A stretch of DNA of 64,000 nt, from assembly GCF_027946175.1 (NCBI RefSeq), contig NZ_AP026671.1, forward strand, positions 248,001 to 312,000, in the 5' to 3' direction. Below, piece after piece: positions 1-64,000 of this stretch. The stretch's first letter is position 1; every line of letters starts with the position of its first letter. The notes below the pieces were generated by a model. That model did not search any database and was not told the origin of the DNA. It saw only the letters and a program-made list of their open reading frames with translations. The position numbers were made by a program, and so were the translations under genes. Source of the DNA: Nitratiruptor tergarcus DSM 16512. Its GTDB lineage: Bacteria > Campylobacterota > Campylobacteria > Campylobacterales > Nitratiruptoraceae.

Positions 1-71
1 CTATACGATATTGGGTGTCAGTCTTAATGGCAGAAAAGAGATACTTGGATTATATCTTTCTGGACTGACCC

Positions 72-949
72 CTATTCGGTAGACACAAAATTAGACGCTA
101 AAACCTCTTTCTTTTCAATGTCCGAATAATATTTTATCTCAAAATTATCTGGAGAGAGATAATTAAGATAACTGTGTCGTCTTTTTGGGTTGTAGAACAT
201 CTCGATATATTCGAAAATCTTTCGTTTCGCCTCTTCTCTGGTTTTGAAGATATATTTCGTAACACACTCTTTTTTGAGTGTCTTAAAAAACTCTCTGCTA
301 CTGCATTGTCATAACAGTTTCCTCGTCTACTCATACTGGGAATAATATTATATTTCTTTAAAGCCCTTTGCCAGTCCGAAGAGGCAAACTGCGAACCTTG
401 ATCAGAATGCAGGATCACTTTATTATGGATATTCCTGCGTACTACTGCCATATGGAATGCATTCAATGCAATCTGTCGTGTCATTCTGTGGCTCATCGAC
501 CAGCCGATTACTTTACGGCTGAAGAGATCGAGTATTATTGCTAAATAGAGCCAGCCTTCATGGGTACGAATATAAGTGATATCTGTCACCCAAAGCTCAT
601 TGGGTTTACTTGCCATAAAACATTGCTGTAGATGATTTGGATGCTTATGATGTGGTCTGCCGGCTTTATGTTTAGGCCGTTTTTTGATCATGCCTGCACC
701 ATAAAGTTTATGCAAGCTCATCAGCCGTGCTACTCTCTTTTTATTAATGCGAATACCAGACTCCACAAGATCCTTATGGATATTCCTATAACCATATGTA
801 TGATTGCTTTGCTCGTAGCACTCTTTAATTTTTCTCAAAATCTCCTTATTGTCTTTTGCTCTTGGAGATTCAAGCTCATTCAGCCAAGCATAGTAGCCAC
901 TTGGATGTACTTTGAGAACTTTGCACATTCTTCTCACCGAATATTCCAA
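72..949 (-). pseudogene. IS3-family orfB (DDE transposase) with a 1-base frameshift
   Basis: rve-type integrase core of IS3 OrfB. The N-terminal HTH_21-like part (HPSGYYAW, YGYRNIHKDL) is followed by catalytic Asp in ELWVTDITYI, Asp in ILHSDQGSQFAS and Glu in CYDNAVAESF. Just after that Glu the frame breaks at a homopolymer (six A on the plus strand, 285-290). One more base would restore KTLKKECVTKYIF, EYIEMFYNPKRRHSYLNYLS and a natural stop at 72-74, as in family members. As written, the ORF instead runs to a spurious stop at 134. The open frame upstream of 949 is reached by -1 frameshifting from orfA. Confidence 0.86.
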
Positions 950-975
950 AGCATGGGTACGAATAAACGCGTACT

Positions 976-1248
976 TCAGCTTTGGTGCTTTGCAAAGTAC
1001 GCGGCGGCCTTTTTTAAGATATCTCTCTCTTCGGTAACTCGCATGAGCTCCTTTTTAAGTCGAAGAATCTCCTGGTCTTTACTATCCTCTTTTGCATGAG
1101 CAACGGGATCTTTGTACTGTTTTACCCATTTCCCCAATGAGTGGGGATGAACCCCCAAACGCTCCGCTGTCTCTTTAATCCCGTATCAGTTATCGAGCAC
1201 CTGACGTGCCGCTTCCTCTTTAAACTCTGCTGTATATCTTGGTGGCAT
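976..1248 (-). pseudogene. IS3-family orfA (HTH protein) with in-frame stop
   Basis: Reading from the ATG at 1248 gives MPPRYTAEFKEEAARQVLDN, then TGA at 1186-1188, then YGIKETAERLGVHPHSLGKW and a leucine-zipper-like tail ending in FAKHQS. This is the helix-turn-helix DNA-binding subunit of IS3 transposases. The stop replaces one codon in the HTH. The heptamer A AAA AAG at 1009-1015 would shift ribosomes into the orfB frame. Reinitiation at the downstream GTG/ATG-like codons could still make the C-terminal half, but not the full HTH. Confidence 0.85.
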
Positions 1249-1978
1249 TGCTTCACTCCTTTACTGCCTTATTATAGTCTAATTAGCGAGTAAAAAAGTG
1301 TCTATGGTTTGGGGGTCATTCCATTCAGAGAATGAAGGTGCAAACTTCTGGCTGCAGGTTCTTACCGATCTGCGCAACAGAGGGGTGGAAGATATTCTGA
1401 TTGCTTCAGTTGACGGTTTAAAAGGCTTCCCTGAAGCCATAAACGCCACTTTCCCACAAACAGAAGTACAGTTATGTATCATACATCAGATTAGAAATTC
1501 ACTCAAATATGTAGCTTCCAAGAATCAGAAGGAATTCATGAAGGATCTTAAACAGGTCTATCAGGCGATCTCCAAAGAGGCTGCAGAACTGGAATTGGAT
1601 CGGCTTGAAGAGAAGTGGGGCAAAAAGTATCCTATTGTTATCAATTCCTGGAGGAACAAGTGGGAGAACCTCTCTTACTATTTCAAGTATCCCCAGGAGA
1701 TCAGACGCATCATCTATACGACCAATATCATTGAATCCGTGCATCGTCAGTTCAGAAAACTAACTAAAACAAAAGGAGCTTTCCCCAATGAAAACAGCCT
1801 ATTGAAATTGCTTTATATGGGAATTCAAAATGCCCAAAAAAAGTGGACAATGCCCATTCAGAATTGGAGCCTTACCATCTCTCAATTGGCTATCTACTTT
1901 GAAGGTAGATTGGATAAGGCTCTGGAGTTGTGATATAATTCCTAACTATCGGGTGACACAAAATTCTGAACGGTCTCC

Positions 1979-2079
1979 GGTTGACACTTTTTATTTGTCT
2001 ATACTATTGTCAATCGACAAAGGTTGACACCAAAAGTCCCATAAAATAGGCATTATTAGACTCTTTGTCAGTGTCAACC
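1979..2079. repeat. GGTTGACAC repeats, two direct and one inverted
   Basis: GGTTGACAC occurs at 1979-1987 and 2022-2030, and its complement GTGTCAACC at 2071-2079. The last two form a 9-bp inverted repeat with a 40-base centre. The block lies between the end of the IS256 gene and the stop codon of the DUF3987 gene. It may be the border of another mobile element, or a bidirectional terminator or regulatory site. No gene is seen in 1934-2090. Confidence 0.5.
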
Positions 2080-2090
2080 TAATTTTCCTC

Positions 2091-3674
2091 TCAAGAATTA
2101 TTCTTTTGCTCTTTGACTATGTAGCTTTGTCCGTTTTTCTCAATCACATAATAAGGCTGAAGTATCTGCAAAGCCTCTTTTTTGCTAATTCCTTTTAATG
2201 GACGATAGATGTTGCGGAGTTTTATTGGTAATGTTTGCTTCAGCGTGTAACTTAATACTCGATCCCTTTTCTTTTCAAAATCTATCTCTTTTTGTTCCTC
2301 AAGATGAATGGCGATATTTGATGCCTCGATAGCCTGATAGATATAGAATTTAGTTATTTCGATCGCCCTATACATAATGTCCGCATCGATATAATTATAT
2401 TCTTTCGGCTCATTAATAGACTCTATAGTTTGCAAAAGAATCGCCAAAGAGCCTAAAAGCTTATCGCTTTTGCTCAAAAATCCTCTAAGGATCGGATACT
2501 CTTTTGATAAATCGTTATTAAGACCCTCCATAAACTTTTTAAACATCTCTTTTGCCTCATCGTTTAGTTTAAGATAATAGAGGTCTTTAATGTGGGGATG
2601 TTCTTTTGCTTTGGTATAGTTTTCCAACTTCATATCGATAAGCGTACCTACCAGCTTTTTAAATTCGCCATAGATAAATTCGTTTTGCTCTTTATCGATA
2701 ATTTGATATTTAAAATCTTTTACCACATAAATAAGCTGAAATCTATCATTAAAACCGCTGTCTATGTTGTCATCTTGTCCTAATATGAGTCTTCTATAAA
2801 GCTCTGGTTGTATTCCTCCAAATATACCTATGGTGAGTTTTTTTATATTCACATCTCCTCTATTGATTCTGCCTATTGTATATTGTTGGGCTCCATTCCA
2901 GCCCTCAAGATTAAGGCTTCTCATCTCTGGGTCTTTTTCAAAATTATAAATAAGCCTTGAAATTTCATCTTGAAAAATCAAAATACCTTGTGCATTTGTT
3001 TCCAATATATCGGTAAGCTTTTCTTTTGTAGTATCTGATAAAATAAGATATCTGCTTTTCGGCTTATTCTTTGTCTCTTTTTCAAGATTGCATATAGCAT
3101 CCTGTAATTCCTCAATCTTTTCATGGTCTCCTTCTGCCTCTGCTTTGACAAGTGCTTTTCTTTTACTCTCAAGTGCCTTAACACGCATTTCATAGCGTTC
3201 TTGTTCCTCTTTGAATTTGTCTACATAGGTAAAATGTTTCTGATAAATAGGACTTGAAAAAGCTTGGAAAAGTGGCGTCTTTCTAGTTCCTTTTTCTGCA
3301 ATGATGCAGCCCCATAGATTAGGGATTATTTTATATAATATATTGTTGGTTGGCACTAAGCACAACTTATCGGTAATAAGATTTGATAAAAATGCAAAGC
3401 CAACGGTTGCAACTTCTTCTAAAGGAAGATTTAGCCTTTCACTTACATCTTCAAAATATTCCTTTATAGGATGTGGTAATAATTCTGCATCGATTATCTC
3501 GTTTATGTACTCATTGACTTTTGATTTTTCATCATCTTTTGTTATACTTGAATCAGTTATTTTGTCTGTCTGGCTTACGCTTGCCCCCTTCTGAGGGGCT
3601 GTTTGCTTTTTTAATTCTTCTATGGTTTCCTCACCAAGCATCTTTACTAAACCGTTCCTATATTCTGCCATCAA
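2091..3674 (-). CDS. DUF3987 family protein (element-borne putative helicase/primase partner)
   Basis: 527 aa. The central block DTTKEKLTDILETNAQGI followed by IFQDEISRLIYNFEK is the signature of DUF3987, a family carried by prophages, satellites and integrative elements next to primase-like genes. The family is thought to be a P-loop-related replication ATPase, but here I do not see a classical Walker A. Residues about 130-190 form a charged coiled coil. The C-terminus may be a winged-helix-like segment. The gene lies 6 bp downstream of the Toprim gene and reads in the same direction, so the two are probably co-transcribed and act together in element replication. The exact biochemical role is inferred. 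Confidence 0.72.
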   Translation of the reverse strand: MMAEYRNGLVKMLGEETIEELKKQTAPQKGASVSQTDKITDSSITKDDEKSKVNEYINEIIDAELLPHPIKEYFEDVSERLNLPLEEVATVGFAFLSNLITDKLCLVPTNNILYKIIPNLWGCIIAEKGTRKTPLFQAFSSPIYQKHFTYVDKFKEEQERYEMRVKALESKRKALVKAEAEGDHEKIEELQDAICNLEKETKNKPKSRYLILSDTTKEKLTDILETNAQGILIFQDEISRLIYNFEKDPEMRSLNLEGWNGAQQYTIGRINRGDVNIKKLTIGIFGGIQPELYRRLILGQDDNIDSGFNDRFQLIYVVKDFKYQIIDKEQNEFIYGEFKKLVGTLIDMKLENYTKAKEHPHIKDLYYLKLNDEAKEMFKKFMEGLNNDLSKEYPILRGFLSKSDKLLGSLAILLQTIESINEPKEYNYIDADIMYRAIEITKFYIYQAIEASNIAIHLEEQKEIDFEKKRDRVLSYTLKQTLPIKLRNIYRPLKGISKKEALQILQPYYVIEKNGQSYIVKEQKNNS

Positions 3675-3680
3675 ACCTCC

Positions 3681-4532
3681 TTAGAAATAGTGTTCGCCTA
3701 CAATGTGTGCGCAGGGTTGCAAATTTCCCTCAAAATCTTCAAAGGATTCAATCGGTGCAAGTGAAAAAATATCGCTGAAGTCCACTTTTTCGTGTCCTCT
3801 CGTGTATTCAAATTTCTCGTGAATGTCCCACGCGTCAATCTGATCCGCTAATGGATCAAGCTGCATCATTAAGTTTCTTATCGCCTCTCTTGAGATTTTC
3901 TTCTCGTGTGTATGCTCGTCTATCCCGTCTATATCGGGTATAAAAACGAAGTCGTACTTATGCTTATGGTGCATTTTTTGCTTTAGATGATCCATCTCTT
4001 TTGGCGTTAATTGCCTGTATCCTTTAAACGGGATTACAATGAAGTTGATGCCAACCAGCAAAGCCGTTAGATAGTCGTGAAACCCCTCGAGGATGAATAC
4101 TGGCTCTAACGGGTCTTTGATTCTTATCTGTGCGTTGGCGTTGGCTCTCGTGCCTTTGTAGGCTATCCATTTGCCACTAAAGCCCCTCTTTTTCCTGTGC
4201 TTAATGGTGCGTATGGATTTGCCCTCCTCATCCATCCACTTAACCGCTATGCTGTCGTGGTACGGGTCAAACCTCACCACTTGCATAAGCTCTTTTTTAT
4301 CCTCATCCCTGCATACCGCTGCAAGGTCGTAAGGCATGACTTGGTTGATGACTTCCTCAAGCTTTTGGCTGTCCAGCTCCCTTAGCTTTAGTAGGCTATT
4401 CCAATATCGCTGCAGCTCTTTCTGAGGTGTTTCGTTCTCTCTACTGGTATAATTGCGTTGTGGTGGTCTGTCGTTAGTCCCCGCCCTGTTACGGCAGGTT
4501 AAGTCTATCGGTGGCGGTAGGTGGCTAATCAT
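3681..4532 (-). CDS. Toprim-domain primase-like protein
   Basis: 283 aa. A Toprim fold is indicated by Glu in FILEGFHDYLTALL (about residue 150) and the D-x-D motif in FIPDIDGIDEH (about residue 200), the metal-binding residues of DnaG-type primases and topoisomerases. The N-terminal third is Pro/Arg-rich. The start overlaps the upstream CHC2-like gene by 8 bp, so translation is probably coupled. Together the two genes look like a primase split into a zinc-finger-like half and a Toprim half. Encoded on the mobile element, presumably for its own replication. Confidence 0.72.
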   Translation of the reverse strand: MISHLPPPIDLTCRNRAGTNDRPPQRNYTSRENETPQKELQRYWNSLLKLRELDSQKLEEVINQVMPYDLAAVCRDEDKKELMQVVRFDPYHDSIAVKWMDEEGKSIRTIKHRKKRGFSGKWIAYKGTRANANAQIRIKDPLEPVFILEGFHDYLTALLVGINFIVIPFKGYRQLTPKEMDHLKQKMHHKHKYDFVFIPDIDGIDEHTHEKKISREAIRNLMMQLDPLADQIDAWDIHEKFEYTRGHEKVDFSDIFSLAPIESFEDFEGNLQPCAHIVGEHYF

Positions 4533-4812
4533 CGTCTGTCCTTATGCCAAGGCATTGAGCTACCCATTTGGTTGCTTCTGGTAACGGTTCGCCTCTATGC
4601 TCGTGTATAAGGGCTAAGATGTCGCCTCCCCATCCGCTGCCAAAGTCCTTTATGTAGCCGTCCTTTGCGATTGATGCAGAGGGTGTACGTTCTTCTCTCA
4701 ACTTGAATTTATAGTTTCTGTCCACTTCATACCCGAGAGCTTTAAGCATTGCAGTTACTTTCTCCCGATCCAAGCTTTGCTTTATTTCCTTTCTGATTCT
4801 TTTTAACTGCAT
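4525..4812 (-). CDS. CHC2-like primase N-terminal domain protein lacking zinc ligands
   Basis: 95 aa. The segment FKLREERTPSASIAKDGYIK followed by DFGSGWGGDILALIHEH matches the layout of the DnaG CHC2 domain (P-F-H-x-E-x-T-P-S-F then F-G-C-G-x-G-G-D). The Cys and His that bind zinc are absent; Ser/Gly and Lys stand in their place. It overlaps the Toprim gene by 8 bp. Either a zinc-independent version of the domain or a degenerate one. The match is by motif layout only. Confidence 0.6.
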   Translation of the reverse strand: MQLKRIRKEIKQSLDREKVTAMLKALGYEVDRNYKFKLREERTPSASIAKDGYIKDFGSGWGGDILALIHEHRGEPLPEATKWVAQCLGIRTDDD

Positions 4813-4879
4813 AATTTACATCCTTTCAATTTTTTTTTTCTTTTCTGTATCGTTGTTATGTATAGCTGTCCGTTTGCTT

Positions 4880-5074
4880 TTATCTTTTTTGTTCTTCTAT
4901 CCATTCCATAACCTTATTTAGACTCCAGCGTGAAGCTCTTGATCCTATTTTTATAGGTTTTGGAAATTGGCCTTCTCTGATGTACTTGTAGATAGTGGGC
5001 TTTTTCATTCCAATAAGAGATGAAACCTCTTTGATCGTAATGAGTTTATCTTGAGTAGTGGATGATAGTTTCAT
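4880..5074 (-). CDS. AlpA-family helix-turn-helix regulator
   Basis: 64 aa. The pattern ITIKEVSSLIGMKKPTIYKY, then REGQFPKPIKIG, S-R-W and a C-terminal VMEWIEEQ, is the compact MerR-like winged-helix HTH of the AlpA/excisionase family. In P4-like satellites and integrative elements AlpA activates integrase or acts in excision and replication control. It sits directly upstream of the primase-like genes and in the same orientation, fitting the role of element switch. The ATG at 5074 is preceded by an AAGGAG-like site. Confidence 0.8.
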   Translation of the reverse strand: MKLSSTTQDKLITIKEVSSLIGMKKPTIYKYIREGQFPKPIKIGSRASRWSLNKVMEWIEEQKR

Positions 5075-5172
5075 AATGACTCCTTATGGTTTTTTTGATT
5101 TACACAGAGCATTATGAAAAAAAATCTACAGAAAAGGGGAGAACAAAACTGAACAAGTTTTTGCAAGAAGTG

Positions 5173-6465
5173 TTAGGGGGTTTGAAGCGGTAATTCAATA
5201 ATTTTATTTTCTAAATCTTCATATCTTTTAGAAGTTACAGAATTTGTAGAGATTGCATTTATTAAGCTCTTTATCTGTGATTTACTCATTCCTGTATATT
5301 TTTTAATTGCTTTATAAGGGATACGTTGGTTATATCGTTTATCTTGTTTGAAAAAATTGATTAAAGCATCAATTTCATCTATGATCTTTTCATTGTTTTG
5401 TAAATAACTCATACATTTTTTCATATTTTGTAGTTCTTTAATAACTTTTCGTTTATCTGTTGTTGATAGCAATAATCCCTTTTCATAGAATCCAATAAGG
5501 TAACCTTTGTAAAAATCTTTCAAGTATACTTTTACATCTTTATTAACTTTATCCACTTCAAAATCAATCTTATCATTAAATATTGCATTTAAATAGTGAT
5601 CTGGTTGTCTAAGGGCTTGAGAGAGAGTATTTTTTTTCGATAATTTATCGTTTAAAATATTTTTATGATGCGTGATATCATTTTCCAGTTCTGCAGTATT
5701 GATTTTTATTAAACTTTCAAAATTTTTTAAATTGATATGCGATAAATTGACTTTATTTGCTTTTAAATCCTCAATAACCTTATCTAGTGTATTTTGATAA
5801 TAAGTATTGATTGCTTCGATAGGATAATGTTTTACATCTGTTGCTAACATATTGTAAGTTTTGATAATAATTGTAAAGTTGTGACATACAAGATCGAACA
5901 ATTTTTCATGTATCGTTTGGAAATACTTATCATCTGATAATTCTTGTAAATCTATAACAACAGTATTTTTAATAGTATTCTTTTGGTCATCTATCTCATT
6001 AAGTTCGATATCGTCAAATTTGATATTGTCTAATATTTTAAATTTTTTTATTTTATTTATTCTTAATAAGTGGACATTTTTCAATGTATTATTTTCAAAA
6101 TTTTTATAAAGTATTCGTATACTTAATAATTCAAACAATATCAAGTAATACAAAATTTCAAAGGGATCGATTTTGTTCTTTAAGGCAAAATAGTTGATAA
6201 ATCCGAATGCGTCCAATGCTTCATACAAGTCGTCATATTCAAAGAGTACAATAAAATATTTCTTGTTTTTCATCATTCTTTCATAATTAATATTCCATAA
6301 TCCAGTTACTTTCTTAATTACAAATCCGAAAAATTTTGTCTTTGAAAAGTCTGGTTCTTGAAACAGAAATTCTTCTGAAAATTCATTATTAACCTTTTTC
6401 CACCAGTAGGGAGGGTTGCCAAAAAGTTTGTTTGAAACCTGTGGATTGTATTTGTCATCAGCCAT
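5173..6465 (-). CDS. Unrecognised 430-aa cargo protein
   Basis: I do not recognise this protein. It is Lys-, Asn- and Ile-rich, soluble, with no signal peptide or clear membrane segment, and is more AT-rich than its neighbours. The middle (about 190-290) is predicted to be helical with coiled-coil character. The last 60 residues (RIPYKAIKKYTGMSKSQIK...) look like a small HTH. It lies between the toxin-antitoxin pair and AlpA, the position where satellites often carry accessory or anti-phage genes. That makes it a defence-gene candidate by location only. Confidence 0.6.
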   Translation of the reverse strand: MADDKYNPQVSNKLFGNPPYWWKKVNNEFSEEFLFQEPDFSKTKFFGFVIKKVTGLWNINYERMMKNKKYFIVLFEYDDLYEALDAFGFINYFALKNKIDPFEILYYLILFELLSIRILYKNFENNTLKNVHLLRINKIKKFKILDNIKFDDIELNEIDDQKNTIKNTVVIDLQELSDDKYFQTIHEKLFDLVCHNFTIIIKTYNMLATDVKHYPIEAINTYYQNTLDKVIEDLKANKVNLSHINLKNFESLIKINTAELENDITHHKNILNDKLSKKNTLSQALRQPDHYLNAIFNDKIDFEVDKVNKDVKVYLKDFYKGYLIGFYEKGLLLSTTDKRKVIKELQNMKKCMSYLQNNEKIIDEIDALINFFKQDKRYNQRIPYKAIKKYTGMSKSQIKSLINAISTNSVTSKRYEDLENKIIELPLQTP

Positions 6466-6505
6466 ATTAGTTCCTTAACTGTTGAATTATTTTTACATTG
6501 AACGA

Positions 6506-6781
6506 CTAATACACTTCATCGTGACTTCCAATATCAAGCAAGATTATCTCTTTATCGGTGATAATGAGATCTATAACGATTCTATAGCTCATAGAAATTG
6601 AGACTGAGTAGTATTCTTTAAGTTTGCCTCTTAGTTTATGGAGTCTCAAGCTTGGATGGTAGGGGTTATCTTCCAGTAGATGAAGAGTCTTATTGATCCT
6701 ATCCTTCATGGAAGGATTTTTCTTTATGATTTTCGCAGTCTTTTTGATAAACGTATCGTCATAGACTAATTTATAGCTCAT
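6506..6781 (-). CDS. RelE/ParE-superfamily toxin (YafQ-like)
   Basis: 91 aa. The layout FIKKTAKIIKKNPSMKDRIN, then LEDNPYHPSLRLHKLRGKLK, then YSVSISMSYRIVI and ending in LLDIGSHDEVY is that of the RelE/YafQ mRNA interferases: an HKL-x-G-x-L block, a central S-Y-R-I strand and a C-terminal I-G-S/T-H-D/E-x-V-Y. Family members cleave mRNA on the ribosome. The gene overlaps the upstream antitoxin gene by 11 bp, the classic antitoxin-first arrangement. The pair probably stabilises the element. Confidence 0.82.
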   Translation of the reverse strand: MSYKLVYDDTFIKKTAKIIKKNPSMKDRINKTLHLLEDNPYHPSLRLHKLRGKLKEYYSVSISMSYRIVIDLIITDKEIILLDIGSHDEVY

Positions 6782-7022
6782 TTTCGATTCTTTTCATCAG
6801 TTCATCTGCATTGCTTACATGGACTTTTCCAGCTTTTCTTTTCTCAATTAGCTCTTGATATGCTGCATCCAGCTCAGCTGCTCTCATCTGCTTATATCGT
6901 TCAAAATCTACAACGATATATTTAGGCTTTCCTCTAAAGGTGATAACTGCTTCATCTTTGGCTTGCAATTCACTCTCAATCGCTTTTATCCCTTTTACTT
7001 TGAGTTCATTAGCGGTAATCAT
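6771..7022 (-). CDS. Phd/YefM-type antitoxin
   Basis: 83 aa. It starts MITANELKVKGIKAIESEL and continues with AVITFRGKPKYIVVDFERY, the DNA-binding Phd/YefM fold in which the protein represses its own operon. The C-terminal helix rich in Glu and Lys is the likely toxin-neutralising tail. It precedes the RelE-like toxin and overlaps it by 11 bp. The upstream region to 7072 is short and AT-rich (TATAATATTATA around 7049), a plausible autoregulated promoter. Confidence 0.8.
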   Translation of the reverse strand: MITANELKVKGIKAIESELQAKDEAVITFRGKPKYIVVDFERYKQMRAAELDAAYQELIEKRKAGKVHVSNADELMKRIENEL

Positions 7023-7072
7023 TATCCGTCCTTTTAATCGTGTTGTTTATAATATTATATCAAAGTATATCA

Positions 7073-8311
7073 TTAGCTATTAAGATATGTAGCCCACCAC
7101 TCTAAAAGCTCTTTTCTATCTTCTAAAAAATCGCTTCTAAGATAGCTTTGTGTTACTTTTGAGCCTATATTGTGATGTAGTTGAGATTCTATCGCTTCAA
7201 AGCTACATCCATGCTCTTTTTGGCGTTCAAGTGCTATTGTCTCAAAGCTGCTTCTAAAGCCATGTAAGTCTTGCTCTGGTTCGTTGAGGTCTACTTTAAG
7301 CACCTTCCTAAGAGTATTGTCTGAAATTGGTTTGTGTGCATTAATAGGACTTGCAAAGACTATATCACTGTAGGGACTAGCTATTGCTTTTGCCTGCTGC
7401 AGTACTTTTGATATCTCGTCCGTTAAAGGAATGCGAAAAGGCTGATTTTTTGTTTTCATTGCTTCGGCTGGATAGACAATGACTCTTTTATCAAAATCTA
7501 TATAGTCCCATTTTAAATTGGCTGCATTGCCAAAACGTACCGCAGTAAGAGCGATATATTGGAGCGGGAGTCTGAAGTAGGGATTTTGCAAAGAGCAGAT
7601 TTTTTGATAGATCTTTTGTATATGGTCGTCTGTTACGGCTTTGAGGTGGATGGACTTATGTTTTGGTATGAGACTGTCGATATCTATTGGAGTTGCTGGA
7701 TTGTTTTGGGTGTAGTCGTTATGTATAGCAAAATCAAAGAGATTTTTAAGCAGTCTGTAAACCTCTCTTGCTTTATAGGTTTTGCCAGTACTTCTGTTGT
7801 CTTTTTGAAGTTTTGTAGAGTATGTGTTTTTAACTATCTTGATAATATCCTGTTTTGTTACTTCATCGATTTTAATATTACCTATAAATGGAGTGATATA
7901 GTTTGCAAAGGTGTTGATGTAGTTCTTTTGTAATCTTGATTGACTTACCTCTTTGGCTTTGTGCTGGATGAAACGCTCTATTACAAAGCTTGTAAGTTTT
8001 TTGTTGGCTTCAAGCTCTTTGATACGTTTTTGTTCCTGCTTGTGTCTGTTTGGATCTATGCCGTTTTTGATAAGCTCTTTTATCTCATACTTGATTTTTC
8101 TTGCTTGTGAGAGTGATATTTGAGGATAGTCCCCTATCGTATAAGTGTTTCTCTTGCCTGCATAAGAATAATCGATTCTAAAAATCTTGCGTCCATTTGG
8201 CTTGATTAAGATATAGAGTCCTTCACCGTCTCTAAGTTTGTAATCTTTTTCTTTTTTTGGCTTTGCATTTTTTATTTGCAAATCGTTAAGAGGTTTTATA
8301 CTTTTAGGCAT
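7073..8311 (-). CDS. Tyrosine-recombinase integrase, P4 type with DUF4102 arm domain
   Basis: 412 aa. The N-terminal DUF4102 arm-binding domain (residues 1-90; LRDGEGLYILIKPNGRKIF and TYTIGDYPQISLSQAR) is followed by a SAM-like core-binding region and the catalytic domain. Catalytic residues visible are Arg in LTAVRFGNAANLKW, His and Arg in LHGFRSSFE, a second His in LHHNIG and the nucleophile Tyr in TQSYLRSDF. Length is normal for the family. It reads away from the proposed attachment site at 8491-8513, as in P4-like islands that integrate in tRNA genes. Probably active. Confidence 0.92.
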   Translation of the reverse strand: MPKSIKPLNDLQIKNAKPKKEKDYKLRDGEGLYILIKPNGRKIFRIDYSYAGKRNTYTIGDYPQISLSQARKIKYEIKELIKNGIDPNRHKQEQKRIKELEANKKLTSFVIERFIQHKAKEVSQSRLQKNYINTFANYITPFIGNIKIDEVTKQDIIKIVKNTYSTKLQKDNRSTGKTYKAREVYRLLKNLFDFAIHNDYTQNNPATPIDIDSLIPKHKSIHLKAVTDDHIQKIYQKICSLQNPYFRLPLQYIALTAVRFGNAANLKWDYIDFDKRVIVYPAEAMKTKNQPFRIPLTDEISKVLQQAKAIASPYSDIVFASPINAHKPISDNTLRKVLKVDLNEPEQDLHGFRSSFETIALERQKEHGCSFEAIESQLHHNIGSKVTQSYLRSDFLEDRKELLEWWATYLNS

Positions 8312-8341
8312 TTGTTACCTCGTTTATTTGATTGAAATTTA

Positions 8342-8383
8342 TGCGGTACACTACAATTTTGTACCGCAAAATGTACCGCAAAA
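8342..8383. repeat. GTACCGCA repeats upstream of the integrase gene
   Basis: TGCGGTAC at 8342-8349 is followed by its complement in two tandem 12-bp copies of TGTACCGCAAAA (8360-8371 and 8372-8383). They lie 30-70 bp upstream of the integrase start, between it and the putative attachment core. Good candidates for integrase arm sites or for AlpA or Int autoregulatory operators. Function is inferred from position. Confidence 0.5.
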
Positions 8384-8490
8384 AAATTTTACTTTGAGTA
8401 AACTTAAATATACTATAATATACTAAAAATTCGAAGAAAAGGGGATTTTAAATTAAATGATAGTCTTAAGTAAACTTATTTTAACCTTAA

Positions 8491-8513
8491 TGCGGTGCTT
8501 CTCTGCCGCACCA
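8491..8513 (+). other. Putative attachment site: tRNA 3'-end-like sequence
   Basis: The block ends in CTTCTCTGCCGCACCA. It reads like the final bases of a tRNA gene: acceptor strand CTGCCGC, discriminator A and an encoded CCA, compatible with a GCGGCAG acceptor such as some tRNA-Leu. No tRNA body precedes it, because the upstream bases do not form a T arm. It lies 180 bp from the integrase start, where P4-type islands leave the duplicated 3' end of their target tRNA. It also folds as a short TGCGG/CCGCA hairpin. The intact tRNA would be beyond the left edge of the window. Confidence 0.42.
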
Positions 8514-8898
8514 TTGAATTGCCTATGAGCCCCATAAAATCGATGACATAGAATTTATTAAATACAATTAGCTACTGTTTTACTTCATTTTCTTATTTTT
8601 TAATTAGCTGAATCCGGGAGGTATCTTTCTTTTAAGCTACAAGAATAATGTTGCATGGGAGTTAAATAGTTATTGTATTTAATTTACTTGTTATATTTTG
8701 TTATATTGTTCTAAATCTATACATAATTTAAATAAATTTTGTAAGTATACTGTTATGATCAAATCATAAATACAAAATGGAACATTTATGACATTTTCGG
8801 ATTTAATTCATTAATGTAGTTGAAGATAAATAAAATAACAAATAAATACATGGATTGAAAAATAGTTAATCACGTCGAAAAGTTAATTAGTAGACTTA
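8514..8898. other. Gene-free AT-rich stretch
   Basis: No convincing reading frame or RNA gene on either strand. Composition is strongly AT-rich with short poly-T and poly-A runs. It separates the proposed attachment site from the IS3 scar. Together with the scar and the LRR leader, the gene-free span is about 8312-9106. Confidence 0.6.
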
Positions 8899-8985
8899 TT
8901 CGGTAGATACTGAATAAGTCACTAAAATCTCTTTTAAATGTCTAAACAATGTATTTTTTTCAAAGCTCTTTGGCAGTTATATGAT
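8899..8985 (-). mobile_element. Decayed remnant of an IS3-family element
   Basis: The sequence from CTTATTCGGTAGATAC through CACTAAAATCTC and AAATGTCTAAACAATG aligns with the end of the IS3 element at 70-135 (CTATTCGGTAGACAC, CGCTAAAACCTC, CAATGTCCGAATAATA). A second block, CAAAGCTCTTTGGCAG at 8960-8975, matches AAAGCCCTTTGCCAG at 360-374. About 170-230 bp of the element is missing between the two. This is an internally deleted scar of a related IS, with no coding potential left. Confidence 0.55.
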
Positions 8986-9738
8986 GAAATTGCAGCTATT
9001 GTCAATTATAATTTCTTACCAGGAGTATTTAAAAAAAATTTAATGAAAAAAAATTATAATTATTTAAAATTATAGTTTAAAATTGAAATTGAAGAAGGAT
9101 AAAGATATGAAGTTTAGTCATATCTTTCTTATTGTTTTTAATTTGTTTCTAGTATTGGGTAATATTGAAGCTGATAGTAATTTTCAGATAGACTCAAAAA
9201 GCAATTTTAATAATCTTTCTTTTTTAGTAGAAAATCTTTCCAATAAAAATTTTCCTATCAATGGATATTTTTCACATTATGGTCAAGGAGCATTTGATTG
9301 GTTATATGTTTCTGCCATTAGTATGAACATTTACAAATTGGATGGTATGGATGAAAATGGTTATTTGAAGTGGACTCCACTTTCGAAATATTTTGACGAG
9401 GTTCAAGTTACGGGCAAGATAATTCATATAGGCAAGAAAAAAGATGTTTTGCATAGTTCTCAAGGTAGTGAAACAGGCAATAGTAATTCAAGCACAAGCG
9501 AAGAGATATTTTTTGAACCAGGTTTAGAGAGATGTATTAGAAAAACTCTAAATATTTCAAATACTCAGGCAATTACTAAAGATATGCTTTTGAATATAAC
9601 TTCTCTAACTTGTTATAATAGCCAAATTGTCACCTGCAATGTTAAAATACACCACAGACGCAAGATGAAAATGTACCATCCATGAGATGAGGAAATATAA
9701 AAGAATATAATCGCTTCCAAAAATATTTGGAGGCAATA

Positions 9739-10815
9739 GTGATTACATACGAGGAGTTTGTGATGGTACATACACTTTACAGACAAGGATACAGCATAAG
9801 AGCTATTGCAAGGATGACAGGACTTGATAGAAGAACCGTATCCAAAAGACTCAAAGAGGATAAGCTTCTGCCAAGAAAACCGAGAGTTTACAAATCGAAG
9901 CTCGATCCATACAAAGAGTATATAAAAAAGAGAATAGCTCAAGGGTTGCCGGATAAAATTCCTTCAACGGTAATATACCGGGAGATTACAGCCAAAGGGT
10001 ATGAGGGGAAGATAAGAATATTGCAGGCGTTTATGAGCGGGCTTTATAAAGAGCATATGAACGTAAAAGAGGAAGAGGTAGTACGATTTGAGACAGATCC
10101 GGGCGAGCAGGCGCAAGCTGACTGGACGGTGATACGAAGAGGGAAGAATCCCGTTTATGCCTTTGCGATGATTTTGGGCTATAGCAGATACGCATTTATC
10201 TGCTTTACAGACAATATGCGCTTTGATAGTTTTATAAATTGTCATAAAAAGGCTTTCGCCTTCTTTGGGGGAGTGCCAAGAACCATTCTTTACGACAACC
10301 TCAAAAGCGTGGTGATAGAGCATAACGCTTACGGGAATGCAAAACACAGATTTAATGAGAGGTTTTTGGATTTTTCCAAAGAGTATGGATTTATTCCAAA
10401 ACTTTGTAAACCCTACAGGGCAAAAACAAAAGGGAAGGTAGAGAGAGTTATAGGCTATATGAAAGGAAACTTCTATATTCCTTTGAAAGCAAGACTCAAA
10501 AACTCTTCGCTTGTTATAGATACAAAGCTTCTTAACAGCCAGATATTTCAGTGGCTTGAAATCGTTCATAATAGAGTGCACGCAACAACGAAGCAAAAAC
10601 CAAAAGAGCTCTTTATAAAAGAGCAAAAAGCTCTGCTGCCGCTAATAATTTCAGCCAAGCCAAAAAGCTTGCATAACAAAAATGAATATGACAATTGCAT
10701 AGACAAAAAGCTTTCCTTGTCAAATAAAAAGTATAAAAACAGCATAAACATACATAATACAGCTAAGAGTTCTTTAGAGGAGTATGATGCGCTTTTGGGA
10801 GTTTGCCATGCATAA
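9739..10815 (+). CDS. istA: IS21-family transposase IstA
   Basis: 358 aa from the GTG at 9739, chosen because GGAGG lies 5 bases before it; a TTG at 9727 would add four residues. N-terminal HTH (GYSIRAIARMTGLDRRTVSK) followed by an rve-type DDE core: Asp in EQAQADWTVI, Asp in TILYDNLKSV and Glu in KTKGKVERVIGY. IstA cuts and joins the IS ends. It overlaps istB by 8 bp for coupled translation. Confidence 0.93.
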   Translation: MITYEEFVMVHTLYRQGYSIRAIARMTGLDRRTVSKRLKEDKLLPRKPRVYKSKLDPYKEYIKKRIAQGLPDKIPSTVIYREITAKGYEGKIRILQAFMSGLYKEHMNVKEEEVVRFETDPGEQAQADWTVIRRGKNPVYAFAMILGYSRYAFICFTDNMRFDSFINCHKKAFAFFGGVPRTILYDNLKSVVIEHNAYGNAKHRFNERFLDFSKEYGFIPKLCKPYRAKTKGKVERVIGYMKGNFYIPLKARLKNSSLVIDTKLLNSQIFQWLEIVHNRVHATTKQKPKELFIKEQKALLPLIISAKPKSLHNKNEYDNCIDKKLSLSNKKYKNSINIHNTAKSSLEEYDALLGVCHA

Positions 10816-11596
10816 AGAGATACACAGTATAAATGAACAGATACAAGAGTATGCTGCGCTTTTTAAACTTCCTGCCATTAAAGAGAGCTTTTCATCCATA
10901 GCTCAAGAAGCAGCTAAAAAGAATCTTTCATACAGTCACTTTTTGCTTGAGCTTTTTAGATATGAACATCAAAAGAAGATAGAGCGTTCAAAAGCAACAA
11001 CACTAAAAATGGCAGGCTTTCCAAAAGTAAAGACTCTGGAGATGTTTGATTTCTCATCTTCTGCGGTAGATAGAAATATTATTAATGAACTTTCTACTTT
11101 AAGATTTATAGAGAATGCCGAAAATATCCTGCTTATTGGACCAAGCGGTGTTGGGAAAACCCACCTGGCCATAGCTTTGGGATATTTGGCTACACAAGCA
11201 AGAATAAAAACAAAATTCATCACTGCAGCAGATCTGTTATTGCAACTTGAGATAGCCCAGCAGACAAACAGATTGCAGTACTATTTCAAAAAGGTTATCA
11301 ATACAGTAAAACTCTTGATTATCGATGAATTTGGCTATATCAAGCTCAATGAAAACCAGGCCAATCTCTTTTTTCAGGTAATCAACAAAAGATATGAAAC
11401 AGGTTCAATTATCATTACAAGCAATCTATCTTTTACAAAATTCAAGGAGGTGTTAAACAATGATGAAGCGTTAACTACTGCTGTTCTTGATAGACTTATT
11501 CACCATAGCCATATACTCAATATCCAAGGTGAAAGCTACAGGCTTAAGCAAAAAAGAAAAGCTGGTGTCCTTACTAGACTCGATAACAATTTTTAG
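10808..11596 (+). CDS. istB: IS21-family ATPase helper IstB
   Basis: 262 aa from the ATG at 10808, within the end of istA. AAA+ ATPase related to DnaC: Walker A GPSGVGKTHLA and Walker B LLIIDEFG, sensor-like SIIITSNLSF. IstB assembles on target DNA and stimulates IstA. Complete and uninterrupted, so the element may be mobile. An open frame upstream of 10808 in the same phase is not needed. Confidence 0.92.
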   Translation: MHKEIHSINEQIQEYAALFKLPAIKESFSSIAQEAAKKNLSYSHFLLELFRYEHQKKIERSKATTLKMAGFPKVKTLEMFDFSSSAVDRNIINELSTLRFIENAENILLIGPSGVGKTHLAIALGYLATQARIKTKFITAADLLLQLEIAQQTNRLQYYFKKVINTVKLLIIDEFGYIKLNENQANLFFQVINKRYETGSIIITSNLSFTKFKEVLNNDEALTTAVLDRLIHHSHILNIQGESYRLKQKRKAGVLTRLDNNF

Positions 11597-12744
11597 TTTC
11601 AAAGTGGTACATTTTCACTTCGCATCTTGGTACATTTTTAGGTTGCACTTGACACCAAATCAGCGATATAAGACCATTGTCTAATCTCACTAATTTGGTA
11701 AGTTTGTATCTTCATTACAATAAAATCATTGATATAGGACTATTGTCTAATCTTACTAATTTGAAATATTTATCTCTTTCTTATAATCGAATAAGCGATA
11801 TAAGACCATTGTCTCATCTTACTAATTTGAAACAGTTGGTTCTTTATGGCAATTGTATACAAGATTTTACTGCTGTGCAATTTGTTCCAAGTTGTAGTGG
11901 TTGCAGGAAAGAGTCACAGGGAGCACAATGCAATGAAACAGTCACTTTTGAACCAGATTTAGAGAGATGTATTAGACACACTCTTAATATTTCAAATACT
12001 CAGCCAATTACTAAAGATATGCTTTGGAATATAACTTCTCTAGACTGTCGAAATAATTTAATCAGCGATATAAGACCATTGTCAAATCTTACTAATTTGA
12101 GATATTTGAATCTTTCTCAAAATCAAATCAGCGACATAAGTCCGTTGTCCAACCTCACTTATTTGAAAAGTTTATCTCTTTATGGCAATAAAATAAGCGA
12201 TATAAGTCCATTGTCCAACCTTATTGATTTGAAAGAATTGTATCTTTCTCAAAATCAAATCAGCGATATAAGTCCATTGTCCAACCTCACTCATTTGAAA
12301 AGTTTATCTCTTTATGGCAATAAAATAAGCGATATAAGTCCATTGTCCAACCTTATTGATTTGAAAGTTTTGAGTCTATCACAGAATCAAATTAGTAATA
12401 TTAATCCATTGTCTAATCTCACTAATTTGGAAAATTTGGGTCTAAATTCCAATCAAATAAGCGATATAAGTCCGTTATCTAACCTTACTAATTTGAAAAG
12501 ATTGTATCTTGATAACAATCAAATCAGTGATATAGGTCCGTTATCTCATCTTACTAATTTAAAAATTTTGTATCTTAAAAACAATCAAATCAGTGATATA
12601 AGTCCGTTGTCCTACCTTATTACTAATTTGAAACAGTTGGTTCTTTATGGCAATTGTATACAAGATTTTACTACCGTACAATTTGTTCCAATATGTAGCG
12701 GTTGTATGAAAAGGTTACAGAGAACACAATGCAACGAAAAATAA

Positions 12745-13306
12745 GTACAAATCCAACCATTGTTTTGATTATAAAACAAGTAACATTTTTTATACTTAGG
12801 ACTCAGAACGTGATTAGTTATGCAGTAGTACTAAGAAATCTGTTGGGAAGTAATAGTGTACGTCTTTTTTATGATGATTATGCTTTCTTTATATTTGGGA
12901 ACTATTACTTTTTAGCATTTATTCGAAACATCTATTAAGACTTTCCACACATAAGCTTTTTCCCAAGAAAATCCTTGTTAATAGAATTCATATCATTTAT
13001 TTTAGTAATTTTATTTTTTTATGTTTGTACATTTATTATTTTTTTCTCTTTTGTCGAATTTAGTCGTAGGTAGTTCAAAGTATTTTTTTACATAGAATAC
13101 CATAAGATAGTGTACACTACCTGTAAATTCTCTTAAATACTTTTCGCATAATATTATCTTCAACATGGCATAGTAAAAACTTATTACTGTCTTTCATTGA
13201 ATCAAAGTAATGTTGTCAGATAAAATCCCCAAAAAATCGCTATAATTTATCCATATTTTCGAAAATTTTCGATAAACTTTAAAAAACGACAAATTAAAGA
13301 AAAGCA
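12745..13306. other. Gene-free region before the Pel-like locus
   Basis: 562 bp without a convincing gene. One open stretch (12702-12938) overlaps the LRR gene in another frame, has no ribosome site and no recognisable domain, so it is not called. The region is AT-rich and carries the probable promoter of the exopolysaccharide locus near its right end. Confidence 0.6.
13241..13246 (+). promoter_or_regulatory. Probable -10 box of the Pel-like operon
   Basis: TATAAT in the context CGCTATAATTTA, 61 bp before the first gene of the locus. No good -35 is seen at the standard distance, which is common in Campylobacterota promoters. A TTTTCGAAAATTTTCGA symmetric stretch follows at 13256-13272 and could be an operator. 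Confidence 0.45.
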
Positions 13307-14965
13307 ATGCATAGAGTAGTCGCTGTCTTAATACTTTTTTTCTCATCTGTGTTTGGTGGATGGTGTATTCAACATGCTGTGCAACGGGCTATTCATGATA
13401 ATGAAGATAAAATTTTTTTCAAAACCTTTCCCAATGGGATTATATGCCAAAATAATGGATTATATAGATTTGTAACTGGCGTATATAAGAGTAAAAAAGA
13501 GGCTATTCTCTCTTTAAAATTAGCTCGTAAGACTCATCCAGATGCCTTTTTGAAAAAATGTGATATCTTACAATGCAAAAATCCAATCAAAAAAATCTAT
13601 AATGATATTACTGTTGAAAAAAAACAAGCCAAAAAAGTAATTAAAAAAGAGCAAAATATCACTGCGAATGAAAGTGAAGATGCATTTGTAAAAAAGATTT
13701 TACAAACACTCGATAATAAAGAAAAAGAGAACTCTTATACGCTCGGTTTTTATGAGTTCTTAGAGAGGCTTTTTCACAACGATTACAACGCTAAAAATCT
13801 TGACTATACAAAGCAACTTGTGCAACTGGAAGCATTCCTTGATAATGTACAGTATGACTGGAATATCTATGGAAATGTTGCTTTAAGGTACAGTAAATTT
13901 ATAGATTATGATCTTGCTACCGATAAAGAGTTTATAAGTGATTTTGGAATCAATATTGAAAAACGTCTCTTTGATGGAGGAATGTTAGAAAAAAACAGTA
14001 TTTTCTTGCTTAAAAAGCGTCTAGCAAAGCTAGATTATCTCACAGCAAAAGATAAATTATCTCTTTACGGATTAGAGATCTATACACAAGCACTACTCTA
14101 TCAGCATCTCAAAAATGTTTATCAAGAAGAGTATTTTAATCAAAAAAGTTTCTACTATCTTGTCAAAGAGCGAACAAAAGCTGGAATTGCTTCACCAGTA
14201 GATGAAATAGATGCCAAAAATGATCTGCTAGAACTTAAAAAAAGTCTTCTTGTCAAAATATATGAATATCTCTACAGTGACTATTTGCTAAGAAATAGTA
14301 TAGAGCTTAATACTACTAAGCCTATTGTACTGCAAGATATAGGATTTGATATTGATGAAGAGGGCGGATTAGAAGAGTTGTATAAAAAAGCGTATGAAAC
14401 AAATAGAGAGGTAAAAAAAGAGCAAACCCGTTATGCTCTTACAAAAAAGCAAATAAAAAATAGTGAGCGTGCATTTTTGCCAATTATCGATTTTAGCGGA
14501 TCGCTATTTTATGAGTATAAAAAAGATTTTACCGAAACTCCTCATAAAAATGCGCATGGGCTTAATTATAATGCAGGTGTTACTATTAAGATTCCAATCT
14601 ACTCATTAGAAGCAAGAAGCGAATATATACAAAAAGCTAAACTGCATGCAGTAGTGCAAAAAAACAAGATGCTTGATACAATGAAGAGAATTTCAAAAGA
14701 TATCCATCGACTCTATAATGAAAACCGAAGACTCGCAAAGCATATGCGTATACTCCAGCAGCAGCTTACATTGATGAAAGAGAAGATGCATTTAGTTAAA
14801 CAACGTTATCTCAATGGTTTAGCCCAATATCGCGATTTTAAAGATGCTCTGCGTAGTTACTTGGGATACGAAGAAGAAAAAGAGTCTATTAAGCTGCAAA
14901 TGATTCGCAATAGCGCACAGATAAATATCTTAATAGGTAAACAGATATTTTATGGCGAGAATTAA
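13307..14965 (+). CDS. TolC-like outer-membrane protein of the Pel-like locus
   Basis: 552 aa with an N-terminal signal sequence (residues 1-18). A SPOR-like stretch (about 30-95, YRFVTGVYKSKKEAILSLKL) precedes a Lys-rich linker. From about 140 the protein has the long-helix layout of the TolC/outer-membrane efflux family, with two similar halves (helix, NVALRYSKF strand; helix, GVTIKIPIYS strand). TolC proteins form trimeric channels through the outer membrane and periplasm. It is the first gene of the operon and overlaps pelF by 14 bp, so it is a candidate export channel for the polymer in place of PelB. Confidence 0.75.
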   Translation: MHRVVAVLILFFSSVFGGWCIQHAVQRAIHDNEDKIFFKTFPNGIICQNNGLYRFVTGVYKSKKEAILSLKLARKTHPDAFLKKCDILQCKNPIKKIYNDITVEKKQAKKVIKKEQNITANESEDAFVKKILQTLDNKEKENSYTLGFYEFLERLFHNDYNAKNLDYTKQLVQLEAFLDNVQYDWNIYGNVALRYSKFIDYDLATDKEFISDFGINIEKRLFDGGMLEKNSIFLLKKRLAKLDYLTAKDKLSLYGLEIYTQALLYQHLKNVYQEEYFNQKSFYYLVKERTKAGIASPVDEIDAKNDLLELKKSLLVKIYEYLYSDYLLRNSIELNTTKPIVLQDIGFDIDEEGGLEELYKKAYETNREVKKEQTRYALTKKQIKNSERAFLPIIDFSGSLFYEYKKDFTETPHKNAHGLNYNAGVTIKIPIYSLEARSEYIQKAKLHAVVQKNKMLDTMKRISKDIHRLYNENRRLAKHMRILQQQLTLMKEKMHLVKQRYLNGLAQYRDFKDALRSYLGYEEEKESIKLQMIRNSAQINILIGKQIFYGEN

Positions 14966-16427
14966 GGTAGTTTGGACGGGGGAGGGGACATATCCCTATG
15001 CTACTGGTGGCGTAAGTACTTGGGCTGATATTCTGATCAAAGAGTTAAAAAATATAGACTTCATACTTATGCCTATTATGATGCATCCCTATATGCAAGC
15101 AAAATATGAGATACCGCCAAATGTTGTTGATACAGTTAATGTTCCACTTTGGGGGACAGAAGAGCCTACAGAGTATATTCGCAATATTGAATTTTCCCGC
15201 ATTTATAAAGCAAAAATCAAAACGCAAGAACATAAAGATATTGCACGGTTTGAGCCTATTTTAATAAAACTTCTCAATCATATCTATCAAAAAGAAGAAG
15301 ATTTTGAGGGCCTTGGTTATGCTTTGGTAGAGTTTTATGACTATTTTTTGGAGTATGATTACTATGAGATATTTCGTAGTGAAGAGGTTTGGGAGATATA
15401 TAAGCATTATCTTATAGAGCATTATAAAGATCAAAAAAATAAATTGCCTACGGTTTTTGATATGATAGAAGGGCTACGATATCTCTTTCGTTTTTTTATC
15501 TCTTTACTTCCTGAGTTGCCAAAAGCTGATATCTATCACTCTTCAGCTGCTGCATTTTGTGGGTTGCCCTGTATTATTGCTAAAATTAAACATAAAAGTA
15601 AATTTCTTCTTACTGAACATGGGATCTATATCAGAGAACAGTACCTTTTTGCTTCAAGAAACCAGACGCCTATCAAAACAAAAGAGTTCTTGTTAGGGCT
15701 TATTAAGACGGTTTCCCGCCTCAACTACCATTTTGCTGATGTTATATCTCCGGTATGTGAGTATAATAAGCGATGGGAACGCAAATGGGGAGCTCAAGAA
15801 GAGAAGATTAAAACAATTTATAATGGAATCGATGTACTGAAATTTCAACGTTTTGAGGTGGAGCGTGAAAAGCGGCCTAGTGTTGTAATGGTAGCAAGAG
15901 TAGATCCTTTAAAAGATGTAGAGACTTTTATACGCTGCTGTGGGATTGTTGCAAAAAGAGTTCATAATGTTCATTTTAAGCTCTATGGTCCTGAAGTAGA
16001 TAAAGAGTATATGTTGCAATGTAAAATGCTTGTAAAAGAGCTAGGTATCGAGAGCAATTTTTCTTTCATGGGTCCTACTTCCAATCCTGCAAGAGCATAC
16101 AATGAAGCTGATGTTGTTATGCTTACAAGTATTTCAGAGGCTTTTCCTTTTGCTGTGATCGAAGCGATGGCATGCGAGCGTGTTGTTGTATCAAGTGATG
16201 TGGGAGGAACAAAAGAGGTTCTTGAAGGATACGGTTTTATAGTTAAACCCAAAGATTATGAAGAGTTTTCTAAGTATGTGATATATCTGTTGGAAAATCC
16301 TCAATTTGCCAAGGAGCTTGGTCGGCGAGCAAGGGGTAGAATTCTCAATGGTTTTACTATTGAAGATATGGTAGATAACTATTGGAAACTCTATAGAGAA
16401 CTTTATGAGAGCCGTCAAAATGCTTAG
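14952..16427 (+). CDS. pelF: PelF-like GT4 glycosyltransferase (polymer synthase)
   Basis: 491 aa, the usual length for PelF. The N-terminus reads GEGTYPYATGGVSTW, the hallmark PelF start that precedes an N-terminal Rossmann domain (HSSAAAFCGLPC, LLTEHGIYIREQ). The second Rossmann domain has VVMVARVDPLKDVETFI, FMGPTSNPARAYNEADVVM and the GT-B donor site SEAFPFAVIEAMAC. PelF is a cytoplasmic UDP-sugar-dependent enzyme that polymerises Pel, an N-acetylated aminosugar polymer, and works with PelG in the inner membrane. Starts inside the end of the TolC-like gene and is followed by pelG. Confidence 0.9.
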   Translation: MARIKVVWTGEGTYPYATGGVSTWADILIKELKNIDFILMPIMMHPYMQAKYEIPPNVVDTVNVPLWGTEEPTEYIRNIEFSRIYKAKIKTQEHKDIARFEPILIKLLNHIYQKEEDFEGLGYALVEFYDYFLEYDYYEIFRSEEVWEIYKHYLIEHYKDQKNKLPTVFDMIEGLRYLFRFFISLLPELPKADIYHSSAAAFCGLPCIIAKIKHKSKFLLTEHGIYIREQYLFASRNQTPIKTKEFLLGLIKTVSRLNYHFADVISPVCEYNKRWERKWGAQEEKIKTIYNGIDVLKFQRFEVEREKRPSVVMVARVDPLKDVETFIRCCGIVAKRVHNVHFKLYGPEVDKEYMLQCKMLVKELGIESNFSFMGPTSNPARAYNEADVVMLTSISEAFPFAVIEAMACERVVVSSDVGGTKEVLEGYGFIVKPKDYEEFSKYVIYLLENPQFAKELGRRARGRILNGFTIEDMVDNYWKLYRELYESRQNA

Positions 16428-16434
16428 GGGTGAT

Positions 16435-17994
16435 ATGATGGAAGAAAAACTCAAAAATCTCTATAGGGAAATCACTAAAGAGAGAGGTGAACCTCTTGAT
16501 TTTTGGGAAGTAGCAGCACTTTTGGAAGTTTATGGGATGAGAGATGTAGATGTAAAAAAAGAGTATGGATTTGAAGATGTTTTTGCATTGGCCAAAGAGC
16601 TCATGCGCTACAAAGATATCAAAAAATATCCCGTTAAAACTATAGTGAATATGCAAAAACTTCCTCCTATCAAAGAGAGAGTAATTCAAAACTACCTCAA
16701 AGGTCTCGCCTTCGCGATACCGATGCTTATACAGATTCTTGCCACTATTATTTTAGGATTTGCATTGTGGTCAAATATTCATATTGATGAATCTGTTGCT
16801 ACTATGATAGCTTTTGGTACATTTTTGGCAATGATTTTTACTGGAGGTCCAGCGCAGATTATAGGACGTAAGGGACTTTATTATCTCAAAATGAATGAAG
16901 ATGTATTAGCAGCTAAAACAATTTGGGTTTTTTATATCACAAGTGTTATAGCTATAGTTATACTCTCATTGATTTTTTTTCTTTTTAATACAATTTTTCA
17001 AACTTTAGATTCCCATCTTTTTATCATTTTCCTATCAACATTTTTTCTACTTTCAATACTTTTTTTGAATGTAAGTATTTACTATGTATTTGAGGAGTAT
17101 GGGACGATTGCACTCTTTTTTGTTTTGGGTGTAGTGTTTGTGATACCAATACACTATATTCTACATATCGATTTTCCCCATGCACAGTTTGTTGCCATTG
17201 CGCTTTTAGATCTCTTTATTCTCTATTTTGCTAGACGAAAACTTATAAACCTTAAATCAAATGTACAATCTGAAGGTGAACTTTTACCTCGCGTTTCGAT
17301 GCTTATCTATACTCTTTTGCCGTTTTTTATATATGGAGTCTTTTATTTTCTCTTTTTGGTATTAGATAAACTTATTGAATGGAATACGAATGCATTACAT
17401 CACGGTTTTTTTATATGGTTTGATGTGAAATATGAAATAGGTACCGATCTGGCACTTATTGTACTAGTACTCCTTGTTGGATTGTTAGAAGTTGTAGTAT
17501 ATGAGTTTTTATATAAGACAAATGAGAATGTTTTTGCCTTTTCTTTGCATGAGTATGAGCAGTTTAATGGTTATTTTCAAAAATTTTATCGCAATGTAAA
17601 TAGAATATTTATAATTTTTGCATTAGGGACGATAATAGTAACAAGTATATTTTCGGCTATTCTTGTTCATTTTGTGAGTGATGAGAGACTGCCTTTTTCG
17701 GTAGATTCAGCCTATGTGTTTGTAGTAAGTGCAGTAGCATATGCATTTTTGACTGCTGGGTTGATGAATGCTTTGATACTCTTTTCATTTTCAAGACAGA
17801 AGGTGGTAGTCAAAGCTATTGTGTTAGCTACTGTGGCAAATTTTTTTGTTGGCGTTATTTTCTCAAATCTCCTATATCGCTATTTTGCGGTAATGGGATT
17901 GCTAGTAGGGAGTGCAATATTTTGGTATGTTACTTACAGTTTTTTAAAAACTATGTTCAAAAAGTTTGACTATTACTATTATTCGGCTTTTTAA
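16435..17994 (+). CDS. pelG: PelG-like polysaccharide transporter
   Basis: 519 aa from the ATG at 16435, preceded by TTAGGGGTG; an earlier ATG at 16405 lies inside pelF. About 90 soluble N-terminal residues precede roughly 12 membrane helices of the MOP/MATE-like fold (ATIILGFALW, IAIVILSLIFFLF, FVGVIFSNLLYRYF). PelG is the predicted inner-membrane flippase of Pel systems and contacts PelF, PelD and PelE in Pseudomonas. The family is usually about 450-470 aa, so this member has an N-terminal extension. Confidence 0.85.
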   Translation: MMEEKLKNLYREITKERGEPLDFWEVAALLEVYGMRDVDVKKEYGFEDVFALAKELMRYKDIKKYPVKTIVNMQKLPPIKERVIQNYLKGLAFAIPMLIQILATIILGFALWSNIHIDESVATMIAFGTFLAMIFTGGPAQIIGRKGLYYLKMNEDVLAAKTIWVFYITSVIAIVILSLIFFLFNTIFQTLDSHLFIIFLSTFFLLSILFLNVSIYYVFEEYGTIALFFVLGVVFVIPIHYILHIDFPHAQFVAIALLDLFILYFARRKLINLKSNVQSEGELLPRVSMLIYTLLPFFIYGVFYFLFLVLDKLIEWNTNALHHGFFIWFDVKYEIGTDLALIVLVLLVGLLEVVVYEFLYKTNENVFAFSLHEYEQFNGYFQKFYRNVNRIFIIFALGTIIVTSIFSAILVHFVSDERLPFSVDSAYVFVVSAVAYAFLTAGLMNALILFSFSRQKVVVKAIVLATVANFFVGVIFSNLLYRYFAVMGLLVGSAIFWYVTYSFLKTMFKKFDYYYYSAF

Positions 17995-18003
17995 AGGAAG
18001 AGA

Positions 18004-18909
18004 ATGAGAGTCTTCGTAACGGTATTGATATTGCTATTATTTGCAGGGTGTAGTGTAAAAAATGAAAATATAGACAAAGAACTAGCTAAAGAGGTACATC
18101 TCCATGTTTATTCCAATGAGCTTCAAGATATTTGGGCACAAAGGAGTAGTCCACGAAAATTGTTATACCGTTTCCCTTTTGTAGGAGCTCCTAAAGGTGA
18201 AGACATACGGGGTAAATTCGATGATAAGTTTTATAGCAGCATTAATTTAGTATACAATGCAAAAAAAATTGAAGATGTAGATTTTTGGAAACTGCGAGAC
18301 AATCCAAAAAGTTTAGATTTTATCTATGTTCGTCCTCTATGGATCAAAGAGTATCGTAAGCTGACCAAAGATCTCTTTGCAAACATTGCCTATTCTTATA
18401 ATATATCAGCTAAAGAACAAGAGATTTTACGCGACTGGGTATACAATGGTGGAAAGCTTTGGTTAGAGTTTGGGGTATATTCTACCAAATATGATATGTT
18501 TAACAAAAATGGAGAGATAGATCCAAGAAAAATAGAAAAACTTATTAAAAATAGTTTTACAGGGCTCACATTTTGGAAAAAGCCATTGCGTAACTTTATC
18601 TTCAAATCAGATGATCTTGATCTCATTAACTATCTCCCTACTATTAAGAGATTTCGCATAGATGAAAGAAAATCTCAAATTAAAGGTATAAAAAGACTCA
18701 AACTCAATATCTACAACTATATGGAAAATTATGTTCTTGTAGATGGGAAAGCATTGCTAGTTGACAAACAGGGGCGAACACTAGTGACACTTAATCGTTT
18801 TGGTAAGGGATATGTGTTGAGTATGCTGCCCTTTGAGTATCAAGATGTCTATTATGATGGAGAGCTATTGCGCTGGAAGCTTCTTTTTATGCTCTATGAG
18901 CGGCGATAA
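18004..18909 (+). CDS. Lipoprotein of the Pel-like locus, function unknown
   Basis: 301 aa. Lipoprotein signal LILLLFAGCSVKN with Cys at about residue 16. The rest is soluble and periplasmic. WVYNGGKLWLEFG and GKGYVLSMLPFEYQ, separated by about 130 residues, resemble the Gly-rich turns of the DUF4159/DUF4350 class-I glutamine-amidotransferase-like fold, but this is a weak motif match. Placed between pelG and the duplicated membrane-protein gene, 9 bp after pelG. It could take the position of PelC or of a PelA part, but there is no sequence sign of a hydrolase. Confidence 0.7.
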   Translation: MRVFVTVLILLLFAGCSVKNENIDKELAKEVHLHVYSNELQDIWAQRSSPRKLLYRFPFVGAPKGEDIRGKFDDKFYSSINLVYNAKKIEDVDFWKLRDNPKSLDFIYVRPLWIKEYRKLTKDLFANIAYSYNISAKEQEILRDWVYNGGKLWLEFGVYSTKYDMFNKNGEIDPRKIEKLIKNSFTGLTFWKKPLRNFIFKSDDLDLINYLPTIKRFRIDERKSQIKGIKRLKLNIYNYMENYVLVDGKALLVDKQGRTLVTLNRFGKGYVLSMLPFEYQDVYYDGELLRWKLLFMLYERR

Positions 18910-18918
18910 GGTAAAAAT

Positions 18919-21104
18919 TTGACAAGAGAAGATTTTATTGATTATGGAATACTGCAAAAAATATTTTTTCTCAATGTAAAAAGTGCAATTCTTCTCTTTG
19001 TTGTTGCTTATATCCTTTTTATTTATGTTCCTCGGCGCATTTTTCCTCAAAAATATACTGGCGGTGGTATAGAAAATATCATATCTAATATCATATATAT
19101 GCTTGTTTTTATTGAATTGAGTGTACCGTTGATGGTTTTTTTGAAGATTTTTAATACTTTTACGTTTATAAGTGCACTAATTATTACAAAACTCTTTTTT
19201 GTAAAGTTTTATGAGCATAAAGAGATAAAATCCTATCTTAGAGATATTAAAAACCGCACTATGATTGCGATATTTGACTTTTTTGATCACTATCATGAAA
19301 AAATTGAAGAGTTTAAAAAGAGAAAAAAGGAGGAAATTTTTCTCTATTTTAAACATCTTGATTATTATCAGGTATTTAAAAAGATATTGATATTTGCAGT
19401 TTTTGCACATCTTGTTTATATTTTAGGTTATAGATGTTTTATTGCTTTAGCGAATCCCCTTCCTGATACGAGCCAGTTTTTTGAGTGGGTAGCAAATCTC
19501 CAGCAAAATGTTCTCTATGCAGATAATAAAACGGCAAAAGCAGACTTTTACGGTATTTCAGTATTTATTTTTATATTACGCATTTTTACCCATTTAGATA
19601 CGATTGTACTGTTTAATATCTATCCCTTGCTTCTCATTATATTTTTGCTTCTTGGTGTTTACTTTGTTTTGAAGCGTTTTAGTGTCTCTTCACTCATTGC
19701 ACTCTTTACACTTCTTATCTATGGATCTTTTTTGATTGGATCTCCTTGGAATAGTTTCATAGCTACTCCAATTGCATTGACTGAAAATCCTGAAATTATT
19801 CGTTTTTTCTCTTTTAAAATTTATCAAGTGCCATCATCTTATCTGCTTCAGCCACATCTCTATTTAGAAAATATAGCTATGACACCACTCATGCGCTATT
19901 TTAGCGGTATGGCATACGAGTTTTCTTCAGCTTTTTATCTTCTTAATCTATTTTATCTCATTAAATCTGTTGATACTGGAAAAACAAGATATCTCTTTAA
20001 CTATACCTTTACACTTATGCTTGTTTTTATATTTCATGGTGGAGGGGCAATTGCTTTAATTGTTCCAAGTATTTTTATTGCTTTACATGCTTTACTTAGT
20101 GGAAAACTAAGTATTTCTCTTTTAAAGAGGGGATTTGTTGCGATTTTCAGTGCGGCGATTTTAGGGAATGGGTGGGTTTTATCTGTATTAAAATATGGTA
20201 TTCCACAAGATTTTGGAAATGCAGCACCATTTTTAGATAGATTGTTTCATACGAAACAAGCAATAGTACAAATTGCAACTGCAGGAATTGAAGAGGTAAC
20301 TATTTCTTATCTTACTTGGGTGCACCTTTTTCTTGTTCTGTCTGCAATTGCTTTTTTCTTGATAGCAAGAGTGTATAAAAAAGGTTCTATTTTAGTAGTT
20401 TTTTACTGATTCCCCTAGGTTTTTTTGTTGTATACTACGCTGAAAATATCGGCTTTCCAAAACTGGTACATCCCTCACGGGGTGCAGAGTATCTCTTTTT
20501 AAGTATTACAATCATCATAGCGTGTTATATAAAACTGTTTTTATGGGTTCCTCTTAAACTTTTAATAAAAAGGTATGCAAAGTATATTTTTATGATGCTA
20601 CTTTATGTAGCATTACTATTTTCTGCATTTGTTGTGGAGCATTATAAAAATACTGATGAGTATAGAAAACTAATCAATGGAGTACAATACTCTGATATAC
20701 CCTATTTTCTCTATAAAATAGTAAGGCAGAATAAACCATTAACCTGGACTGTTGTTTCATACGTGCAAGAGAATTCAAAGGTATTAGGTAAAGGATATAT
20801 GGTCAATACAAATGAGTTTATTATTCAGTATGATCCGAGGGATAGGTATGTAAAGATACCTACACCTAAAGTCTATATTTTTGTAGAGGATATTCCTCAT
20901 AAATATACTGGAAAAGATCAATGGTACTATAGGTGGAGGAAAGATATACAAGATAATCTCAAGCACTGGATAGCACTCTATAGCGCAAAACATGATAATA
21001 TTAAAATCTTTGCTAAGAGTCATCTTGTAACTGTATATGAGATAGATAATAGCGGTTATATAAAAGAGCTTGAAAGGAAAAGTCGTGAAAGCAGTAATAA
21101 ATAG
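18919..21104 (+). pseudogene. Large polytopic membrane protein, copy 1, frameshifted
   Basis: Starts at the TTG at 18919, 9 bp after the lipoprotein gene, with GGTAAA before it. The first frame gives 496 aa with about ten membrane helices (SAILLFVVAYILFIYV, HLVYILGYRCFIALA) and ends at 20409. The other frame is open from 20379, reads KRFYFSSFLLIPLGFFVVYY and continues to 21104. A single -1 event in the A6 run 20377-20382 would give one protein of about 740 aa: a membrane domain followed by a soluble C-terminal domain. The layout resembles GT-C or polymerase-like proteins, but I recognise no family signature. Role in the Pel-like system is inferred from position. Confidence 0.7.
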
Positions 21105-21261
21105 TAAATAAGCTAAACCTGTTTAGATATCTGAAAACCTTTTTAATAATGGACTATATTTGTGAGAAACTGAAATCTGATATTTTGGTAAAGCTATGAC
21201 CTTTAGACTATGGTAACAGAAAATTCTTAGCAGTTTATAACTATATAGATAGCTATATTCT
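21105..21261. other. Unique spacer between the duplicated units
   Basis: 157 bp not found elsewhere in the window. No reading frame of note, AT-rich. It joins the diverged end of copy 1 to a second copy of the last 12 codons of the lipoprotein gene. It marks the novel junction of the duplication and could be filler from the recombination or a remnant of inserted DNA. Confidence 0.6.
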
Positions 21262-21308
21262 GCTGGAAGCTTCTTTTTATGCTCTATGAGCGGCGATAAG
21301 GTAAAAAT

Positions 21309-23509
21309 TTGACAAGAGAAGATTTTATTGATTATGGAATACTGCAAAAAATATTTTTTCTCAATGTAAAAAGTGCAATTCTTCTCTTTGTTGTTGCTTA
21401 TATCCTTTTTATTTATGTTCCTCGGCGCATTTTTCCTCAAAAATATACTGGCGGTGGTATAGAAAATATCATATCTAATATCATATATATGCTTGTTTTT
21501 ATTGAATTGAGTGTACCGTTGATGGTTTTTTTGAAGATTTTTAATACTTTTACGTTTATAAGTGCACTAATTATTACAAAACTCTTTTTTGTAAAGTTTT
21601 ATGAGCATAAAGAGATAAAATCCTATCTTAGAGATATTAAAAACCGCACTATGATTGCGATATTTGACTTTTTTGATCACTATCATGAAAAAATTGAAGA
21701 GTTTAAAAAGAGAAAAAAGGAGGAAATTTTTCTCTATTTTAAACATCTTGATTATTATCAGGTATTTAAAAAGATATTGATATTTGCAGTTTTTGCACAT
21801 CTTGTTTATATTTTAGGTTATAGATGTTTTATTGCTTTAGCGAATCCCCTTCCTGATACGAGCCAGTTTTTTGAGTGGGTAGCAAATCTCCAGCAAAATG
21901 TTCTCTATGCAGATAATAAAACGGCAAAAGCAGACTTTTACGGTATTTCAGTATTTATTTTTATATTACGCATTTTTACCCATTTAGATACGATTGTACT
22001 GTTTAATATCTATCCCTTGCTTCTCATTATATTTTTGCTTCTTGGTGTTTACTTTGTTTTGAAGCGTTTTAGTGTCTCTTCACTCATTGCACTCTTTACA
22101 CTTCTTATCTATGGATCTTTTTTGATTGGATCTCCTTGGAATAGTTTCATAGCTACTCCAATTGCATTGACTGAAAATCCTGAAATTATTCGTTTTTTCT
22201 CTTTTAAAATTTATCAAGTGCCATCATCTTATCTGCTTCAGCCACATCTCTATTTAGAAAATATAGCTATGACACCACTCATGCGCTATTTTAGCGGTAT
22301 GGCATACGAGTTTTCTTCAGCTTTTTATCTTCTTAATCTATTTTATCTCATTAAATCTGTTGATACTGGAAAAACAAGATATCTCTTTAACTATACCTTT
22401 ACACTTATGCTTGTTTTTATATTTCATGGTGGAGGGGCAATTGCTTTAATTGTTCCAAGTATTTTTATTGCTTTACATGCTTTACTTAGTGGAAAACTAA
22501 GTATTTCTCTTTTAAAGAGGGGATTTGTTGCGATTTTCAGTGCGGCGATTTTAGGGAATGGGTGGGTTTTATCTGTATTAAAATATGGTATTCCACAAGA
22601 TTTTGGAAATGCAGCACCATTTTTAGATAGATTGTTTCATACGAAACAAGCAATAGTACAAATTGCAACTGCAGGAATTGAAGAGGTAACTATTTCTTAT
22701 CTTACTTGGGTGCACCTTTTTCTTGTTCTGTCTGCAATTGCTTTTTTCTTGATAGCAAGAGTGTATAAAAAAGGTTCTATTTTAGTAGTTTTTTACTGAT
22801 TCCCCTAGGTTTTTTTGTTGTATACTACGCTGAAAATATCGGCTTTCCAAAACTGGTACATCCCTCACGGGGTGCAGAGTATCTCTTTTTAAGTATTACA
22901 ATCATCATAGCGTGTTATATAAAACTGTTTTTATGGGTTCCTCTTAAACTTTTAATAAAAAGGTATGCAAAGTATATTTTTATGATGCTACTTTATGTAG
23001 CATTACTATTTTCTGCATTTGTTGTGGAGCATTATAAAAATACTGATGAGTATAGAAAACTAATCAATGGAGTACAATACTCTGATATACCCTATTTTCT
23101 CTATAAAATAGTAAGGCAGAATAAACCATTAACCTGGACTGTTGTTTCATACGTGCAAGAGAATTCAAAGGTATTAGGTAAAGGATATATGGTCAATACA
23201 AATGAGTTTATTATTCAGTATGATCCGAGGGATAGGTATGTAAAGATACCTACACCTAAAGTCTATATTTTTGTAGAGGATATTCCTCATAAATATACTG
23301 GAAAAGATCAATGGTACTATAGGTGGAGGAAAGATATACAAGATAATCTCAAGCACTGGATAGCACTCTATAGCGCAAAACATGATAATATTAAAATCTT
23401 TGCCAGGAGTCATCTTGTAACTGTATATGAGATAGATAATAGCGGTTATATAAAAAATCTTGAAAGGATAAATTGTGAACAGCATACTTCTGCAGCAAAA
23501 ACTAAGTGA
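21309..23509 (+). pseudogene. Large polytopic membrane protein, copy 2, same frameshift
   Basis: Identical to copy 1 over the first 496 codons, including the TTG start and the break at the A6 run (22767-22772). The second frame runs to 23509 and ends differently from copy 1 (KNLERINCEQHTSAAKTK versus KELERKSRESSNK). Its end overlaps the HD-GYP gene start by 35 bp, so this 3' end is likely the ancestral one. The downstream ATG at 22982 could start a separate 175-aa protein with one membrane helix and a soluble domain, if the two parts are really independent genes. Confidence 0.7.
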
Positions 23510-24938
23510 TGCAACATTTTATATAGCCATCAATTTTTGGTATGTTTTTTTAATAATTGCGATTCTCTTTTTTCTACTCTCTATAAAACTTTTTAAAGAT
23601 AAAGCTATTTTGAAATATAAACTACGGAATCAAAATGATGCTTTTGAAAAGCTTTCACATCTAAGAAAAATTGGTGAAATAGAAGCATTTTTGGGCTATT
23701 ACTGTAAAATTATAGAAGCTGATGTTTTAGCACTCTATCTACGCAGAGGTGACATTTATATTTTAGAGAGTAAGAGTAATGAACTAAAAGATATCGAAGT
23801 ACCACCACGTGTCTATAAACGTGAACTCAAAGAGTATAAAAAACTCTCTTCTTATCATATCTATTACCTTGAATCTCATTATGAAAAAGCATTGTTAGCT
23901 ATTTTTACTAAAAAAGAGTTGGCAATAGAAGAGATAAGAGGATTTTTGGATATGTTCTTGGCCTATTATGAGCGTCTGAATGAACTGTATAAAGAGATTA
24001 ATCTCACTACTATTTTTGATAGTTCAAAAAACCTTTTAACAAATATTATGAAATACCAACATGGCACTGAGACTTTTTTAAAGTTTGTTGTCTCTTTGTT
24101 ACTTAAAACAACACATGCTACTGGAATGGTGCTTAAAAACAGGGAAAACCCTAAAAAGATAGATATTTTTAAACATCCTCAAGAGTACCGTTTTAAAAAA
24201 GATTTCTATATTCGCAACACTCCATATATTTTGGAAATTTATACTAAAGATCCTATGAGTGAAAAAGAGATTACAGAAGTTGGTTCTTTTCTTGATTTGG
24301 CAGGGAGCTATTTTGAAAATCTTGATGCCAGCAGTAAGATGGTGGCAAATTATGTAGATTTTCTCAAACTCTCCAATAAAGCTTTAGAGATGCAAAGCAA
24401 ATACTTTAGGAATCATGCACAAAAAGTGAAATTGGTAAGCATTGAAATAGGAAAGAATCTCTTTTTAGATGAGGCGAGTATCGACATACTTGCTTTGGGT
24501 GCAGAACTACATGATATAGGAATGATAGGCAAAATAGAAAACTTTCTTGATAGTGGAAAAATAGATAAAAAAGAGCTGGATCTCATTCGTTACCATCCTA
24601 TTGTTGGAAGTGTTATAGTTGAGCCCATTAACAATGTTTATCCCATTGCACCTATTATCAAATATCATCATGAACGTTTTGATGGAACAGGTTACCCCTA
24701 TGGCCTCAAAGGTAAAGATATTCCTCTCTTAGCGCAAATAGTAGCATTGGCAGAGTACTATATAGGAGTAACAAGTCCTCGAGCTTACCGCAAAGCTTAT
24801 TCGCATGAAGAAGCACTAGCAGATATAAAGAAACAAAAGGATAAACTTGTTGAAGGAAATATTATCGATGCTTTTGTGCAAAATCATGAAGGCATTAGAG
24901 AAAAATTACAAGTTTTACAAACAAAAGAGAATTTATAA
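23475..24938 (+). CDS. Membrane-anchored GAF-like/HD-GYP protein (c-di-GMP phosphodiesterase)
   Basis: 487 aa from the GTG at 23475. One membrane helix (about 18-40), then a region of about 270 residues with GAF-like character, then an HD-GYP domain. Key motifs are ELHDIGMIGKI (HD pair), RYHPIVGSVIVEP and KYHHERFDGTGYPYGLKG (HHExxDGxGYP). HD-GYP enzymes hydrolyse cyclic di-GMP. Standard Pel systems use PelD, a membrane GAF plus degenerate GGDEF receptor of c-di-GMP. Here a membrane GAF-like protein with an apparently intact HD-GYP domain occupies the locus, so it may sense or remove the signal that controls the synthase. Confidence 0.85.
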   Translation: MNSILLQQKLSDATFYIAINFWYVFLIIAILFFLLSIKLFKDKAILKYKLRNQNDAFEKLSHLRKIGEIEAFLGYYCKIIEADVLALYLRRGDIYILESKSNELKDIEVPPRVYKRELKEYKKLSSYHIYYLESHYEKALLAIFTKKELAIEEIRGFLDMFLAYYERLNELYKEINLTTIFDSSKNLLTNIMKYQHGTETFLKFVVSLLLKTTHATGMVLKNRENPKKIDIFKHPQEYRFKKDFYIRNTPYILEIYTKDPMSEKEITEVGSFLDLAGSYFENLDASSKMVANYVDFLKLSNKALEMQSKYFRNHAQKVKLVSIEIGKNLFLDEASIDILALGAELHDIGMIGKIENFLDSGKIDKKELDLIRYHPIVGSVIVEPINNVYPIAPIIKYHHERFDGTGYPYGLKGKDIPLLAQIVALAEYYIGVTSPRAYRKAYSHEEALADIKKQKDKLVEGNIIDAFVQNHEGIREKLQVLQTKENL

Positions 24939-24941
24939 AAT

Positions 24942-25934
24942 TTAGTAATTAAATGATTTGACTTCATAAACTGTTTTTTTGGGATTTTCAAGGAAATTAT
25001 TTTTGATAAATTCCTGCTCTTTTTTTGTGAGATATACAGTTACAAGAGCTTTTGTTTCTGGCTGTAATAGATAGTTTTTATTAGGAATAACTATTTCAGC
25101 AGTCATTCGTTTAAAGTCAGGATCTACTATCATTACTACACGAGAAATTTTTGCTTCTACATGATAGGGAGGTGTAGTAATAAAATCGATGCGTACCTTT
25201 TTACCTTTTTTAATAAAAGGGATGAGTCCCGGGGCTATACCAGCTTTAACGATAACTTTATCAAGATTGACGATATGGCCAAGTTTTGTTCCCTTTGCAA
25301 CATAATCACCTACTTGCATTTTTAAATCTGCCACAAAACCATCTATATCACTGCGTATTTCACTCAGAGCGAGCCGGTGTTGCAGTTTTTTTAACTCATT
25401 TTTTGTAATAGCTATACGTTCATCCAAAAACTGCAATTTTTCTGCTTTAGACTCACCTTCGCTATATTTTGAATGAAGACTTGATGCATAAAGGGCTTTT
25501 GCATTGTTATACTCTATACTATTTGCTAGTCCTTGCGATTTTAGTTTTGAGAGTTTTTCAAGTTTTTCTCTTGCAATATTTACAAGAGCAAGATTGACAT
25601 TGTGTTTTTTGCTATGTTTGAGAAATTTTTTGAGTTGTACGAGATACTCTAACTCTTGTTGCGTTTTTTCAATATCAAATTTTGTGATTACTGTGTGGAA
25701 TTTTGCAAGAAGTTTTCCTTGTTTTACACGATCGCCAGATTTGACGAAGATTTGTTTGATTCTTCCTGTAGTAGGTGCAATAATATCTTTCTCATTACTT
25801 GGATAGACTGTACCTTCTAATCTAATGGAGATACCATTTTTGCTTTTTTTAATCTCTTTTTCTTCTACTGTTTTTGCACATCCCAAAAAAAGAAGTGGTA
25901 TGAGTATAAAAAAAGTTAATGTTTTTACATTCAT
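24942..25934 (-). CDS. HlyD/RND-type periplasmic adaptor lipoprotein
   Basis: 330 aa. Lipoprotein signal (FFILIPLLFLGCAK), biotinyl-lipoyl-like half motifs GTVYPSNEKDIIAPTTGRI and DGFVADLKMQVGDYVAKG around a coiled-coil hairpin (about 85-190), then a beta-barrel domain. Such adaptors bridge inner-membrane pumps and TolC channels. Its stop lies 3 bp from the stop of the convergent HD-GYP gene, and its start overlaps the deacetylase gene by 4 bp. A likely partner for the TolC-like protein at 13307. No ABC or RND pump is seen beside it. Confidence 0.84.
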   Translation of the reverse strand: MNVKTLTFFILIPLLFLGCAKTVEEKEIKKSKNGISIRLEGTVYPSNEKDIIAPTTGRIKQIFVKSGDRVKQGKLLAKFHTVITKFDIEKTQQELEYLVQLKKFLKHSKKHNVNLALVNIAREKLEKLSKLKSQGLANSIEYNNAKALYASSLHSKYSEGESKAEKLQFLDERIAITKNELKKLQHRLALSEIRSDIDGFVADLKMQVGDYVAKGTKLGHIVNLDKVIVKAGIAPGLIPFIKKGKKVRIDFITTPPYHVEAKISRVVMIVDPDFKRMTAEIVIPNKNYLLQPETKALVTVYLTKKEQEFIKNNFLENPKKTVYEVKSFNY

Positions 25935-26746
25935 ATTTTATCCTTGCAAAACTGCTTTAAAATTTTATCAAATCTTTGCAAACTATTTTCAACAGCAAAA
26001 AATGTTAAAAAGTATGCTACATCAAGCTTCACATCTTTTCTAAATCGAGTAAATAGATGTGGCAATAGTTCATACGGATGTGTATAGATTATCGGCTTAT
26101 GACCTTGATTTATTAAGTTTGCGAAAAGTCTTTGGATAAGAAAAAAGGGAAGGACTCGCATATAAAATCCTCCACTAAAAGGGATTATATTTTTAAGCAG
26201 AGGAATTTCTGTAATGGTTCCTGCTGGGGTTGTAATGACAAAAGGGCTTTTTTTATCGATGCTATTGCCGTACATATAGGTTTTGAATGGAAAATAGGTA
26301 GAAGTGAAGCGAAAGCCTGACGCTACTAGTGCTTCGTAATATTTTTTTTCAAAAGGCATACTCCAGCTAGGAGCTCGATATCCAATAACCTCTTGGCCTA
26401 TTATATCTTCAAGGATTTTTTTAGCATCTTGTGTTTCTCTTTGCCACTCATCAAAAGGAAGATTATAAACAAGTTCATGTCTAAGTCCATGGCAAGCAAT
26501 TTCATGGCCATTTTTGTGAAGTGCTTTGATTATGTGAGGGTATTTTTTGGCAAAACTCCCTAAAACAAATGCTGTTGAAGAAATATTGTGTTTTTGACAA
26601 AAAACTATCCATTTATTTATAATGGCTGCATAATCGATCCGTAATGGATGCTTTGGTGTTATTCCAAAATTAGCATCTTCTACCTCTTCTACGTCTATAG
26701 TCAACCATATTGGGTATTTGGTGTAGTTGTATGGTAAGTACATCAT
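25931..26746 (-). CDS. Polysaccharide deacetylase (DUF3473-type)
   Basis: 271 aa from the ATG at 26746, which overlaps the stop of the flippase-like gene (ATGATG). NodB-fold motifs: PIWLTIDVEEVED (catalytic Asp), EIACHGLRHE (zinc His pair), GYRAPSWSM (Arg-Ala-Pro) and a late THPYEL, as in the DUF3473 deacetylases of PEP-CTERM/exosortase-associated loci. No signal peptide, so it may act in the cytoplasm on lipid-linked or precursor sugars. It could supply the deacetylation that PelA performs in standard Pel systems; this is inference. Confidence 0.86.
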   Translation of the reverse strand: MMYLPYNYTKYPIWLTIDVEEVEDANFGITPKHPLRIDYAAIINKWIVFCQKHNISSTAFVLGSFAKKYPHIIKALHKNGHEIACHGLRHELVYNLPFDEWQRETQDAKKILEDIIGQEVIGYRAPSWSMPFEKKYYEALVASGFRFTSTYFPFKTYMYGNSIDKKSPFVITTPAGTITEIPLLKNIIPFSGGFYMRVLPFFLIQRLFANLINQGHKPIIYTHPYELLPHLFTRFRKDVKLDVAYFLTFFAVENSLQRFDKILKQFCKDKI

Positions 26747-27645
26747 AAAAACTCTTTTGTCATAAATAAATAGATACTGTAAAGTGTTGCAGGTAAGATA
26801 TAAAGGAATTGTAACACAATTGAAGCACTCAACGCACTCTCTTTTGGTATACCGTACCATCCAAGTACAAGAACGAAGGCCGCTTGAAATGTACCTATTC
26901 CACCAGGAGTTATTGGTATGGCAGAAACTGCAAAAGCGAGTGTAGAGGCGATAAATATTTGTGAAAAAGTGAGATGAAAATCTGTTGCAAGAGTGAAAAA
27001 TACAAAATTATTGAGATAGTAACCTCCCCATACAGCAAGTGAGAGGAGAGTAAGTATAACAATCTTTTTTATATTCATAAAAGATTGAAGAGATTTATAT
27101 ATTTGATAGAGTGAAAGGCGTAATTTTCTCCAAGGAATTATCTGCAGCAATCTATAAAATCTTTTTGGCTGTAGAAGAAGGTAGAAAAAAATTAGAGTGA
27201 TAAAAGCTATAAAAATTACTAAAATATAGGCTTTTGGTTCCGGATATATAAAAAGTGTACTAAAAAGTATCAAAAATCCTAAAATGATCACATCAAAAAA
27301 TCTTTCAATTAAAAACATGGCAGTAACATCTTTGATTTTTGCACTCTCTTTTTTATGAAGATAATAGATTTTACTCAAATCTCCAAGTTTTGCTGGAGCA
27401 AATATATTGAGGAAAAAGGCGAGCATATTGGCTTCTAAACTTGTAAGAAAACTATAGCGAAAGAGTCCTAAGTAGTACCATCGATAGGAGATGATAATAT
27501 CACTGAAAAATACTGTCAAAAAAGTAAGGATTATGCCTATAATATTGAGATGTTGTAGACTAGTAAAGAAAAGATACCAATCAATATCATAAAAAAGCCA
27601 GAGAAGTAGTAAAAATATAATAGTAATTTTGATGACTGTTTTCAT
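26743..27645 (-). CDS. UPF0104/AglD-type flippase-like membrane protein
   Basis: 300 aa with about eight membrane helices. Family signature: IISYRWYYLG, FLNIFAPAKLGDLSKIYYL, then ERFFDVIILG, and PITPGGIGTFQAAFVLVLG near the end, the lysylphosphatidylglycerol synthase TM region (flippase domain of MprF and relatives such as AglD). Lacks the soluble MprF synthase domain. Likely moves or supports a lipid-linked glycan. Overlaps both neighbours by 4 bp. Confidence 0.85.
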   Translation of the reverse strand: MKTVIKITIIFLLLLWLFYDIDWYLFFTSLQHLNIIGIILTFLTVFFSDIIISYRWYYLGLFRYSFLTSLEANMLAFFLNIFAPAKLGDLSKIYYLHKKESAKIKDVTAMFLIERFFDVIILGFLILFSTLFIYPEPKAYILVIFIAFITLIFFYLLLQPKRFYRLLQIIPWRKLRLSLYQIYKSLQSFMNIKKIVILTLLSLAVWGGYYLNNFVFFTLATDFHLTFSQIFIASTLAFAVSAIPITPGGIGTFQAAFVLVLGWYGIPKESALSASIVLQFLYILPATLYSIYLFMTKEFL

Positions 27646-28526
27646 AGATCCACAAGGTATTTAGTAAGTTTTGGTCCAATTAAATCAGTTAATGGTTTAG
27701 GAAGTTTTTTCCAAATTTCTGCTGCTAATTTATAGCTTTGATAAACATTTTTTTGATGATTTGTAAGGATATCAATTTTTACAGGCTCTGCACCAAAACG
27801 CGTCTTAAAAAAATAGGTACCACTATTGTAACCAGATCTACCAAAATCTACTATATCTATATCATATTTGCTTATAATATCCACAAGAATTTTATGTTGA
27901 AAATAGTATCCATTGTGGCGTTTTTTGAATTTATTGAGGATTCCACCAAGCTGGAATGTTAAAATTTTGTTATCTACAAAAACCATGTAGCTACCAAGAA
28001 CTTCTGAGTCTTCAATGAAAGTATAGAAATGAATTTTATTGCCAAGATACTTATGTAGATTAATGATGAATTGTTTTGGAAAAATAGGAGTCCCATGATC
28101 TTTATACATAGCAGAGATCAATGCATAAAAGAGATCAAGATCGTGATCTATTTTTATTTCAATTTTGTTATTTTTTCTATCTTTTTTAATACTTCTTTGG
28201 GCGAGTTTACGGTAGCTTTTTATCAACTCCTCTTCATCATAAGTTTTCAATAATATACGAAGAGTAACTGTGTCGAGCTCTTTGAACTCTTTATAAGTGG
28301 GGTTGAGTGTACGTATTTGATAATTTTGATCTTTTGCAAGTTCGAGGAGATCACTTACTTGATCAGAGGTGCGATCTGTATAATTTAACATAGGTAAATA
28401 AGTGAGATATTTACTTCCAGTGATTGTAGGTTGAATAAGAAAATCCATATACTCTTCAAATCCATACGTATCAATGAGAGCTTTTTTCCATGCTTGTACA
28501 AGCTCTTTTGAGTAGACTCTATTCAT
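27642..28526 (-). CDS. FemAB/GNAT-like acyltransferase
   Basis: 294 aa. The second half has the GNAT fold of FemAB-related proteins found in exopolysaccharide and PEP-CTERM loci: RSIKKDRKNN, LISAMYKDHGTPIFPKQF, FTFIEDSEVLGSYMVF and VDFGRSGYNSGTYFFKTRFG. The combination of this family with a DUF3473 deacetylase and a GT2 protein is recurrent in polysaccharide clusters. Acceptor unknown, possibly an aminosugar. Overlaps flanking genes. Confidence 0.78.
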   Translation of the reverse strand: MNRVYSKELVQAWKKALIDTYGFEEYMDFLIQPTITGSKYLTYLPMLNYTDRTSDQVSDLLELAKDQNYQIRTLNPTYKEFKELDTVTLRILLKTYDEEELIKSYRKLAQRSIKKDRKNNKIEIKIDHDLDLFYALISAMYKDHGTPIFPKQFIINLHKYLGNKIHFYTFIEDSEVLGSYMVFVDNKILTFQLGGILNKFKKRHNGYYFQHKILVDIISKYDIDIVDFGRSGYNSGTYFFKTRFGAEPVKIDILTNHQKNVYQSYKLAAEIWKKLPKPLTDLIGPKLTKYLVDL

Positions 28527-28848
28527 TACATTCCCTCGATTTCATAATTGCTATATCGCGAACAATCTTTGTGATAGCACGCTCATTAATTTTTGTTTTT
28601 GCATAGAGTATTGCTGCTATGAGAGAAAGTATAGCAATAGAGAGATATATGACAAGATCCACACCCCGTCCAATACCGAAAAATGCTGCTACCTTATCAG
28701 CTTTTTGTGGAAAGAGAATGAGAAATGCTAAAAAAAGATAAAAGAGTATAACACTAATGCGCTGGTATGTGCGAAAGCGACTAGAAAAACTTAAAAGCAA
28801 AAAAACAGCTGTAAGAATTGCAATGAGAAGAGCTTTGACAAAAATCAT
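28519..28848 (-). CDS. DUF2304 small membrane protein
   Basis: 109 aa with three hydrophobic segments (ALLIAILTAVFLLLSF, VILFYLFLAFLILF, LVIYLSIAILSLIAAILYA) and the phrase FFGIGRGVDLVIYL, the hallmark of DUF2304. These proteins are almost always encoded next to a GT2 dolichol-phosphate-mannose-synthase-like protein and are thought to anchor it at the membrane. Here too it follows the GT2 gene with a 4-bp overlap. Confidence 0.85.
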   Translation of the reverse strand: MIFVKALLIAILTAVFLLLSFSSRFRTYQRISVILFYLFLAFLILFPQKADKVAAFFGIGRGVDLVIYLSIAILSLIAAILYAKTKINERAITKIVRDIAIMKSRECNE

Positions 28849-29528
28849 TTAATAGCCTTTCCAAGAATAAACTCAATAATAATGTTGACGCTATTCATTA
28901 GCGACTGTCCCTTACTAAGTGAGTACTCACTATATCTAATAGTACATGGCATCTCTTTATAGCGCATTTTGAGTTTTTTAATAAGATCAATAATTTCTGA
29001 AGCATGAGACATACGATTTTGTGTAATGACAAAGTCTGGAAACTTTGCTACATTAATAGCACGAAATCCATTGTGCACATCAGTAAGTTTTATACCTGTA
29101 AGCACTCTTTCTACCAAAGCAGCGATACGTAAGAAGTTTTTCCTTAATGGAGGAATATTTTCTGCTTTTCCTAAAAATCTTGAGCATAAAACTATATCTG
29201 CTTCATCTTTTCGTAAAACTTCTATGAATTTTTCAATATCATCTGCGCAGTGTTGGCCGTCGCTATCGAAAGTGACTACATATTTGCAACCGAGCTTCTT
29301 AGCAAAATCGATTCCAGTTTGAAGCGCTGCACCTTGTCCAAGATTAATGATATGGCGTAACAGATATACTCCAGGCACGCAAGCTTCGTAATAGCTACGG
29401 TCTTTTGAACCATCATCTACAACTATAATAGTATCATTAGGTCTTTTGTTTTTAAGATCCTGTAGTGTCTTGCGTATCACTTTCTCTTCGTTGTAGAGTG
29501 GTATGACTATTGCCACTTCTCTTTTCAT
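28845..29528 (-). CDS. GT2 family glycosyltransferase (DPM1/DPG-synthase-like)
   Basis: 227 aa. GT-A fold with VVDDGSKD (nucleotide site), NLGQGAALQTGIDFA and VTFDSDGQHCADDI (metal-binding D-x-D). Typical of enzymes that transfer a sugar from a nucleotide to polyprenyl phosphate. No own membrane helices, fitting membrane recruitment by the DUF2304 partner. The start lies 77 bp inside the end of tcdA, an unusually long overlap. Substrate sugar unknown. Confidence 0.87.
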   Translation of the reverse strand: MKREVAIVIPLYNEEKVIRKTLQDLKNKRPNDTIIVVDDGSKDRSYYEACVPGVYLLRHIINLGQGAALQTGIDFAKKLGCKYVVTFDSDGQHCADDIEKFIEVLRKDEADIVLCSRFLGKAENIPPLRKNFLRIAALVERVLTGIKLTDVHNGFRAINVAKFPDFVITQNRMSHASEIIDLIKKLKMRYKEMPCTIRYSEYSLSKGQSLMNSVNIIIEFILGKAIK

Positions 29529-30156
29529 TAAGTACTCTTTCTATTGTTTTAGCACAAATTGCCAGTCCAAAACTTCCAGTTACACCTACAAAACTCCCTT
29601 TTGTAGTACATTTTGGCGATTCAGGACTAAAAATCGCCAAAAAATCCCCCTTAAATCCACTCTTTTTAAGCTCATAGCGAATCTTTCTTGCAAAAGGATC
29701 CCCATGTGTTTTCCAAATTGATGCGGTTTCGATTTTTGTCGGGTCGCATTTTCTCGCGCTGCCCATGGATGCTATGAGCTTATGAGCGCACTTATGTGCT
29801 AGGGCTATTTTTGCTTTTATATCATCTATTGCATCTATGACTACATCATATGGAGAAAAATCAAAATTCTCCACCCATTTATTATCGACTTTTGCATTAA
29901 TTGTTTTAATACCTGGATAGAGCTTGCCAAGAACTTCTACTTTGACTTCTCCTATATGCTCGCTTCCAATTTGGCGGTTTTGATTGGTGACATCATAGCG
30001 GTCAAAATCAACAATGGTAATATCACTTATTCCACTACGATAGAGACAATCAAGGGCAAAGCTACCAACACCTCCAACTCCTAAAATTAAAATTTTTGCT
30101 TTTTGGAGTTTTTCAAAATCGTTTCCAAAAAGTATACGGCATCTATCAAATCTCAT
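29452..30156 (-). CDS. tcdA: tRNA threonylcarbamoyladenosine dehydratase TcdA
   Basis: 234 aa, ThiF/E1-like fold. Nucleotide-binding GVGGVGSFALDCLYRSGI, then VDFDRYDVTNQNRQIGS, ASMGSARKCDPTKI and FSPESPKCTTKGSFVGVTGSFG. TcdA uses ATP to cyclise t6A37 of tRNAs to ct6A. The C-terminal 25 residues are read in a frame that overlaps the GT2 gene. The start overlaps the surE stop by 4 bp. Confidence 0.9.
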   Translation of the reverse strand: MRFDRCRILFGNDFEKLQKAKILILGVGGVGSFALDCLYRSGISDITIVDFDRYDVTNQNRQIGSEHIGEVKVEVLGKLYPGIKTINAKVDNKWVENFDFSPYDVVIDAIDDIKAKIALAHKCAHKLIASMGSARKCDPTKIETASIWKTHGDPFARKIRYELKKSGFKGDFLAIFSPESPKCTTKGSFVGVTGSFGLAICAKTIERVLNEKRSGNSHTTLQRRESDTQDTTGS

Positions 30157-30929
30157 AGCCAGTTCTTTAGTTTATTTAACTCTTCATATGCTGTTAAGTC
30201 TGCTTTGATGGGAGTGATAGAGACATAACCCTCATACACTGCTTCAAAATCGCAATCTCTTGCTTCGCTTCTTTCCCACTCAAGTGGATGGAGTCCTAAC
30301 CACCAGTACTCTAATCCTCTTGGGTTTCTGTGAAGGTGTGCTTCGTTTGCATAGAGTCTATATCCAGCTTTTGTAATCTTATACCCTTTTATATTTTTTA
30401 CTGGTGGGATATTGATATTGAGTAGTTTTCTGCGTTCCAAAGGAAAACCCTCATGCAAGATCTTTTGAGCGATTTCTCTCGCTACTTTTTTAGCATTGTC
30501 ATAACCTATTTTTATCTCTGTCTCTTCGCAATTGCTATTGCATACTTGGCTAAGAGCTACAGCTGGAATATCATAGAGGGCTGCTTCCATAGCACCTGCT
30601 ACAGTGCCAGAATAGGTAATATCTTCTCCCATATTGGCACCTCTATTGATGCCGCTCAGGATAAGATCTGGCTTTATGCCATCAGGATAGAGAGCATGGA
30701 GAGCTAAATAGACGCAATCACTTGGAGTACCATCTTCGAGCTTATAAAAATTATCAGCAAGCTCAACAAAGCGAAGAGGTTTTGTAAGAGTAAGACTATG
30801 GCCACAAGCACTCTTTTCACTTGCTGGCACTACTACTAAAATTTCACCAAGATCTTTTACTGCTTCAATAAGAGCTTGCAGTCCTAATGACTCAAATCCA
30901 TCATCATTAGTGATTAAAATTCTTCTCAT
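30153..30929 (-). CDS. surE: 5'-nucleotidase SurE
   Basis: 258 aa. MRRILITNDDGFESLGLQAL with the metal-binding ND-D pair, ASEKSACGHSLTLTKPLR, EDGTPSDCVYLAL and LILSGINRGANMGEDITYSG, all standard for SurE. A cytoplasmic metal-dependent nucleoside-monophosphate phosphatase. Normal length. Overlaps its neighbours by 4 bp on both sides. Confidence 0.95.
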   Translation of the reverse strand: MRRILITNDDGFESLGLQALIEAVKDLGEILVVVPASEKSACGHSLTLTKPLRFVELADNFYKLEDGTPSDCVYLALHALYPDGIKPDLILSGINRGANMGEDITYSGTVAGAMEAALYDIPAVALSQVCNSNCEETEIKIGYDNAKKVAREIAQKILHEGFPLERRKLLNINIPPVKNIKGYKITKAGYRLYANEAHLHRNPRGLEYWWLGLHPLEWERSEARDCDFEAVYEGYVSITPIKADLTAYEELNKLKNWL

Positions 30930-31834
30930 CCCATCCTTTCAATAATTTTGATATACAGAGGTAGAAGTGGAACAAAAAGCACAGTAGTAATAAATATAAG
31001 AGCGGTAACAACAAGCTCTTTGCAGTGGTAAAGCGCTGCAAGATTGACATTTGCTACTGCTAGAGGCATCATTATTTCCATAAAAATGATCTTCTTTGTA
31101 AGAGGTTCAAGATCTATAAATGACAAGAAAACAAAACTTACGAAAGGTAATACAGCAAATTTCATCACTGTAACAGCTATGGTGAGTCTTTTATCTAAAA
31201 TACGTAAAGAGATTTTAGCTAGATAGAAACCAAAAATAAGAAGTTGAATCACAATAGCAGTGTAAGCTCCCATTTGCAAAAACATGTCAAAATTTTTTGA
31301 AGGGCGAAAGCCTTGGAGATTGAGCAATATAGCAAGGAGAGCAAACCATAAAATAGGAAGTTTGATGGTATTGAGGAGTGATTTTTTCACATCAAAGCTA
31401 CCCCTCGAATAGAAATAGGCTCCAAAGCTATAAACCATAAAAACATTGGCAAGATTAACAATCGTGGTATAAGGAAGGCTCATTTCACCAAAAAGAGCAA
31501 TACCTAAAGGTACTCCTAAATTACCAGTATTGCCTATGACAGAGGAGACGATGAAGATGGATTGCTCTTTATTATCTGCAAAGAGTATTTTTGCCAAAAA
31601 ATAGTTGATAGCGATAATAGTAAGACTCAAGCCAAAGAAAATAAAAGGAGCAATTGCAAGATTAAAATCAAAATCTTTTTTGAGCAGCCCCCAAAATGTC
31701 AAAAATGGTTGGAAAATATAGACTGAGAGTATTACAAGACTCTTTTCATCTATTTTTTGCTGAAAGAACTTCTTGGCAATAAATCCAATAAAAATAAAGA
31801 GATAAACAAAGAAAACTGCCTCGAAGCTATGCAT
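30926..31834 (-). CDS. AEC-family transporter
   Basis: 302 aa from the ATG at 31834, which lies in the lpxB stop region and follows AAGGGAG; an upstream start at 31873 would lie deep in lpxB. Ten or so membrane helices in two halves with SSVIGNTGNLGVPLGIALFG and MEIMMPLAVANVNLAALY, the AEC (auxin efflux carrier-like) signature. Probably a secondary transporter of a small organic anion; substrate unknown. Confidence 0.85.
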   Translation of the reverse strand: MHSFEAVFFVYLFIFIGFIAKKFFQQKIDEKSLVILSVYIFQPFLTFWGLLKKDFDFNLAIAPFIFFGLSLTIIAINYFLAKILFADNKEQSIFIVSSVIGNTGNLGVPLGIALFGEMSLPYTTIVNLANVFMVYSFGAYFYSRGSFDVKKSLLNTIKLPILWFALLAILLNLQGFRPSKNFDMFLQMGAYTAIVIQLLIFGFYLAKISLRILDKRLTIAVTVMKFAVLPFVSFVFLSFIDLEPLTKKIIFMEIMMPLAVANVNLAALYHCKELVVTALIFITTVLFVPLLPLYIKIIERMG

Positions 31835-32834
31835 TGATCTCCCTTGCAGCTTCTGCTGCACTGCCATGAGCAAGGTATTGTCTCAGTTTTTTGGATTTTT
31901 GCAAAAACTCTTTTGGGTTGGCGTTTTTATAAGCTTGTAAGAGATTTTCTTTGGTAACACTCTCTTGTAAAAATTCTGGATGCATATCTCCAAGCATGAT
32001 GTTTGCAAGTCCCGCGCGATCAATTTTTGCAAACTGCTTGGCAAGAAAATAATCAAGTGGTTTAGCAATGTAGCAAAGTGCAAGAGGCGTGCCAATCAAA
32101 GATGCTTCGAGTGTTGCAGTACCGCTGCAAATAAAACCAAACTCTGCTTCATAGAGCGCCTTATGCGCATCGTGAGTAACAGTAAAATCACTTATATCCC
32201 CATAGATAGTAAGATCAAAGTTTTGTGGTATAACGAGCAGCGCCTCTTTATCGATGGCTTTTCTTACCTCTTTGAAAATTGGCATGAGAGATTGGATCTC
32301 TGCTCTTCTGCTACCAGGCATAAAAACTACTTTGTCACTCTTTGTAGGAGTCTCTTTGAAAGTTTTTATCTCATCTAAAAGGGGATGCCCTACATATTTA
32401 ATATTGTAGTTTGGGCTATAGTACTTCTTTTCAAAAGGAAGAATGGAGAGGGCTTTGTCAACATACTTTTCGATTGTTTTAATTCTACCCCTTCTCCAAG
32501 CCCAGGCTTGGGGAAGAATATAGTAGATAATCTCTTTGTTTGGATACTCTTTTTTAATAGCTTTTGCTAAAGGAAGATTAAATCCACTTGCATCTATGAG
32601 GAGTACTTTATCTGCTTCTTTGGCTAATTTGACCATCTCTTTTTTAAGCTGTAAAAAGAAGGGAAGTTTTTTTGCTGCATCTACAAAGCCCATGACTGCT
32701 AACTCTTGCAAATCTACAAGAGGATCCCCAAGGCTTTTGTCAAAGATCCCGATAGGTTTATACTTTAAATGAGGCAAAAGATAGCGTAAATGCAGATTTG
32801 CAGACTTTTCAAAGGCGCTTATAGCTATTTTCAT
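31827..32834 (-). CDS. lpxB: Lipid-A-disaccharide synthase LpxB
   Basis: 335 aa, GT19. Diagnostic stretches: DASGFNLPLAKAIKKEYP, YYILPQAWAWRRGRI, FEKKYYSPNYNIKYVGHPL, FMPGSRRAEI and FICSGTATLEASLIGTPL. It joins two acylated glucosamines to make the lipid A disaccharide at the inner membrane. Somewhat shorter than the E. coli enzyme (382 aa), as usual in this phylum. First gene of the long overlapping minus-strand chain. Confidence 0.93.
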   Translation of the reverse strand: MKIAISAFEKSANLHLRYLLPHLKYKPIGIFDKSLGDPLVDLQELAVMGFVDAAKKLPFFLQLKKEMVKLAKEADKVLLIDASGFNLPLAKAIKKEYPNKEIIYYILPQAWAWRRGRIKTIEKYVDKALSILPFEKKYYSPNYNIKYVGHPLLDEIKTFKETPTKSDKVVFMPGSRRAEIQSLMPIFKEVRKAIDKEALLVIPQNFDLTIYGDISDFTVTHDAHKALYEAEFGFICSGTATLEASLIGTPLALCYIAKPLDYFLAKQFAKIDRAGLANIMLGDMHPEFLQESVTKENLLQAYKNANPKEFLQKSKKLRQYLAHGSAAEAAREINA

Positions 32835-32853
32835 AAAGGCTCCTAAAAGTTGG

Positions 32854-32863
32854 TATAATTATA
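32854..32863. promoter_or_regulatory. Palindromic -10 element between lpxB and greA
   Basis: TATAATTATA is a perfect palindrome in the 48-bp space between two divergent genes. It offers a TATAAT on each strand, 20 bp from the lpxB start and about 20 bp from the greA start. The two transcripts would start on opposite sides of the same site, so RNA polymerase binding should be mutually exclusive. Confidence 0.45.
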
Positions 32864-32882
32864 GCAAAAAAGGGACTTGCGC

Positions 32883-33374
32883 ATGGAAAATAAAGAGCCT
32901 ATGACAGAGCATGGGTATAAAAAACTGCAAAAAGAGTTTGAGGCACTCAAAGAAGAGAGACCACGCGTGGTAGAAGAGATAGAAAGAGCAAAAGAGCATG
33001 GAGATTTAAGAGAGAATGCTGAGTATCATGCAGCAAAAGAGCGCTTAGCTTTTATAGATGCAAGACTCACTGAGCTCTCAGACTTGCTTGCTAGAGCCCA
33101 AGTGATCGATCCAAGCAAGCTTCCTCATACAAAAGTTGGATTTGGATCTACTGTGAAGCTCTTAGATATCGAAGAGGATGAAGAGATAGAGTATACAATA
33201 GTGGGATCTACTGAGAGCGATCCAGAGCATGGTCTCATCTCATACAATACTCCTCTTGCAAGGCAACTTCTTGGTAAAGAGGAGGGTGATGAGATTACTG
33301 TGAAACTGCCAAAAGGTGAGATCGATTTTGAAGTGCTTGAAGTTTTTTATAAACCAATAGAGTTTAGGGATTGA
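32883..33374 (+). CDS. greA: Transcription elongation factor GreA
   Basis: 163 aa from the ATG at 32883, with AAAGGGA seven bases upstream; the TTG at 32877 is less likely. N-terminal coiled coil (PMTEHGYKKLQKEFEALKEE, REHGDLRENAEYHAAKER-type sequence with the acidic tip) and a C-terminal FKBP-like domain (YTIVGSTESDPEHGLISYNTP). GreA rescues backtracked RNA polymerase. The stop overlaps the argC start. Confidence 0.95.
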   Translation: MENKEPMTEHGYKKLQKEFEALKEERPRVVEEIERAKEHGDLRENAEYHAAKERLAFIDARLTELSDLLARAQVIDPSKLPHTKVGFGSTVKLLDIEEDEEIEYTIVGSTESDPEHGLISYNTPLARQLLGKEEGDEITVKLPKGEIDFEVLEVFYKPIEFRD

Positions 33375-34387
33375 GTGTGCAGTATAATGTAGCAGTAGTG
33401 GGTGCTGGAGGATATACAGGGGTTGAGCTAATAAAGATATTACTAGATCACCCCCATTTTAATCTTGCATATCTCTCTAGTAGCCAAGGGGGTGAAGAGA
33501 TAAGTGATCTCTATCCAGCACTAAAAGGTGTTTTTTCTTATAAACTCAAAAAAACAGATGTAAAAGAGATTGCTGATACATGTGATCTTGCATTTTTAGC
33601 TCTTCCTCACAAAAATGCAATGGAAGTGGCTAAACCTCTTTTAGATCTTGGTGTAAAAGTAGTTGATCTCTCCGCTGATTACAGATTGCGCTTAGAAAAC
33701 TATGAGGCCTTTTATACGCGCCATAGCGATAATGAGCATCTTAAAGAGGCTGTGTATGGTCTTGTTGAGATTTACAAAGATGAGATCCAAAAAGCGCGCC
33801 TTATAGCAAATCCTGGCTGTTATCCTACAGCTACACTTTTGGCTCTCATACCATTTTTACCTTATATCGAGAGCAGACATTCTCTAATAATTGATGCAAA
33901 AAGTGGTGTGAGTGGGGCAGGAAAAAAATGCAGCCAAAAGACACACTATGTAAGCATAAATGAGAATATTTTTGCCTACAATCCTCTCAAGCATCGCCAC
34001 GCAATTGAGATAAAAGAGAAGTTGGAATTGCTTGGCAAAGAGATCTACCATATCAATTTTGTTCCCCATCTGCTACCTCTTACACGTGGAATGCTTGTAA
34101 GTATCTATGCTCAGCTTCAAACAGATATCGATCCACTGGAAGTTTTGGAAGATTTCTATGCAAATGAGGAGTTCATACGTATTAAAAGAGAGCCTGTAGA
34201 TGTCAAATCTGTTGCTGGGACGCACTTTTGTGATATTTATGCGCAAAAGCATGGAAATACCCTTTTTATTAGCAGTGCTATTGATAATCTTTTACGTGGA
34301 GCAAGTTCACAAGCTGTTGCCAATGCCAATTTAATGATGGGACTTGATGCATCAATTGCAATGCCAAAAATCGCCGCTATCCCTTAA
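33371..34387 (+). CDS. argC: N-acetyl-gamma-glutamyl-phosphate reductase ArgC
   Basis: 338 aa from TTG 33371; the GTG at 33377 is an equal candidate. NADP site VAVVGAGGYTGVELIKILL, catalytic Cys in IANPGCYPTATLLALIPF and the substrate-binding His in FVPHLLPLTRGMLVSIYA. Reduces N-acetylglutamyl phosphate to the semialdehyde in arginine synthesis. Overlaps greA (4 bp) and the next phosphoesterase (about 40 bp). Confidence 0.95.
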   Translation: MSVQYNVAVVGAGGYTGVELIKILLDHPHFNLAYLSSSQGGEEISDLYPALKGVFSYKLKKTDVKEIADTCDLAFLALPHKNAMEVAKPLLDLGVKVVDLSADYRLRLENYEAFYTRHSDNEHLKEAVYGLVEIYKDEIQKARLIANPGCYPTATLLALIPFLPYIESRHSLIIDAKSGVSGAGKKCSQKTHYVSINENIFAYNPLKHRHAIEIKEKLELLGKEIYHINFVPHLLPLTRGMLVSIYAQLQTDIDPLEVLEDFYANEEFIRIKREPVDVKSVAGTHFCDIYAQKHGNTLFISSAIDNLLRGASSQAVANANLMMGLDASIAMPKIAAIP

Positions 34388-35057
34388 AGAAGGGGCGATT
34401 TTTATCTCTGATGCCCACTATCATCCAGGGTTGCGTGAAGAGTTATTAGGATTTTTAGAATGGGTAGATGCTCCACAAATCTTTTTTATGGGAGATATTT
34501 TTGACCTTCTTGTAGGAAAAGTTACCTTTACCAAACAGAGCAACAAAAAAGCTATCGATCTGCTGCAAAAGCTTTCACAAAAAACGCAATGCTTCTATCT
34601 TGAAGGAAACCACGATTTTTTATTACACGATCTTTTCCCTCAAATGCAAGTTTTTAGCCGCTACAATCAGCCAGTAATGTGCCAAGTGGGGCAAAAGAGT
34701 GTGGCACTTGCTCATGGGGATATATACATAGGCGGTTTATATAAGTTCTATATTGATTTGCTTCATAAAGATGCAATAATTACTACTTTAAATCTCATGG
34801 ATATCAAAGGATGGATAAGTAAAAAGATCCAAAAGTATAACGGGGGTAAAAATCTTTGCAAAGAGATAGCAGATTTTGAAAATATTGCATTGCAGCGTTT
34901 GCAGCACTATGATGTAGATATTGTCATAGAAGGCCATTTTCATCAGCGAAAAATTTTTACTTTCGGAAAGCAAAAATATATTAATCTTCCTTCATTTGGC
35001 TGCTCTTTAGAGTTTTTACGCTATGAAAGAGATGAGTTTAGTTTTTCTCGAATGTAA
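34347..35057 (+). CDS. UDP-2,3-diacylglucosamine pyrophosphatase-like metallophosphoesterase
   Basis: 236 aa from the ATG at 34347 (a TTG lies one codon before). Calcineurin-like metal sites in order: ISDAHYHPG, FFMGDIFDLLVG, YLEGNHDFLLH, LAHGDIY and VIEGHFHQRK. The layout fits the LpxH family, which cleaves UDP-diacylglucosamine to lipid X just before LpxB. lpxB lies 1.5 kb away, which supports a lipid A role, but other phosphoesterases share these motifs. Confidence 0.75.
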   Translation: MHQLQCQKSPLSLKEGAIFISDAHYHPGLREELLGFLEWVDAPQIFFMGDIFDLLVGKVTFTKQSNKKAIDLLQKLSQKTQCFYLEGNHDFLLHDLFPQMQVFSRYNQPVMCQVGQKSVALAHGDIYIGGLYKFYIDLLHKDAIITTLNLMDIKGWISKKIQKYNGGKNLCKEIADFENIALQRLQHYDVDIVIEGHFHQRKIFTFGKQKYINLPSFGCSLEFLRYERDEFSFSRM

Positions 35058-35925
35058 TCCCGATCTTAAATGTCACTCTCCAGCTTGGATCAAAGCTATT
35101 ATCTCTGCGCCATAAAATAGCAGGTCCAATTTGATAAAAGAGCCATTTGCGATAGAAGGTGTCTTGAAAATCGAATCCTAAGTAATAGTAGTTGATTTTG
35201 TAACTCTCTTCATTGTTTGCATAAAAAAAACATTCAGCTCTTGGTATCAAAAGGCTCCTCTCTCCAAAAGAGTGGTATATTTTAAGAGCGTGTGTTACTT
35301 GATGCTCCCCAAAAGGACGCTCTTCGTAGCGATAGCTGTTTTCGAAAGAGAAAAGTTTATAATTGTTGAGTTTGTATTGAAAGTTTGCGAATAACTTGTT
35401 GTCTATATGTCGGTGGAGAAAGTAGCGCAATTCGTCACCATAGTAGATCCAAGCATGTTTGAAATAGTGGGTACGCTCCCAGCCCAATGCAATGAAGGGA
35501 TCGGGTGTGATTTTATGGAAGCGAATTCCAGCTCGATAGCGTATATTACCTTTGCTCATATATTGCAGACCAAAAAGAAAAGAGGTATTACGAATAGAGT
35601 CTTCAATATTTTGTCCACTCACTTCATCTACAGAATTTTGTTTTTTAAAATCTTGAATAAAGAGATGGAGACGCTTTTGTGTACGGGGGAATTCAAGATT
35701 GGCGCGTATATTAAATTTAAACTGCGGTGTCTGTTTGGTCTCAATAATTGTATCGATAGAAGAGCGTATTGAAAAATTTTGCTTGACACTTTCATTGGAA
35801 TCACTCATATAAATATCAAGGAGGCGTAATTTTTCACTAATCCACTCGTTGATATTTTTATAGTCAAGATCGAGATTAATTGCCCAAAGAGGGATTACAA
35901 ATAAGAGGCTAAGAAAGTATCGCAT
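35038..35925 (-). CDS. Putative outer-membrane beta-barrel protein, unknown function
   Basis: 295 aa with a short signal peptide (MRYFLSLLFVIPLWA). From about residue 45 it alternates hydrophobic and polar residues with many aromatic strand ends (FKFNIRANLEFP, IRYRAGIRFHKI, YYYLGFDFQDTFY) and closes WRVTFKIGITFEKN, as outer-membrane barrels do. No family recognised. Its stop overlaps the convergent phosphoesterase gene by 20 bp and its start overlaps the metF stop by 17 bp. Confidence 0.65.
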   Translation of the reverse strand: MRYFLSLLFVIPLWAINLDLDYKNINEWISEKLRLLDIYMSDSNESVKQNFSIRSSIDTIIETKQTPQFKFNIRANLEFPRTQKRLHLFIQDFKKQNSVDEVSGQNIEDSIRNTSFLFGLQYMSKGNIRYRAGIRFHKITPDPFIALGWERTHYFKHAWIYYGDELRYFLHRHIDNKLFANFQYKLNNYKLFSFENSYRYEERPFGEHQVTHALKIYHSFGERSLLIPRAECFFYANNEESYKINYYYLGFDFQDTFYRKWLFYQIGPAILWRRDNSFDPSWRVTFKIGITFEKN

Positions 35926-36820
35926 GAGCCAAATCGAACCTGTTTGCAGTCATGATATGTACTTTGGGATGGAGAGCCATTATATTGGTAAAGAGCTCTT
36001 TGCTCAGAGCAAATCCTACTTCATACTCTTTCTCTTCTCCATCTTTATGTGCTTTGTAGAGTTCATCGATCCAGCTTCTAGGTACATTGATACCAGGAAC
36101 GTGAGATGCAAGAAATTGTGCAGTTTTGAGTCGTGTGATGGGGAAAAATCCTACAATAAGCTCTGATTTAGCTCTTTCGTTTTCAAAGTTGTTTCTAGCC
36201 TCTTCAAAAAGTGTTAAAAGGTTTTTGAGATTTTCTATATCGAAAACTGGTTGTGTGATTACTCCAACTGCACCATGCTCTATTTTCTTTTTGAATTTTT
36301 TCAAGAGTGTATTGGGATTCTTGGCATAGGCGTTACTTACAGCAAAGGGGTAGATACGCTTTGGTTTGATTTTAAACTCTTTACCAGCATAATCGATACC
36401 AGCATTGAAAAAGCGAATGATATCCAAAAGAAGTGTACTATCACCTTCAAAGCACCCTTTAGTATTTGGCTGATCGCTTATTTTTGCCGGGTCTCCTGTA
36501 AGAGCCAAAATCGCTCTAATATCAAAATCGTTAGCTCCTAGAAGATCTGATTGCAGTGCGATTTTATTGCGATCGCGCATACTCATAGTGGCAATAACAG
36601 GCTTGTTGAAACGTTGTTGTAGTTTAATAGCAGCAAGAATAGCATTATATTTCAGCTTTGCCAATGGATTATCGGTAGTGGTAAAAGCATCTACCTTCTT
36701 ATAAAGAGCAAACTCATCCAGTTTTGAGAGGATATTGTTGATTGTAGGTAAATGGCCTGGAGTTGTCTCTAAAGTGATGTATGTTCCGCTGCGCAGTTTT
36801 TCAATAAGCTCTTCAAACAT
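35909..36820 (-). CDS. metF: Methylenetetrahydrofolate reductase
   Basis: 303 aa TIM-barrel flavoprotein. ITLETTPGHLP, DAFTTTDNPLAK, IATMSMRDRNKIALQSDLLG, RAILALTGDP and GAVGVITQPVFDIENL, with VGFFPITRL near the C-terminus, match the MTHFR family, which reduces methylene-THF to methyl-THF for methionine synthesis. In autotrophic relatives similar paralogues also serve one-carbon routes, so I name the family firmly and the pathway less so. Confidence 0.85.
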   Translation of the reverse strand: MFEELIEKLRSGTYITLETTPGHLPTINNILSKLDEFALYKKVDAFTTTDNPLAKLKYNAILAAIKLQQRFNKPVIATMSMRDRNKIALQSDLLGANDFDIRAILALTGDPAKISDQPNTKGCFEGDSTLLLDIIRFFNAGIDYAGKEFKIKPKRIYPFAVSNAYAKNPNTLLKKFKKKIEHGAVGVITQPVFDIENLKNLLTLFEEARNNFENERAKSELIVGFFPITRLKTAQFLASHVPGINVPRSWIDELYKAHKDGEEKEYEVGFALSKELFTNIMALHPKVHIMTANRFDLAHAILS

Positions 36821-36882
36821 CCTGTGCCTTTTTGCCTAATTTTAATGAAAAGTTGGTTAAACTTCGGTAAAAAAGGAGAAGA

Positions 36883-37506
36883 ATGAAGCTCTTTGTTTTT
36901 GATTTTGACTCTACATTGATGGATGGTGAGACAATAGATTTTTTGGCTGGAGCTTTAGGGCTAAAGGAAAAAGTAGCTGAGATCACAGAGATGGCAATGC
37001 GAGGGGAGCTCGATTTTTTTGAGAGTCTTATAACTCGCGTTAAACTTCTTGAAGGATTGGAAGAGAAAAAGGTGAATGAGATATGTCACAATCTCCCCTT
37101 TATGCCAGGAGCCAAGGAGACAATAGAAGAGCTTAAAAAACTTGGCTACAAAGTGGTGGTATTTAGTGGGGGATTTCGCAATGCTACAAATCATGCAAAA
37201 GATGTTTTAGGACTTGATGCAGATTTTAGCAATATTTTACATGCCAAAAATGGGCGTCTTACCGGTTTGGTTGGTGGAGATATGATGTTTGATTTTAGCA
37301 AAGGTGATATGCTCCAAAGATTGCAAAAACTTTTAGGAGTCTCCCAAGAAAACACAGCAGTTGCTGGTGATGGTGCAAACGATCGGAGTATGTTTACATA
37401 TGCAAAAACAAAAATTGCCTTTTGTGCAAAAGATATCCTCAAAAAAGAGGCTAATGTGGTTATAGAGAAGAAGGATTTAAGAGAGATTTTAGAGTATGTG
37501 TCATAA
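36883..37506 (+). CDS. serB: Phosphoserine phosphatase SerB
   Basis: 207 aa HAD phosphatase. Catalytic FDFDSTLMDGETIDFLA (nucleophile and acid Asp), VVVFSGGFRNATNHAKD (Ser) and VAVAGDGANDRSMF-type loop near residue 160 (metal Asp). Lacks the N-terminal ACT domain of the E. coli enzyme, as is usual in this phylum. Final step of serine synthesis. Divergent from metF; start preceded by AAGGAGAAGA. Confidence 0.9.
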   Translation: MKLFVFDFDSTLMDGETIDFLAGALGLKEKVAEITEMAMRGELDFFESLITRVKLLEGLEEKKVNEICHNLPFMPGAKETIEELKKLGYKVVVFSGGFRNATNHAKDVLGLDADFSNILHAKNGRLTGLVGGDMMFDFSKGDMLQRLQKLLGVSQENTAVAGDGANDRSMFTYAKTKIAFCAKDILKKEANVVIEKKDLREILEYVS

Positions 37507-37518
37507 AATGGATGCATT

Positions 37519-38037
37519 ATGAAGGTTGTAGCTTTAATCTTGACTCTTCTTCTTACACTTTATAGCTCAACAAAGGAGCATGCAATGCAACTTCTCTCGC
37601 CAGCATTTGAAAACGGGAAACTCATCCCTGTGAAATATACATGTGATGGAGAGGATATCTCTATTCCTCTTATTTTTCAAAATGTGCCATCTGAGGCTAA
37701 AAGTATAGCTATTATTATGGATGATCCGGATGCACCAATGGGTGTGTTTGTGCACTGGGTGATTTATGATATCCCAACAAATCTCCAAGGACTGCCTGAA
37801 GGAGTACCAAACTATCCAGAGCTTGAATATGGAATCAAACAGGGGCGTAACGATTTTGGAAAAATAGGATATGGAGGACCTTGCCCTCCAAATGGAGCGC
37901 ACCGCTATTTTATCAAAGCCTATGCACTTTCAAAAGTATTAGGTGTGCAACCAGGACTTACAAAGCAGGAGCTACTTGAACTCATAAAACCATATATTAT
38001 TGATGAAGCGGTTTTGATGGGAATATATGAGCGCTAA
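37519..38037 (+). CDS. YbhB/YbcL-type phosphatidylethanolamine-binding-like protein
   Basis: 172 aa with a hydrophobic N-terminus (VVALILTLLLTLYSS) that looks like a signal peptide. PEBP fold: KYTCDGEDISIPLIFQNVP, IMDDPDAPMGVFVHWVIYDI and KIGYGGPCPPNGAHRYFIKA. Ligand and role in bacteria are poorly known. Overlaps the DUF72 gene by 11 bp. Confidence 0.9.
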   Translation: MKVVALILTLLLTLYSSTKEHAMQLLSPAFENGKLIPVKYTCDGEDISIPLIFQNVPSEAKSIAIIMDDPDAPMGVFVHWVIYDIPTNLQGLPEGVPNYPELEYGIKQGRNDFGKIGYGGPCPPNGAHRYFIKAYALSKVLGVQPGLTKQELLELIKPYIIDEAVLMGIYER

Positions 38038-38758
38038 AGCCTATATTGGCACTAGCGGATTTTATTATGAACATTGGAGAGGGATCTTCTATCCCCAAGA
38101 TCTGCCAAAAAAAGAGTATCTTCGCTACTATATGGAGCACTTTAATACAGTGGAGATGAATGCTACTTTTTACCATCTTCTAAAAGCTAAGACAATTGAG
38201 CACTGGCTGCAAGAGGCAAAAGAGGGATTCTTCTATAGTCTCAAAGCCTATAGAGGCATAACCCATTATAAAAAGCTCAAAGACGCTAAAGATGAGATCT
38301 ATCGCTTTTTACATCTTATCAAACCTTTGAAACCTCATCTTGGAGTAATACTCTTTCAGTTACCTCCCTCTTTACATAAAGATTTAGATCTCCTGGCCTC
38401 TTTTTTGCATATATTGCCACCTTCCTATCGCTATGCAATCGAGTTTCGCCACAATAGTTGGTATGAAGAGGATATTTACGAGCTGCTTCGTAGATACGAT
38501 GTTGCATTTTGTATCCACGATTTTGGCAAAAAGAGTACACCAATGCAAAAAACAGCAGATTTTGTCTACATAAGGTTTCATGGAACCAACGGGAGATATG
38601 TAGGCTCCTATGATGATGAAACACTTTTAGAGTGGGCAAACAGGATTGAAGGGTTTTTGCAAACAAACAGTGATGTATTTGCCTACTTCAACAATGATTT
38701 TGGAGGAGATGCTGTAAAGGATGCAAAAAGGCTATTATCCTTTTTGCATGCAAAGTAG
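38027..38758 (+). CDS. DUF72 family protein (YecE-like)
   Basis: 243 aa. AYIGTSGFYYEHWRGIFYP, YYMEHFNTVEMNATFYHL, KPHLGVILFQLPPS, AIEFRHNSWYEEDIYELL and YFNNDFGGDAVKDA form the conserved DUF72 TIM-barrel pattern. Function in general is unclear. Ends in a 24-bp convergent overlap with the methyltransferase gene. Confidence 0.9.
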   Translation: MSAKAYIGTSGFYYEHWRGIFYPQDLPKKEYLRYYMEHFNTVEMNATFYHLLKAKTIEHWLQEAKEGFFYSLKAYRGITHYKKLKDAKDEIYRFLHLIKPLKPHLGVILFQLPPSLHKDLDLLASFLHILPPSYRYAIEFRHNSWYEEDIYELLRRYDVAFCIHDFGKKSTPMQKTADFVYIRFHGTNGRYVGSYDDETLLEWANRIEGFLQTNSDVFAYFNNDFGGDAVKDAKRLLSFLHAK

Positions 38759-39316
38759 AAAAACATCGAAAGCTTTGTGTTTTTGGATGGTGTAGACTAT
38801 TTTTTGACAAATTTTTTTAAAGCCTTTATGCTCAAATTTTTTTGTAAGCTCTTCAATATCAAAACCAAAATGGTGTACTCCGCTATTATCATTATGAAAT
38901 GAACCATCCTCTTTGACAAGATCTGCTACACATATTACGCCGCCTGGTTGTATTTTTGTGCGGAGTTTCTCTATTATTGCATCGATATCTTTAATATGAT
39001 GGAAAGTCATAGAGCTCACGATAAGATCGAATTTTTCTTCAATTTCATCAATATCTTTGCAAAATGCTTTGATAGCAGGGGTTGTAGATTTTGCGTTGAA
39101 CATCTCTACCATTTTTGGTGAGGTATCGATACCAGTTATTGAGTGGGCAATATTAGTTAATTCATAGCTCACTAACCCTGTTCCGCAGCCAAAATCAAGG
39201 ATTTTGAGATTCTTTTCATTGATACAAGATTTTACAGCATTAGCTACCTTTTTGGCTGTCTGAACACGTCTATCATTTTTGTCCCACTCTTGAGCTCTTT
39301 TGTCAAAACTACTCAC
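38735..39316 (-). CDS. Class I SAM-dependent methyltransferase
   Basis: 193 aa. Motif I ILDFGCGTGLVSYEL, acidic residue in ITGIDTSPKMVEMF, and FDLIVSSMTFHHIKD with GGVICVADLVKEDGSFH. Small-molecule methyltransferase type (Methyltransf_11/25). Substrate unknown. Its start overlaps the preceding small gene by 8 bp, so the pair is likely co-translated. Confidence 0.85.
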   Translation of the reverse strand: MSSFDKRAQEWDKNDRRVQTAKKVANAVKSCINEKNLKILDFGCGTGLVSYELTNIAHSITGIDTSPKMVEMFNAKSTTPAIKAFCKDIDEIEEKFDLIVSSMTFHHIKDIDAIIEKLRTKIQPGGVICVADLVKEDGSFHNDNSGVHHFGFDIEELTKKFEHKGFKKICQKIVYTIQKHKAFDVFLLCMQKG

Positions 39317-39545
39317 CCTTTAGTCCTAGACAGTTTATAGCAATTCCCCGAATTTTTCTTGCTTGGTAATCGAGGGCAAACCATCTGTCAAACACCTCTT
39401 TTGCGGGAATAGACTTTGCTTGTGAAAAATCAAGCTGACCATTTTCATCTTTTGGAATAAATTGCTCTAAAAAATCATACATTTCAAGACGCATCTTCTC
39501 ATATGCCTTAAACTCTTTCATAGCTTGTTCTTTATCCACTCTCAC
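39309..39545 (-). CDS. Conserved-looking 78-aa hypothetical protein
   Basis: Small soluble, mostly helical protein, Lys/Glu-rich with several aromatic residues (MRLEMYDFLEQFIPKDENG, EVFDRWFALDYQARKIRGI). No family recognised. Good upstream AAAGGAGTGAG site and an 8-bp overlap with the methyltransferase support it as a real gene. Confidence 0.7.
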   Translation of the reverse strand: MRVDKEQAMKEFKAYEKMRLEMYDFLEQFIPKDENGQLDFSQAKSIPAKEVFDRWFALDYQARKIRGIAINCLGLKGE

Positions 39546-39676
39546 TCCTTTGGTTCTTTAAAATTGTACAAGAATTGTAACAAAAGCAAATGAAAAAGGG
39601 ATCCATATTATAATTATAAGCTTTTGTAAGCTTCATTGTAATAAAATTATTCAAATCCAAATTATATGGAGTAGCT

Positions 39677-39895
39677 ATGATACTTGAGGCTGTAAAGTAT
39701 ATGATCCTGGGTATGGGGGTTGTGTATCTATTTTTGATAATGATGGTTTGGGTACTAAATTGGCAACATAAGCTACTGCTAAAGTACTTTCCTGAGAGCT
39801 TTCAAAAACCGGAGGAAAAAACTACTTCAAAACGGGAAAAACTCAAAAAAGTAGCTGCCATAACTGCTGCTTTGCATCATATGAAAAACTCATAA
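39677..39895 (+). CDS. oadG: Oxaloacetate decarboxylase gamma subunit-like protein OadG
   Basis: 72 aa. One N-terminal membrane helix (MILGMGVVYLFLIMMVWVL), then a polar Lys-rich tail. This is the small gamma chain that anchors the alpha chain to the membrane beta subunit in sodium-pumping decarboxylases. First of three consecutive genes oadG-oadA-oadB, 12 bp before oadA. Confidence 0.88.
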   Translation: MILEAVKYMILGMGVVYLFLIMMVWVLNWQHKLLLKYFPESFQKPEEKTTSKREKLKKVAAITAALHHMKNS

Positions 39896-39907
39896 AAAGA
39901 GGGGAAC

Positions 39908-41710
39908 ATGGCACAAAAGAAAAAGTATATTGATGTAATGGATACCACTTTCAGAGACGGCTTTCAATCTGTCTTTGGTGGACGGGTGTTGATGAAAGAT
40001 TTCTTGCCAGCACTCGATGCGGCAAAAGAGGTGGGTATTACCCATTTTGAATTTGGCGGAGGAGCACGATTTCAAAGTCTCTTTTTCTATCTACGCGAAA
40101 ATGCATTTGATATGATGGATGCATTTAGAGAAAAAGTTGGCCCTGAAGCAAATTTGCAAATTTTAGCACGTGGTATCAATACAGTGATGCTCGATACTGG
40201 AAGTCGAGAGCTTATTGATCTTTTTGCAAAGATGTTTGCAAAGCATGGGACCACAACTGTAAGAAACTTTGATGCACTCAATGATGTGGACAATCTCGAA
40301 TACTCTGCACAATGCATCAAAAAGTATGGAATGAAGCATGAAGCGGTTATTACTATTATGGATCTTCCTCCAGGCTGCAGTGGTGCACATACACCAGAAT
40401 TTTATGAAAAGAAATTGCGAGAGATTTTAGATAGAGGCATTGAATTTGATAGTCTCGCATTTAAGGATGCAAGCGGGACAAGTAGTCCTGAAAAGGTGTA
40501 TCAGACTATCAAAATGGCACGTAAGCTTTTAGGTGATGATGTGCATATACGCCTTCATACCCATGAGACTGCGGGAGTGAGTGTAGCATGTTATTTAGCA
40601 GCACTTGAAGCTGGTGTTGATGGTATCGACTTGGCAGCTGCACCGGTGAGTGGTGGTACGAGTCAGCCTGATATTATTACGATGCTCCATGCTGTTAAAG
40701 GCAAGCCATACGACCTTGGTGGCCTTGATATGGAAAAAGTACTTGATTATGAAGAGACTTTAAAAGAGTGCCTTGCTGATTACTTTATTCCACCTGAAGC
40801 TACGCAGGTAAGCCCGCTTATTCCATTCTCTCCTATGCCAGGCGGTGCCCTTACAGCCAATACACAGATGATGCGAGACAATAAAATCTTGCATAAGTAT
40901 CCAGAGGTAATCAAAGCGATGCGAGAAGTAGTTGAAAAAGGTGGATTTGGAACGAGTGTGACGCCTGTGAGCCAATTTTACTGGCAGCAAGCATTTAATA
41001 ATGTGATGTTTGGACCATGGAAAAAGATTGCTCCGGGATATGGTCGCATGGTATTAGGATATTTTGGGAAGACTCCAGTTGCACCAGATCCAGAGGTTGT
41101 GAAATTAGCAAGCGAGCAGTTAGGTCTTAAACCAACTACAGAAAATCCACTTGATATTGCAGATCGTGATGAGACAAAATCTATTGCGTATTGGAAGAAA
41201 AAACTAGAAGATGAAAATATTGAAACTACTGAAGAGAATATCTTCATTGCAGCTGCATGCGGTGATAAAGGAATTGCATTCTTAAAAGGTGAGAGTCCGT
41301 TGATGGTGAGAAAAATTAGTGAAATGGAGGAAGAGAAAGTGGGTAAAACAAGCGGAATCTATACGGTAATTGTTGATGGTGAGAAGTTTGTAGTAGAGAT
41401 TGCTGAAGGTAATGTAGAGGTAAAACCTGAGGCTGAAGCAAAAAAAGAGGTTGAGATTGTAGAAGAGCAGGCAAGTAAGGGCGAAGCTGCTGGTGGAATG
41501 GTTGAGATCAAATCTGCGGTTCCTGGAAATGTATGGAAAATTCTTGTCAATCCAGGTGATAAAGTAAAAGCTGGTGATAAGATTATGATTTTAGAGTCTA
41601 TGAAGATGGAGATCGATATTCCAGCGCCTCAAGATGGTGTGATAGCGCACATTGCTGTAAAAGTAAATGACACTGTCGAAGAAGGCCAAGTGTTGGCTAC
41701 AATGGAGTAG
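39908..41710 (+). CDS. oadA: Oxaloacetate decarboxylase alpha subunit / biotin carboxyltransferase
   Basis: 600 aa. The N-terminal HMGL-like carboxyltransferase barrel begins [20 protein letters not shown] and contains [14 protein letters not shown] and [17 protein letters not shown] central domain follows ([12 protein letters not shown]). An Ala/Glu-rich linker (about 490-530) leads to the biotinyl domain with the modified Lys in [13 protein letters not shown]. It moves CO2 from a 2-oxoacid to biotin; with OadB the decarboxylation drives Na+ export. In autotrophs it may also work with pyruvate carboxylase-type chains. Confidence 0.92.
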
Positions 41711-41714
41711 GGCT

Positions 41715-43034
41715 ATGAAAAAAAGATTACTTACCTTTTTTCTGGCACTCTCTTTCTTTCTCATTCCATTAGGTGTCTTAGCGACAGTCAATCATATGGC
41801 ATCGAATGAGACACATAAAGAGGTGCAAACAGAAAATAAGAGCTTTGGCTCTTTGCTTCTCAATTTCTATAAACAGACAGGGATCTATGCATTTTTAAGC
41901 CCAAAAGAGGGTGTGAAAAACGCCAAGGGTGATGAGATAAGCAAATTTCAGCAAAGTTTCGGCCGTATCATTATGATAGCCATCTGTTTTGTACTTTTCT
42001 ATTTGGCAATTGCTAAAGGGTTTGAGCCTTTACTTCTCATTCCTATTGGTTTTGGTGGTCTTTTGGCAAATATTCCTCTTGCTAACATTATTGGTGATGG
42101 TGGATTTATAGGAGAGCTTTTTAAAGCAGGAATTGCCAATGAGCTCTTTCCGATCCTCATCTTCATGGGTGTTGGAGCAATGACCGATTTTGGGCCACTC
42201 CTTGCCAATCCTAAAACTGCACTTTTAGGTGCAGCTGCACAGTTTGGAATCTTTGGAACGCTTGTGGGTGCAGTGGCACTGAGCCAGTTTGGTATATTTG
42301 ATTTTAGTATGCAAGATGCAGCGGCAATTTCAATTATTGGTGGAGCTGATGGTCCTACTACCATCTTCATAGCAAGTAAGTTAGCTCCAGATCTTCTTGG
42401 TGCAATGGCCGTTGCAGCATATAGCTACATGGCGTTGGTGCCAGTCATCCAGCCACCAATTATGAGAGCTCTTACAAGTGAAGAAGAGCGGAAAATTAGG
42501 ATGACTACAAGAAGGCAAGTGAGTAAACTAGAGAAGATGATGTTTCCACTTACAGTGCTTGTACTTACTATTTTAATCTTGCCAGAGTCTTCTCCACTTA
42601 TTGGTGCTCTTACTTTTGGAAACTTTGTGCGAGAGTCTGGTGTAGTTGAGAGACTCTCAAAAACATTGCAAAATGAACTTATCAATATTGTTGCTATCTT
42701 TTTGGGACTCGCTGTAGGTAGTAAGCTAGCTGCAGAATACTTTTTGGTTCCTGAAACCCTTGGTATATTACTTCTTGGTCTTGTAGCATTCTCTATTGGT
42801 ACTGCTGCAGGGGTTATTATGGGTAAAATCATGAACAAAATGTCAAAAGAGCCAATCAATCCACTTATTGGTGCTGCAGGCGTGAGTGCTGTGCCAATGG
42901 CTGCACGTGTTGCAAATAGAGTTGGAATGGAAAGTGATCCAACAAATGTTCTTTTGATGCATGCAATGGGTCCAAATGTGGCTGGAGTTATTGGTTCAGC
43001 GGTGGCTGCGGGGGTACTTCTCTCAATCTTCTAA
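41715..43034 (+). CDS. oadB: Sodium pump decarboxylase beta subunit OadB
   Basis: 439 aa from the ATG at 41715, five bases after the oadA stop and preceded by GGAGTAGGG; the upstream open frame lies inside oadA. Signal-like N-terminus, then about nine membrane helices. Conserved [18 protein letters not shown] and [18 protein letters not shown], the region with the Na+-binding Asp, and a C-terminal [23 protein letters not shown]. Integral membrane carboxybiotin decarboxylase and Na+ pump. Confidence 0.92.
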
Positions 43035-43061
43035 GAGGCTTATGCCTCTTGCCAATCTTTT
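43033..43061 (+). terminator. Intrinsic terminator after oadB
   Basis: Stem AAGAGGC (43033-43039), loop TTAT, stem GCCTCTT (43044-43050), then a T-rich tract at 43057-43063. It overlaps the oadB stop codon. The same hairpin covers the 3' end of the convergent gene. Confidence 0.65.
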
Positions 43062-43387
43062 TTATGCTTTTCTTTGTTGAAACTCTTTTTTCGTTTGAGT
43101 TTTCTTAGCAAATTTGCCTCTTTTAAAACATCTTCTTTAAGCTCCTCGGGAGTTTTTTCACTCTTTGCGATATTTGCATTTTTCTCTACAAACTTTTCCA
43201 AGGCTTTGAGGTATTCGCTACTAAGATAGGTCTTCTCAATCGATTCAAGAGGCTTGAAGATTTTATCGATAAAAAGCGTAATTTCATTTTTTGTTGGTTC
43301 ATTTTTATTGAAAAAGTCTACTATACGATTAACAAAGCGCTCGAGTTCTCGAATATATTTTACTCGCAAGAGTTTCTCTTTTTTCAC
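43040..43387 (-). CDS. Hypothetical 115-aa basic helical protein
   Basis: No family recognised. Highly charged, Lys-rich and predicted all-helical (ELERFVNRIVDFFNKNEP, KALEKFVEKNANIAKSEKTP), no signal peptide. Ends in KHKKDWQEA within the oadB terminator hairpin. Divergent from the NifU-like gene. Confidence 0.65.
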   Translation of the reverse strand: MKKEKLLRVKYIRELERFVNRIVDFFNKNEPTKNEITLFIDKIFKPLESIEKTYLSSEYLKALEKFVEKNANIAKSEKTPEELKEDVLKEANLLRKLKRKKSFNKEKHKKDWQEA

Positions 43388-43401
43388 TTTACTCCTTTGG
43401 G

Positions 43402-43407
43402 TATAAT
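43402..43407 (+). promoter_or_regulatory. Probable -10 box of the NifU-like gene
   Basis: TATAAT in GGGTATAATTATC, 27 bp before the ATG. The AAAAGGAG ribosome site follows at 43423. No convincing -35. Confidence 0.5.
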
Positions 43408-43434
43408 TATCTCAATTGTAACAAAAGGAGCATT

Positions 43435-43890
43435 ATGGAGCAAACAAATATCCCCATTGATCCAAAATATTTAGAATTGATGTTAAATCCTACAAATTAT
43501 GGTGAGATGAAAGAGTTTGATGCAAAAGGGTATGGGAAAAATAGCCAAACTGGAGAGATGGTTGTAATCTATCTAAAAATAGATCCTGTTAGTCAGATCA
43601 TTACTGATATCAAGTGGCAAACCAATGGCTGTGGGACGACACTTGTAAGTGGAGCTCTCTTTAGCGAAGAGTATAAAGGGAAAACGCTTCAAAGTGGTAT
43701 CGATTTTACTGAAAATGTATTTGAAAAGATTAAAGATAATCCCCCAGATGATGCAGCATGTGGTGAAGTGGTAGCACGTGCTTTTATGGCTGCAGTCAAA
43801 GACTATGAAGCAAGAAAAAGAGGCGAAGAGAAAGAGCATATTGAGTATGTGACTCTCAGTTGCCCTGTACCTGAAGGAGAAATGAAGTGA
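43435..43890 (+). CDS. IscU/NifU-like iron-sulfur cluster scaffold
   Basis: 151 aa. Three cluster-ligand Cys in family context: KWQTNGCGTTLVSGALFSE, DDAACGEVVARAFMAAVKDY and VTLSCPVPEG. The usual Asp/Gly-rich first-Cys loop is diverged (YGKNSQTGEM), so one ligand position differs from the model. Carries transient Fe-S clusters in the cytoplasm. Stop overlaps the downstream ferritin-like gene (ATGA-type). Confidence 0.82.
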   Translation: MEQTNIPIDPKYLELMLNPTNYGEMKEFDAKGYGKNSQTGEMVVIYLKIDPVSQIITDIKWQTNGCGTTLVSGALFSEEYKGKTLQSGIDFTENVFEKIKDNPPDDAACGEVVARAFMAAVKDYEARKRGEEKEHIEYVTLSCPVPEGEMK

Positions 43891-44708
43891 GTGAGCTATT
43901 TAGAAAAAAACATGTGTTGTGGTTAAAAATCTTGTTTGGAGGTTTTAGCCTTCCAAAGGGAGAGTGGTTTGATACATTGCTTGATTTTGCAAATATAGAG
44001 TATCGCCATCTCAAATGGCTAGCACAAGAGATTGTAGAAAATGGTGAGGATTTTGACTGGGATAGAGAGCATATAGAACTTGGCTTTGAAAACTCTACAG
44101 AACTTTTTCAAGAACTCATCAAAGATCTAGAATCCATACAAAATGAGTATGGTAATATAGCTTTGTTTGAGAGAATCAAAAGTGATGAAAGCTATATGCT
44201 TTTTATATTGCAAAGAATGCTCAAACAAGATCCAATCGAGATTCACAGTTTCAAAAGACATTTAAGCTACAAAAATCTTGATGGAGAAAGTTTGTCGGCA
44301 TTGGTGCAGTTTCTTTTTGAGGAGATATATAAAGAGTATGAACTCATCATAACCTATACTTACTCACAGATCCATACGAACCACAAAGAGCTTGCCCTGA
44401 TTTTTGAAGATTTGATATATGAATCAATGTACCATTTGAAAACATTTTGTGTGATTGCTGCAAAACTGGGAATTTTAGGAGTACCTAGAGCAGTGATGAA
44501 AGATGTATATCGCTTTAGTGATCTCAAGCAGTTTTTGCAAGATGGTATAGAAGAGGAACTTGCGGCAAAAGAGCAGTGCAAGGCACTGAGCAGCGCTATC
44601 AAAGATGAGGAGCTAAGTCGATTTTTTGATTTTATCAACAATCAAGAAAATTACCATATTGCGCTTATGCAAAAGGCAGTTACATATATTAACAATAGAG
44701 TTACCTAA
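43887..44708 (+). CDS. Ferritin-like di-iron protein, two-domain, unknown role
   Basis: 273 aa, all helical. Repeated Glu-x2/3-His pairs at the spacing of ferritin-like four-helix bundles: FANIEYRHLKWLAQ (about 30), LIYESMYHLKTFCV (about 180) and FINNQENYHIALMQ (about 260), plus EEELAAKEQCKAL. The pattern suggests a metal-binding bundle preceded by a second, partly degenerate one. Overlap with the scaffold gene suggests a link to iron supply or oxidative repair of clusters. Family name not recognised. Confidence 0.65.
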   Translation: MSELFRKKHVLWLKILFGGFSLPKGEWFDTLLDFANIEYRHLKWLAQEIVENGEDFDWDREHIELGFENSTELFQELIKDLESIQNEYGNIALFERIKSDESYMLFILQRMLKQDPIEIHSFKRHLSYKNLDGESLSALVQFLFEEIYKEYELIITYTYSQIHTNHKELALIFEDLIYESMYHLKTFCVIAAKLGILGVPRAVMKDVYRFSDLKQFLQDGIEEELAAKEQCKALSSAIKDEELSRFFDFINNQENYHIALMQKAVTYINNRVT

Positions 44709-44726
44709 AAAAGAATATAAAAGTGT

Positions 44727-44993
44727 ATGATGAAAAAGTTGTTATTGACGATTCTATTTTCAGTATCTCTGCTTTCTTATGATGTTAATAGTACAAAAGA
44801 GGCTAATATATCCAAAAGATTTGATATAGATGCAGAGATTGAAAAGATTATGCAAGCCCCTCTTTCAAAGCGAAGAGAGCTTATGAACGAACTGAAACGT
44901 AAGATATATCAGCTCAATATCGATCTACAATCTTCTCAACTTATCAATTTACAGCATATTATTAATACACCTATTCATAGAGGAAAACGATGA
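44727..44993 (+). CDS. Small secreted hypothetical protein, 88 aa
   Basis: Signal peptide (MMKKLLLTILFSVSLLSYD), then a charged helical segment (AEIEKIMQAPLSKRRELMNE) likely to form a coiled coil. No family recognised. Overlaps the next gene by 4 bp, so they form one unit. Confidence 0.7.
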   Translation: MMKKLLLTILFSVSLLSYDVNSTKEANISKRFDIDAEIEKIMQAPLSKRRELMNELKRKIYQLNIDLQSSQLINLQHIINTPIHRGKR

Positions 44994-45763
44994 AAAAACT
45001 GCTTTTTCTTTTTTTCATACTAACTACACTTTTTGCAAATGAGTATCATGATGAGGATCTTGATGGTGTCCCAGATAGATTAGATAGATGTCCGCATACA
45101 CCATTTAGTGATATAGTTGACGAGTATGGATGTAGTATAGAAAGACTCATAAAGCCAAAACAGTATGAATGGTATGTAGAGTATATTTATGCAAAAGATA
45201 AAGATGTAATAGATTTTAGTGAACATGACTATCTTTTTTATCTTACTCTTTATAAAGGGAGGTTTGATGTTTCAATAACAGCGCTCTATTTTGATAATGC
45301 ATCTGCTTCTGGTTTTTCTGATACGAATATAAAACTTGAATACCGTTTTACACCTACACCTATGTGGGATCTTTATGTTGGAGTAGGCGTGGACCTGCCT
45401 CTTTATAATCAAGAGGGTAATTTTTTTGATTATGATATCTATATCTCTAGTGAATACTACTATCTTGGATATAAGCTTTTTGTTGGCGGTTATTATACAT
45501 ATACACGAGATAAAATCTCTTCACACAGATTGCAAAATCCTTATAGTACCTATGCAGGTATCGAAATGTATAATGGAAAATATAGTATAGATTTTGCTTA
45601 TCTGTATACGAAAAGTAAATTTGGAGCATATAGCAATAGTCTCTATTTGAAATTGGAGCGAAGACTTTATAAAGGCTACTATCTTTATACTACATTTACT
45701 AAGGGAATCAATGAAAAGGCTCTTGATTCACTTTTGAGTATCGGTTTTGGTCAACGTTTTTAA
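44990..45763 (+). CDS. Secreted protein with thrombospondin type-3-like repeat and beta-barrel
   Basis: 257 aa. Signal peptide (residues 1-17), then a calcium-binding-type stretch DEDLDGVPDRLDRCPHTPFS followed by VDEYGC, as found ahead of OmpA-like or barrel domains. Residues 60-257 alternate as amphipathic strands with aromatic girdles and finish with LLSIGFGQRF, a C-terminal Phe typical of outer-membrane proteins. Probably an outer-membrane barrel. Confidence 0.75.
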   Translation: MKKLLFLFFILTTLFANEYHDEDLDGVPDRLDRCPHTPFSDIVDEYGCSIERLIKPKQYEWYVEYIYAKDKDVIDFSEHDYLFYLTLYKGRFDVSITALYFDNASASGFSDTNIKLEYRFTPTPMWDLYVGVGVDLPLYNQEGNFFDYDIYISSEYYYLGYKLFVGGYYTYTRDKISSHRLQNPYSTYAGIEMYNGKYSIDFAYLYTKSKFGAYSNSLYLKLERRLYKGYYLYTTFTKGINEKALDSLLSIGFGQRF

Positions 45764-45850
45764 GTAACTTTGACCTAACAGATATATAACTCCTGGCTAA
45801 CACCTTTTACGCAATAATTTCAATATCAAATTTCAAAAAAAGGATAAAAG

Positions 45851-47083
45851 ATGAAAAAAGGATTATATATCAGTCTTGTAGTTTCTTCATTGATTACATT
45901 TGCCCAGGCTGACAGTATTGAGAGATTTGGTGGTAGTTGGATGGGAATGAGTGAAGCTCAAGAGCATGTAGGAATGATGGAGCATTCTCAAAAAGGTCAA
46001 TTCTCTTCTTCGAGCGCGAGCCAAAGTTCGCAAAAGCCGCCTCATCCTGGTTTAGCTCATGAAGATGAAGATATGGAAGATGAAGCTAAAGATTTGTATG
46101 AGCAATCTACTAGTAGCGCTATGGTACAAGGTGATGAAGATAAAGGTGAAAAAGAGCATAATTCTATTCATGAAACAAAAGTTGATGACTATATGAGTTC
46201 GTTTAGTTTTTCTAGCTCTAATGCTGCTCATGAAGATGAAGATATGGAAGATAAAGCTAAAGGCTTATATGAGCATGCTAAGAGCAATGCTATGGCACAT
46301 TACAATGAAGAAAAAGAAGATGCAAAAGAGCATCAAGAAAATTGGGGTCAAAATTTTTCCCATGAATCTGAGAATGATGAAAATATGAGTATGCATAAAG
46401 GTTTTAATTTAGTAGAGCTTGTTAAAGAGGCAAAAGCTGATGAAGACCAATGGCCTAATGAGGTGAGCAATATGATGCATGAAGTGAGAAAAGCTATAAA
46501 ATTTTACAAGAAAGAGAATCTCTTTAAAGAGTTTAATATTACTAACATATCTGAACTTGCTAAACCACAGATGGTGCAAAAGATTCAAGAACGTATAGAA
46601 GAGGCAAGACAGCAGCGTGAAGAGGAGATTAGCCAAAAACTTTTGCAAAGAAAGAAGGCAAAAGTCGCTGGAGAGTTTGTACATTATGGTGAAGGACAGT
46701 ATGATTGGGTTTTTGTAACGAAAAGCGGTAATGTTTGGAAACTTGATGGAGTGGATGAAAACGGAAGTTTTGCATATAAACGTGCAGAAGGTGTAAAAGC
46801 TACTTTTGACGAAGATGGCAAAATAGTTTTTGATATCTCTATAGCACAAAATGGAGAGATTACACAGCAGCTAAGCAATAAGGAGTTTTCTGGATTTGTA
46901 TATGCAAAATATAATGACGAAGAAGAGAATGGTTTTGACTGGATTGTAGTTGTTGATGGCAAAGCTTACAAACTTGAAGGATATGATGAAGAGAGCAAAA
47001 GCTTTATTTATACTCCAGTAAGCAAAGTAAATGCAAAAGAGCAGGGTGATGAAGTTATCATTTTACCCGGTACTAATGGCTAA
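45851..47083 (+). CDS. Secreted acidic repeat protein with two HYG-DW-KLDG modules
   Basis: 410 aa. Signal peptide 1-20. Residues 50-180 are Ser/Glu/Asp/His-rich and contain two imperfect copies of AHEDEDMEDxAKxLYEx. Residues 190-270 are helical. Then come two copies of a small beta-rich module: 276-330 (FVHYGEGQYDWVFV, WKLDGVDENG) and 349-405 (FVYAKYN, NGFDWIVVVDG, YKLEGYDEES, YTPVSKV). The same module is present in the LRR protein at 9107. Function unknown; likely periplasmic or secreted, with acidic repeats that might bind metal. Confidence 0.8.
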   Translation: MKKGLYISLVVSSLITFAQADSIERFGGSWMGMSEAQEHVGMMEHSQKGQFSSSSASQSSQKPPHPGLAHEDEDMEDEAKDLYEQSTSSAMVQGDEDKGEKEHNSIHETKVDDYMSSFSFSSSNAAHEDEDMEDKAKGLYEHAKSNAMAHYNEEKEDAKEHQENWGQNFSHESENDENMSMHKGFNLVELVKEAKADEDQWPNEVSNMMHEVRKAIKFYKKENLFKEFNITNISELAKPQMVQKIQERIEEARQQREEEISQKLLQRKKAKVAGEFVHYGEGQYDWVFVTKSGNVWKLDGVDENGSFAYKRAEGVKATFDEDGKIVFDISIAQNGEITQQLSNKEFSGFVYAKYNDEEENGFDWIVVVDGKAYKLEGYDEESKSFIYTPVSKVNAKEQGDEVIILPGTNG

Positions 47084-47841
47084 GGGCTCTCCCTTGCCAA
47101 TTCTGTAACGAACTCTTCAATTGCTTTTTTTGTCTGCTCAAACTGTAAAATATCTCCATGCTGTGCACCTTCGATTGTCACGACTTTTACAAGTTTTTTG
47201 ATATATGGTTTGAGTTTTGCAAAAGTAACAGGAGGCGTGGTATCGTCATGTTGGGCAAGGATTACATATACAGGTACCCTCGCTTGGGAGAGGTATTTAT
47301 AATTTGGAAAAGGATGCCGTAAAAAAAGATGAATAGGGCACCAAGGGTATTGAAGTTGTGCTAAATGTGTGATGGAGTGAAAAGGGGTTATGAGGATAGT
47401 ACCTATTACATCTTTTTGTATAGAGAGGTAACTTGCCACACCAGTACCAAGACTTCTTCCAATAAGAATATTTTTTGATGATTTATAGTGTTTGTAGACT
47501 TTTTTAGCTGCTAAAAAGATTGCTTTTTGTGACGGTTTTCCTTGAGAATTGCCATATCCAGGATAGTTGAAAGTTACAAGATTGTATGGTAAATGTTTAA
47601 AATGGTGTAAAAACTCCAGTGCATTATTGGCATTTCCTCCAAAATAAAATATTGTAATAGGACTATTCTTCTCAACTCTTCCTACCTCTAATCCATCAAG
47701 AAACGTTACTTTAATCTCTTTATCTAGAGGTATCTCCCTTGGTGCCAAGTCTGTACGGAAGATGATTTTATCTTGAAAGATATAAAGATAGAGACAAAAG
47801 AGGATATAAAAAACTGCAATGGAAACGAGAATGGGCTTCAT
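47080..47841 (-). CDS. Alpha/beta hydrolase (BEM46/ABHD13-like)
   Basis: 253 aa with an N-terminal membrane helix (ILVSIAVFYILFCLYLYIF). Hydrolase fold: FYFGGNANNALEFL (oxyanion loop), nucleophile Ser in ILIGRSLGTGVASY, Asp in ILAQHDDTTPP and His in IEGAQHGDIL. Membrane-tethered serine hydrolase of unknown substrate. Last of four overlapping genes with the spermidine pathway. Confidence 0.85.
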   Translation of the reverse strand: MKPILVSIAVFYILFCLYLYIFQDKIIFRTDLAPREIPLDKEIKVTFLDGLEVGRVEKNSPITIFYFGGNANNALEFLHHFKHLPYNLVTFNYPGYGNSQGKPSQKAIFLAAKKVYKHYKSSKNILIGRSLGTGVASYLSIQKDVIGTILITPFHSITHLAQLQYPWCPIHLFLRHPFPNYKYLSQARVPVYVILAQHDDTTPPVTFAKLKPYIKKLVKVVTIEGAQHGDILQFEQTKKAIEEFVTELARESP

Positions 47842-48986
47842 GACAGTCTATGTTTATAGTCGCAGTAATCAAATCTTTTTATGATATCTAATTGATTATT
47901 TTTTCGTAAAATTGCTAGGCTTGGAAGTCTGATACCGTTGAAAGTAGTGTTTTTGACAAAAGTATAGTGAATCATATCCTCAAAAATAATTTTTTGTCCA
48001 ATCTGCAAAGGTGCATCAAAACTGTAATCCCCAATTATATCTCCTGCAAGGCAGCTATTGCCTCCTAGACGATAGGTATATTTTTTCTTTCCTGGCTCTC
48101 CTGCATAGCGTATTTGCGGACGATAGGGCATAGCTAAAACGTCTGGCATGTGGGCTTCTGCAGATGTATCAAGAATTGCTATATCCATGCCATTGTGAAT
48201 AATGTCAACTACACTTGCAACCAATGGTCCTGTTTGCCATCCTACTGCTTCTCCAGGCTCTAAATAGACTTCAACGTTATAACGCTTTTTAAAATCTTTG
48301 ATAATTGCTATGAGCAGTTCTTTGTTGTAATCATCTTTAGTAATATGGTGTCCTCCACCAAAATTGACCCATTTGCAGTGAGGAATATATGTACCAAACT
48401 TCTCTTCAAAAGCTTGTAAAACATCTTGGAGCGATTCTGCACTCTCTTCACAAAGTGCATGGAAATGGAGCCCTTCTATGGTGTCATCCCAGACAAATTC
48501 GCTTTTTATAATTCCAAGTCGGCTAAAAGCACCACAAGGATTATAGAGATCTACTGGGGCGGCTGAGTATTCAGGATTGACGCGTACACCTATAGAGATT
48601 TGGGGATTCGTTTTTTTGACAATCTCTTTATAGCGCTTTAATTGGTTAATGGAGTTAAAAATGATGTGATCACTCATCTTTGCAATGAGCTCAATCTCAT
48701 CCTCTTTAAATGCGGGGGAATAGGTATGCACCTCTTTGCCAAACTCTTCAAAAGCTAGTTTGGCTTCCCAAAGTCCGCTTGCAGTGGCACCATAGAGATA
48801 CTTTTTTGCGAGTTCAAAAGTGCTCCACATAGCAAAGCCTTTGAGAGCCAGTATTATTTTGGCACCACCGCGTTTTTGCACATCATCAAGTATTTGAAGA
48901 TTTCTCTCAAGCAGGGCCTCTTCACACACATAACAAGGTGTAGGGATTTGATCAAGTACTTTTTCAATGTTGCTATTTTTGATCAC
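47838..48986 (-). CDS. nspC: Carboxynorspermidine/carboxyspermidine decarboxylase NspC
   Basis: 382 aa from the GTG at 48986 (the longer frame to 49022 lies inside the DUF4197 gene). Alanine-racemase-fold PLP enzyme: PTPCYVCEEALLERNL, PLP Lys in IILALKGFAMW, WVNFGGGHHIT, YLEPGEAVGW and the catalytic Cys in SCLAGDIIGDY. Decarboxylates carboxyspermidine to spermidine, the route shown for Campylobacter jejuni. Its partner dehydrogenase is encoded two genes upstream. Confidence 0.92.
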   Translation of the reverse strand: MIKNSNIEKVLDQIPTPCYVCEEALLERNLQILDDVQKRGGAKIILALKGFAMWSTFELAKKYLYGATASGLWEAKLAFEEFGKEVHTYSPAFKEDEIELIAKMSDHIIFNSINQLKRYKEIVKKTNPQISIGVRVNPEYSAAPVDLYNPCGAFSRLGIIKSEFVWDDTIEGLHFHALCEESAESLQDVLQAFEEKFGTYIPHCKWVNFGGGHHITKDDYNKELLIAIIKDFKKRYNVEVYLEPGEAVGWQTGPLVASVVDIIHNGMDIAILDTSAEAHMPDVLAMPYRPQIRYAGEPGKKKYTYRLGGNSCLAGDIIGDYSFDAPLQIGQKIIFEDMIHYTFVKNTTFNGIRLPSLAILRKNNQLDIIKRFDYCDYKHRLS

Positions 48987-49752
48987 CAAACACCTTTTGC
49001 AAAAGTTTCGTACTACGAGCAAGGGGATTAGTGCGAATATTTTTTTCTTGCTGGGCTATCATTGTGTAGAGTCCTTCAAGTGTACGGTTGGTTACATAGC
49101 TTGAGAGATCTTTTTCTTTAACTTCACCTGGTGCACTCATCCCTAAAGCTCCAAGGGCTGTTTTGGCATATGCATTGTTTGTAAAATTGCTAGCATATTT
49201 ATTGTAGTATTCCATCATAGTCACATAATACTTTGTGACATTTTCGTTTTCCATATGCTTTTTTATAATAGGTGCAATTTTTTGAGCAAGTTTTTTACCT
49301 GCATGGGTTTTAAAGTAGTTTGTAATTGCGTAATTGTCGCTACTTGTAATTAATCTTTTTGCCTCTTGAACTTTGAGATTTTTGATAGTATCAACTAAAA
49401 TTGATGCAGTCTCGGGTACTGCTTCTTCAGCAGCTCTATTCATAGAGAGTTCAAACTCATCTACATATTTTCCCATGCCTACTTTACGAAGTGTCTTTGC
49501 TACTATTTGCAAATTTTTGGGCACTCCAATTTTTACGAGAGGATTTTTCAAAAAACCATCTTTTTTGCCAAGTGTTGTAACTGCTTTTTTTACACCGATT
49601 TTCAATGCTTGCTTGATGGCACTTTGCTCTTCGTTAGCGCTATTTGTTATAGATTTATTGCTCGTATAATCTTTTGCCAAATTGTTTAACGTATCCATAA
49701 ATCCAGCTTGTGCTATCAATGCTATGATAGGAAGAAACAGTAACTTTTTCAC
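48973..49752 (-). CDS. DUF4197 secreted protein
   Basis: 259 aa. Signal peptide (LFLPIIALIAQAGFMD), then the DUF4197 pattern: ALKIGVKKAVTTLGKKDGFL, VKIGVPKNLQIVAKTLRKVG, FELSMNRAAEEAVPETASIL, and FTNNAYAKTALGALGM. Function of the family is unknown. Sits between the two polyamine genes with overlaps at both ends. Confidence 0.88.
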   Translation of the reverse strand: MKKLLFLPIIALIAQAGFMDTLNNLAKDYTSNKSITNSANEEQSAIKQALKIGVKKAVTTLGKKDGFLKNPLVKIGVPKNLQIVAKTLRKVGMGKYVDEFELSMNRAAEEAVPETASILVDTIKNLKVQEAKRLITSSDNYAITNYFKTHAGKKLAQKIAPIIKKHMENENVTKYYVTMMEYYNKYASNFTNNAYAKTALGALGMSAPGEVKEKDLSSYVTNRTLEGLYTMIAQQEKNIRTNPLARSTKLLQKVFGDQK

Positions 49753-50963
49753 TCTACTTCTCTCGTTTCATTGGGCTCCATTTCTAAAACATGCCATGGA
49801 AGTCCTTGACGATTGAGCTCCTCCATAAATGGATCGGGATCAAACTGCTCCATATTCCATACACCTGGTTGATACCACTTGCGCTCTAACATCATTTTTG
49901 CGCCAATCATTGCTGGAACACCTGTAGTGTAACTCACACACTGGCTGTAAACCTCTTTGTATGCCTCTTGGTGGTCACAGATATTGTATATATAGATTTT
50001 GCGGCGTTTCCCATCTTTTATACCTTCGCACACTACACCGATATTGGTTTTGCCTTTTGTGCGAGCACCAAGGCTTGCAGGATCTGGCAGGAGTGCTTTA
50101 AGGACATGTAGTGGCACTACTTTGCAACCATCTACTTCAATAGGGTCAATGCGTGTCATTCCTACATTATCGAGGACTCTTAGGTGCGTAAGATAACTCT
50201 CACTAAATGTCATCCAAAAACGGATACGTTTTAATCCTTTAATGTGCTTAACAAGTGATTCTTCCTCTTCATGGTAGAGCAGATAGCTATCTTTTGGACC
50301 AATTTCTGGATAGTTCCACACCATTTTTATTTCCATTGGCTCAGTCTCTATCCATTTGCCATTTTCCCAATATCTTCCTTTGGAATTTACCTCACGGATA
50401 TTGATTTCAGGATTGAAGTTTGTAGCAAAAGGGTAGCCGTGATCTCCAGCATTGCAGTCGAGTATATCGATATATTCAATAATATCAAAGTAGTGCTTTT
50501 GGGCATAAGCTACAAATACATTGGTCACACCAGGATCAAATCCACTCCCCAAAAGCCCCATAATACCACGCTCTTTAAATGGTTCATCTAAAGCCCACTG
50601 CTGCTTATACTCAAATTTTGCAGTATCTGGATGCTCATAGTTTGCAGTATCAAGATAGTCTACTTTGGTCTCCATACAAGCTTCCATGATTGTGAGATCT
50701 TGATAGGGCAGAGCTACATTAATAACGAGATCGGGTTTAACAAGATGGATAAGATCTATGAGCTCATTAACGTTGTCTGCATCAACTCGCGCCACATCTA
50801 TTTCGCGGTTCCATTTATCTTTAATTTCATTGCGGATCTCTTCACACTTTGATAAAGTTCTGCTTGCGAGTGTAATATGCTGAAAGGTGTCAGGATTGAG
50901 AGCACATTTATGCGCTACAACTCTTCCAACTCCACCAGCACCAATAATAAGCACTTTTCCCAT
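49749..50963 (-). CDS. Carboxynorspermidine/carboxyspermidine dehydrogenase (saccharopine dehydrogenase family)
   Basis: 404 aa. NADP site KVLIIGAGGVGRVVAHKCA, then NVALPYQDLTIMEACMETKV, DYLDTANYEHPDTAKFEY, GLLGSGFDPGVTNVFVAYAQ and SYTTGVPAMIGAKMML, all diagnostic for the LYS1/CASDH family. It condenses putrescine with aspartate semialdehyde to carboxyspermidine. With NspC it forms the alternative spermidine pathway. First gene of the unit. Confidence 0.92.
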   Translation of the reverse strand: MGKVLIIGAGGVGRVVAHKCALNPDTFQHITLASRTLSKCEEIRNEIKDKWNREIDVARVDADNVNELIDLIHLVKPDLVINVALPYQDLTIMEACMETKVDYLDTANYEHPDTAKFEYKQQWALDEPFKERGIMGLLGSGFDPGVTNVFVAYAQKHYFDIIEYIDILDCNAGDHGYPFATNFNPEINIREVNSKGRYWENGKWIETEPMEIKMVWNYPEIGPKDSYLLYHEEEESLVKHIKGLKRIRFWMTFSESYLTHLRVLDNVGMTRIDPIEVDGCKVVPLHVLKALLPDPASLGARTKGKTNIGVVCEGIKDGKRRKIYIYNICDHQEAYKEVYSQCVSYTTGVPAMIGAKMMLERKWYQPGVWNMEQFDPDPFMEELNRQGLPWHVLEMEPNETREVE

Positions 50964-51006
50964 TTGGATCCTTTATACTGTTATGTCTATCATGATTATA
51001 GGTAAT

Positions 51007-51177
51007 CTACACATAAATATCAATAATATGTTTCTTTGCCTTTCGCTTTTTTCTCTTTTTGTACTGTTCTACTGCTTTACGTTTTTTGCGCCTCTTTTCA
51101 TTCCATAGACGAGTAGTTGGAAACTCTAAAGGCTTGTAGACTCTATATACCTCTTCGATGGAGAAGTTTTCAGGCAT
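51007..51177 (-). CDS. 56-aa highly basic mini-protein
   Basis: ATG at 51177 overlaps the stop of the upstream cytochrome gene (TAATG), so translation is probably coupled. Starts MPENFSIEEVYRVYKPLEFP and continues with more than 15 Lys/Arg in the C-terminal half (ending HIIDIYV). Looks like a small ribosome- or nucleic-acid-associated protein. No family recognised. The coding frame is continuous and ends at 51007. Confidence 0.65.
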   Translation of the reverse strand: MPENFSIEEVYRVYKPLEFPTTRLWNEKRRKKRKAVEQYKKRKKRKAKKHIIDIYV

Positions 51178-51620
51178 TATTGTTTCCTTCGCAATAGCTC
51201 AATACCTGCAAGGGGTTTGCGTGTGAGATCAGGAAAATATCCTTTTTTTCCTTTTCCACTATTACTGTGACATCCAACGCAGTTGCCATAAAAGAGATAT
51301 TTTCCTTCTATTACCCACTCAGGATGTGAGGGTTTAAATCCTTGGAGGGTAGTAAGAAATGCAGCAATTTTCTTTGCATCTTCTGGAGAGACTGTATGTG
51401 CTGGCATGGGACTTGTTGGGTAGTTAAAAATGTTTGAGCCGTTATTGATTACATCTTCGATATATTGTTCAAAACAACGAGAGCAGTTTACATCGATCTG
51501 CTTTGTGTGGGAAAGTTCATGCTTTTTATTGACAATGCTCTTTTTTGTTTCGTGCTTTTTGCTCATAAATGCAATGAGAAACAAAATTAAAGGAAGCAAT
51601 AGTAATATACTCTTTTTCAT
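51177..51620 (-). CDS. Membrane-anchored monoheme c-type cytochrome
   Basis: 147 aa from the ATG at 51620; an upstream open extension lacks a ribosome site. One N-terminal helix (ILLLLPLILFLIAFM), a CSRC stretch without His, and a heme site GNCVGCHSNSG in the last third followed by GYFPDLTRKPL, with Met in SPMPAHTVSPEDAKKIAAFL as a possible axial ligand. Class I-like electron carrier facing the periplasm. Divergent from the thioredoxin gene. Confidence 0.82.
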   Translation of the reverse strand: MKKSILLLLPLILFLIAFMSKKHETKKSIVNKKHELSHTKQIDVNCSRCFEQYIEDVINNGSNIFNYPTSPMPAHTVSPEDAKKIAAFLTTLQGFKPSHPEWVIEGKYLFYGNCVGCHSNSGKGKKGYFPDLTRKPLAGIELLRRKQ

Positions 51621-51700
51621 ATCTCCATTATAGCAAAAGTGACTAAAGTTGCACCTATAAATGATTTGGTTTGCTACAATCAAAAGAAAAAGGAGTTTGC

Positions 51701-52129
51701 ATGACAATCAATGTAGTATGTCCAAACTGTTTAGCAATTAACAGAATACCCAAAAAAGATCATTATAACAAAGCTAAATGTGGTAAATGTGGATATAATT
51801 TGCTTGATACGTATCCTATTGAATTGAATCCAACAAATTTTGAGACTATACTTACCAAAAATGATATTCCTGTTATTGTAGATTTTTGGGCTCCTTGGTG
51901 TGGACCTTGCCGTATGATGGCACCAAATTTTGAAGCAGCTGCAAGAGAATTTCCACTTAAAGCTTGGTTTGCTAAGCTCAATACTGAAGAGTATCCACAG
52001 CTTGCAGCACATTATGGAATTAGAGGAATTCCTACAATGATTGCTTTTTTACATGGTGAAGAGTTGGATAGAATCTCAGGAGCATTAAGTGCACCGCAAA
52101 TTGTGCAGTGGGTACAAAGATTTATATAA
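51701..52129 (+). CDS. trxC: Thioredoxin 2-type protein (TrxC)
   Basis: 142 aa from the ATG at 51701, preceded by AAAGGAG. N-terminal zinc ribbon with CPNC and CGKC (residues 7-31), then a thioredoxin fold with FWAPWCGPCRMMAP and cis-Pro in IRGIPTMIAF. This zinc-finger plus thioredoxin layout is TrxC. Cytoplasmic disulfide reductase linked to oxidative-stress defence. Confidence 0.93.
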   Translation: MTINVVCPNCLAINRIPKKDHYNKAKCGKCGYNLLDTYPIELNPTNFETILTKNDIPVIVDFWAPWCGPCRMMAPNFEAAAREFPLKAWFAKLNTEEYPQLAAHYGIRGIPTMIAFLHGEELDRISGALSAPQIVQWVQRFI

Positions 52130-52130
52130 A

Positions 52131-52146
52131 AGGGGCAAGAGCCCCT
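52131..52146 (-). terminator. Intrinsic terminator after the cytochrome gene
   Basis: Hairpin AGGGGC / GCCCCT with a 4-base loop, between two convergent genes. On the minus strand the stem is followed by TTTATATAAAT, so it fits best as terminator of the cytochrome gene at 52151. It may also help stop plus-strand readthrough from trxC. Confidence 0.6.
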
Positions 52147-52150
52147 GTGA

Positions 52151-52450
52151 TTACTGCTTAGAGATGAAATCAGCGATAGCTTCAATATCAGCGTCGCTAA
52201 GAGTAGCAACCTGACCTTTCATCAAAGCGCCCATTCCGTGTACATTTCTTGTACCAGCTTTGTAGCCTTTGAGAGCTTCAACAGTTTTTTCTTTTGGCCA
52301 ACCTTTGATAACTTCAGATTTGCCAAGAGCTTTTTTCTCACCATGAGCACCATGACATCCTGCACACTTTTTGTAAAGTGTTGCACCATCAGAAGCCATG
52401 AGAGTCATTGCAGTTGCTGCTGCGAGTCCTATAATTGCCAATTTTTTCAT
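52151..52450 (-). CDS. Class I cytochrome c, 99 aa
   Basis: Signal peptide (LAIIGLAAATAMTLMA), heme site KKCAGCHGAHG at about residue 30, and Met in VHGMGALMKGQVATLSDADI as probable sixth ligand, then IEAIADFISKQ. Typical small periplasmic cytochrome c-553-like electron carrier of Campylobacterota. Confidence 0.92.
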   Translation of the reverse strand: MKKLAIIGLAAATAMTLMASDGATLYKKCAGCHGAHGEKKALGKSEVIKGWPKEKTVEALKGYKAGTRNVHGMGALMKGQVATLSDADIEAIADFISKQ

Positions 52451-52486
52451 ATTTTCCTCCTTGATTTAGTTTTATTTTAGTTTTGG

Positions 52487-52810
52487 TTAACAGCTAGGTA
52501 CGTTACCACTGTCGCTTGCATATTCATACGCAAAATCATAGATATGCTTGAGTTGGCTAGGTTTGAGATACCCTTTTTTATATTTTGGGCAGAGTTTTTG
52601 AATCTCATCTTCAAATTTTCCAGCCTCATTGATCTCTTCCCACTCATCTTGGGTATGTTTCGCTGCAAATTTTGCACCGTTAAACCCGCATACCTTTTTG
52701 AGTTTCTTTTGGTAGATCTTTTGCCCTTTATCTGCACTAGCAAATGCTGCTGTGCTTATAAAGCTTGCTCCTAGAAGTGCTGCAAAGATAATGCTTGCAA
52801 TTCTTTTCAT
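52487..52810 (-). CDS. Small periplasmic protein of cytochrome cluster, no CxxCH
   Basis: 107 aa from the ATG at 52810; AAAGGAGGC precedes it. Signal peptide to about residue 22 (ASFISTAAFA). Mature part begins DKGQKIYQKKLKKVCGFNG and continues AKHTQDEWEEI, with three Cys in all (VCG, LCP, PSC). The start resembles cytochrome c sequences (G-x-x-I/L-Y-x-x-x-C), but the CxxCH heme site is missing. Possibly a non-heme relative or a redox-active small protein. Confidence 0.7.
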   Translation of the reverse strand: MKRIASIIFAALLGASFISTAAFASADKGQKIYQKKLKKVCGFNGAKFAAKHTQDEWEEINEAGKFEDEIQKLCPKYKKGYLKPSQLKHIYDFAYEYASDSGNVPSC

Positions 52811-52869
52811 CTTGCCTCCTTTATAAATTGTAAAAGTATTATAAAGCATAATTGTGAACCGATTGTGAA

Positions 52870-53181
52870 CTATTTGATTTTACCAATGACTTTATAGCGC
52901 TCCCAATACTCTTCTAAAAGTTTATCGAGCCTTTTTTGCGAAATTTTATGCTGGTATGGTGGAGCCTTTTTATAAAGTCTTTTTTGAAGAGTTGGATGGA
53001 GAAGATACTCTTTTGTGGCTTTGAGAATAGCGCTTTTGCTACTGTAATAGAGAAGATACTCAAAAAATATCGGTTTTAGTGGGATATTTTTTTTCTCATG
53101 GCATGCGAGGCATGCAGTATCAAAATCAGAGCTTAGAACAATTTGTAAAGAGAGAAATAGACATAATATAACTTTTACCAT
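52870..53181 (-). CDS. Small monoheme c-type cytochrome-like protein
   Basis: 103 aa. Signal peptide (VILCLFLSLQIVLS), heme site TACLACHEKKNIP at about residues 24-28, then a Lys-rich helical tail (KRLDKLLEEYWERYKVIG). The start overlaps the histidine kinase stop by 7 bp, suggesting this heme protein belongs to the kinase operon and may act in its sensing or be its output. Confidence 0.78.
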   Translation of the reverse strand: MVKVILCLFLSLQIVLSSDFDTACLACHEKKNIPLKPIFFEYLLYYSSKSAILKATKEYLLHPTLQKRLYKKAPPYQHKISQKRLDKLLEEYWERYKVIGKIK

Positions 53182-54338
53182 GTAATTGTAATCCTTGTAT
53201 ATTGATTAACTTTGGAATCGACTTTGATTTTGAGTCCAAATTCATTTGCAATAGATAAGACAATATGCAGACCTATGCCAAAGCCTCCTTCACTAGAACT
53301 TAGTCTTTTATATCTTTTAAAGATCTCTCCTATTTTTTCTTCTGGAATGCCAATACCACTATCTTCGATATAAAAACCTCGAGAAAATGTTTTTATTTTT
53401 ATTGTGCCACCGATTTTATTGTACTTGATGGCATTGGAGAGGAGATTGTCAATGAGGCGCGTAATTTTTTGTTTATCTGCTTCTAAAAAGCAAGGAGATT
53501 GTGAAAAAGAGATTTTTATCTTTTTAGATTCTGCCATGGATTTAAAATAGTCAATGCGCTGAGATAAAAGAGCATTGATATCTATCTTTTCTAGAGTAGA
53601 TGGAAATTTATCTTTAAGAAGCAGATAGACAAGATCTTTATATATGACTGAAATTGTGCGAGCTGCTATCTCAATGCGGTTAAGTTTTTTGTTGATCTTT
53701 GGTGGAAGTTCATTTTTATCAATTGTCTCTATGTTTGTCAAAATTGTACTTACAGGAGTGTTGAGCTCATGTGTAGTGTCTTTGATGAAATTATTGAGAA
53801 GTATAAATGAGTTTTTCATAGGTTTGAGAAACTGCTTAACGAGGAAATATCCCACTAATCCCATAAAGAGTAAGAAAAGACTTCCAAAAAGTACGATGTT
53901 TTTATAAACTTTATGAAGCCATATTTCATCATCTTTCACCTCTATAATCACATACTTTGCCCCTAGATAATAGAGGCTTGGCTCTTTGATAAAGTGAATA
54001 TAAGAGCCATTTTTATAGAGAAAATTTTGAAAATCGATATGCTCATTTTCTAAGAGAGAAAAGATCTTTACATGGTCTGCATCATAGATTGCAGATTTAA
54101 ATGTAGAGTAGCGTGGATAGTAGTTATCTTCTAACAGGCTTTCATGCATAGCGCGGATTCTTCGAATTACATCTTTAGAGTATTCTTGGAGTTTTGGCAA
54201 GCGAGAGTAGAGCATTACCTCTTTTTCAAATTTGTAGTACATCATAGAAGCAAGTATTAAAATGATAAGTGTGAGAAAAATATAGAGTGCAAGAAATTTG
54301 ATTAAACTGCTCTTTTCACTTGTTAAATTTGTATCCAT
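53175..54338 (-). CDS. Sensor histidine kinase
   Basis: 387 aa. Two membrane helices (about 13-33 and 138-160) flank a periplasmic sensor of about 100 residues. The HisKA phosphoacceptor His is in IKDTTHELNTPVSTIL; the catalytic domain has LIDNLLSNAIKYN (N box), YIEDSGIGIPEE (G1) and GGFGIGLHIVLS (G2). Phosphorylates the OmpR-type regulator encoded upstream with a 23-bp overlap. The signal is unknown. Confidence 0.93.
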   Translation of the reverse strand: MDTNLTSEKSSLIKFLALYIFLTLIILILASMMYYKFEKEVMLYSRLPKLQEYSKDVIRRIRAMHESLLEDNYYPRYSTFKSAIYDADHVKIFSLLENEHIDFQNFLYKNGSYIHFIKEPSLYYLGAKYVIIEVKDDEIWLHKVYKNIVLFGSLFLLFMGLVGYFLVKQFLKPMKNSFILLNNFIKDTTHELNTPVSTILTNIETIDKNELPPKINKKLNRIEIAARTISVIYKDLVYLLLKDKFPSTLEKIDINALLSQRIDYFKSMAESKKIKISFSQSPCFLEADKQKITRLIDNLLSNAIKYNKIGGTIKIKTFSRGFYIEDSGIGIPEEKIGEIFKRYKRLSSSEGGFGIGLHIVLSIANEFGLKIKVDSKVNQYTRITITW

Positions 54339-54987
54339 ACCGTTTTATGCTCTCTATTTTTTCTTTTCCAAGATATTTGCGCAAATTTTTAATATATGTA
54401 CGCAGTGCCATATCGCTGGGAGTTTCATCATACTCCCACAGAGTCTCGTAAATCTTTTCGTGACTAATCTGTTCGTTTGGATGTTTAAGAAAGAGTTTGA
54501 GAAGTTTTATCTCTTTTTGATTGAGATTCACTGGAGTCTCATTGACAAAGAGTTGATTAGATTTAATATCAAAATAGCTCTTCTCATCTATTGGAATCTT
54601 CTCCTCTTTTGTATCAAATGAGCGTTTAAGCAGTGTTTCTATGCGGAGTTTGAGTTCTTTGAGAGCAAAGGGTTTGCGAATATAATCATCACAACCACTC
54701 TCATACCCCTTTTCAAGATTTTCTACGCTGTCCAAAGATGTAATAAAAATTGCAGGAGCATCACTTTTTTGACGTAACTTTTTTAAGAGTGTAAAGCCAT
54801 CAATTCCAGGTACCATGACATCTAAAAGGAGCAAATCGTAGTTATGCTCATATACCTTTTCTAAAGCTTCATCAGAGGTAAACGTCTGTTCTACCTCAAA
54901 TCCTTCATCTTCTAAATATTCTGCAATAGTTTCACTCAGATTGAGATCGTCTTCAAGCAGCAAAAGTTTCGCTTTTTGCAATTTCAC
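54316..54987 (-). CDS. OmpR-family response regulator
   Basis: 223 aa. Receiver domain with acidic LLLEDDLNLSE, phospho-acceptor Asp in DLLLLDVMVPGIDG and Lys in YIRKPFALKEL, then a winged-helix DNA-binding domain (LLKLFLKHPNEQISHEKIY, TYIKNLRKYLGKEKIESIKR, YGYKFN). First gene of the regulator/kinase pair. Divergent from the small membrane protein gene at 55027. Confidence 0.93.
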   Translation of the reverse strand: MKLQKAKLLLLEDDLNLSETIAEYLEDEGFEVEQTFTSDEALEKVYEHNYDLLLLDVMVPGIDGFTLLKKLRQKSDAPAIFITSLDSVENLEKGYESGCDDYIRKPFALKELKLRIETLLKRSFDTKEEKIPIDEKSYFDIKSNQLFVNETPVNLNQKEIKLLKLFLKHPNEQISHEKIYETLWEYDETPSDMALRTYIKNLRKYLGKEKIESIKRYGYKFNK

Positions 54988-55026
54988 TCCTTTGGATATA
55001 TAATATTACAAAAAAGTGAGGAAATT

Positions 55027-55206
55027 ATGAAATGTAGGGTTTGCAGGCGTGGTGAGCTCTTCTATCTCTTTGGTTGGGGACTCATGGTAACAGCTTTTAA
55101 TAGTTTTACTGTGGGATGTATGGAGCTAAGTCAAAGTGGGGCGTATGGAATGCTACTAAGTGGAATTGCAGTGATGATATATGGAGCATATCTTAAATCG
55201 AGGTGA
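55027..55206 (+). CDS. 59-aa membrane protein with CxxC
   Basis: ATG at 55027 preceded by GTGAGGAAAT. MKCRVCRRGELFYLFGWG, one or two hydrophobic segments (LMVTAFNSFTVGCM, GMLLSGIAVMIYGAYL) and a basic end. No family recognised. The stop overlaps the GTG start of polX. Confidence 0.6.
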   Translation: MKCRVCRRGELFYLFGWGLMVTAFNSFTVGCMELSQSGAYGMLLSGIAVMIYGAYLKSR

Positions 55207-56927
55207 AAAAGATGGCAATAACAAATAGTGAAATAGCAAAAATTTTTAATGAGTATGCAGATCTGTTGGAGATTAAAGGGGAAAACCCTTTTAAAGTGAG
55301 AGCCTACCGCAATGCAGCAAGAACAGTAGAAAATATTGGAAAGCCTCTCGAAGAGCTAGTAGAAAGCGGCTATGATTTGACAAAACTCCCTGGAATTGGA
55401 ACAGATCTTAGTCTCTACATTAAAGAGATTGTCAAAACGGGAAAATTTTCTAAATTAGAGCAGCTCAAAGAGGAGATCCCTCCAACATTAGTGGAGATGC
55501 TCTCTATTGAAGGTTTAGGACCAAAGCGTATAAAAACACTCTACGAGCAGCTTCATATCCAATCAATGGAGGATCTGCGTAGAGCTGCTGAGAGTGGGGA
55601 GATAGAGAAATTACCGGGCTTTGGTCCAACTCTGGTAGAGAAGATTTTGCGGGGTGTGCGACTAGCTAAAAAAGCGGGGCATAGATTTAAATGGAGTGAA
55701 GCTAAAGAGTATGTAGATGATCTCTTAGCATACCTTCGTCAAATAGAGCTGACCCATTTAGAAGTTGCAGGTAGTTTTCGCCGCAAAAAAGAGACGGTAG
55801 GAGATCTTGATATTCTTGCTACAGCCAAAGATTTTAGTGAAGTAATTCGCCATTTTGTCAAATATCCAAAAATCAAAGAGGTAGTCTCAGCTGGCTCCAC
55901 TCGCTCTACAGTAATACTTCAAAACGATCTGCAAGTAGATTTGCGCAGTGTGGAAGATGAGAGTTATGGCTCTGCACTGCACTATTTTACAGGATCCAAG
56001 CAGCACAATATTGCGGTACGAAAACTAGCAATTGAGTTAGGACTCAAAGTCAACGAGTATGGTGTTTTTCGCGGTGAGCAGCGTATTGCAGGGCGTACAG
56101 AAGAGGAGGTGTATAAAGCTGTAGGACTCTGCTATATAGAGCCAGAGCTGCGCGAAAATAGAGGAGAGATCGAAGCGTGTAAAGCTGGAAAACTACCAAA
56201 GCTTATAGAGCAAAAAGATATACGAGGCGATCTTCATATGCATACAGTCTATAGCGATGGAAAGCATACTATTGAAGATATGGCAAAAGCTGCCAAAGAG
56301 ATGGGGTATGAATATATCGCTATCACAGATCACTCCAAGCGCCTTACAGTTGCAAAGGGTCTTGATGAGAAAAGAGTCTTACAGGAGTTTGAAGAGATTG
56401 ACAAGATTAATGAAAAGATTAATGGTATTACAATTCTTAAAGGGATGGAAGTCGATATTCTTGAAGATGGTTCCCTTGATATGAGTAATGAGGTGCTAGC
56501 GCAGATGGATGTTGTTTTGGTTGCAGTCCATTACAAATTTAATCTTTCAAAAGAGAAGCAGACTGCCCGTATTCTCAAAGCTTTTGATAATCCTCATGTC
56601 AATATTTTGGCGCATCCTACAGGCAGGATGATTCAGATGCGTGAGCCAATAGAGATTGATATGGAAAAGATTTTACAAAAAGCAAAAGAGAATAATATTT
56701 TCATGGAGATTAATGCACAACCAGAGCGTCTCGATCTCAATGATATCCATATCAAAATGGCAAAAGATATGGGAGTAAAAATGGCAATAAATACAGATTC
56801 GCACAATATCTTTTCGCTCTACTATATGCAGTATGGAGTCAATCAAGCAAGACGCGGATGGTGTGAAAAAGATGATATTATCAATACAAGAGATCTCAAA
56901 AATCTCAAAAAACTTCTCAAAAGGTAG
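55203..56927 (+). CDS. polX: Family X DNA polymerase with PHP domain (PolX)
   Basis: 574 aa from the GTG at 55203; an ATG at 55212 is an alternative. HhH repeats (KLPGIGTDLSLYIKEIV, SIEGLGPKRIKTLYEQL), nucleotidyltransferase palm with AGSFRRKKETVGDLDILAT and its metal Asp pair, and a C-terminal PHP domain (GDLHMHTVYSDGKHT, AITDHSKRLTVAKGL, INTDSHNIF) with zinc-type ligands for 3'-5' exonuclease activity. Gap-filling repair polymerase; standard bacterial PolX layout. Confidence 0.93.
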   Translation: MKKMAITNSEIAKIFNEYADLLEIKGENPFKVRAYRNAARTVENIGKPLEELVESGYDLTKLPGIGTDLSLYIKEIVKTGKFSKLEQLKEEIPPTLVEMLSIEGLGPKRIKTLYEQLHIQSMEDLRRAAESGEIEKLPGFGPTLVEKILRGVRLAKKAGHRFKWSEAKEYVDDLLAYLRQIELTHLEVAGSFRRKKETVGDLDILATAKDFSEVIRHFVKYPKIKEVVSAGSTRSTVILQNDLQVDLRSVEDESYGSALHYFTGSKQHNIAVRKLAIELGLKVNEYGVFRGEQRIAGRTEEEVYKAVGLCYIEPELRENRGEIEACKAGKLPKLIEQKDIRGDLHMHTVYSDGKHTIEDMAKAAKEMGYEYIAITDHSKRLTVAKGLDEKRVLQEFEEIDKINEKINGITILKGMEVDILEDGSLDMSNEVLAQMDVVLVAVHYKFNLSKEKQTARILKAFDNPHVNILAHPTGRMIQMREPIEIDMEKILQKAKENNIFMEINAQPERLDLNDIHIKMAKDMGVKMAINTDSHNIFSLYYMQYGVNQARRGWCEKDDIINTRDLKNLKKLLKR

Positions 56928-56931
56928 CGTA

Positions 56932-57363
56932 GTGTATACATATCCTTTTCGTCCCAAAACCCCTTATGTGGCAGTAGATGGAATTATCAAGGTATTTGAC
57001 AAAGAAAATTTTTTAGGCATTGTACTCATTGAGCGAAAAAATGCTCCTTTAGGTGTAGCTTTGCCAGGTGGATTTGTAGAGATTGGTGAGAGCGTGGAGC
57101 AAGCATTAGCTAGGGAAATGAAAGAGGAGACAAATTTAGATGTAGATATTGTGAGAGTATTTGGTGTTTATAGCGATCCAGCGAGGGATCCGCGATTTCA
57201 TACTGTATCAGTTACTTTTGAGTGTGTTGCAACTGGTAAGCCAAGGGGTGCAGATGATGCTAAAATTGCTAAAATCTTTAGACTGGAGGAGATCCCTTGG
57301 GAAAAACTAGTATTTGACCATAGTAAAATTTTAAGAGATTTTCTCTATGGCAAAAGGGAGTAA
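56932..57363 (+). CDS. NUDIX hydrolase
   Basis: 143 aa from the GTG at 56932, four bases after the polX stop with AAAAGGTAG upstream; a longer frame starting inside polX (56833) is less likely. Opens YTYPFRPKTPYVAVDGII. NUDIX box GGFVEIGESVEQALAREM followed by KEETNL. Cleaves nucleoside-diphosphate-linked substrates; substrate class not determinable, though family members with this length are often ADP-ribose or 8-oxo-dGTP-type. Confidence 0.88.
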   Translation: MYTYPFRPKTPYVAVDGIIKVFDKENFLGIVLIERKNAPLGVALPGGFVEIGESVEQALAREMKEETNLDVDIVRVFGVYSDPARDPRFHTVSVTFECVATGKPRGADDAKIAKIFRLEEIPWEKLVFDHSKILRDFLYGKRE

Positions 57364-57412
57364 TTGCAAAGAGAAAAGTTAAGAGTTTAGAGACTTTGTA
57401 AAGTATGGAGTT

Positions 57413-58282
57413 TTAAGATTGGGCATTTTTGTTGATCTGTGAAGTAACAAACTTGCGTACTACATGGCGTGAGTACTCATCCATACCAACGAATTTTAGA
57501 CCATAACTCTCCATACCATCGTATGTGATTTCTGCTTCAACTATAGATTCAGTATCAATATCTTCAAATGCGAGTTTGAAACGTAAAATAAGTTTCTCAT
57601 TTTCTTTGAAAGGAGCATTTTGAAGGCATATTTTAGCACCACCTTCTGAGATATTACAGATACGGCATTTATAGAATGGATTGTCTCGCAGTTTACCACT
57701 TTTGCGCACAAACCCTTCGAGATCTACTTCAACACGAGGATATCTCCGTTTTGCAAGAACTATAATATTATCACTATGGGGAGTTTTGACGAATATTTCA
57801 TCTGCATATTTATAAATCTCTGTGATTGTTGTAGTGAACTTATAAGCTATGAGATAACGCTCCTCAAAAATAATCTCTCCTGATATATTCTCTTTGAGCA
57901 GATTTACATTTCTATGCAATAAAGCTTTCCATAAAAGATAGTTTTTTTGGTTATCTTGCAATTGTAGTGGTACAAATTGAAACCGATCAAAATAAAATTT
58001 TGCTTTTTGATCCTTTTGAATATCTTTTGTAGAGTAGATGGTATTTGCAAGAGAGGATGTGAAATTAAGCTTCTTTTTGAGTGAATTGATAAGTTTTTTA
58101 TTGATAGTTATAGTTGTAATATCTTTTTTGTAAGCTTCGATTATCTTTTCAAAAATCTGTCTGTTTACAAGAGCTCGTAAAGGATCAAGGCGTAATTTCT
58201 CACTGTAGTGGATGAGAAAATTAATCTCTTCTGCATTTAAATGGTAAATTTTAGCGGTGTTGAAAAAATCGGTACTTTGCAT
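57413..58282 (-). CDS. PilZ domain protein (c-di-GMP receptor)
   Basis: 289 aa. The N-terminal 170 residues are unrecognised and soluble. From about 190: RRYPRVEVDLEGFVRKSG, then KCRICNISEGGAKICLQ. These are the RxxxR and (D/N)xSxxG motifs with which PilZ domains bind cyclic di-GMP. Links to the c-di-GMP theme of the exopolysaccharide locus, though 33 kb away. Confidence 0.85.
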   Translation of the reverse strand: MQSTDFFNTAKIYHLNAEEINFLIHYSEKLRLDPLRALVNRQIFEKIIEAYKKDITTITINKKLINSLKKKLNFTSSLANTIYSTKDIQKDQKAKFYFDRFQFVPLQLQDNQKNYLLWKALLHRNVNLLKENISGEIIFEERYLIAYKFTTTITEIYKYADEIFVKTPHSDNIIVLAKRRYPRVEVDLEGFVRKSGKLRDNPFYKCRICNISEGGAKICLQNAPFKENEKLILRFKLAFEDIDTESIVEAEITYDGMESYGLKFVGMDEYSRHVVRKFVTSQINKNAQS

Positions 58283-58389
58283 AGAAGAGAGCCTTTTTTA
58301 ATGTAATGAAAAAACCTCGTTAGAAGAAATTATATATAAGTGTCATAAAAATGTCAAAGGGGATCGATTTATGTGAAGGAGTTTTATTC

Positions 58390-58467
<78 letters not shown>

Positions 58468-58469
58468 AA

Positions 58470-58545
58470 TGGTGGTCGCTAGTGGACTCGAACCACTGAC
58501 CACTTGCTTGTAAGGCAAGCGCTCTACCAACTGAGCTAAGCGACC
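58470..58545 (-). tRNA. tRNA-Val (TAC)
   Basis: 76 nt. Acceptor GGTCGCT/AGCGACC, anticodon loop CTTACAA with anticodon TAC, encoded CCA. Two bases from tRNA-Asp. Confidence 0.95.
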
Positions 58546-58548
58546 AAA

Positions 58549-58624
58549 TGGCGACCCCTAGGGGATTTGAACCCCTGTGACCACCGTGAAAGGGTGGCAT
58601 CCTTGGCCACTAGATGAAGGGGTC
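58549..58624 (-). tRNA. tRNA-Glu (TTC)
   Basis: 76 nt. Acceptor GACCCCT/AGGGGTC, anticodon loop CTTTCAC with anticodon TTC, T loop TTCAAAT, encoded CCA. Confidence 0.95.
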
Positions 58625-58629
58625 GCAAG

Positions 58630-58705
58630 TGGTGACCCGTGTTGGATTCGAACCAACGGCCCACTCCTTAAAAGGGAGTTGCTCTACCAGCTGAGCTAAC
58701 GGGTC
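58630..58705 (-). tRNA. tRNA-Lys (TTT)
   Basis: 76 nt. Acceptor GACCCGT/ACGGGTC, anticodon loop CTTTTAA with anticodon TTT, encoded CCA. First of the unit. A leader inverted repeat, CACATTC at 58712-58718 with GAATGTG at 58743-58749, lies between it and the promoter and may guide processing. Confidence 0.95.
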
Positions 58706-58755
58706 ACTTCCCACATTCTCGGGCTTTTGCTTTGCCTTCGCTGAATGTGAGTGAA

Positions 58756-58784
58756 ATTATAAGCAAAAAATTTTTGCTTGTCAA
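58756..58784 (-). promoter_or_regulatory. Near-consensus promoter of the tRNA operon
   Basis: On the minus strand, TTGACA (58779-58784), 17-base spacer, TATAAT (58756-58761): exact consensus in both boxes. The -10 lies 51 bp before tRNA-Lys. The IS481-like target duplication starts at the base next to the -35. Confidence 0.85.
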
Positions 58785-59839
58785 GAGTTTGTATAAGTCC
58801 AATACATATGGCACTCATAATGATTTTCAAGAAGGTATTGTACCGGAGATTTAAAATTAAGAGAAGAGTGTGGTATTTTGGTATTGTAATCGATGAGCCA
58901 TTTTGCTAATTTTTTATTGAATTCATCCAAATCTGTAAAGAGTAAATCTTCATAGTATTGAATAAATTGTTCTTGAATTGTTCTATTGAATCTTTCATTG
59001 TGTGCATTCATTTTAGGGCTCCTTGGATATGTCCAGTAGTGTGTAAAGCCTTTTTGTTCAAGCAGAGCATCAAACTCTTTTTTAAATTCACTGCCATTAT
59101 CTGAAAGAATTGCAAGTTTACGTTTTTGTTTGATGGAGGTTATTCCATCAATTAAAGCTTCAAGAGCATATGCAGTATGTTTTGCTCTTTTAGATGGAAT
59201 TGCTACTGCGAATGCAATACGTGTGAGTGGGTCAATCATAGTAAGGATATATCGTTTTATACCGTTTGATACTATTTGGATGGTATCGACTGCCCAGAGT
59301 TCAAATGGTTTAGATTTGAGGTTTTTTGGTTTTCTGTTTTTTTGTGTCTTCTTTTTTGGTTTCACTTTTCCTTTTGTATCGATGCGGTAGGGAAAAAGTC
59401 TCATTGTATCTGGTGCTTTTGCGATTATTCTTCCTATTGTGGATTCCGAGGGAGTTTTAAGTTCTTTTTCTTCACAAAAAGGTTTAAGCAGGTGGTAGAG
59501 TTTTGCTTTGCCGATGTTGGGATACTCTTTTCTTAATCTTTTTATCTCATTAATAACTTCTCTTGGTACTTTTGACTCTCTTACTCTTTTTGGTCTTCGT
59601 GATTTTGGATTTAAGGCTTTGATATCGCCATTTGCATCATTTAAACTCTTTTTCCATCGAAAGAGTGTTCTTCTGCTTACTCCAAAAGCTTCAGTTGTTG
59701 CTGCTAGTCCATATTTTTCCCAAAACTCCAATATCTTTTTTCTTCTTTTTGCCTCTTCGCTTATCATAAGCGAATTGTAGTATATCCTCTCTAATCTTTT
59801 ATATCCTTTGAGCCCTGGCAACGTGTATTTGATTTGCAC
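58781..59839 (-). CDS. IS481-like DDE transposase
   Basis: 352 aa. N-terminal HTH (YGLAATTEAFGVSRRTLFRW), second helical domain (YPNIGKAKLYHLLKPF), then an rve core: Asp in ELWAVDTIQIV, Asp in LAILSDNGSEFKKEF and Glu in PKMNAHNERFNRTIQ. The conserved C-terminal part (LIDYNTKIPHSSLNFKSPV) is complete. The frame runs past the IS end at 58790: the last two residues and the TGA stop come from host DNA, the TGA being part of the -35 box of the tRNA promoter. Confidence 0.9.
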   Translation of the reverse strand: MQIKYTLPGLKGYKRLERIYYNSLMISEEAKRRKKILEFWEKYGLAATTEAFGVSRRTLFRWKKSLNDANGDIKALNPKSRRPKRVRESKVPREVINEIKRLRKEYPNIGKAKLYHLLKPFCEEKELKTPSESTIGRIIAKAPDTMRLFPYRIDTKGKVKPKKKTQKNRKPKNLKSKPFELWAVDTIQIVSNGIKRYILTMIDPLTRIAFAVAIPSKRAKHTAYALEALIDGITSIKQKRKLAILSDNGSEFKKEFDALLEQKGFTHYWTYPRSPKMNAHNERFNRTIQEQFIQYYEDLLFTDLDEFNKKLAKWLIDYNTKIPHSSLNFKSPVQYLLENHYECHMYWTYTNS

Positions 59840-59885
59840 TCCTCACTCTCCCTCTCGGAGTGCCATATGTGTTTGAACTTATGCA
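58790..59885 (-). mobile_element. IS481-like insertion sequence upstream of the tRNA promoter
   Basis: 1096 bp. Ends are imperfect inverted repeats: TGTATAAGTCCAA with ACATATGGCACTC on the left, and the complement of TGCATAAGTTCAAA with ACATATGGCACTC on the right. The pentamer GAGTT is repeated at 58785-58789 and 59886-59890, a likely target duplication. It carries a single transposase gene. The right flank repeats a further 12 bases of the left IS end, so the exact boundary may be questioned. Confidence 0.82.
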
Positions 59886-59936
59886 GAGTTTGTATAAGTC
59901 CACAATAGATGATTTATTTATTTTCATTTTACAAAC

Positions 59937-61025
59937 TTAGAAAAGCTCATCTTTTGCAATTTCAAAGAGCAACTTTATGCCATACATTGCTGCTTGGTAT
60001 TGAATGTAGTTACGATCTCCTTTGAAATAGAGCGTGCGAATGATTTCATGAGATGCGCTTTTACAGCCAACTACTACAGTACCAACTGGTTTAGTTTCTG
60101 TAGCACCTCCAGGACCTGCAATCCCGCTTATAGCTATAGCAAAGTCTGCTTGTGCAACTCTCATAGCACCTTTAAGCATCTCTTCTACTGTCTCTTCACT
60201 CACTGCACCAAAGGCTTGGAGTGTTTCTTGCTTGACTCCAAGCCATGCATTTTTTATTTCGTTTGCATAAGTAACTAAAGAGCCATTAAAAATATTTGAT
60301 GAACCTGGAACTTTTGTAAGAAGTGAGGCAAGAAGTCCTCCTGTACAGCTTTCAGCAAAGGTAATTGTTTTGTGCAGTGCAGACAATCTTTCTATAAGGT
60401 ATTCAAATATATTCGTCGTAACTACGAGATTTTGTGGTATCAAGAGTTTTGCATTTTGCACGAACATTGCAATATCGCCAAAGCGCTTATTATATGCGAA
60501 GAGTTTATAGAGATTAATACTCTCTTGGGAGAGAATAAAATCTATATCATAACTTTTAGCAAGAGGAAGGAGCTTTTCTACTATTTCTTCCTTTGGCATA
60601 TCAAAAATATAAAAGAGTGCTGTCTCTTTTTGTGATTCAAGAAGAATTTTTGGAAGCTTTGAGCAAGATTCTGCTTTAATGAGATTGAGCGATTTATCTG
60701 CAAAAGTAAGTAAAAAGCTATTTTTTTCAACAATTTTTGCTTTTGAAGGAACTAGCATCTCTTCATTTGCTATGAGATTGTCTTCAAAAATAGTTGCAAT
60801 AATCTTGCTTGTAGTAGCATAGCTTTGTGGAGTTGTAACGATGAGCGTTTTGTCATACTCTTCCAAGGCTTTAGATATTTTTAAAAAGAGATTTTTATCT
60901 TTTTCAGCGAGATAGAGCTCTGCATTTATACACTCTATCTTTTTGAGAGCTTCACGTTTTATATATGATACGAGCTCTGTGTTTATGAGGAACTCTTTGC
61001 CAACGTAGAGGATGATATTTTTCAT
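59937..61025 (-). CDS. CinA-family protein with C-terminal nicotinamide-nucleotide amidase domain
   Basis: 362 aa. The C-terminal 155 residues form the PncC/CinA-C domain: TITFAESCTGGLLASLLTKV (nucleophile Ser), NGSLVTYANEIKNAWLGV, AISGIAGPGGATETKPVGTV and YIQYQAAMYGIKLL. The domain deamidates NMN to nicotinate mononucleotide. The N-terminal half occupies the place of the MoCF/COG1058 domain but is very diverged (its start ILYVGKEFLINTEL resembles the family start), as is usual in Campylobacterota. Confidence 0.85.
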   Translation of the reverse strand: MKNIILYVGKEFLINTELVSYIKREALKKIECINAELYLAEKDKNLFLKISKALEEYDKTLIVTTPQSYATTSKIIATIFEDNLIANEEMLVPSKAKIVEKNSFLLTFADKSLNLIKAESCSKLPKILLESQKETALFYIFDMPKEEIVEKLLPLAKSYDIDFILSQESINLYKLFAYNKRFGDIAMFVQNAKLLIPQNLVVTTNIFEYLIERLSALHKTITFAESCTGGLLASLLTKVPGSSNIFNGSLVTYANEIKNAWLGVKQETLQAFGAVSEETVEEMLKGAMRVAQADFAIAISGIAGPGGATETKPVGTVVVGCKSASHEIIRTLYFKGDRNYIQYQAAMYGIKLLFEIAKDELF

Positions 61026-61137
61026 GAGGAGTCCTTCGGGCTTGCTAGAAACTATCTTTAAGGATTATATCAAATATTCAGAGCCTTTTAATCACTTTTT
61101 GAATAAAATATATACCAAAAATGCAAAAGAGGGATGA

Positions 61138-63879
61138 ATGGATTATAAAGAGACACTGCTACTTCCAAAAACCACCTTTCCTATGCGTGGAAATCTCCCA
61201 CAAAATGAGCCAAAACGCTATAAGAGATGGTTTGAAAAAGATGTTTATCAAAAAATGAAACAAAAGAGGGAGGGAAAACCTCTCTTTACACTCCATGACG
61301 GCCCTCCCTATGCCAATGGTCATATTCATATTGGCCATGCGCTCAATAAAATCCTCAAAGATATTATCGTTAAATTTAACTACTTTCAGGGAAATGCTAT
61401 ACGTTTTACTCCTGGATGGGATTGTCATGGACTTCCTATAGAGCAGCAAGTAGAAAAGAAGTTAGGGACCAAGAAAAAAGAGGAGTTGCCAAAGACAAAG
61501 ATTAGAGAGTTATGCCGTGAGCATGCAAGCAAATTTGTCAATATCCAAAAAGAGGAGTTTAAGGGGCTTGGTATTGTAGCTGATTGGGAAAAACCTTATC
61601 TTACTATGGACTATGCATTTGAAGCAGATATCTACCGTGCGTTATGTGAGATTGCAAAAGAGGGGCTTTTGGTAGAGCGCAGCAAACCTGTATACTGGAG
61701 CTGGGCAGCTAAAACTGCATTAGCAGAAGCAGAAGTAGAGTATGAAGATAAAGTAAGTCCTTCTATTTACGTAGCATTCAAGCTTGATAAAGAGGCAGCG
61801 CAAAGAGTGGGAAAAGATGCTAGTATAATCATTTGGACTACAACACCTTGGACACTGCCAGCAAACACAGGAATTGCCCTCAACCCTGATATTGTTTATG
61901 TGCTTACAACTGATGGATTTATCGTAGCGAAGGATCTCTTTGAAAATCTCAAAGCAAAAGGTGTTGTAAAAGGTGAAATAGAAAAAGAGATTGAACCCAA
62001 AGAGCTAGAAAACCTCCATGCAATCAATCCTCTCAATAATCGTCGCAGTCGCATAGTGCTTGGATCGCATGTAACAACGGAAAGCGGTACGGGAGCCGTA
62101 CATACTGCGCCTGGGCATGGTGAAGATGACTACCGCGTAGGACTTGCCTATAATCTTGAAGTACTTATGCCTGTGGATGATGCTGGAAGGTATGATGAGA
62201 CAATTGTAAGAGAAAAGCTTCTTCCAGAAGAGTTTGTTGGTATGAATGTATTTGATGCAAATGAGAAGATCCTTGAGCTTCTTGGTGATAATCTCCTTTT
62301 GGCTGAAAAAATTGAGCACTCCTATCCTCACTGCTGGAGAACACATAAGCCTGTTATTTTTCGAGCTACAAAACAGTGGTTTATAGCGGTAGATAAGGCT
62401 CCAAAAGAGTTGCAAAAGACGCTGCGACAAATTGCTTTAGAAGAGGTTGAAAAAACAACTTTTTATCCAGAGTGGGGTCGCAACCGTTTGCGCTCGATGA
62501 TAGAGAATCGTCCAGACTGGTGTATTTCAAGGCAGCGCGATTGGGGAGTGCCTATCGCATTTTTTAGAGATAAAACTACTGGCGAAGTGATTTTAGATGA
62601 GAAAGTTCTTAACTATATTGCAATGATTTTTGAGCGTTTTGGGACAGATGCTTGGTATAGTATGGAAATAAAAGATCTTCTCTATCCAGGCAGCGGATAC
62701 GATCCGCAAAACTTAGAGAAAGTGATGGATATTCTTGATGTGTGGTTTGATAGTGGATCTACATGGTATGCAGTGCTAAAATCCCGCCGCTATGATGCTG
62801 GAAATTATCCAGCAGATCTCTACTTAGAAGGAAGTGATCAGCATCGAGGATGGTTTCAAAGTTCACTTTTAGTTAGTAGCGCAATAGAAAAGCGAGCGCC
62901 ATTCAAAGCTATTCTCACCCATGGATTTACTGTAGATGAGAAGGGTGAGAAGATGAGCAAATCCAAAGGTAATGTTGTAGCTCCACAAGATGTTGCCAAA
63001 AAATTTGGTGTAGAGATTTTACGCCTTTGGGTTGCGATGAGTGATTATCAAAGTGATCTGAAAATCAGTGAAAATATTCTCAAGCAGATTGCTGAGCAAT
63101 ATAGGAAATTGCGCAATACTTTTCGCTTTATGCTAGCAAATATCAATGATCTTGAAGAGATAAACGAGGAGTTTGGAGTACTTGATAGATGGATACTCCA
63201 TAAAGCTGCAATAGTTTTGAGTGAAGTAGAAGAGTATTTCTCTCAATATGAGTTTTCAAAAGCCTTTCAAAAACTCAATCACTTTATTGTAAATGAATTT
63301 AGTGGGATCTATCTTGATGTGTGCAAAGATAGACTCTATTGTGATGCAAAAGAGGATGTGCATAGACGTGCAAGCCAAAGTGCAATGGCACTTATTGCAC
63401 GATCTCTGCTGGGTCTCATTGCACCGGTTCTTACCTATACCGCAGATGAGATTGTAGAGCATGCTCCAAAAATTTTTAAAAATGATAAAGAAGATATTTT
63501 TGATTTTGCCATAGAGCGCCTTGCCCCAGTGCAGAGTGATTTCGATGAGGAGTATATGCTCCAAGCACGCGCAAAATTTAATGAGCTAGCTGATAAACTC
63601 AAAAAAGAGAAGAAGATTAAAGCAACTTTGGAAGTGGTCATTGAGACATCTTCACAAAAAGTTTTGGATCTTCCAAAAACAGAGAGAGAGGATTGGTTTA
63701 TTGTGAGTGGAGTGGAGAGTGAAATTGGCGGTGAGGAGCTAGGTGATTTTGAGTGTGAGGGAGATACGTTTGTTGTACGCAGAGCTACATTGCATAAATG
63801 CCCACGCTGCTGGAAATATCAAGCTCTACAAGAGGATAAACTTTGTCCACGCTGTCAAAGGGTAGTAGATGGACTTTAG
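61138..63879 (+). CDS. ileS: Isoleucyl-tRNA synthetase
   Basis: 913 aa, class [16 protein letters not shown] (HIGH), [37 protein letters not shown] (editing domain start), [16 protein letters not shown] and [12 protein letters not shown] (KMSKS). The anticodon-binding domain is followed by a C-terminal zinc finger with CPRCW and CPRC. Charges tRNA-Ile in the cytoplasm. ATG at 61138 with GAGGGAT upstream. Confidence 0.97.
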
Positions 63880-63973
63880 TAAGCCAGTTCCACCTATGGC
63901 AATTGTTTGGGCGATAGTCTTTTTTATTGTATTGGTTGTAGCAGGTATTTTATATGTAAGGAGTAGAAGTTGA
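63869..63973 (+). CDS. 34-aa single-pass membrane protein between ileS and gatA
   Basis: Starts at the ATG at 63869 within the end of ile[21 protein letters not shown], then a hydrophobic run and a basic end (YVRSRS). Overlaps ileS by 11 bp and the gatA start by 4 bp, which argues for a real, translated gene. Function unknown. Confidence 0.65.
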
Positions 63974-64000
63974 TAACATTGAAAGAAGCATTACAGCTTC
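63970..64000 (+). CDS. gatA: Aspartyl/glutamyl-tRNA amidotransferase subunit A, 5' end
   Basis: Only the first ten codons fall in the window: a TTG start and [10 protein letters not shown], the usual GatA N-terminus in this phylum. GatA is the glutaminase that feeds tRNA-dependent amidation. The gene continues beyond the window. Confidence 0.65.
   Translation, partial: MITLKEALQL

Follow-up and report, generated by a model that had tools for sequence, protein, structure and literature searches.

A divergent Pel-like gene cluster, found in the 64,000-nucleotide stretch of Nitratiruptor tergarcus DNA analysed here (the window), carries in the PelD position a gene for an HD-GYP protein that probably serves as the c-di-GMP receptor, or input module, of the machine and, judging from its sequence, would have been made from a catalytically degenerate HD-GYP domain. 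Four observations underlie this reading: the gene is paired with pelF and pelG in a fixed arrangement, the protein and PelD exclude each other, catalytic residues have been lost with retention of ligand contacts, and the HD-GYP domain is conserved above the rest of the protein. We lean slightly towards the wider proposal that Pel-type machines have acquired a c-di-GMP receptor twice, independently, and that here a degenerate HD-GYP domain would take the role of the degenerate GGDEF domain of PelD within a divergent cluster exchanged at one site, so that a discarded phosphodiesterase domain would act as an on-switch. Degenerate-enzyme receptors of c-di-GMP are a kind already known, to which the HD-GYP protein would then belong.

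The divergent pel-like cluster and its neighbours

The genes of the cluster are arranged in the order OEP-PelF-PelG-orfA-M1-HD-GYP, with the HD-GYP protein gene in the last place. The cluster genes that precede it and two conserved neighbours are as follows.

13307-14965, plus strand: TolC-type outer-membrane efflux protein, first gene of the cluster (PF02321, E 7e-25)
14952-16427, plus strand: PelF of divergent type (NF038011, 186 bits, cut-off 100)
16405-17994, plus strand: PelG-like membrane protein with an extra N-terminal stretch (PF16933, 27.5 bits, E 1.9e-6, just below the cut-off of 29)
18004-18909, plus strand: lipoprotein orfA, without a family match, kept in all clusters of the divergent type
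18919-21104, plus strand: M1, a large multi-TM protein, interrupted by a -1 frameshift at the run of A residues 20377-20382
21309-23509, plus strand: second tandem copy of M1, almost identical and with the same frameshift, its end overlapping the start of the HD-GYP gene
24942-25934, minus strand: HlyD/RND-type periplasmic adaptor lipoprotein, a conserved neighbour in the genus
25931-26860, minus strand: polysaccharide deacetylase (Polysacc_deac_1 and DUF3473), a conserved neighbour

On the 3' side of the HD-GYP gene, the opposite strand encodes the HlyD-type adaptor, the deacetylase, a flippase-like protein and further polysaccharide genes. The HD-GYP protein is encoded with pelF and pelG in a cluster that differs from the canonical Pel operon (pelABCDEFG), in which PelF and PelG are accompanied by PelD/PelE, the hydrolase/deacetylase PelA and PelB/PelC, PelD being absent and the TolC, HlyD, deacetylase, lipoprotein and M1 proteins occurring instead. 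A D..QF.EW motif, which would be GT-C-like, is conserved in M1 of the relatives examined.

The M1 duplication is a 2142-bp tandem (18872-21013 and 21262-23403) without a mismatch, a few mismatches being present only near the 3' end, and it begins in the terminal 38 bases of the lipoprotein gene. Only one M1 copy is present in the closest relative (L031). The frameshift lies at a six-A run in both window copies (20377-20382 and 22767-22772), and M1 is a single 724-aa ORF in another relative (L037); the shift may be a mutation, a consensus error or a programmed event. Since two or three diverged tandem copies were found in other genomes (L032, 6239-14203; L086, 6532-10541), M1 duplication recurs, and in L032 the copies flank the HD-GYP gene on both sides.

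Just upstream of the cluster, translations inspected by eye suggest a mobile-element remnant (134-8311) with transposase-like and primase/DUF3987-like ORFs, a RelE/antitoxin-like pair (6506-7022) and a tyrosine integrase-like ORF (7073-8311). By the same means, 9083-12744 appears to be a single gene for a leucine-rich-repeat surface protein in two pieces (9083-9685 and 11677-12744), inside which lies an IstA/IstB-like pair of the IS21 type (9727-11596). The plasmid collection searched yielded no match.

Architecture of the HD-GYP protein

The ORF has a GTG start inside the end of the preceding gene, the second M1 copy. Its parts, all on the plus strand, are listed below.

23475-24938, plus strand: HD-GYP protein gene, 487 aa, the PelD-position gene of the cluster
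23526-23609, plus strand: single N-terminal membrane helix, about residues 18-45 (AlphaFold2 helices 4-20 and 22-61, with a hydrophobic stretch)
23670-23999, plus strand: GAF-like domain 1, residues 66-175 (mean identity 33%, the lowest conservation in the protein)
24066-24314, plus strand: GAF-like domain 2, residues 198-280, with an invariant IRNTP motif
24372-24884, plus strand: HD-GYP domain, residues 300-470 (mean identity 61%, the highest conservation in the protein)
24510-24524, plus strand: HDIGM motif, residues 346-350, with Met for the conserved Lys (PmGH K225)
24666-24698, plus strand: HHER-DGTGYP motif, residues 398-408, intact
24753-24755, plus strand: Glu427, at the position of a metal ligand that is otherwise a conserved Asp (PmGH D305)

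The Pfam families HD_5 (PF13487; 89.5 bits, E 2.8e-25, cut-off 27.2) and HD (45 bits, E 1.5e-11) match at residues 300-457, and the HD, HHE and GYP residues are invariant across 16 orthologues, which places the protein in the HD-GYP domain family. An AlphaFold2 model of the whole protein, based on 16 orthologues, has a mean pLDDT of 75.9, with residues 351-377 poorly modelled, and predicts a membrane helix at the N-terminus followed by two alpha/beta domains and a helical HD-GYP part. Its best fold matches are the HD-GYPs of PmGH, DvhD and PA4781. Modelled alone, the GAF part reached a mean pLDDT of 82.2 and resembles tandem-GAF structures most closely, for instance those of PDE2A and phytochromes. 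The membrane-anchored, GAF-like protein with a C-terminal HD-GYP that had been described from the DNA is therefore borne out by Pfam and AlphaFold2, with one membrane helix and with two GAF-like domains rather than one. A decaying pseudogene was ruled out, as the HD-GYP domain is the best-conserved part of the protein (61% against 33% for GAF-like domain 1), which points to a functional protein.

Pairing with divergent PelF and exclusion of PelD

PelF was found in 61 of 399 genomes of the order, including 41 high-scoring, canonical proteins and 20 low-scoring ones like that of the window (156-183 bits). A profile of the N-terminal part of the HD-GYP protein detected it in 16 of these 399 genomes, from five families, at E<=1e-46, with the next best match at 4e-5. 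Fifteen of the 20 genomes with divergent PelF encode the HD-GYP protein, and none of the 41 with canonical PelF does so. In the sixteenth genome (G088) the gene lies at the start of a contig that begins just before it. The remaining five divergent-PelF genomes, three of them within the genus and the other two being G100 and G342, have contigs that end before its place.

PelD shows the opposite distribution. A profile built from six PelDs of canonical clusters of the same order matched in all 41 canonical-PelF genomes, as well as in two genomes lacking a PelF match; the 20 divergent-PelF genomes, that of the window included, gave no match. A PF16963 (PelD) search of the window genome likewise gave no match, a result uninformative on its own, the positive control having given none. 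The original prediction had placed the HD-GYP protein in the position of PelD and had named a true pelD elsewhere in the genome as evidence to the contrary; such a hidden PelD is ruled out by PF16963 together with the six-PelD profile. The replacement itself is strongly supported, as the two proteins are mutually exclusive, each with its own PelF type.

Within the genus, PelF is present in 12 of 16 genomes and an HD-GYP of any kind in nine of 16, exactly one in each and always the PelD-position gene. For the three genus members that have PelF without the HD-GYP protein, the contig ends within or before M1. The HD-GYP gene adjoins M1 in all eight genus relatives that carry it; the whole gene order is seen in those with the cluster on one contig, and in the others the contig ends inside the cluster. 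The same order recurs in the families f9, f10, f17 and f20, whose HD-GYP proteins have 34-38% identity to that of the window. Other genomes thus do pair this protein with pelFG, a check that had been suggested together with the original prediction, and they do so in a fixed gene order across families. Chance linkage of a generic HD-GYP to pel genes is ruled out by the five-family pairing and by the absence of any other HD-GYP from the genus members that carry it. No further group with the protein emerged from a sample of 397 genomes of the phylum, and the species carrying the cluster are vent and sediment bacteria.

Apparent alternatives at one chromosomal site

In two other genera of the same family (G017 and G019), a PelD-encoding canonical pel cluster adjoins genes for a ThiF-like protein, surE, an AEC-type transporter, lpxB, greA and argC. 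This block also flanks the divergent cluster in the window. Canonical and divergent Pel-type systems appear to be alternatives at one chromosomal address; with two system types at one site, the statement that the HD-GYP protein stands in place of PelD holds for the whole system and not for a single swapped gene. The PelD of G017 scores 46.5 bits against PF16963.

Loss of catalytic residues

Residues were numbered by mapping to PmGH of Persephonella marina, whose mutants are published (PMC4159591). D183, R192, K225, D305 and D308 are jointly lost in all 17 family sequences; among 94 other HD-GYP domains, a broad but not random set chosen partly by motif pattern and partly by query similarity, 76 have lost none of the five, 15 one, two two and a single domain all five. 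The K225 position is Met throughout the family, turning HDIGK into HDIGM (Lys in 92 of the 94 others), and the D305 position is always Glu (Asp in 92). Asp never occurs at the D308 position (Asp in 91 others), D183 is replaced by Ser or Asn (Asp in 83), and R192 is absent (Arg in 88). At the position of E185 the family has Tyr in 16 sequences and Asn in one, Tyr being common in other HD-GYPs too. Retained in 17 of 17 are the six core His/Asp metal ligands (H189, H221, D222, H250, H276 and H277), GYP, I294, R314 and a Lys or Arg at 317.

In PmGH, activity is abolished by D183A, K225A and D308A, as it is by changes to the core metal ligands, and is reduced by E185A and D305A, whereas mutants of GYP, R314 and K317, residues that bind substrate, stay active (PMC4159591). 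Hydrogen bonds are described from K225 to D183, E185 and D222 and from D308 to both R192 and H189 (PMC4159591). To judge from the aligned residues, the K225-D183 and D308-R192 partnerships are dissolved in the family. Measured by the residues that PmGH needs, the family would fall outside the active phosphodiesterases, D183, K225 and D308 being absent and D305 being Glu in every member, although some residual catalysis may persist with the core metal ligands intact.

The domain had been described as a seemingly active HD-GYP through which the secretion complex degrades its own activating signal, as a negative loop on polymer output. The HD and GYP motifs are indeed intact, but HDIGM, the Asp-to-Glu change of the last metal ligand and the loss of D183, R192 and D308 in all orthologues speak against activity, and the loop finds no support in a family where PmGH-essential residues are absent and c-di-GMP contacts conserved. 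Altered metal residues, which had been foreseen as a ground for doubting activity, are seen at E185 (to Tyr) and D305 (to Glu); the other six ligands are unaltered.

We regard it as rather improbable that the protein is an active phosphodiesterase with a remodelled second shell, degrading c-di-GMP beside the export machine and so limiting polymer output. Invariant HD, HH and GYP motifs and all six metal ligands would suit such an enzyme, as would the replacement of D305 by nothing more drastic than Glu. VCA0681 (V-cGAP3) is active despite lacking one residue that PmGH needs (PMC4212101), so the PmGH rules may not be universal. This enzyme shares with the family a Tyr for E185 and a Ser for D183; these two changes therefore carry little weight alone, but unlike the family it keeps the HDIGK lysine. 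Against activity stand the joint absence of K225, D183 and D308, each needed in PmGH, the single case of fivefold loss in the comparison set and the presence of other phosphodiesterase-domain proteins in the genome (eight EAL matches).

Ligand contacts and proposed mechanism

By alignment, the c-di-GMP contacts Y523, Y621, R650 and Y652 of DvhD correspond to Y310, Y407, R436 and Y438 of the HD-GYP protein. Among 16 orthologues Y407, R436 and Y438 do not vary, and Y310 is almost invariant. Conserved contacts together with missing catalytic residues (K225, D183 and D308) are what a DvhD-like receptor would have. The equivalents of two further DvhD contacts, K582 and E668, are not kept, which is an argument against a receptor. 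So is the conservative nature of the D305-to-Glu change, PmGH D305A having kept some activity; the main counter-argument is the invariance of the six core metal ligands, which a pure receptor would not need.

A trigger-type protein, in which slow turnover and binding both matter, substrate occupancy switches a partner and catalysis works as a reset timer, would account for metal ligands and ligand contacts kept alongside lost rate-supporting residues. Trigger phosphodiesterases are a described class (PMC5052742). Nevertheless, the loss of K225 and D183 is expected to stop turnover, and we consider this option doubtful, more so than a fully active enzyme. Jointly, an active or slow enzyme would take about a third of the probability. 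Very improbable is a repurposing of the domain, without any tie to c-di-GMP, for another ligand or for structure alone in the complex. The family forms one clade (support 1.0) on a long stem branch, and this branch and the loss of several conserved residues could be read in that way, but the GYP Tyr, R314 and other c-di-GMP contacts are invariant over five families and the replaced PelD is itself a c-di-GMP receptor.

Under the favoured receptor reading, the HD-GYP protein would be held at the inner membrane by its one helix, and c-di-GMP would bind the old active-site cleft (GYP Tyr407, invariant Arg436 and Tyr438, and Tyr310) without efficient turnover. Binding would alter the arrangement of the dimer and stalk and be relayed via the tandem GAF region to PelF, PelG and M1, presumably through contact with PelF/PelG. 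Polymer synthesis or export would thereby be switched, most likely on when c-di-GMP is abundant, if the sign is the same as for PelD. The genome has 14 GGDEF, eight EAL and three PilZ matches; a c-di-GMP network is thus present for the protein to read, and signal turnover need not depend on it. One of the three PilZ domains lies in the window (57446-57751, minus strand, 51.7 bits).

Comparison with known receptors

PelD of Pseudomonas aeruginosa and Bacillus cereus and the HD-GYP protein are both membrane-anchored, GAF-containing regulatory proteins of a PelF/PelG cluster, with a C-terminal, enzyme-derived and probably inactive c-di-GMP domain. The N-terminal membrane segment of PelD comprises several helices, and the protein has a single GAF and a degenerate GGDEF with an RxxD I-site (PF16963), whereas the HD-GYP protein combines a single helix with two GAF-like domains and an HD-GYP and gives no PF16963 match. 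Direct homology of the N-terminal part with PelD found no support, which counts somewhat against the receptor reading: profile comparison of this region with PelD gave no significant match, a profile search of the PDB gave only chance matches for it, and PelD is not among the 50 listed fold matches of the GAF part.

PmGH is the best sequence and fold match and shares the GAF plus HD-GYP architecture, but is an active tri-iron phosphodiesterase with D183, E185, K225, D305 and D308, all five of which are changed in the HD-GYP protein. The experimental precedent is DvhD of Desulfovibrio vulgaris, an HD-GYP receptor that does not hydrolyse c-di-GMP and is the analogue of LapD, whose GGDEF-EAL is inactive (PMC13090378). 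Both DvhD and the HD-GYP protein are membrane proteins with several c-di-GMP contact residues of the HD-GYP in common, and in the alignment DvhD, too, has no Asp at the positions of D305 and D308. It differs from the HD-GYP protein in its periplasmic dCache and its PAS domain, in controlling a protease and in the loss of the HD and HH metal ligands. As its non-hydrolysing HD-GYP binds c-di-GMP and does the job done elsewhere by the inactive GGDEF-EAL of LapD, the relation of DvhD to LapD would be a close parallel to that of the HD-GYP protein to the degenerate GGDEF of PelD.

It is well known that GGDEF and EAL domains without activity can act as c-di-GMP receptors. Receptors of this sort with an HD-GYP have hardly been documented, the clear case found being DvhD (2026), and our search of the open literature, within the limits of open libraries, returned no account of an HD-GYP occupying the position of PelD. 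If the receptor reading is true, the HD-GYP protein would be a second inactive HD-GYP receptor and the first found in this analysis for exopolysaccharide synthesis. It would also caution that an HD-GYP with intact HD and GYP motifs is not always a phosphodiesterase, and the residue signature of the family (HDIGM, AE for AD and no Asp at D308) may allow such receptors to be recognised.
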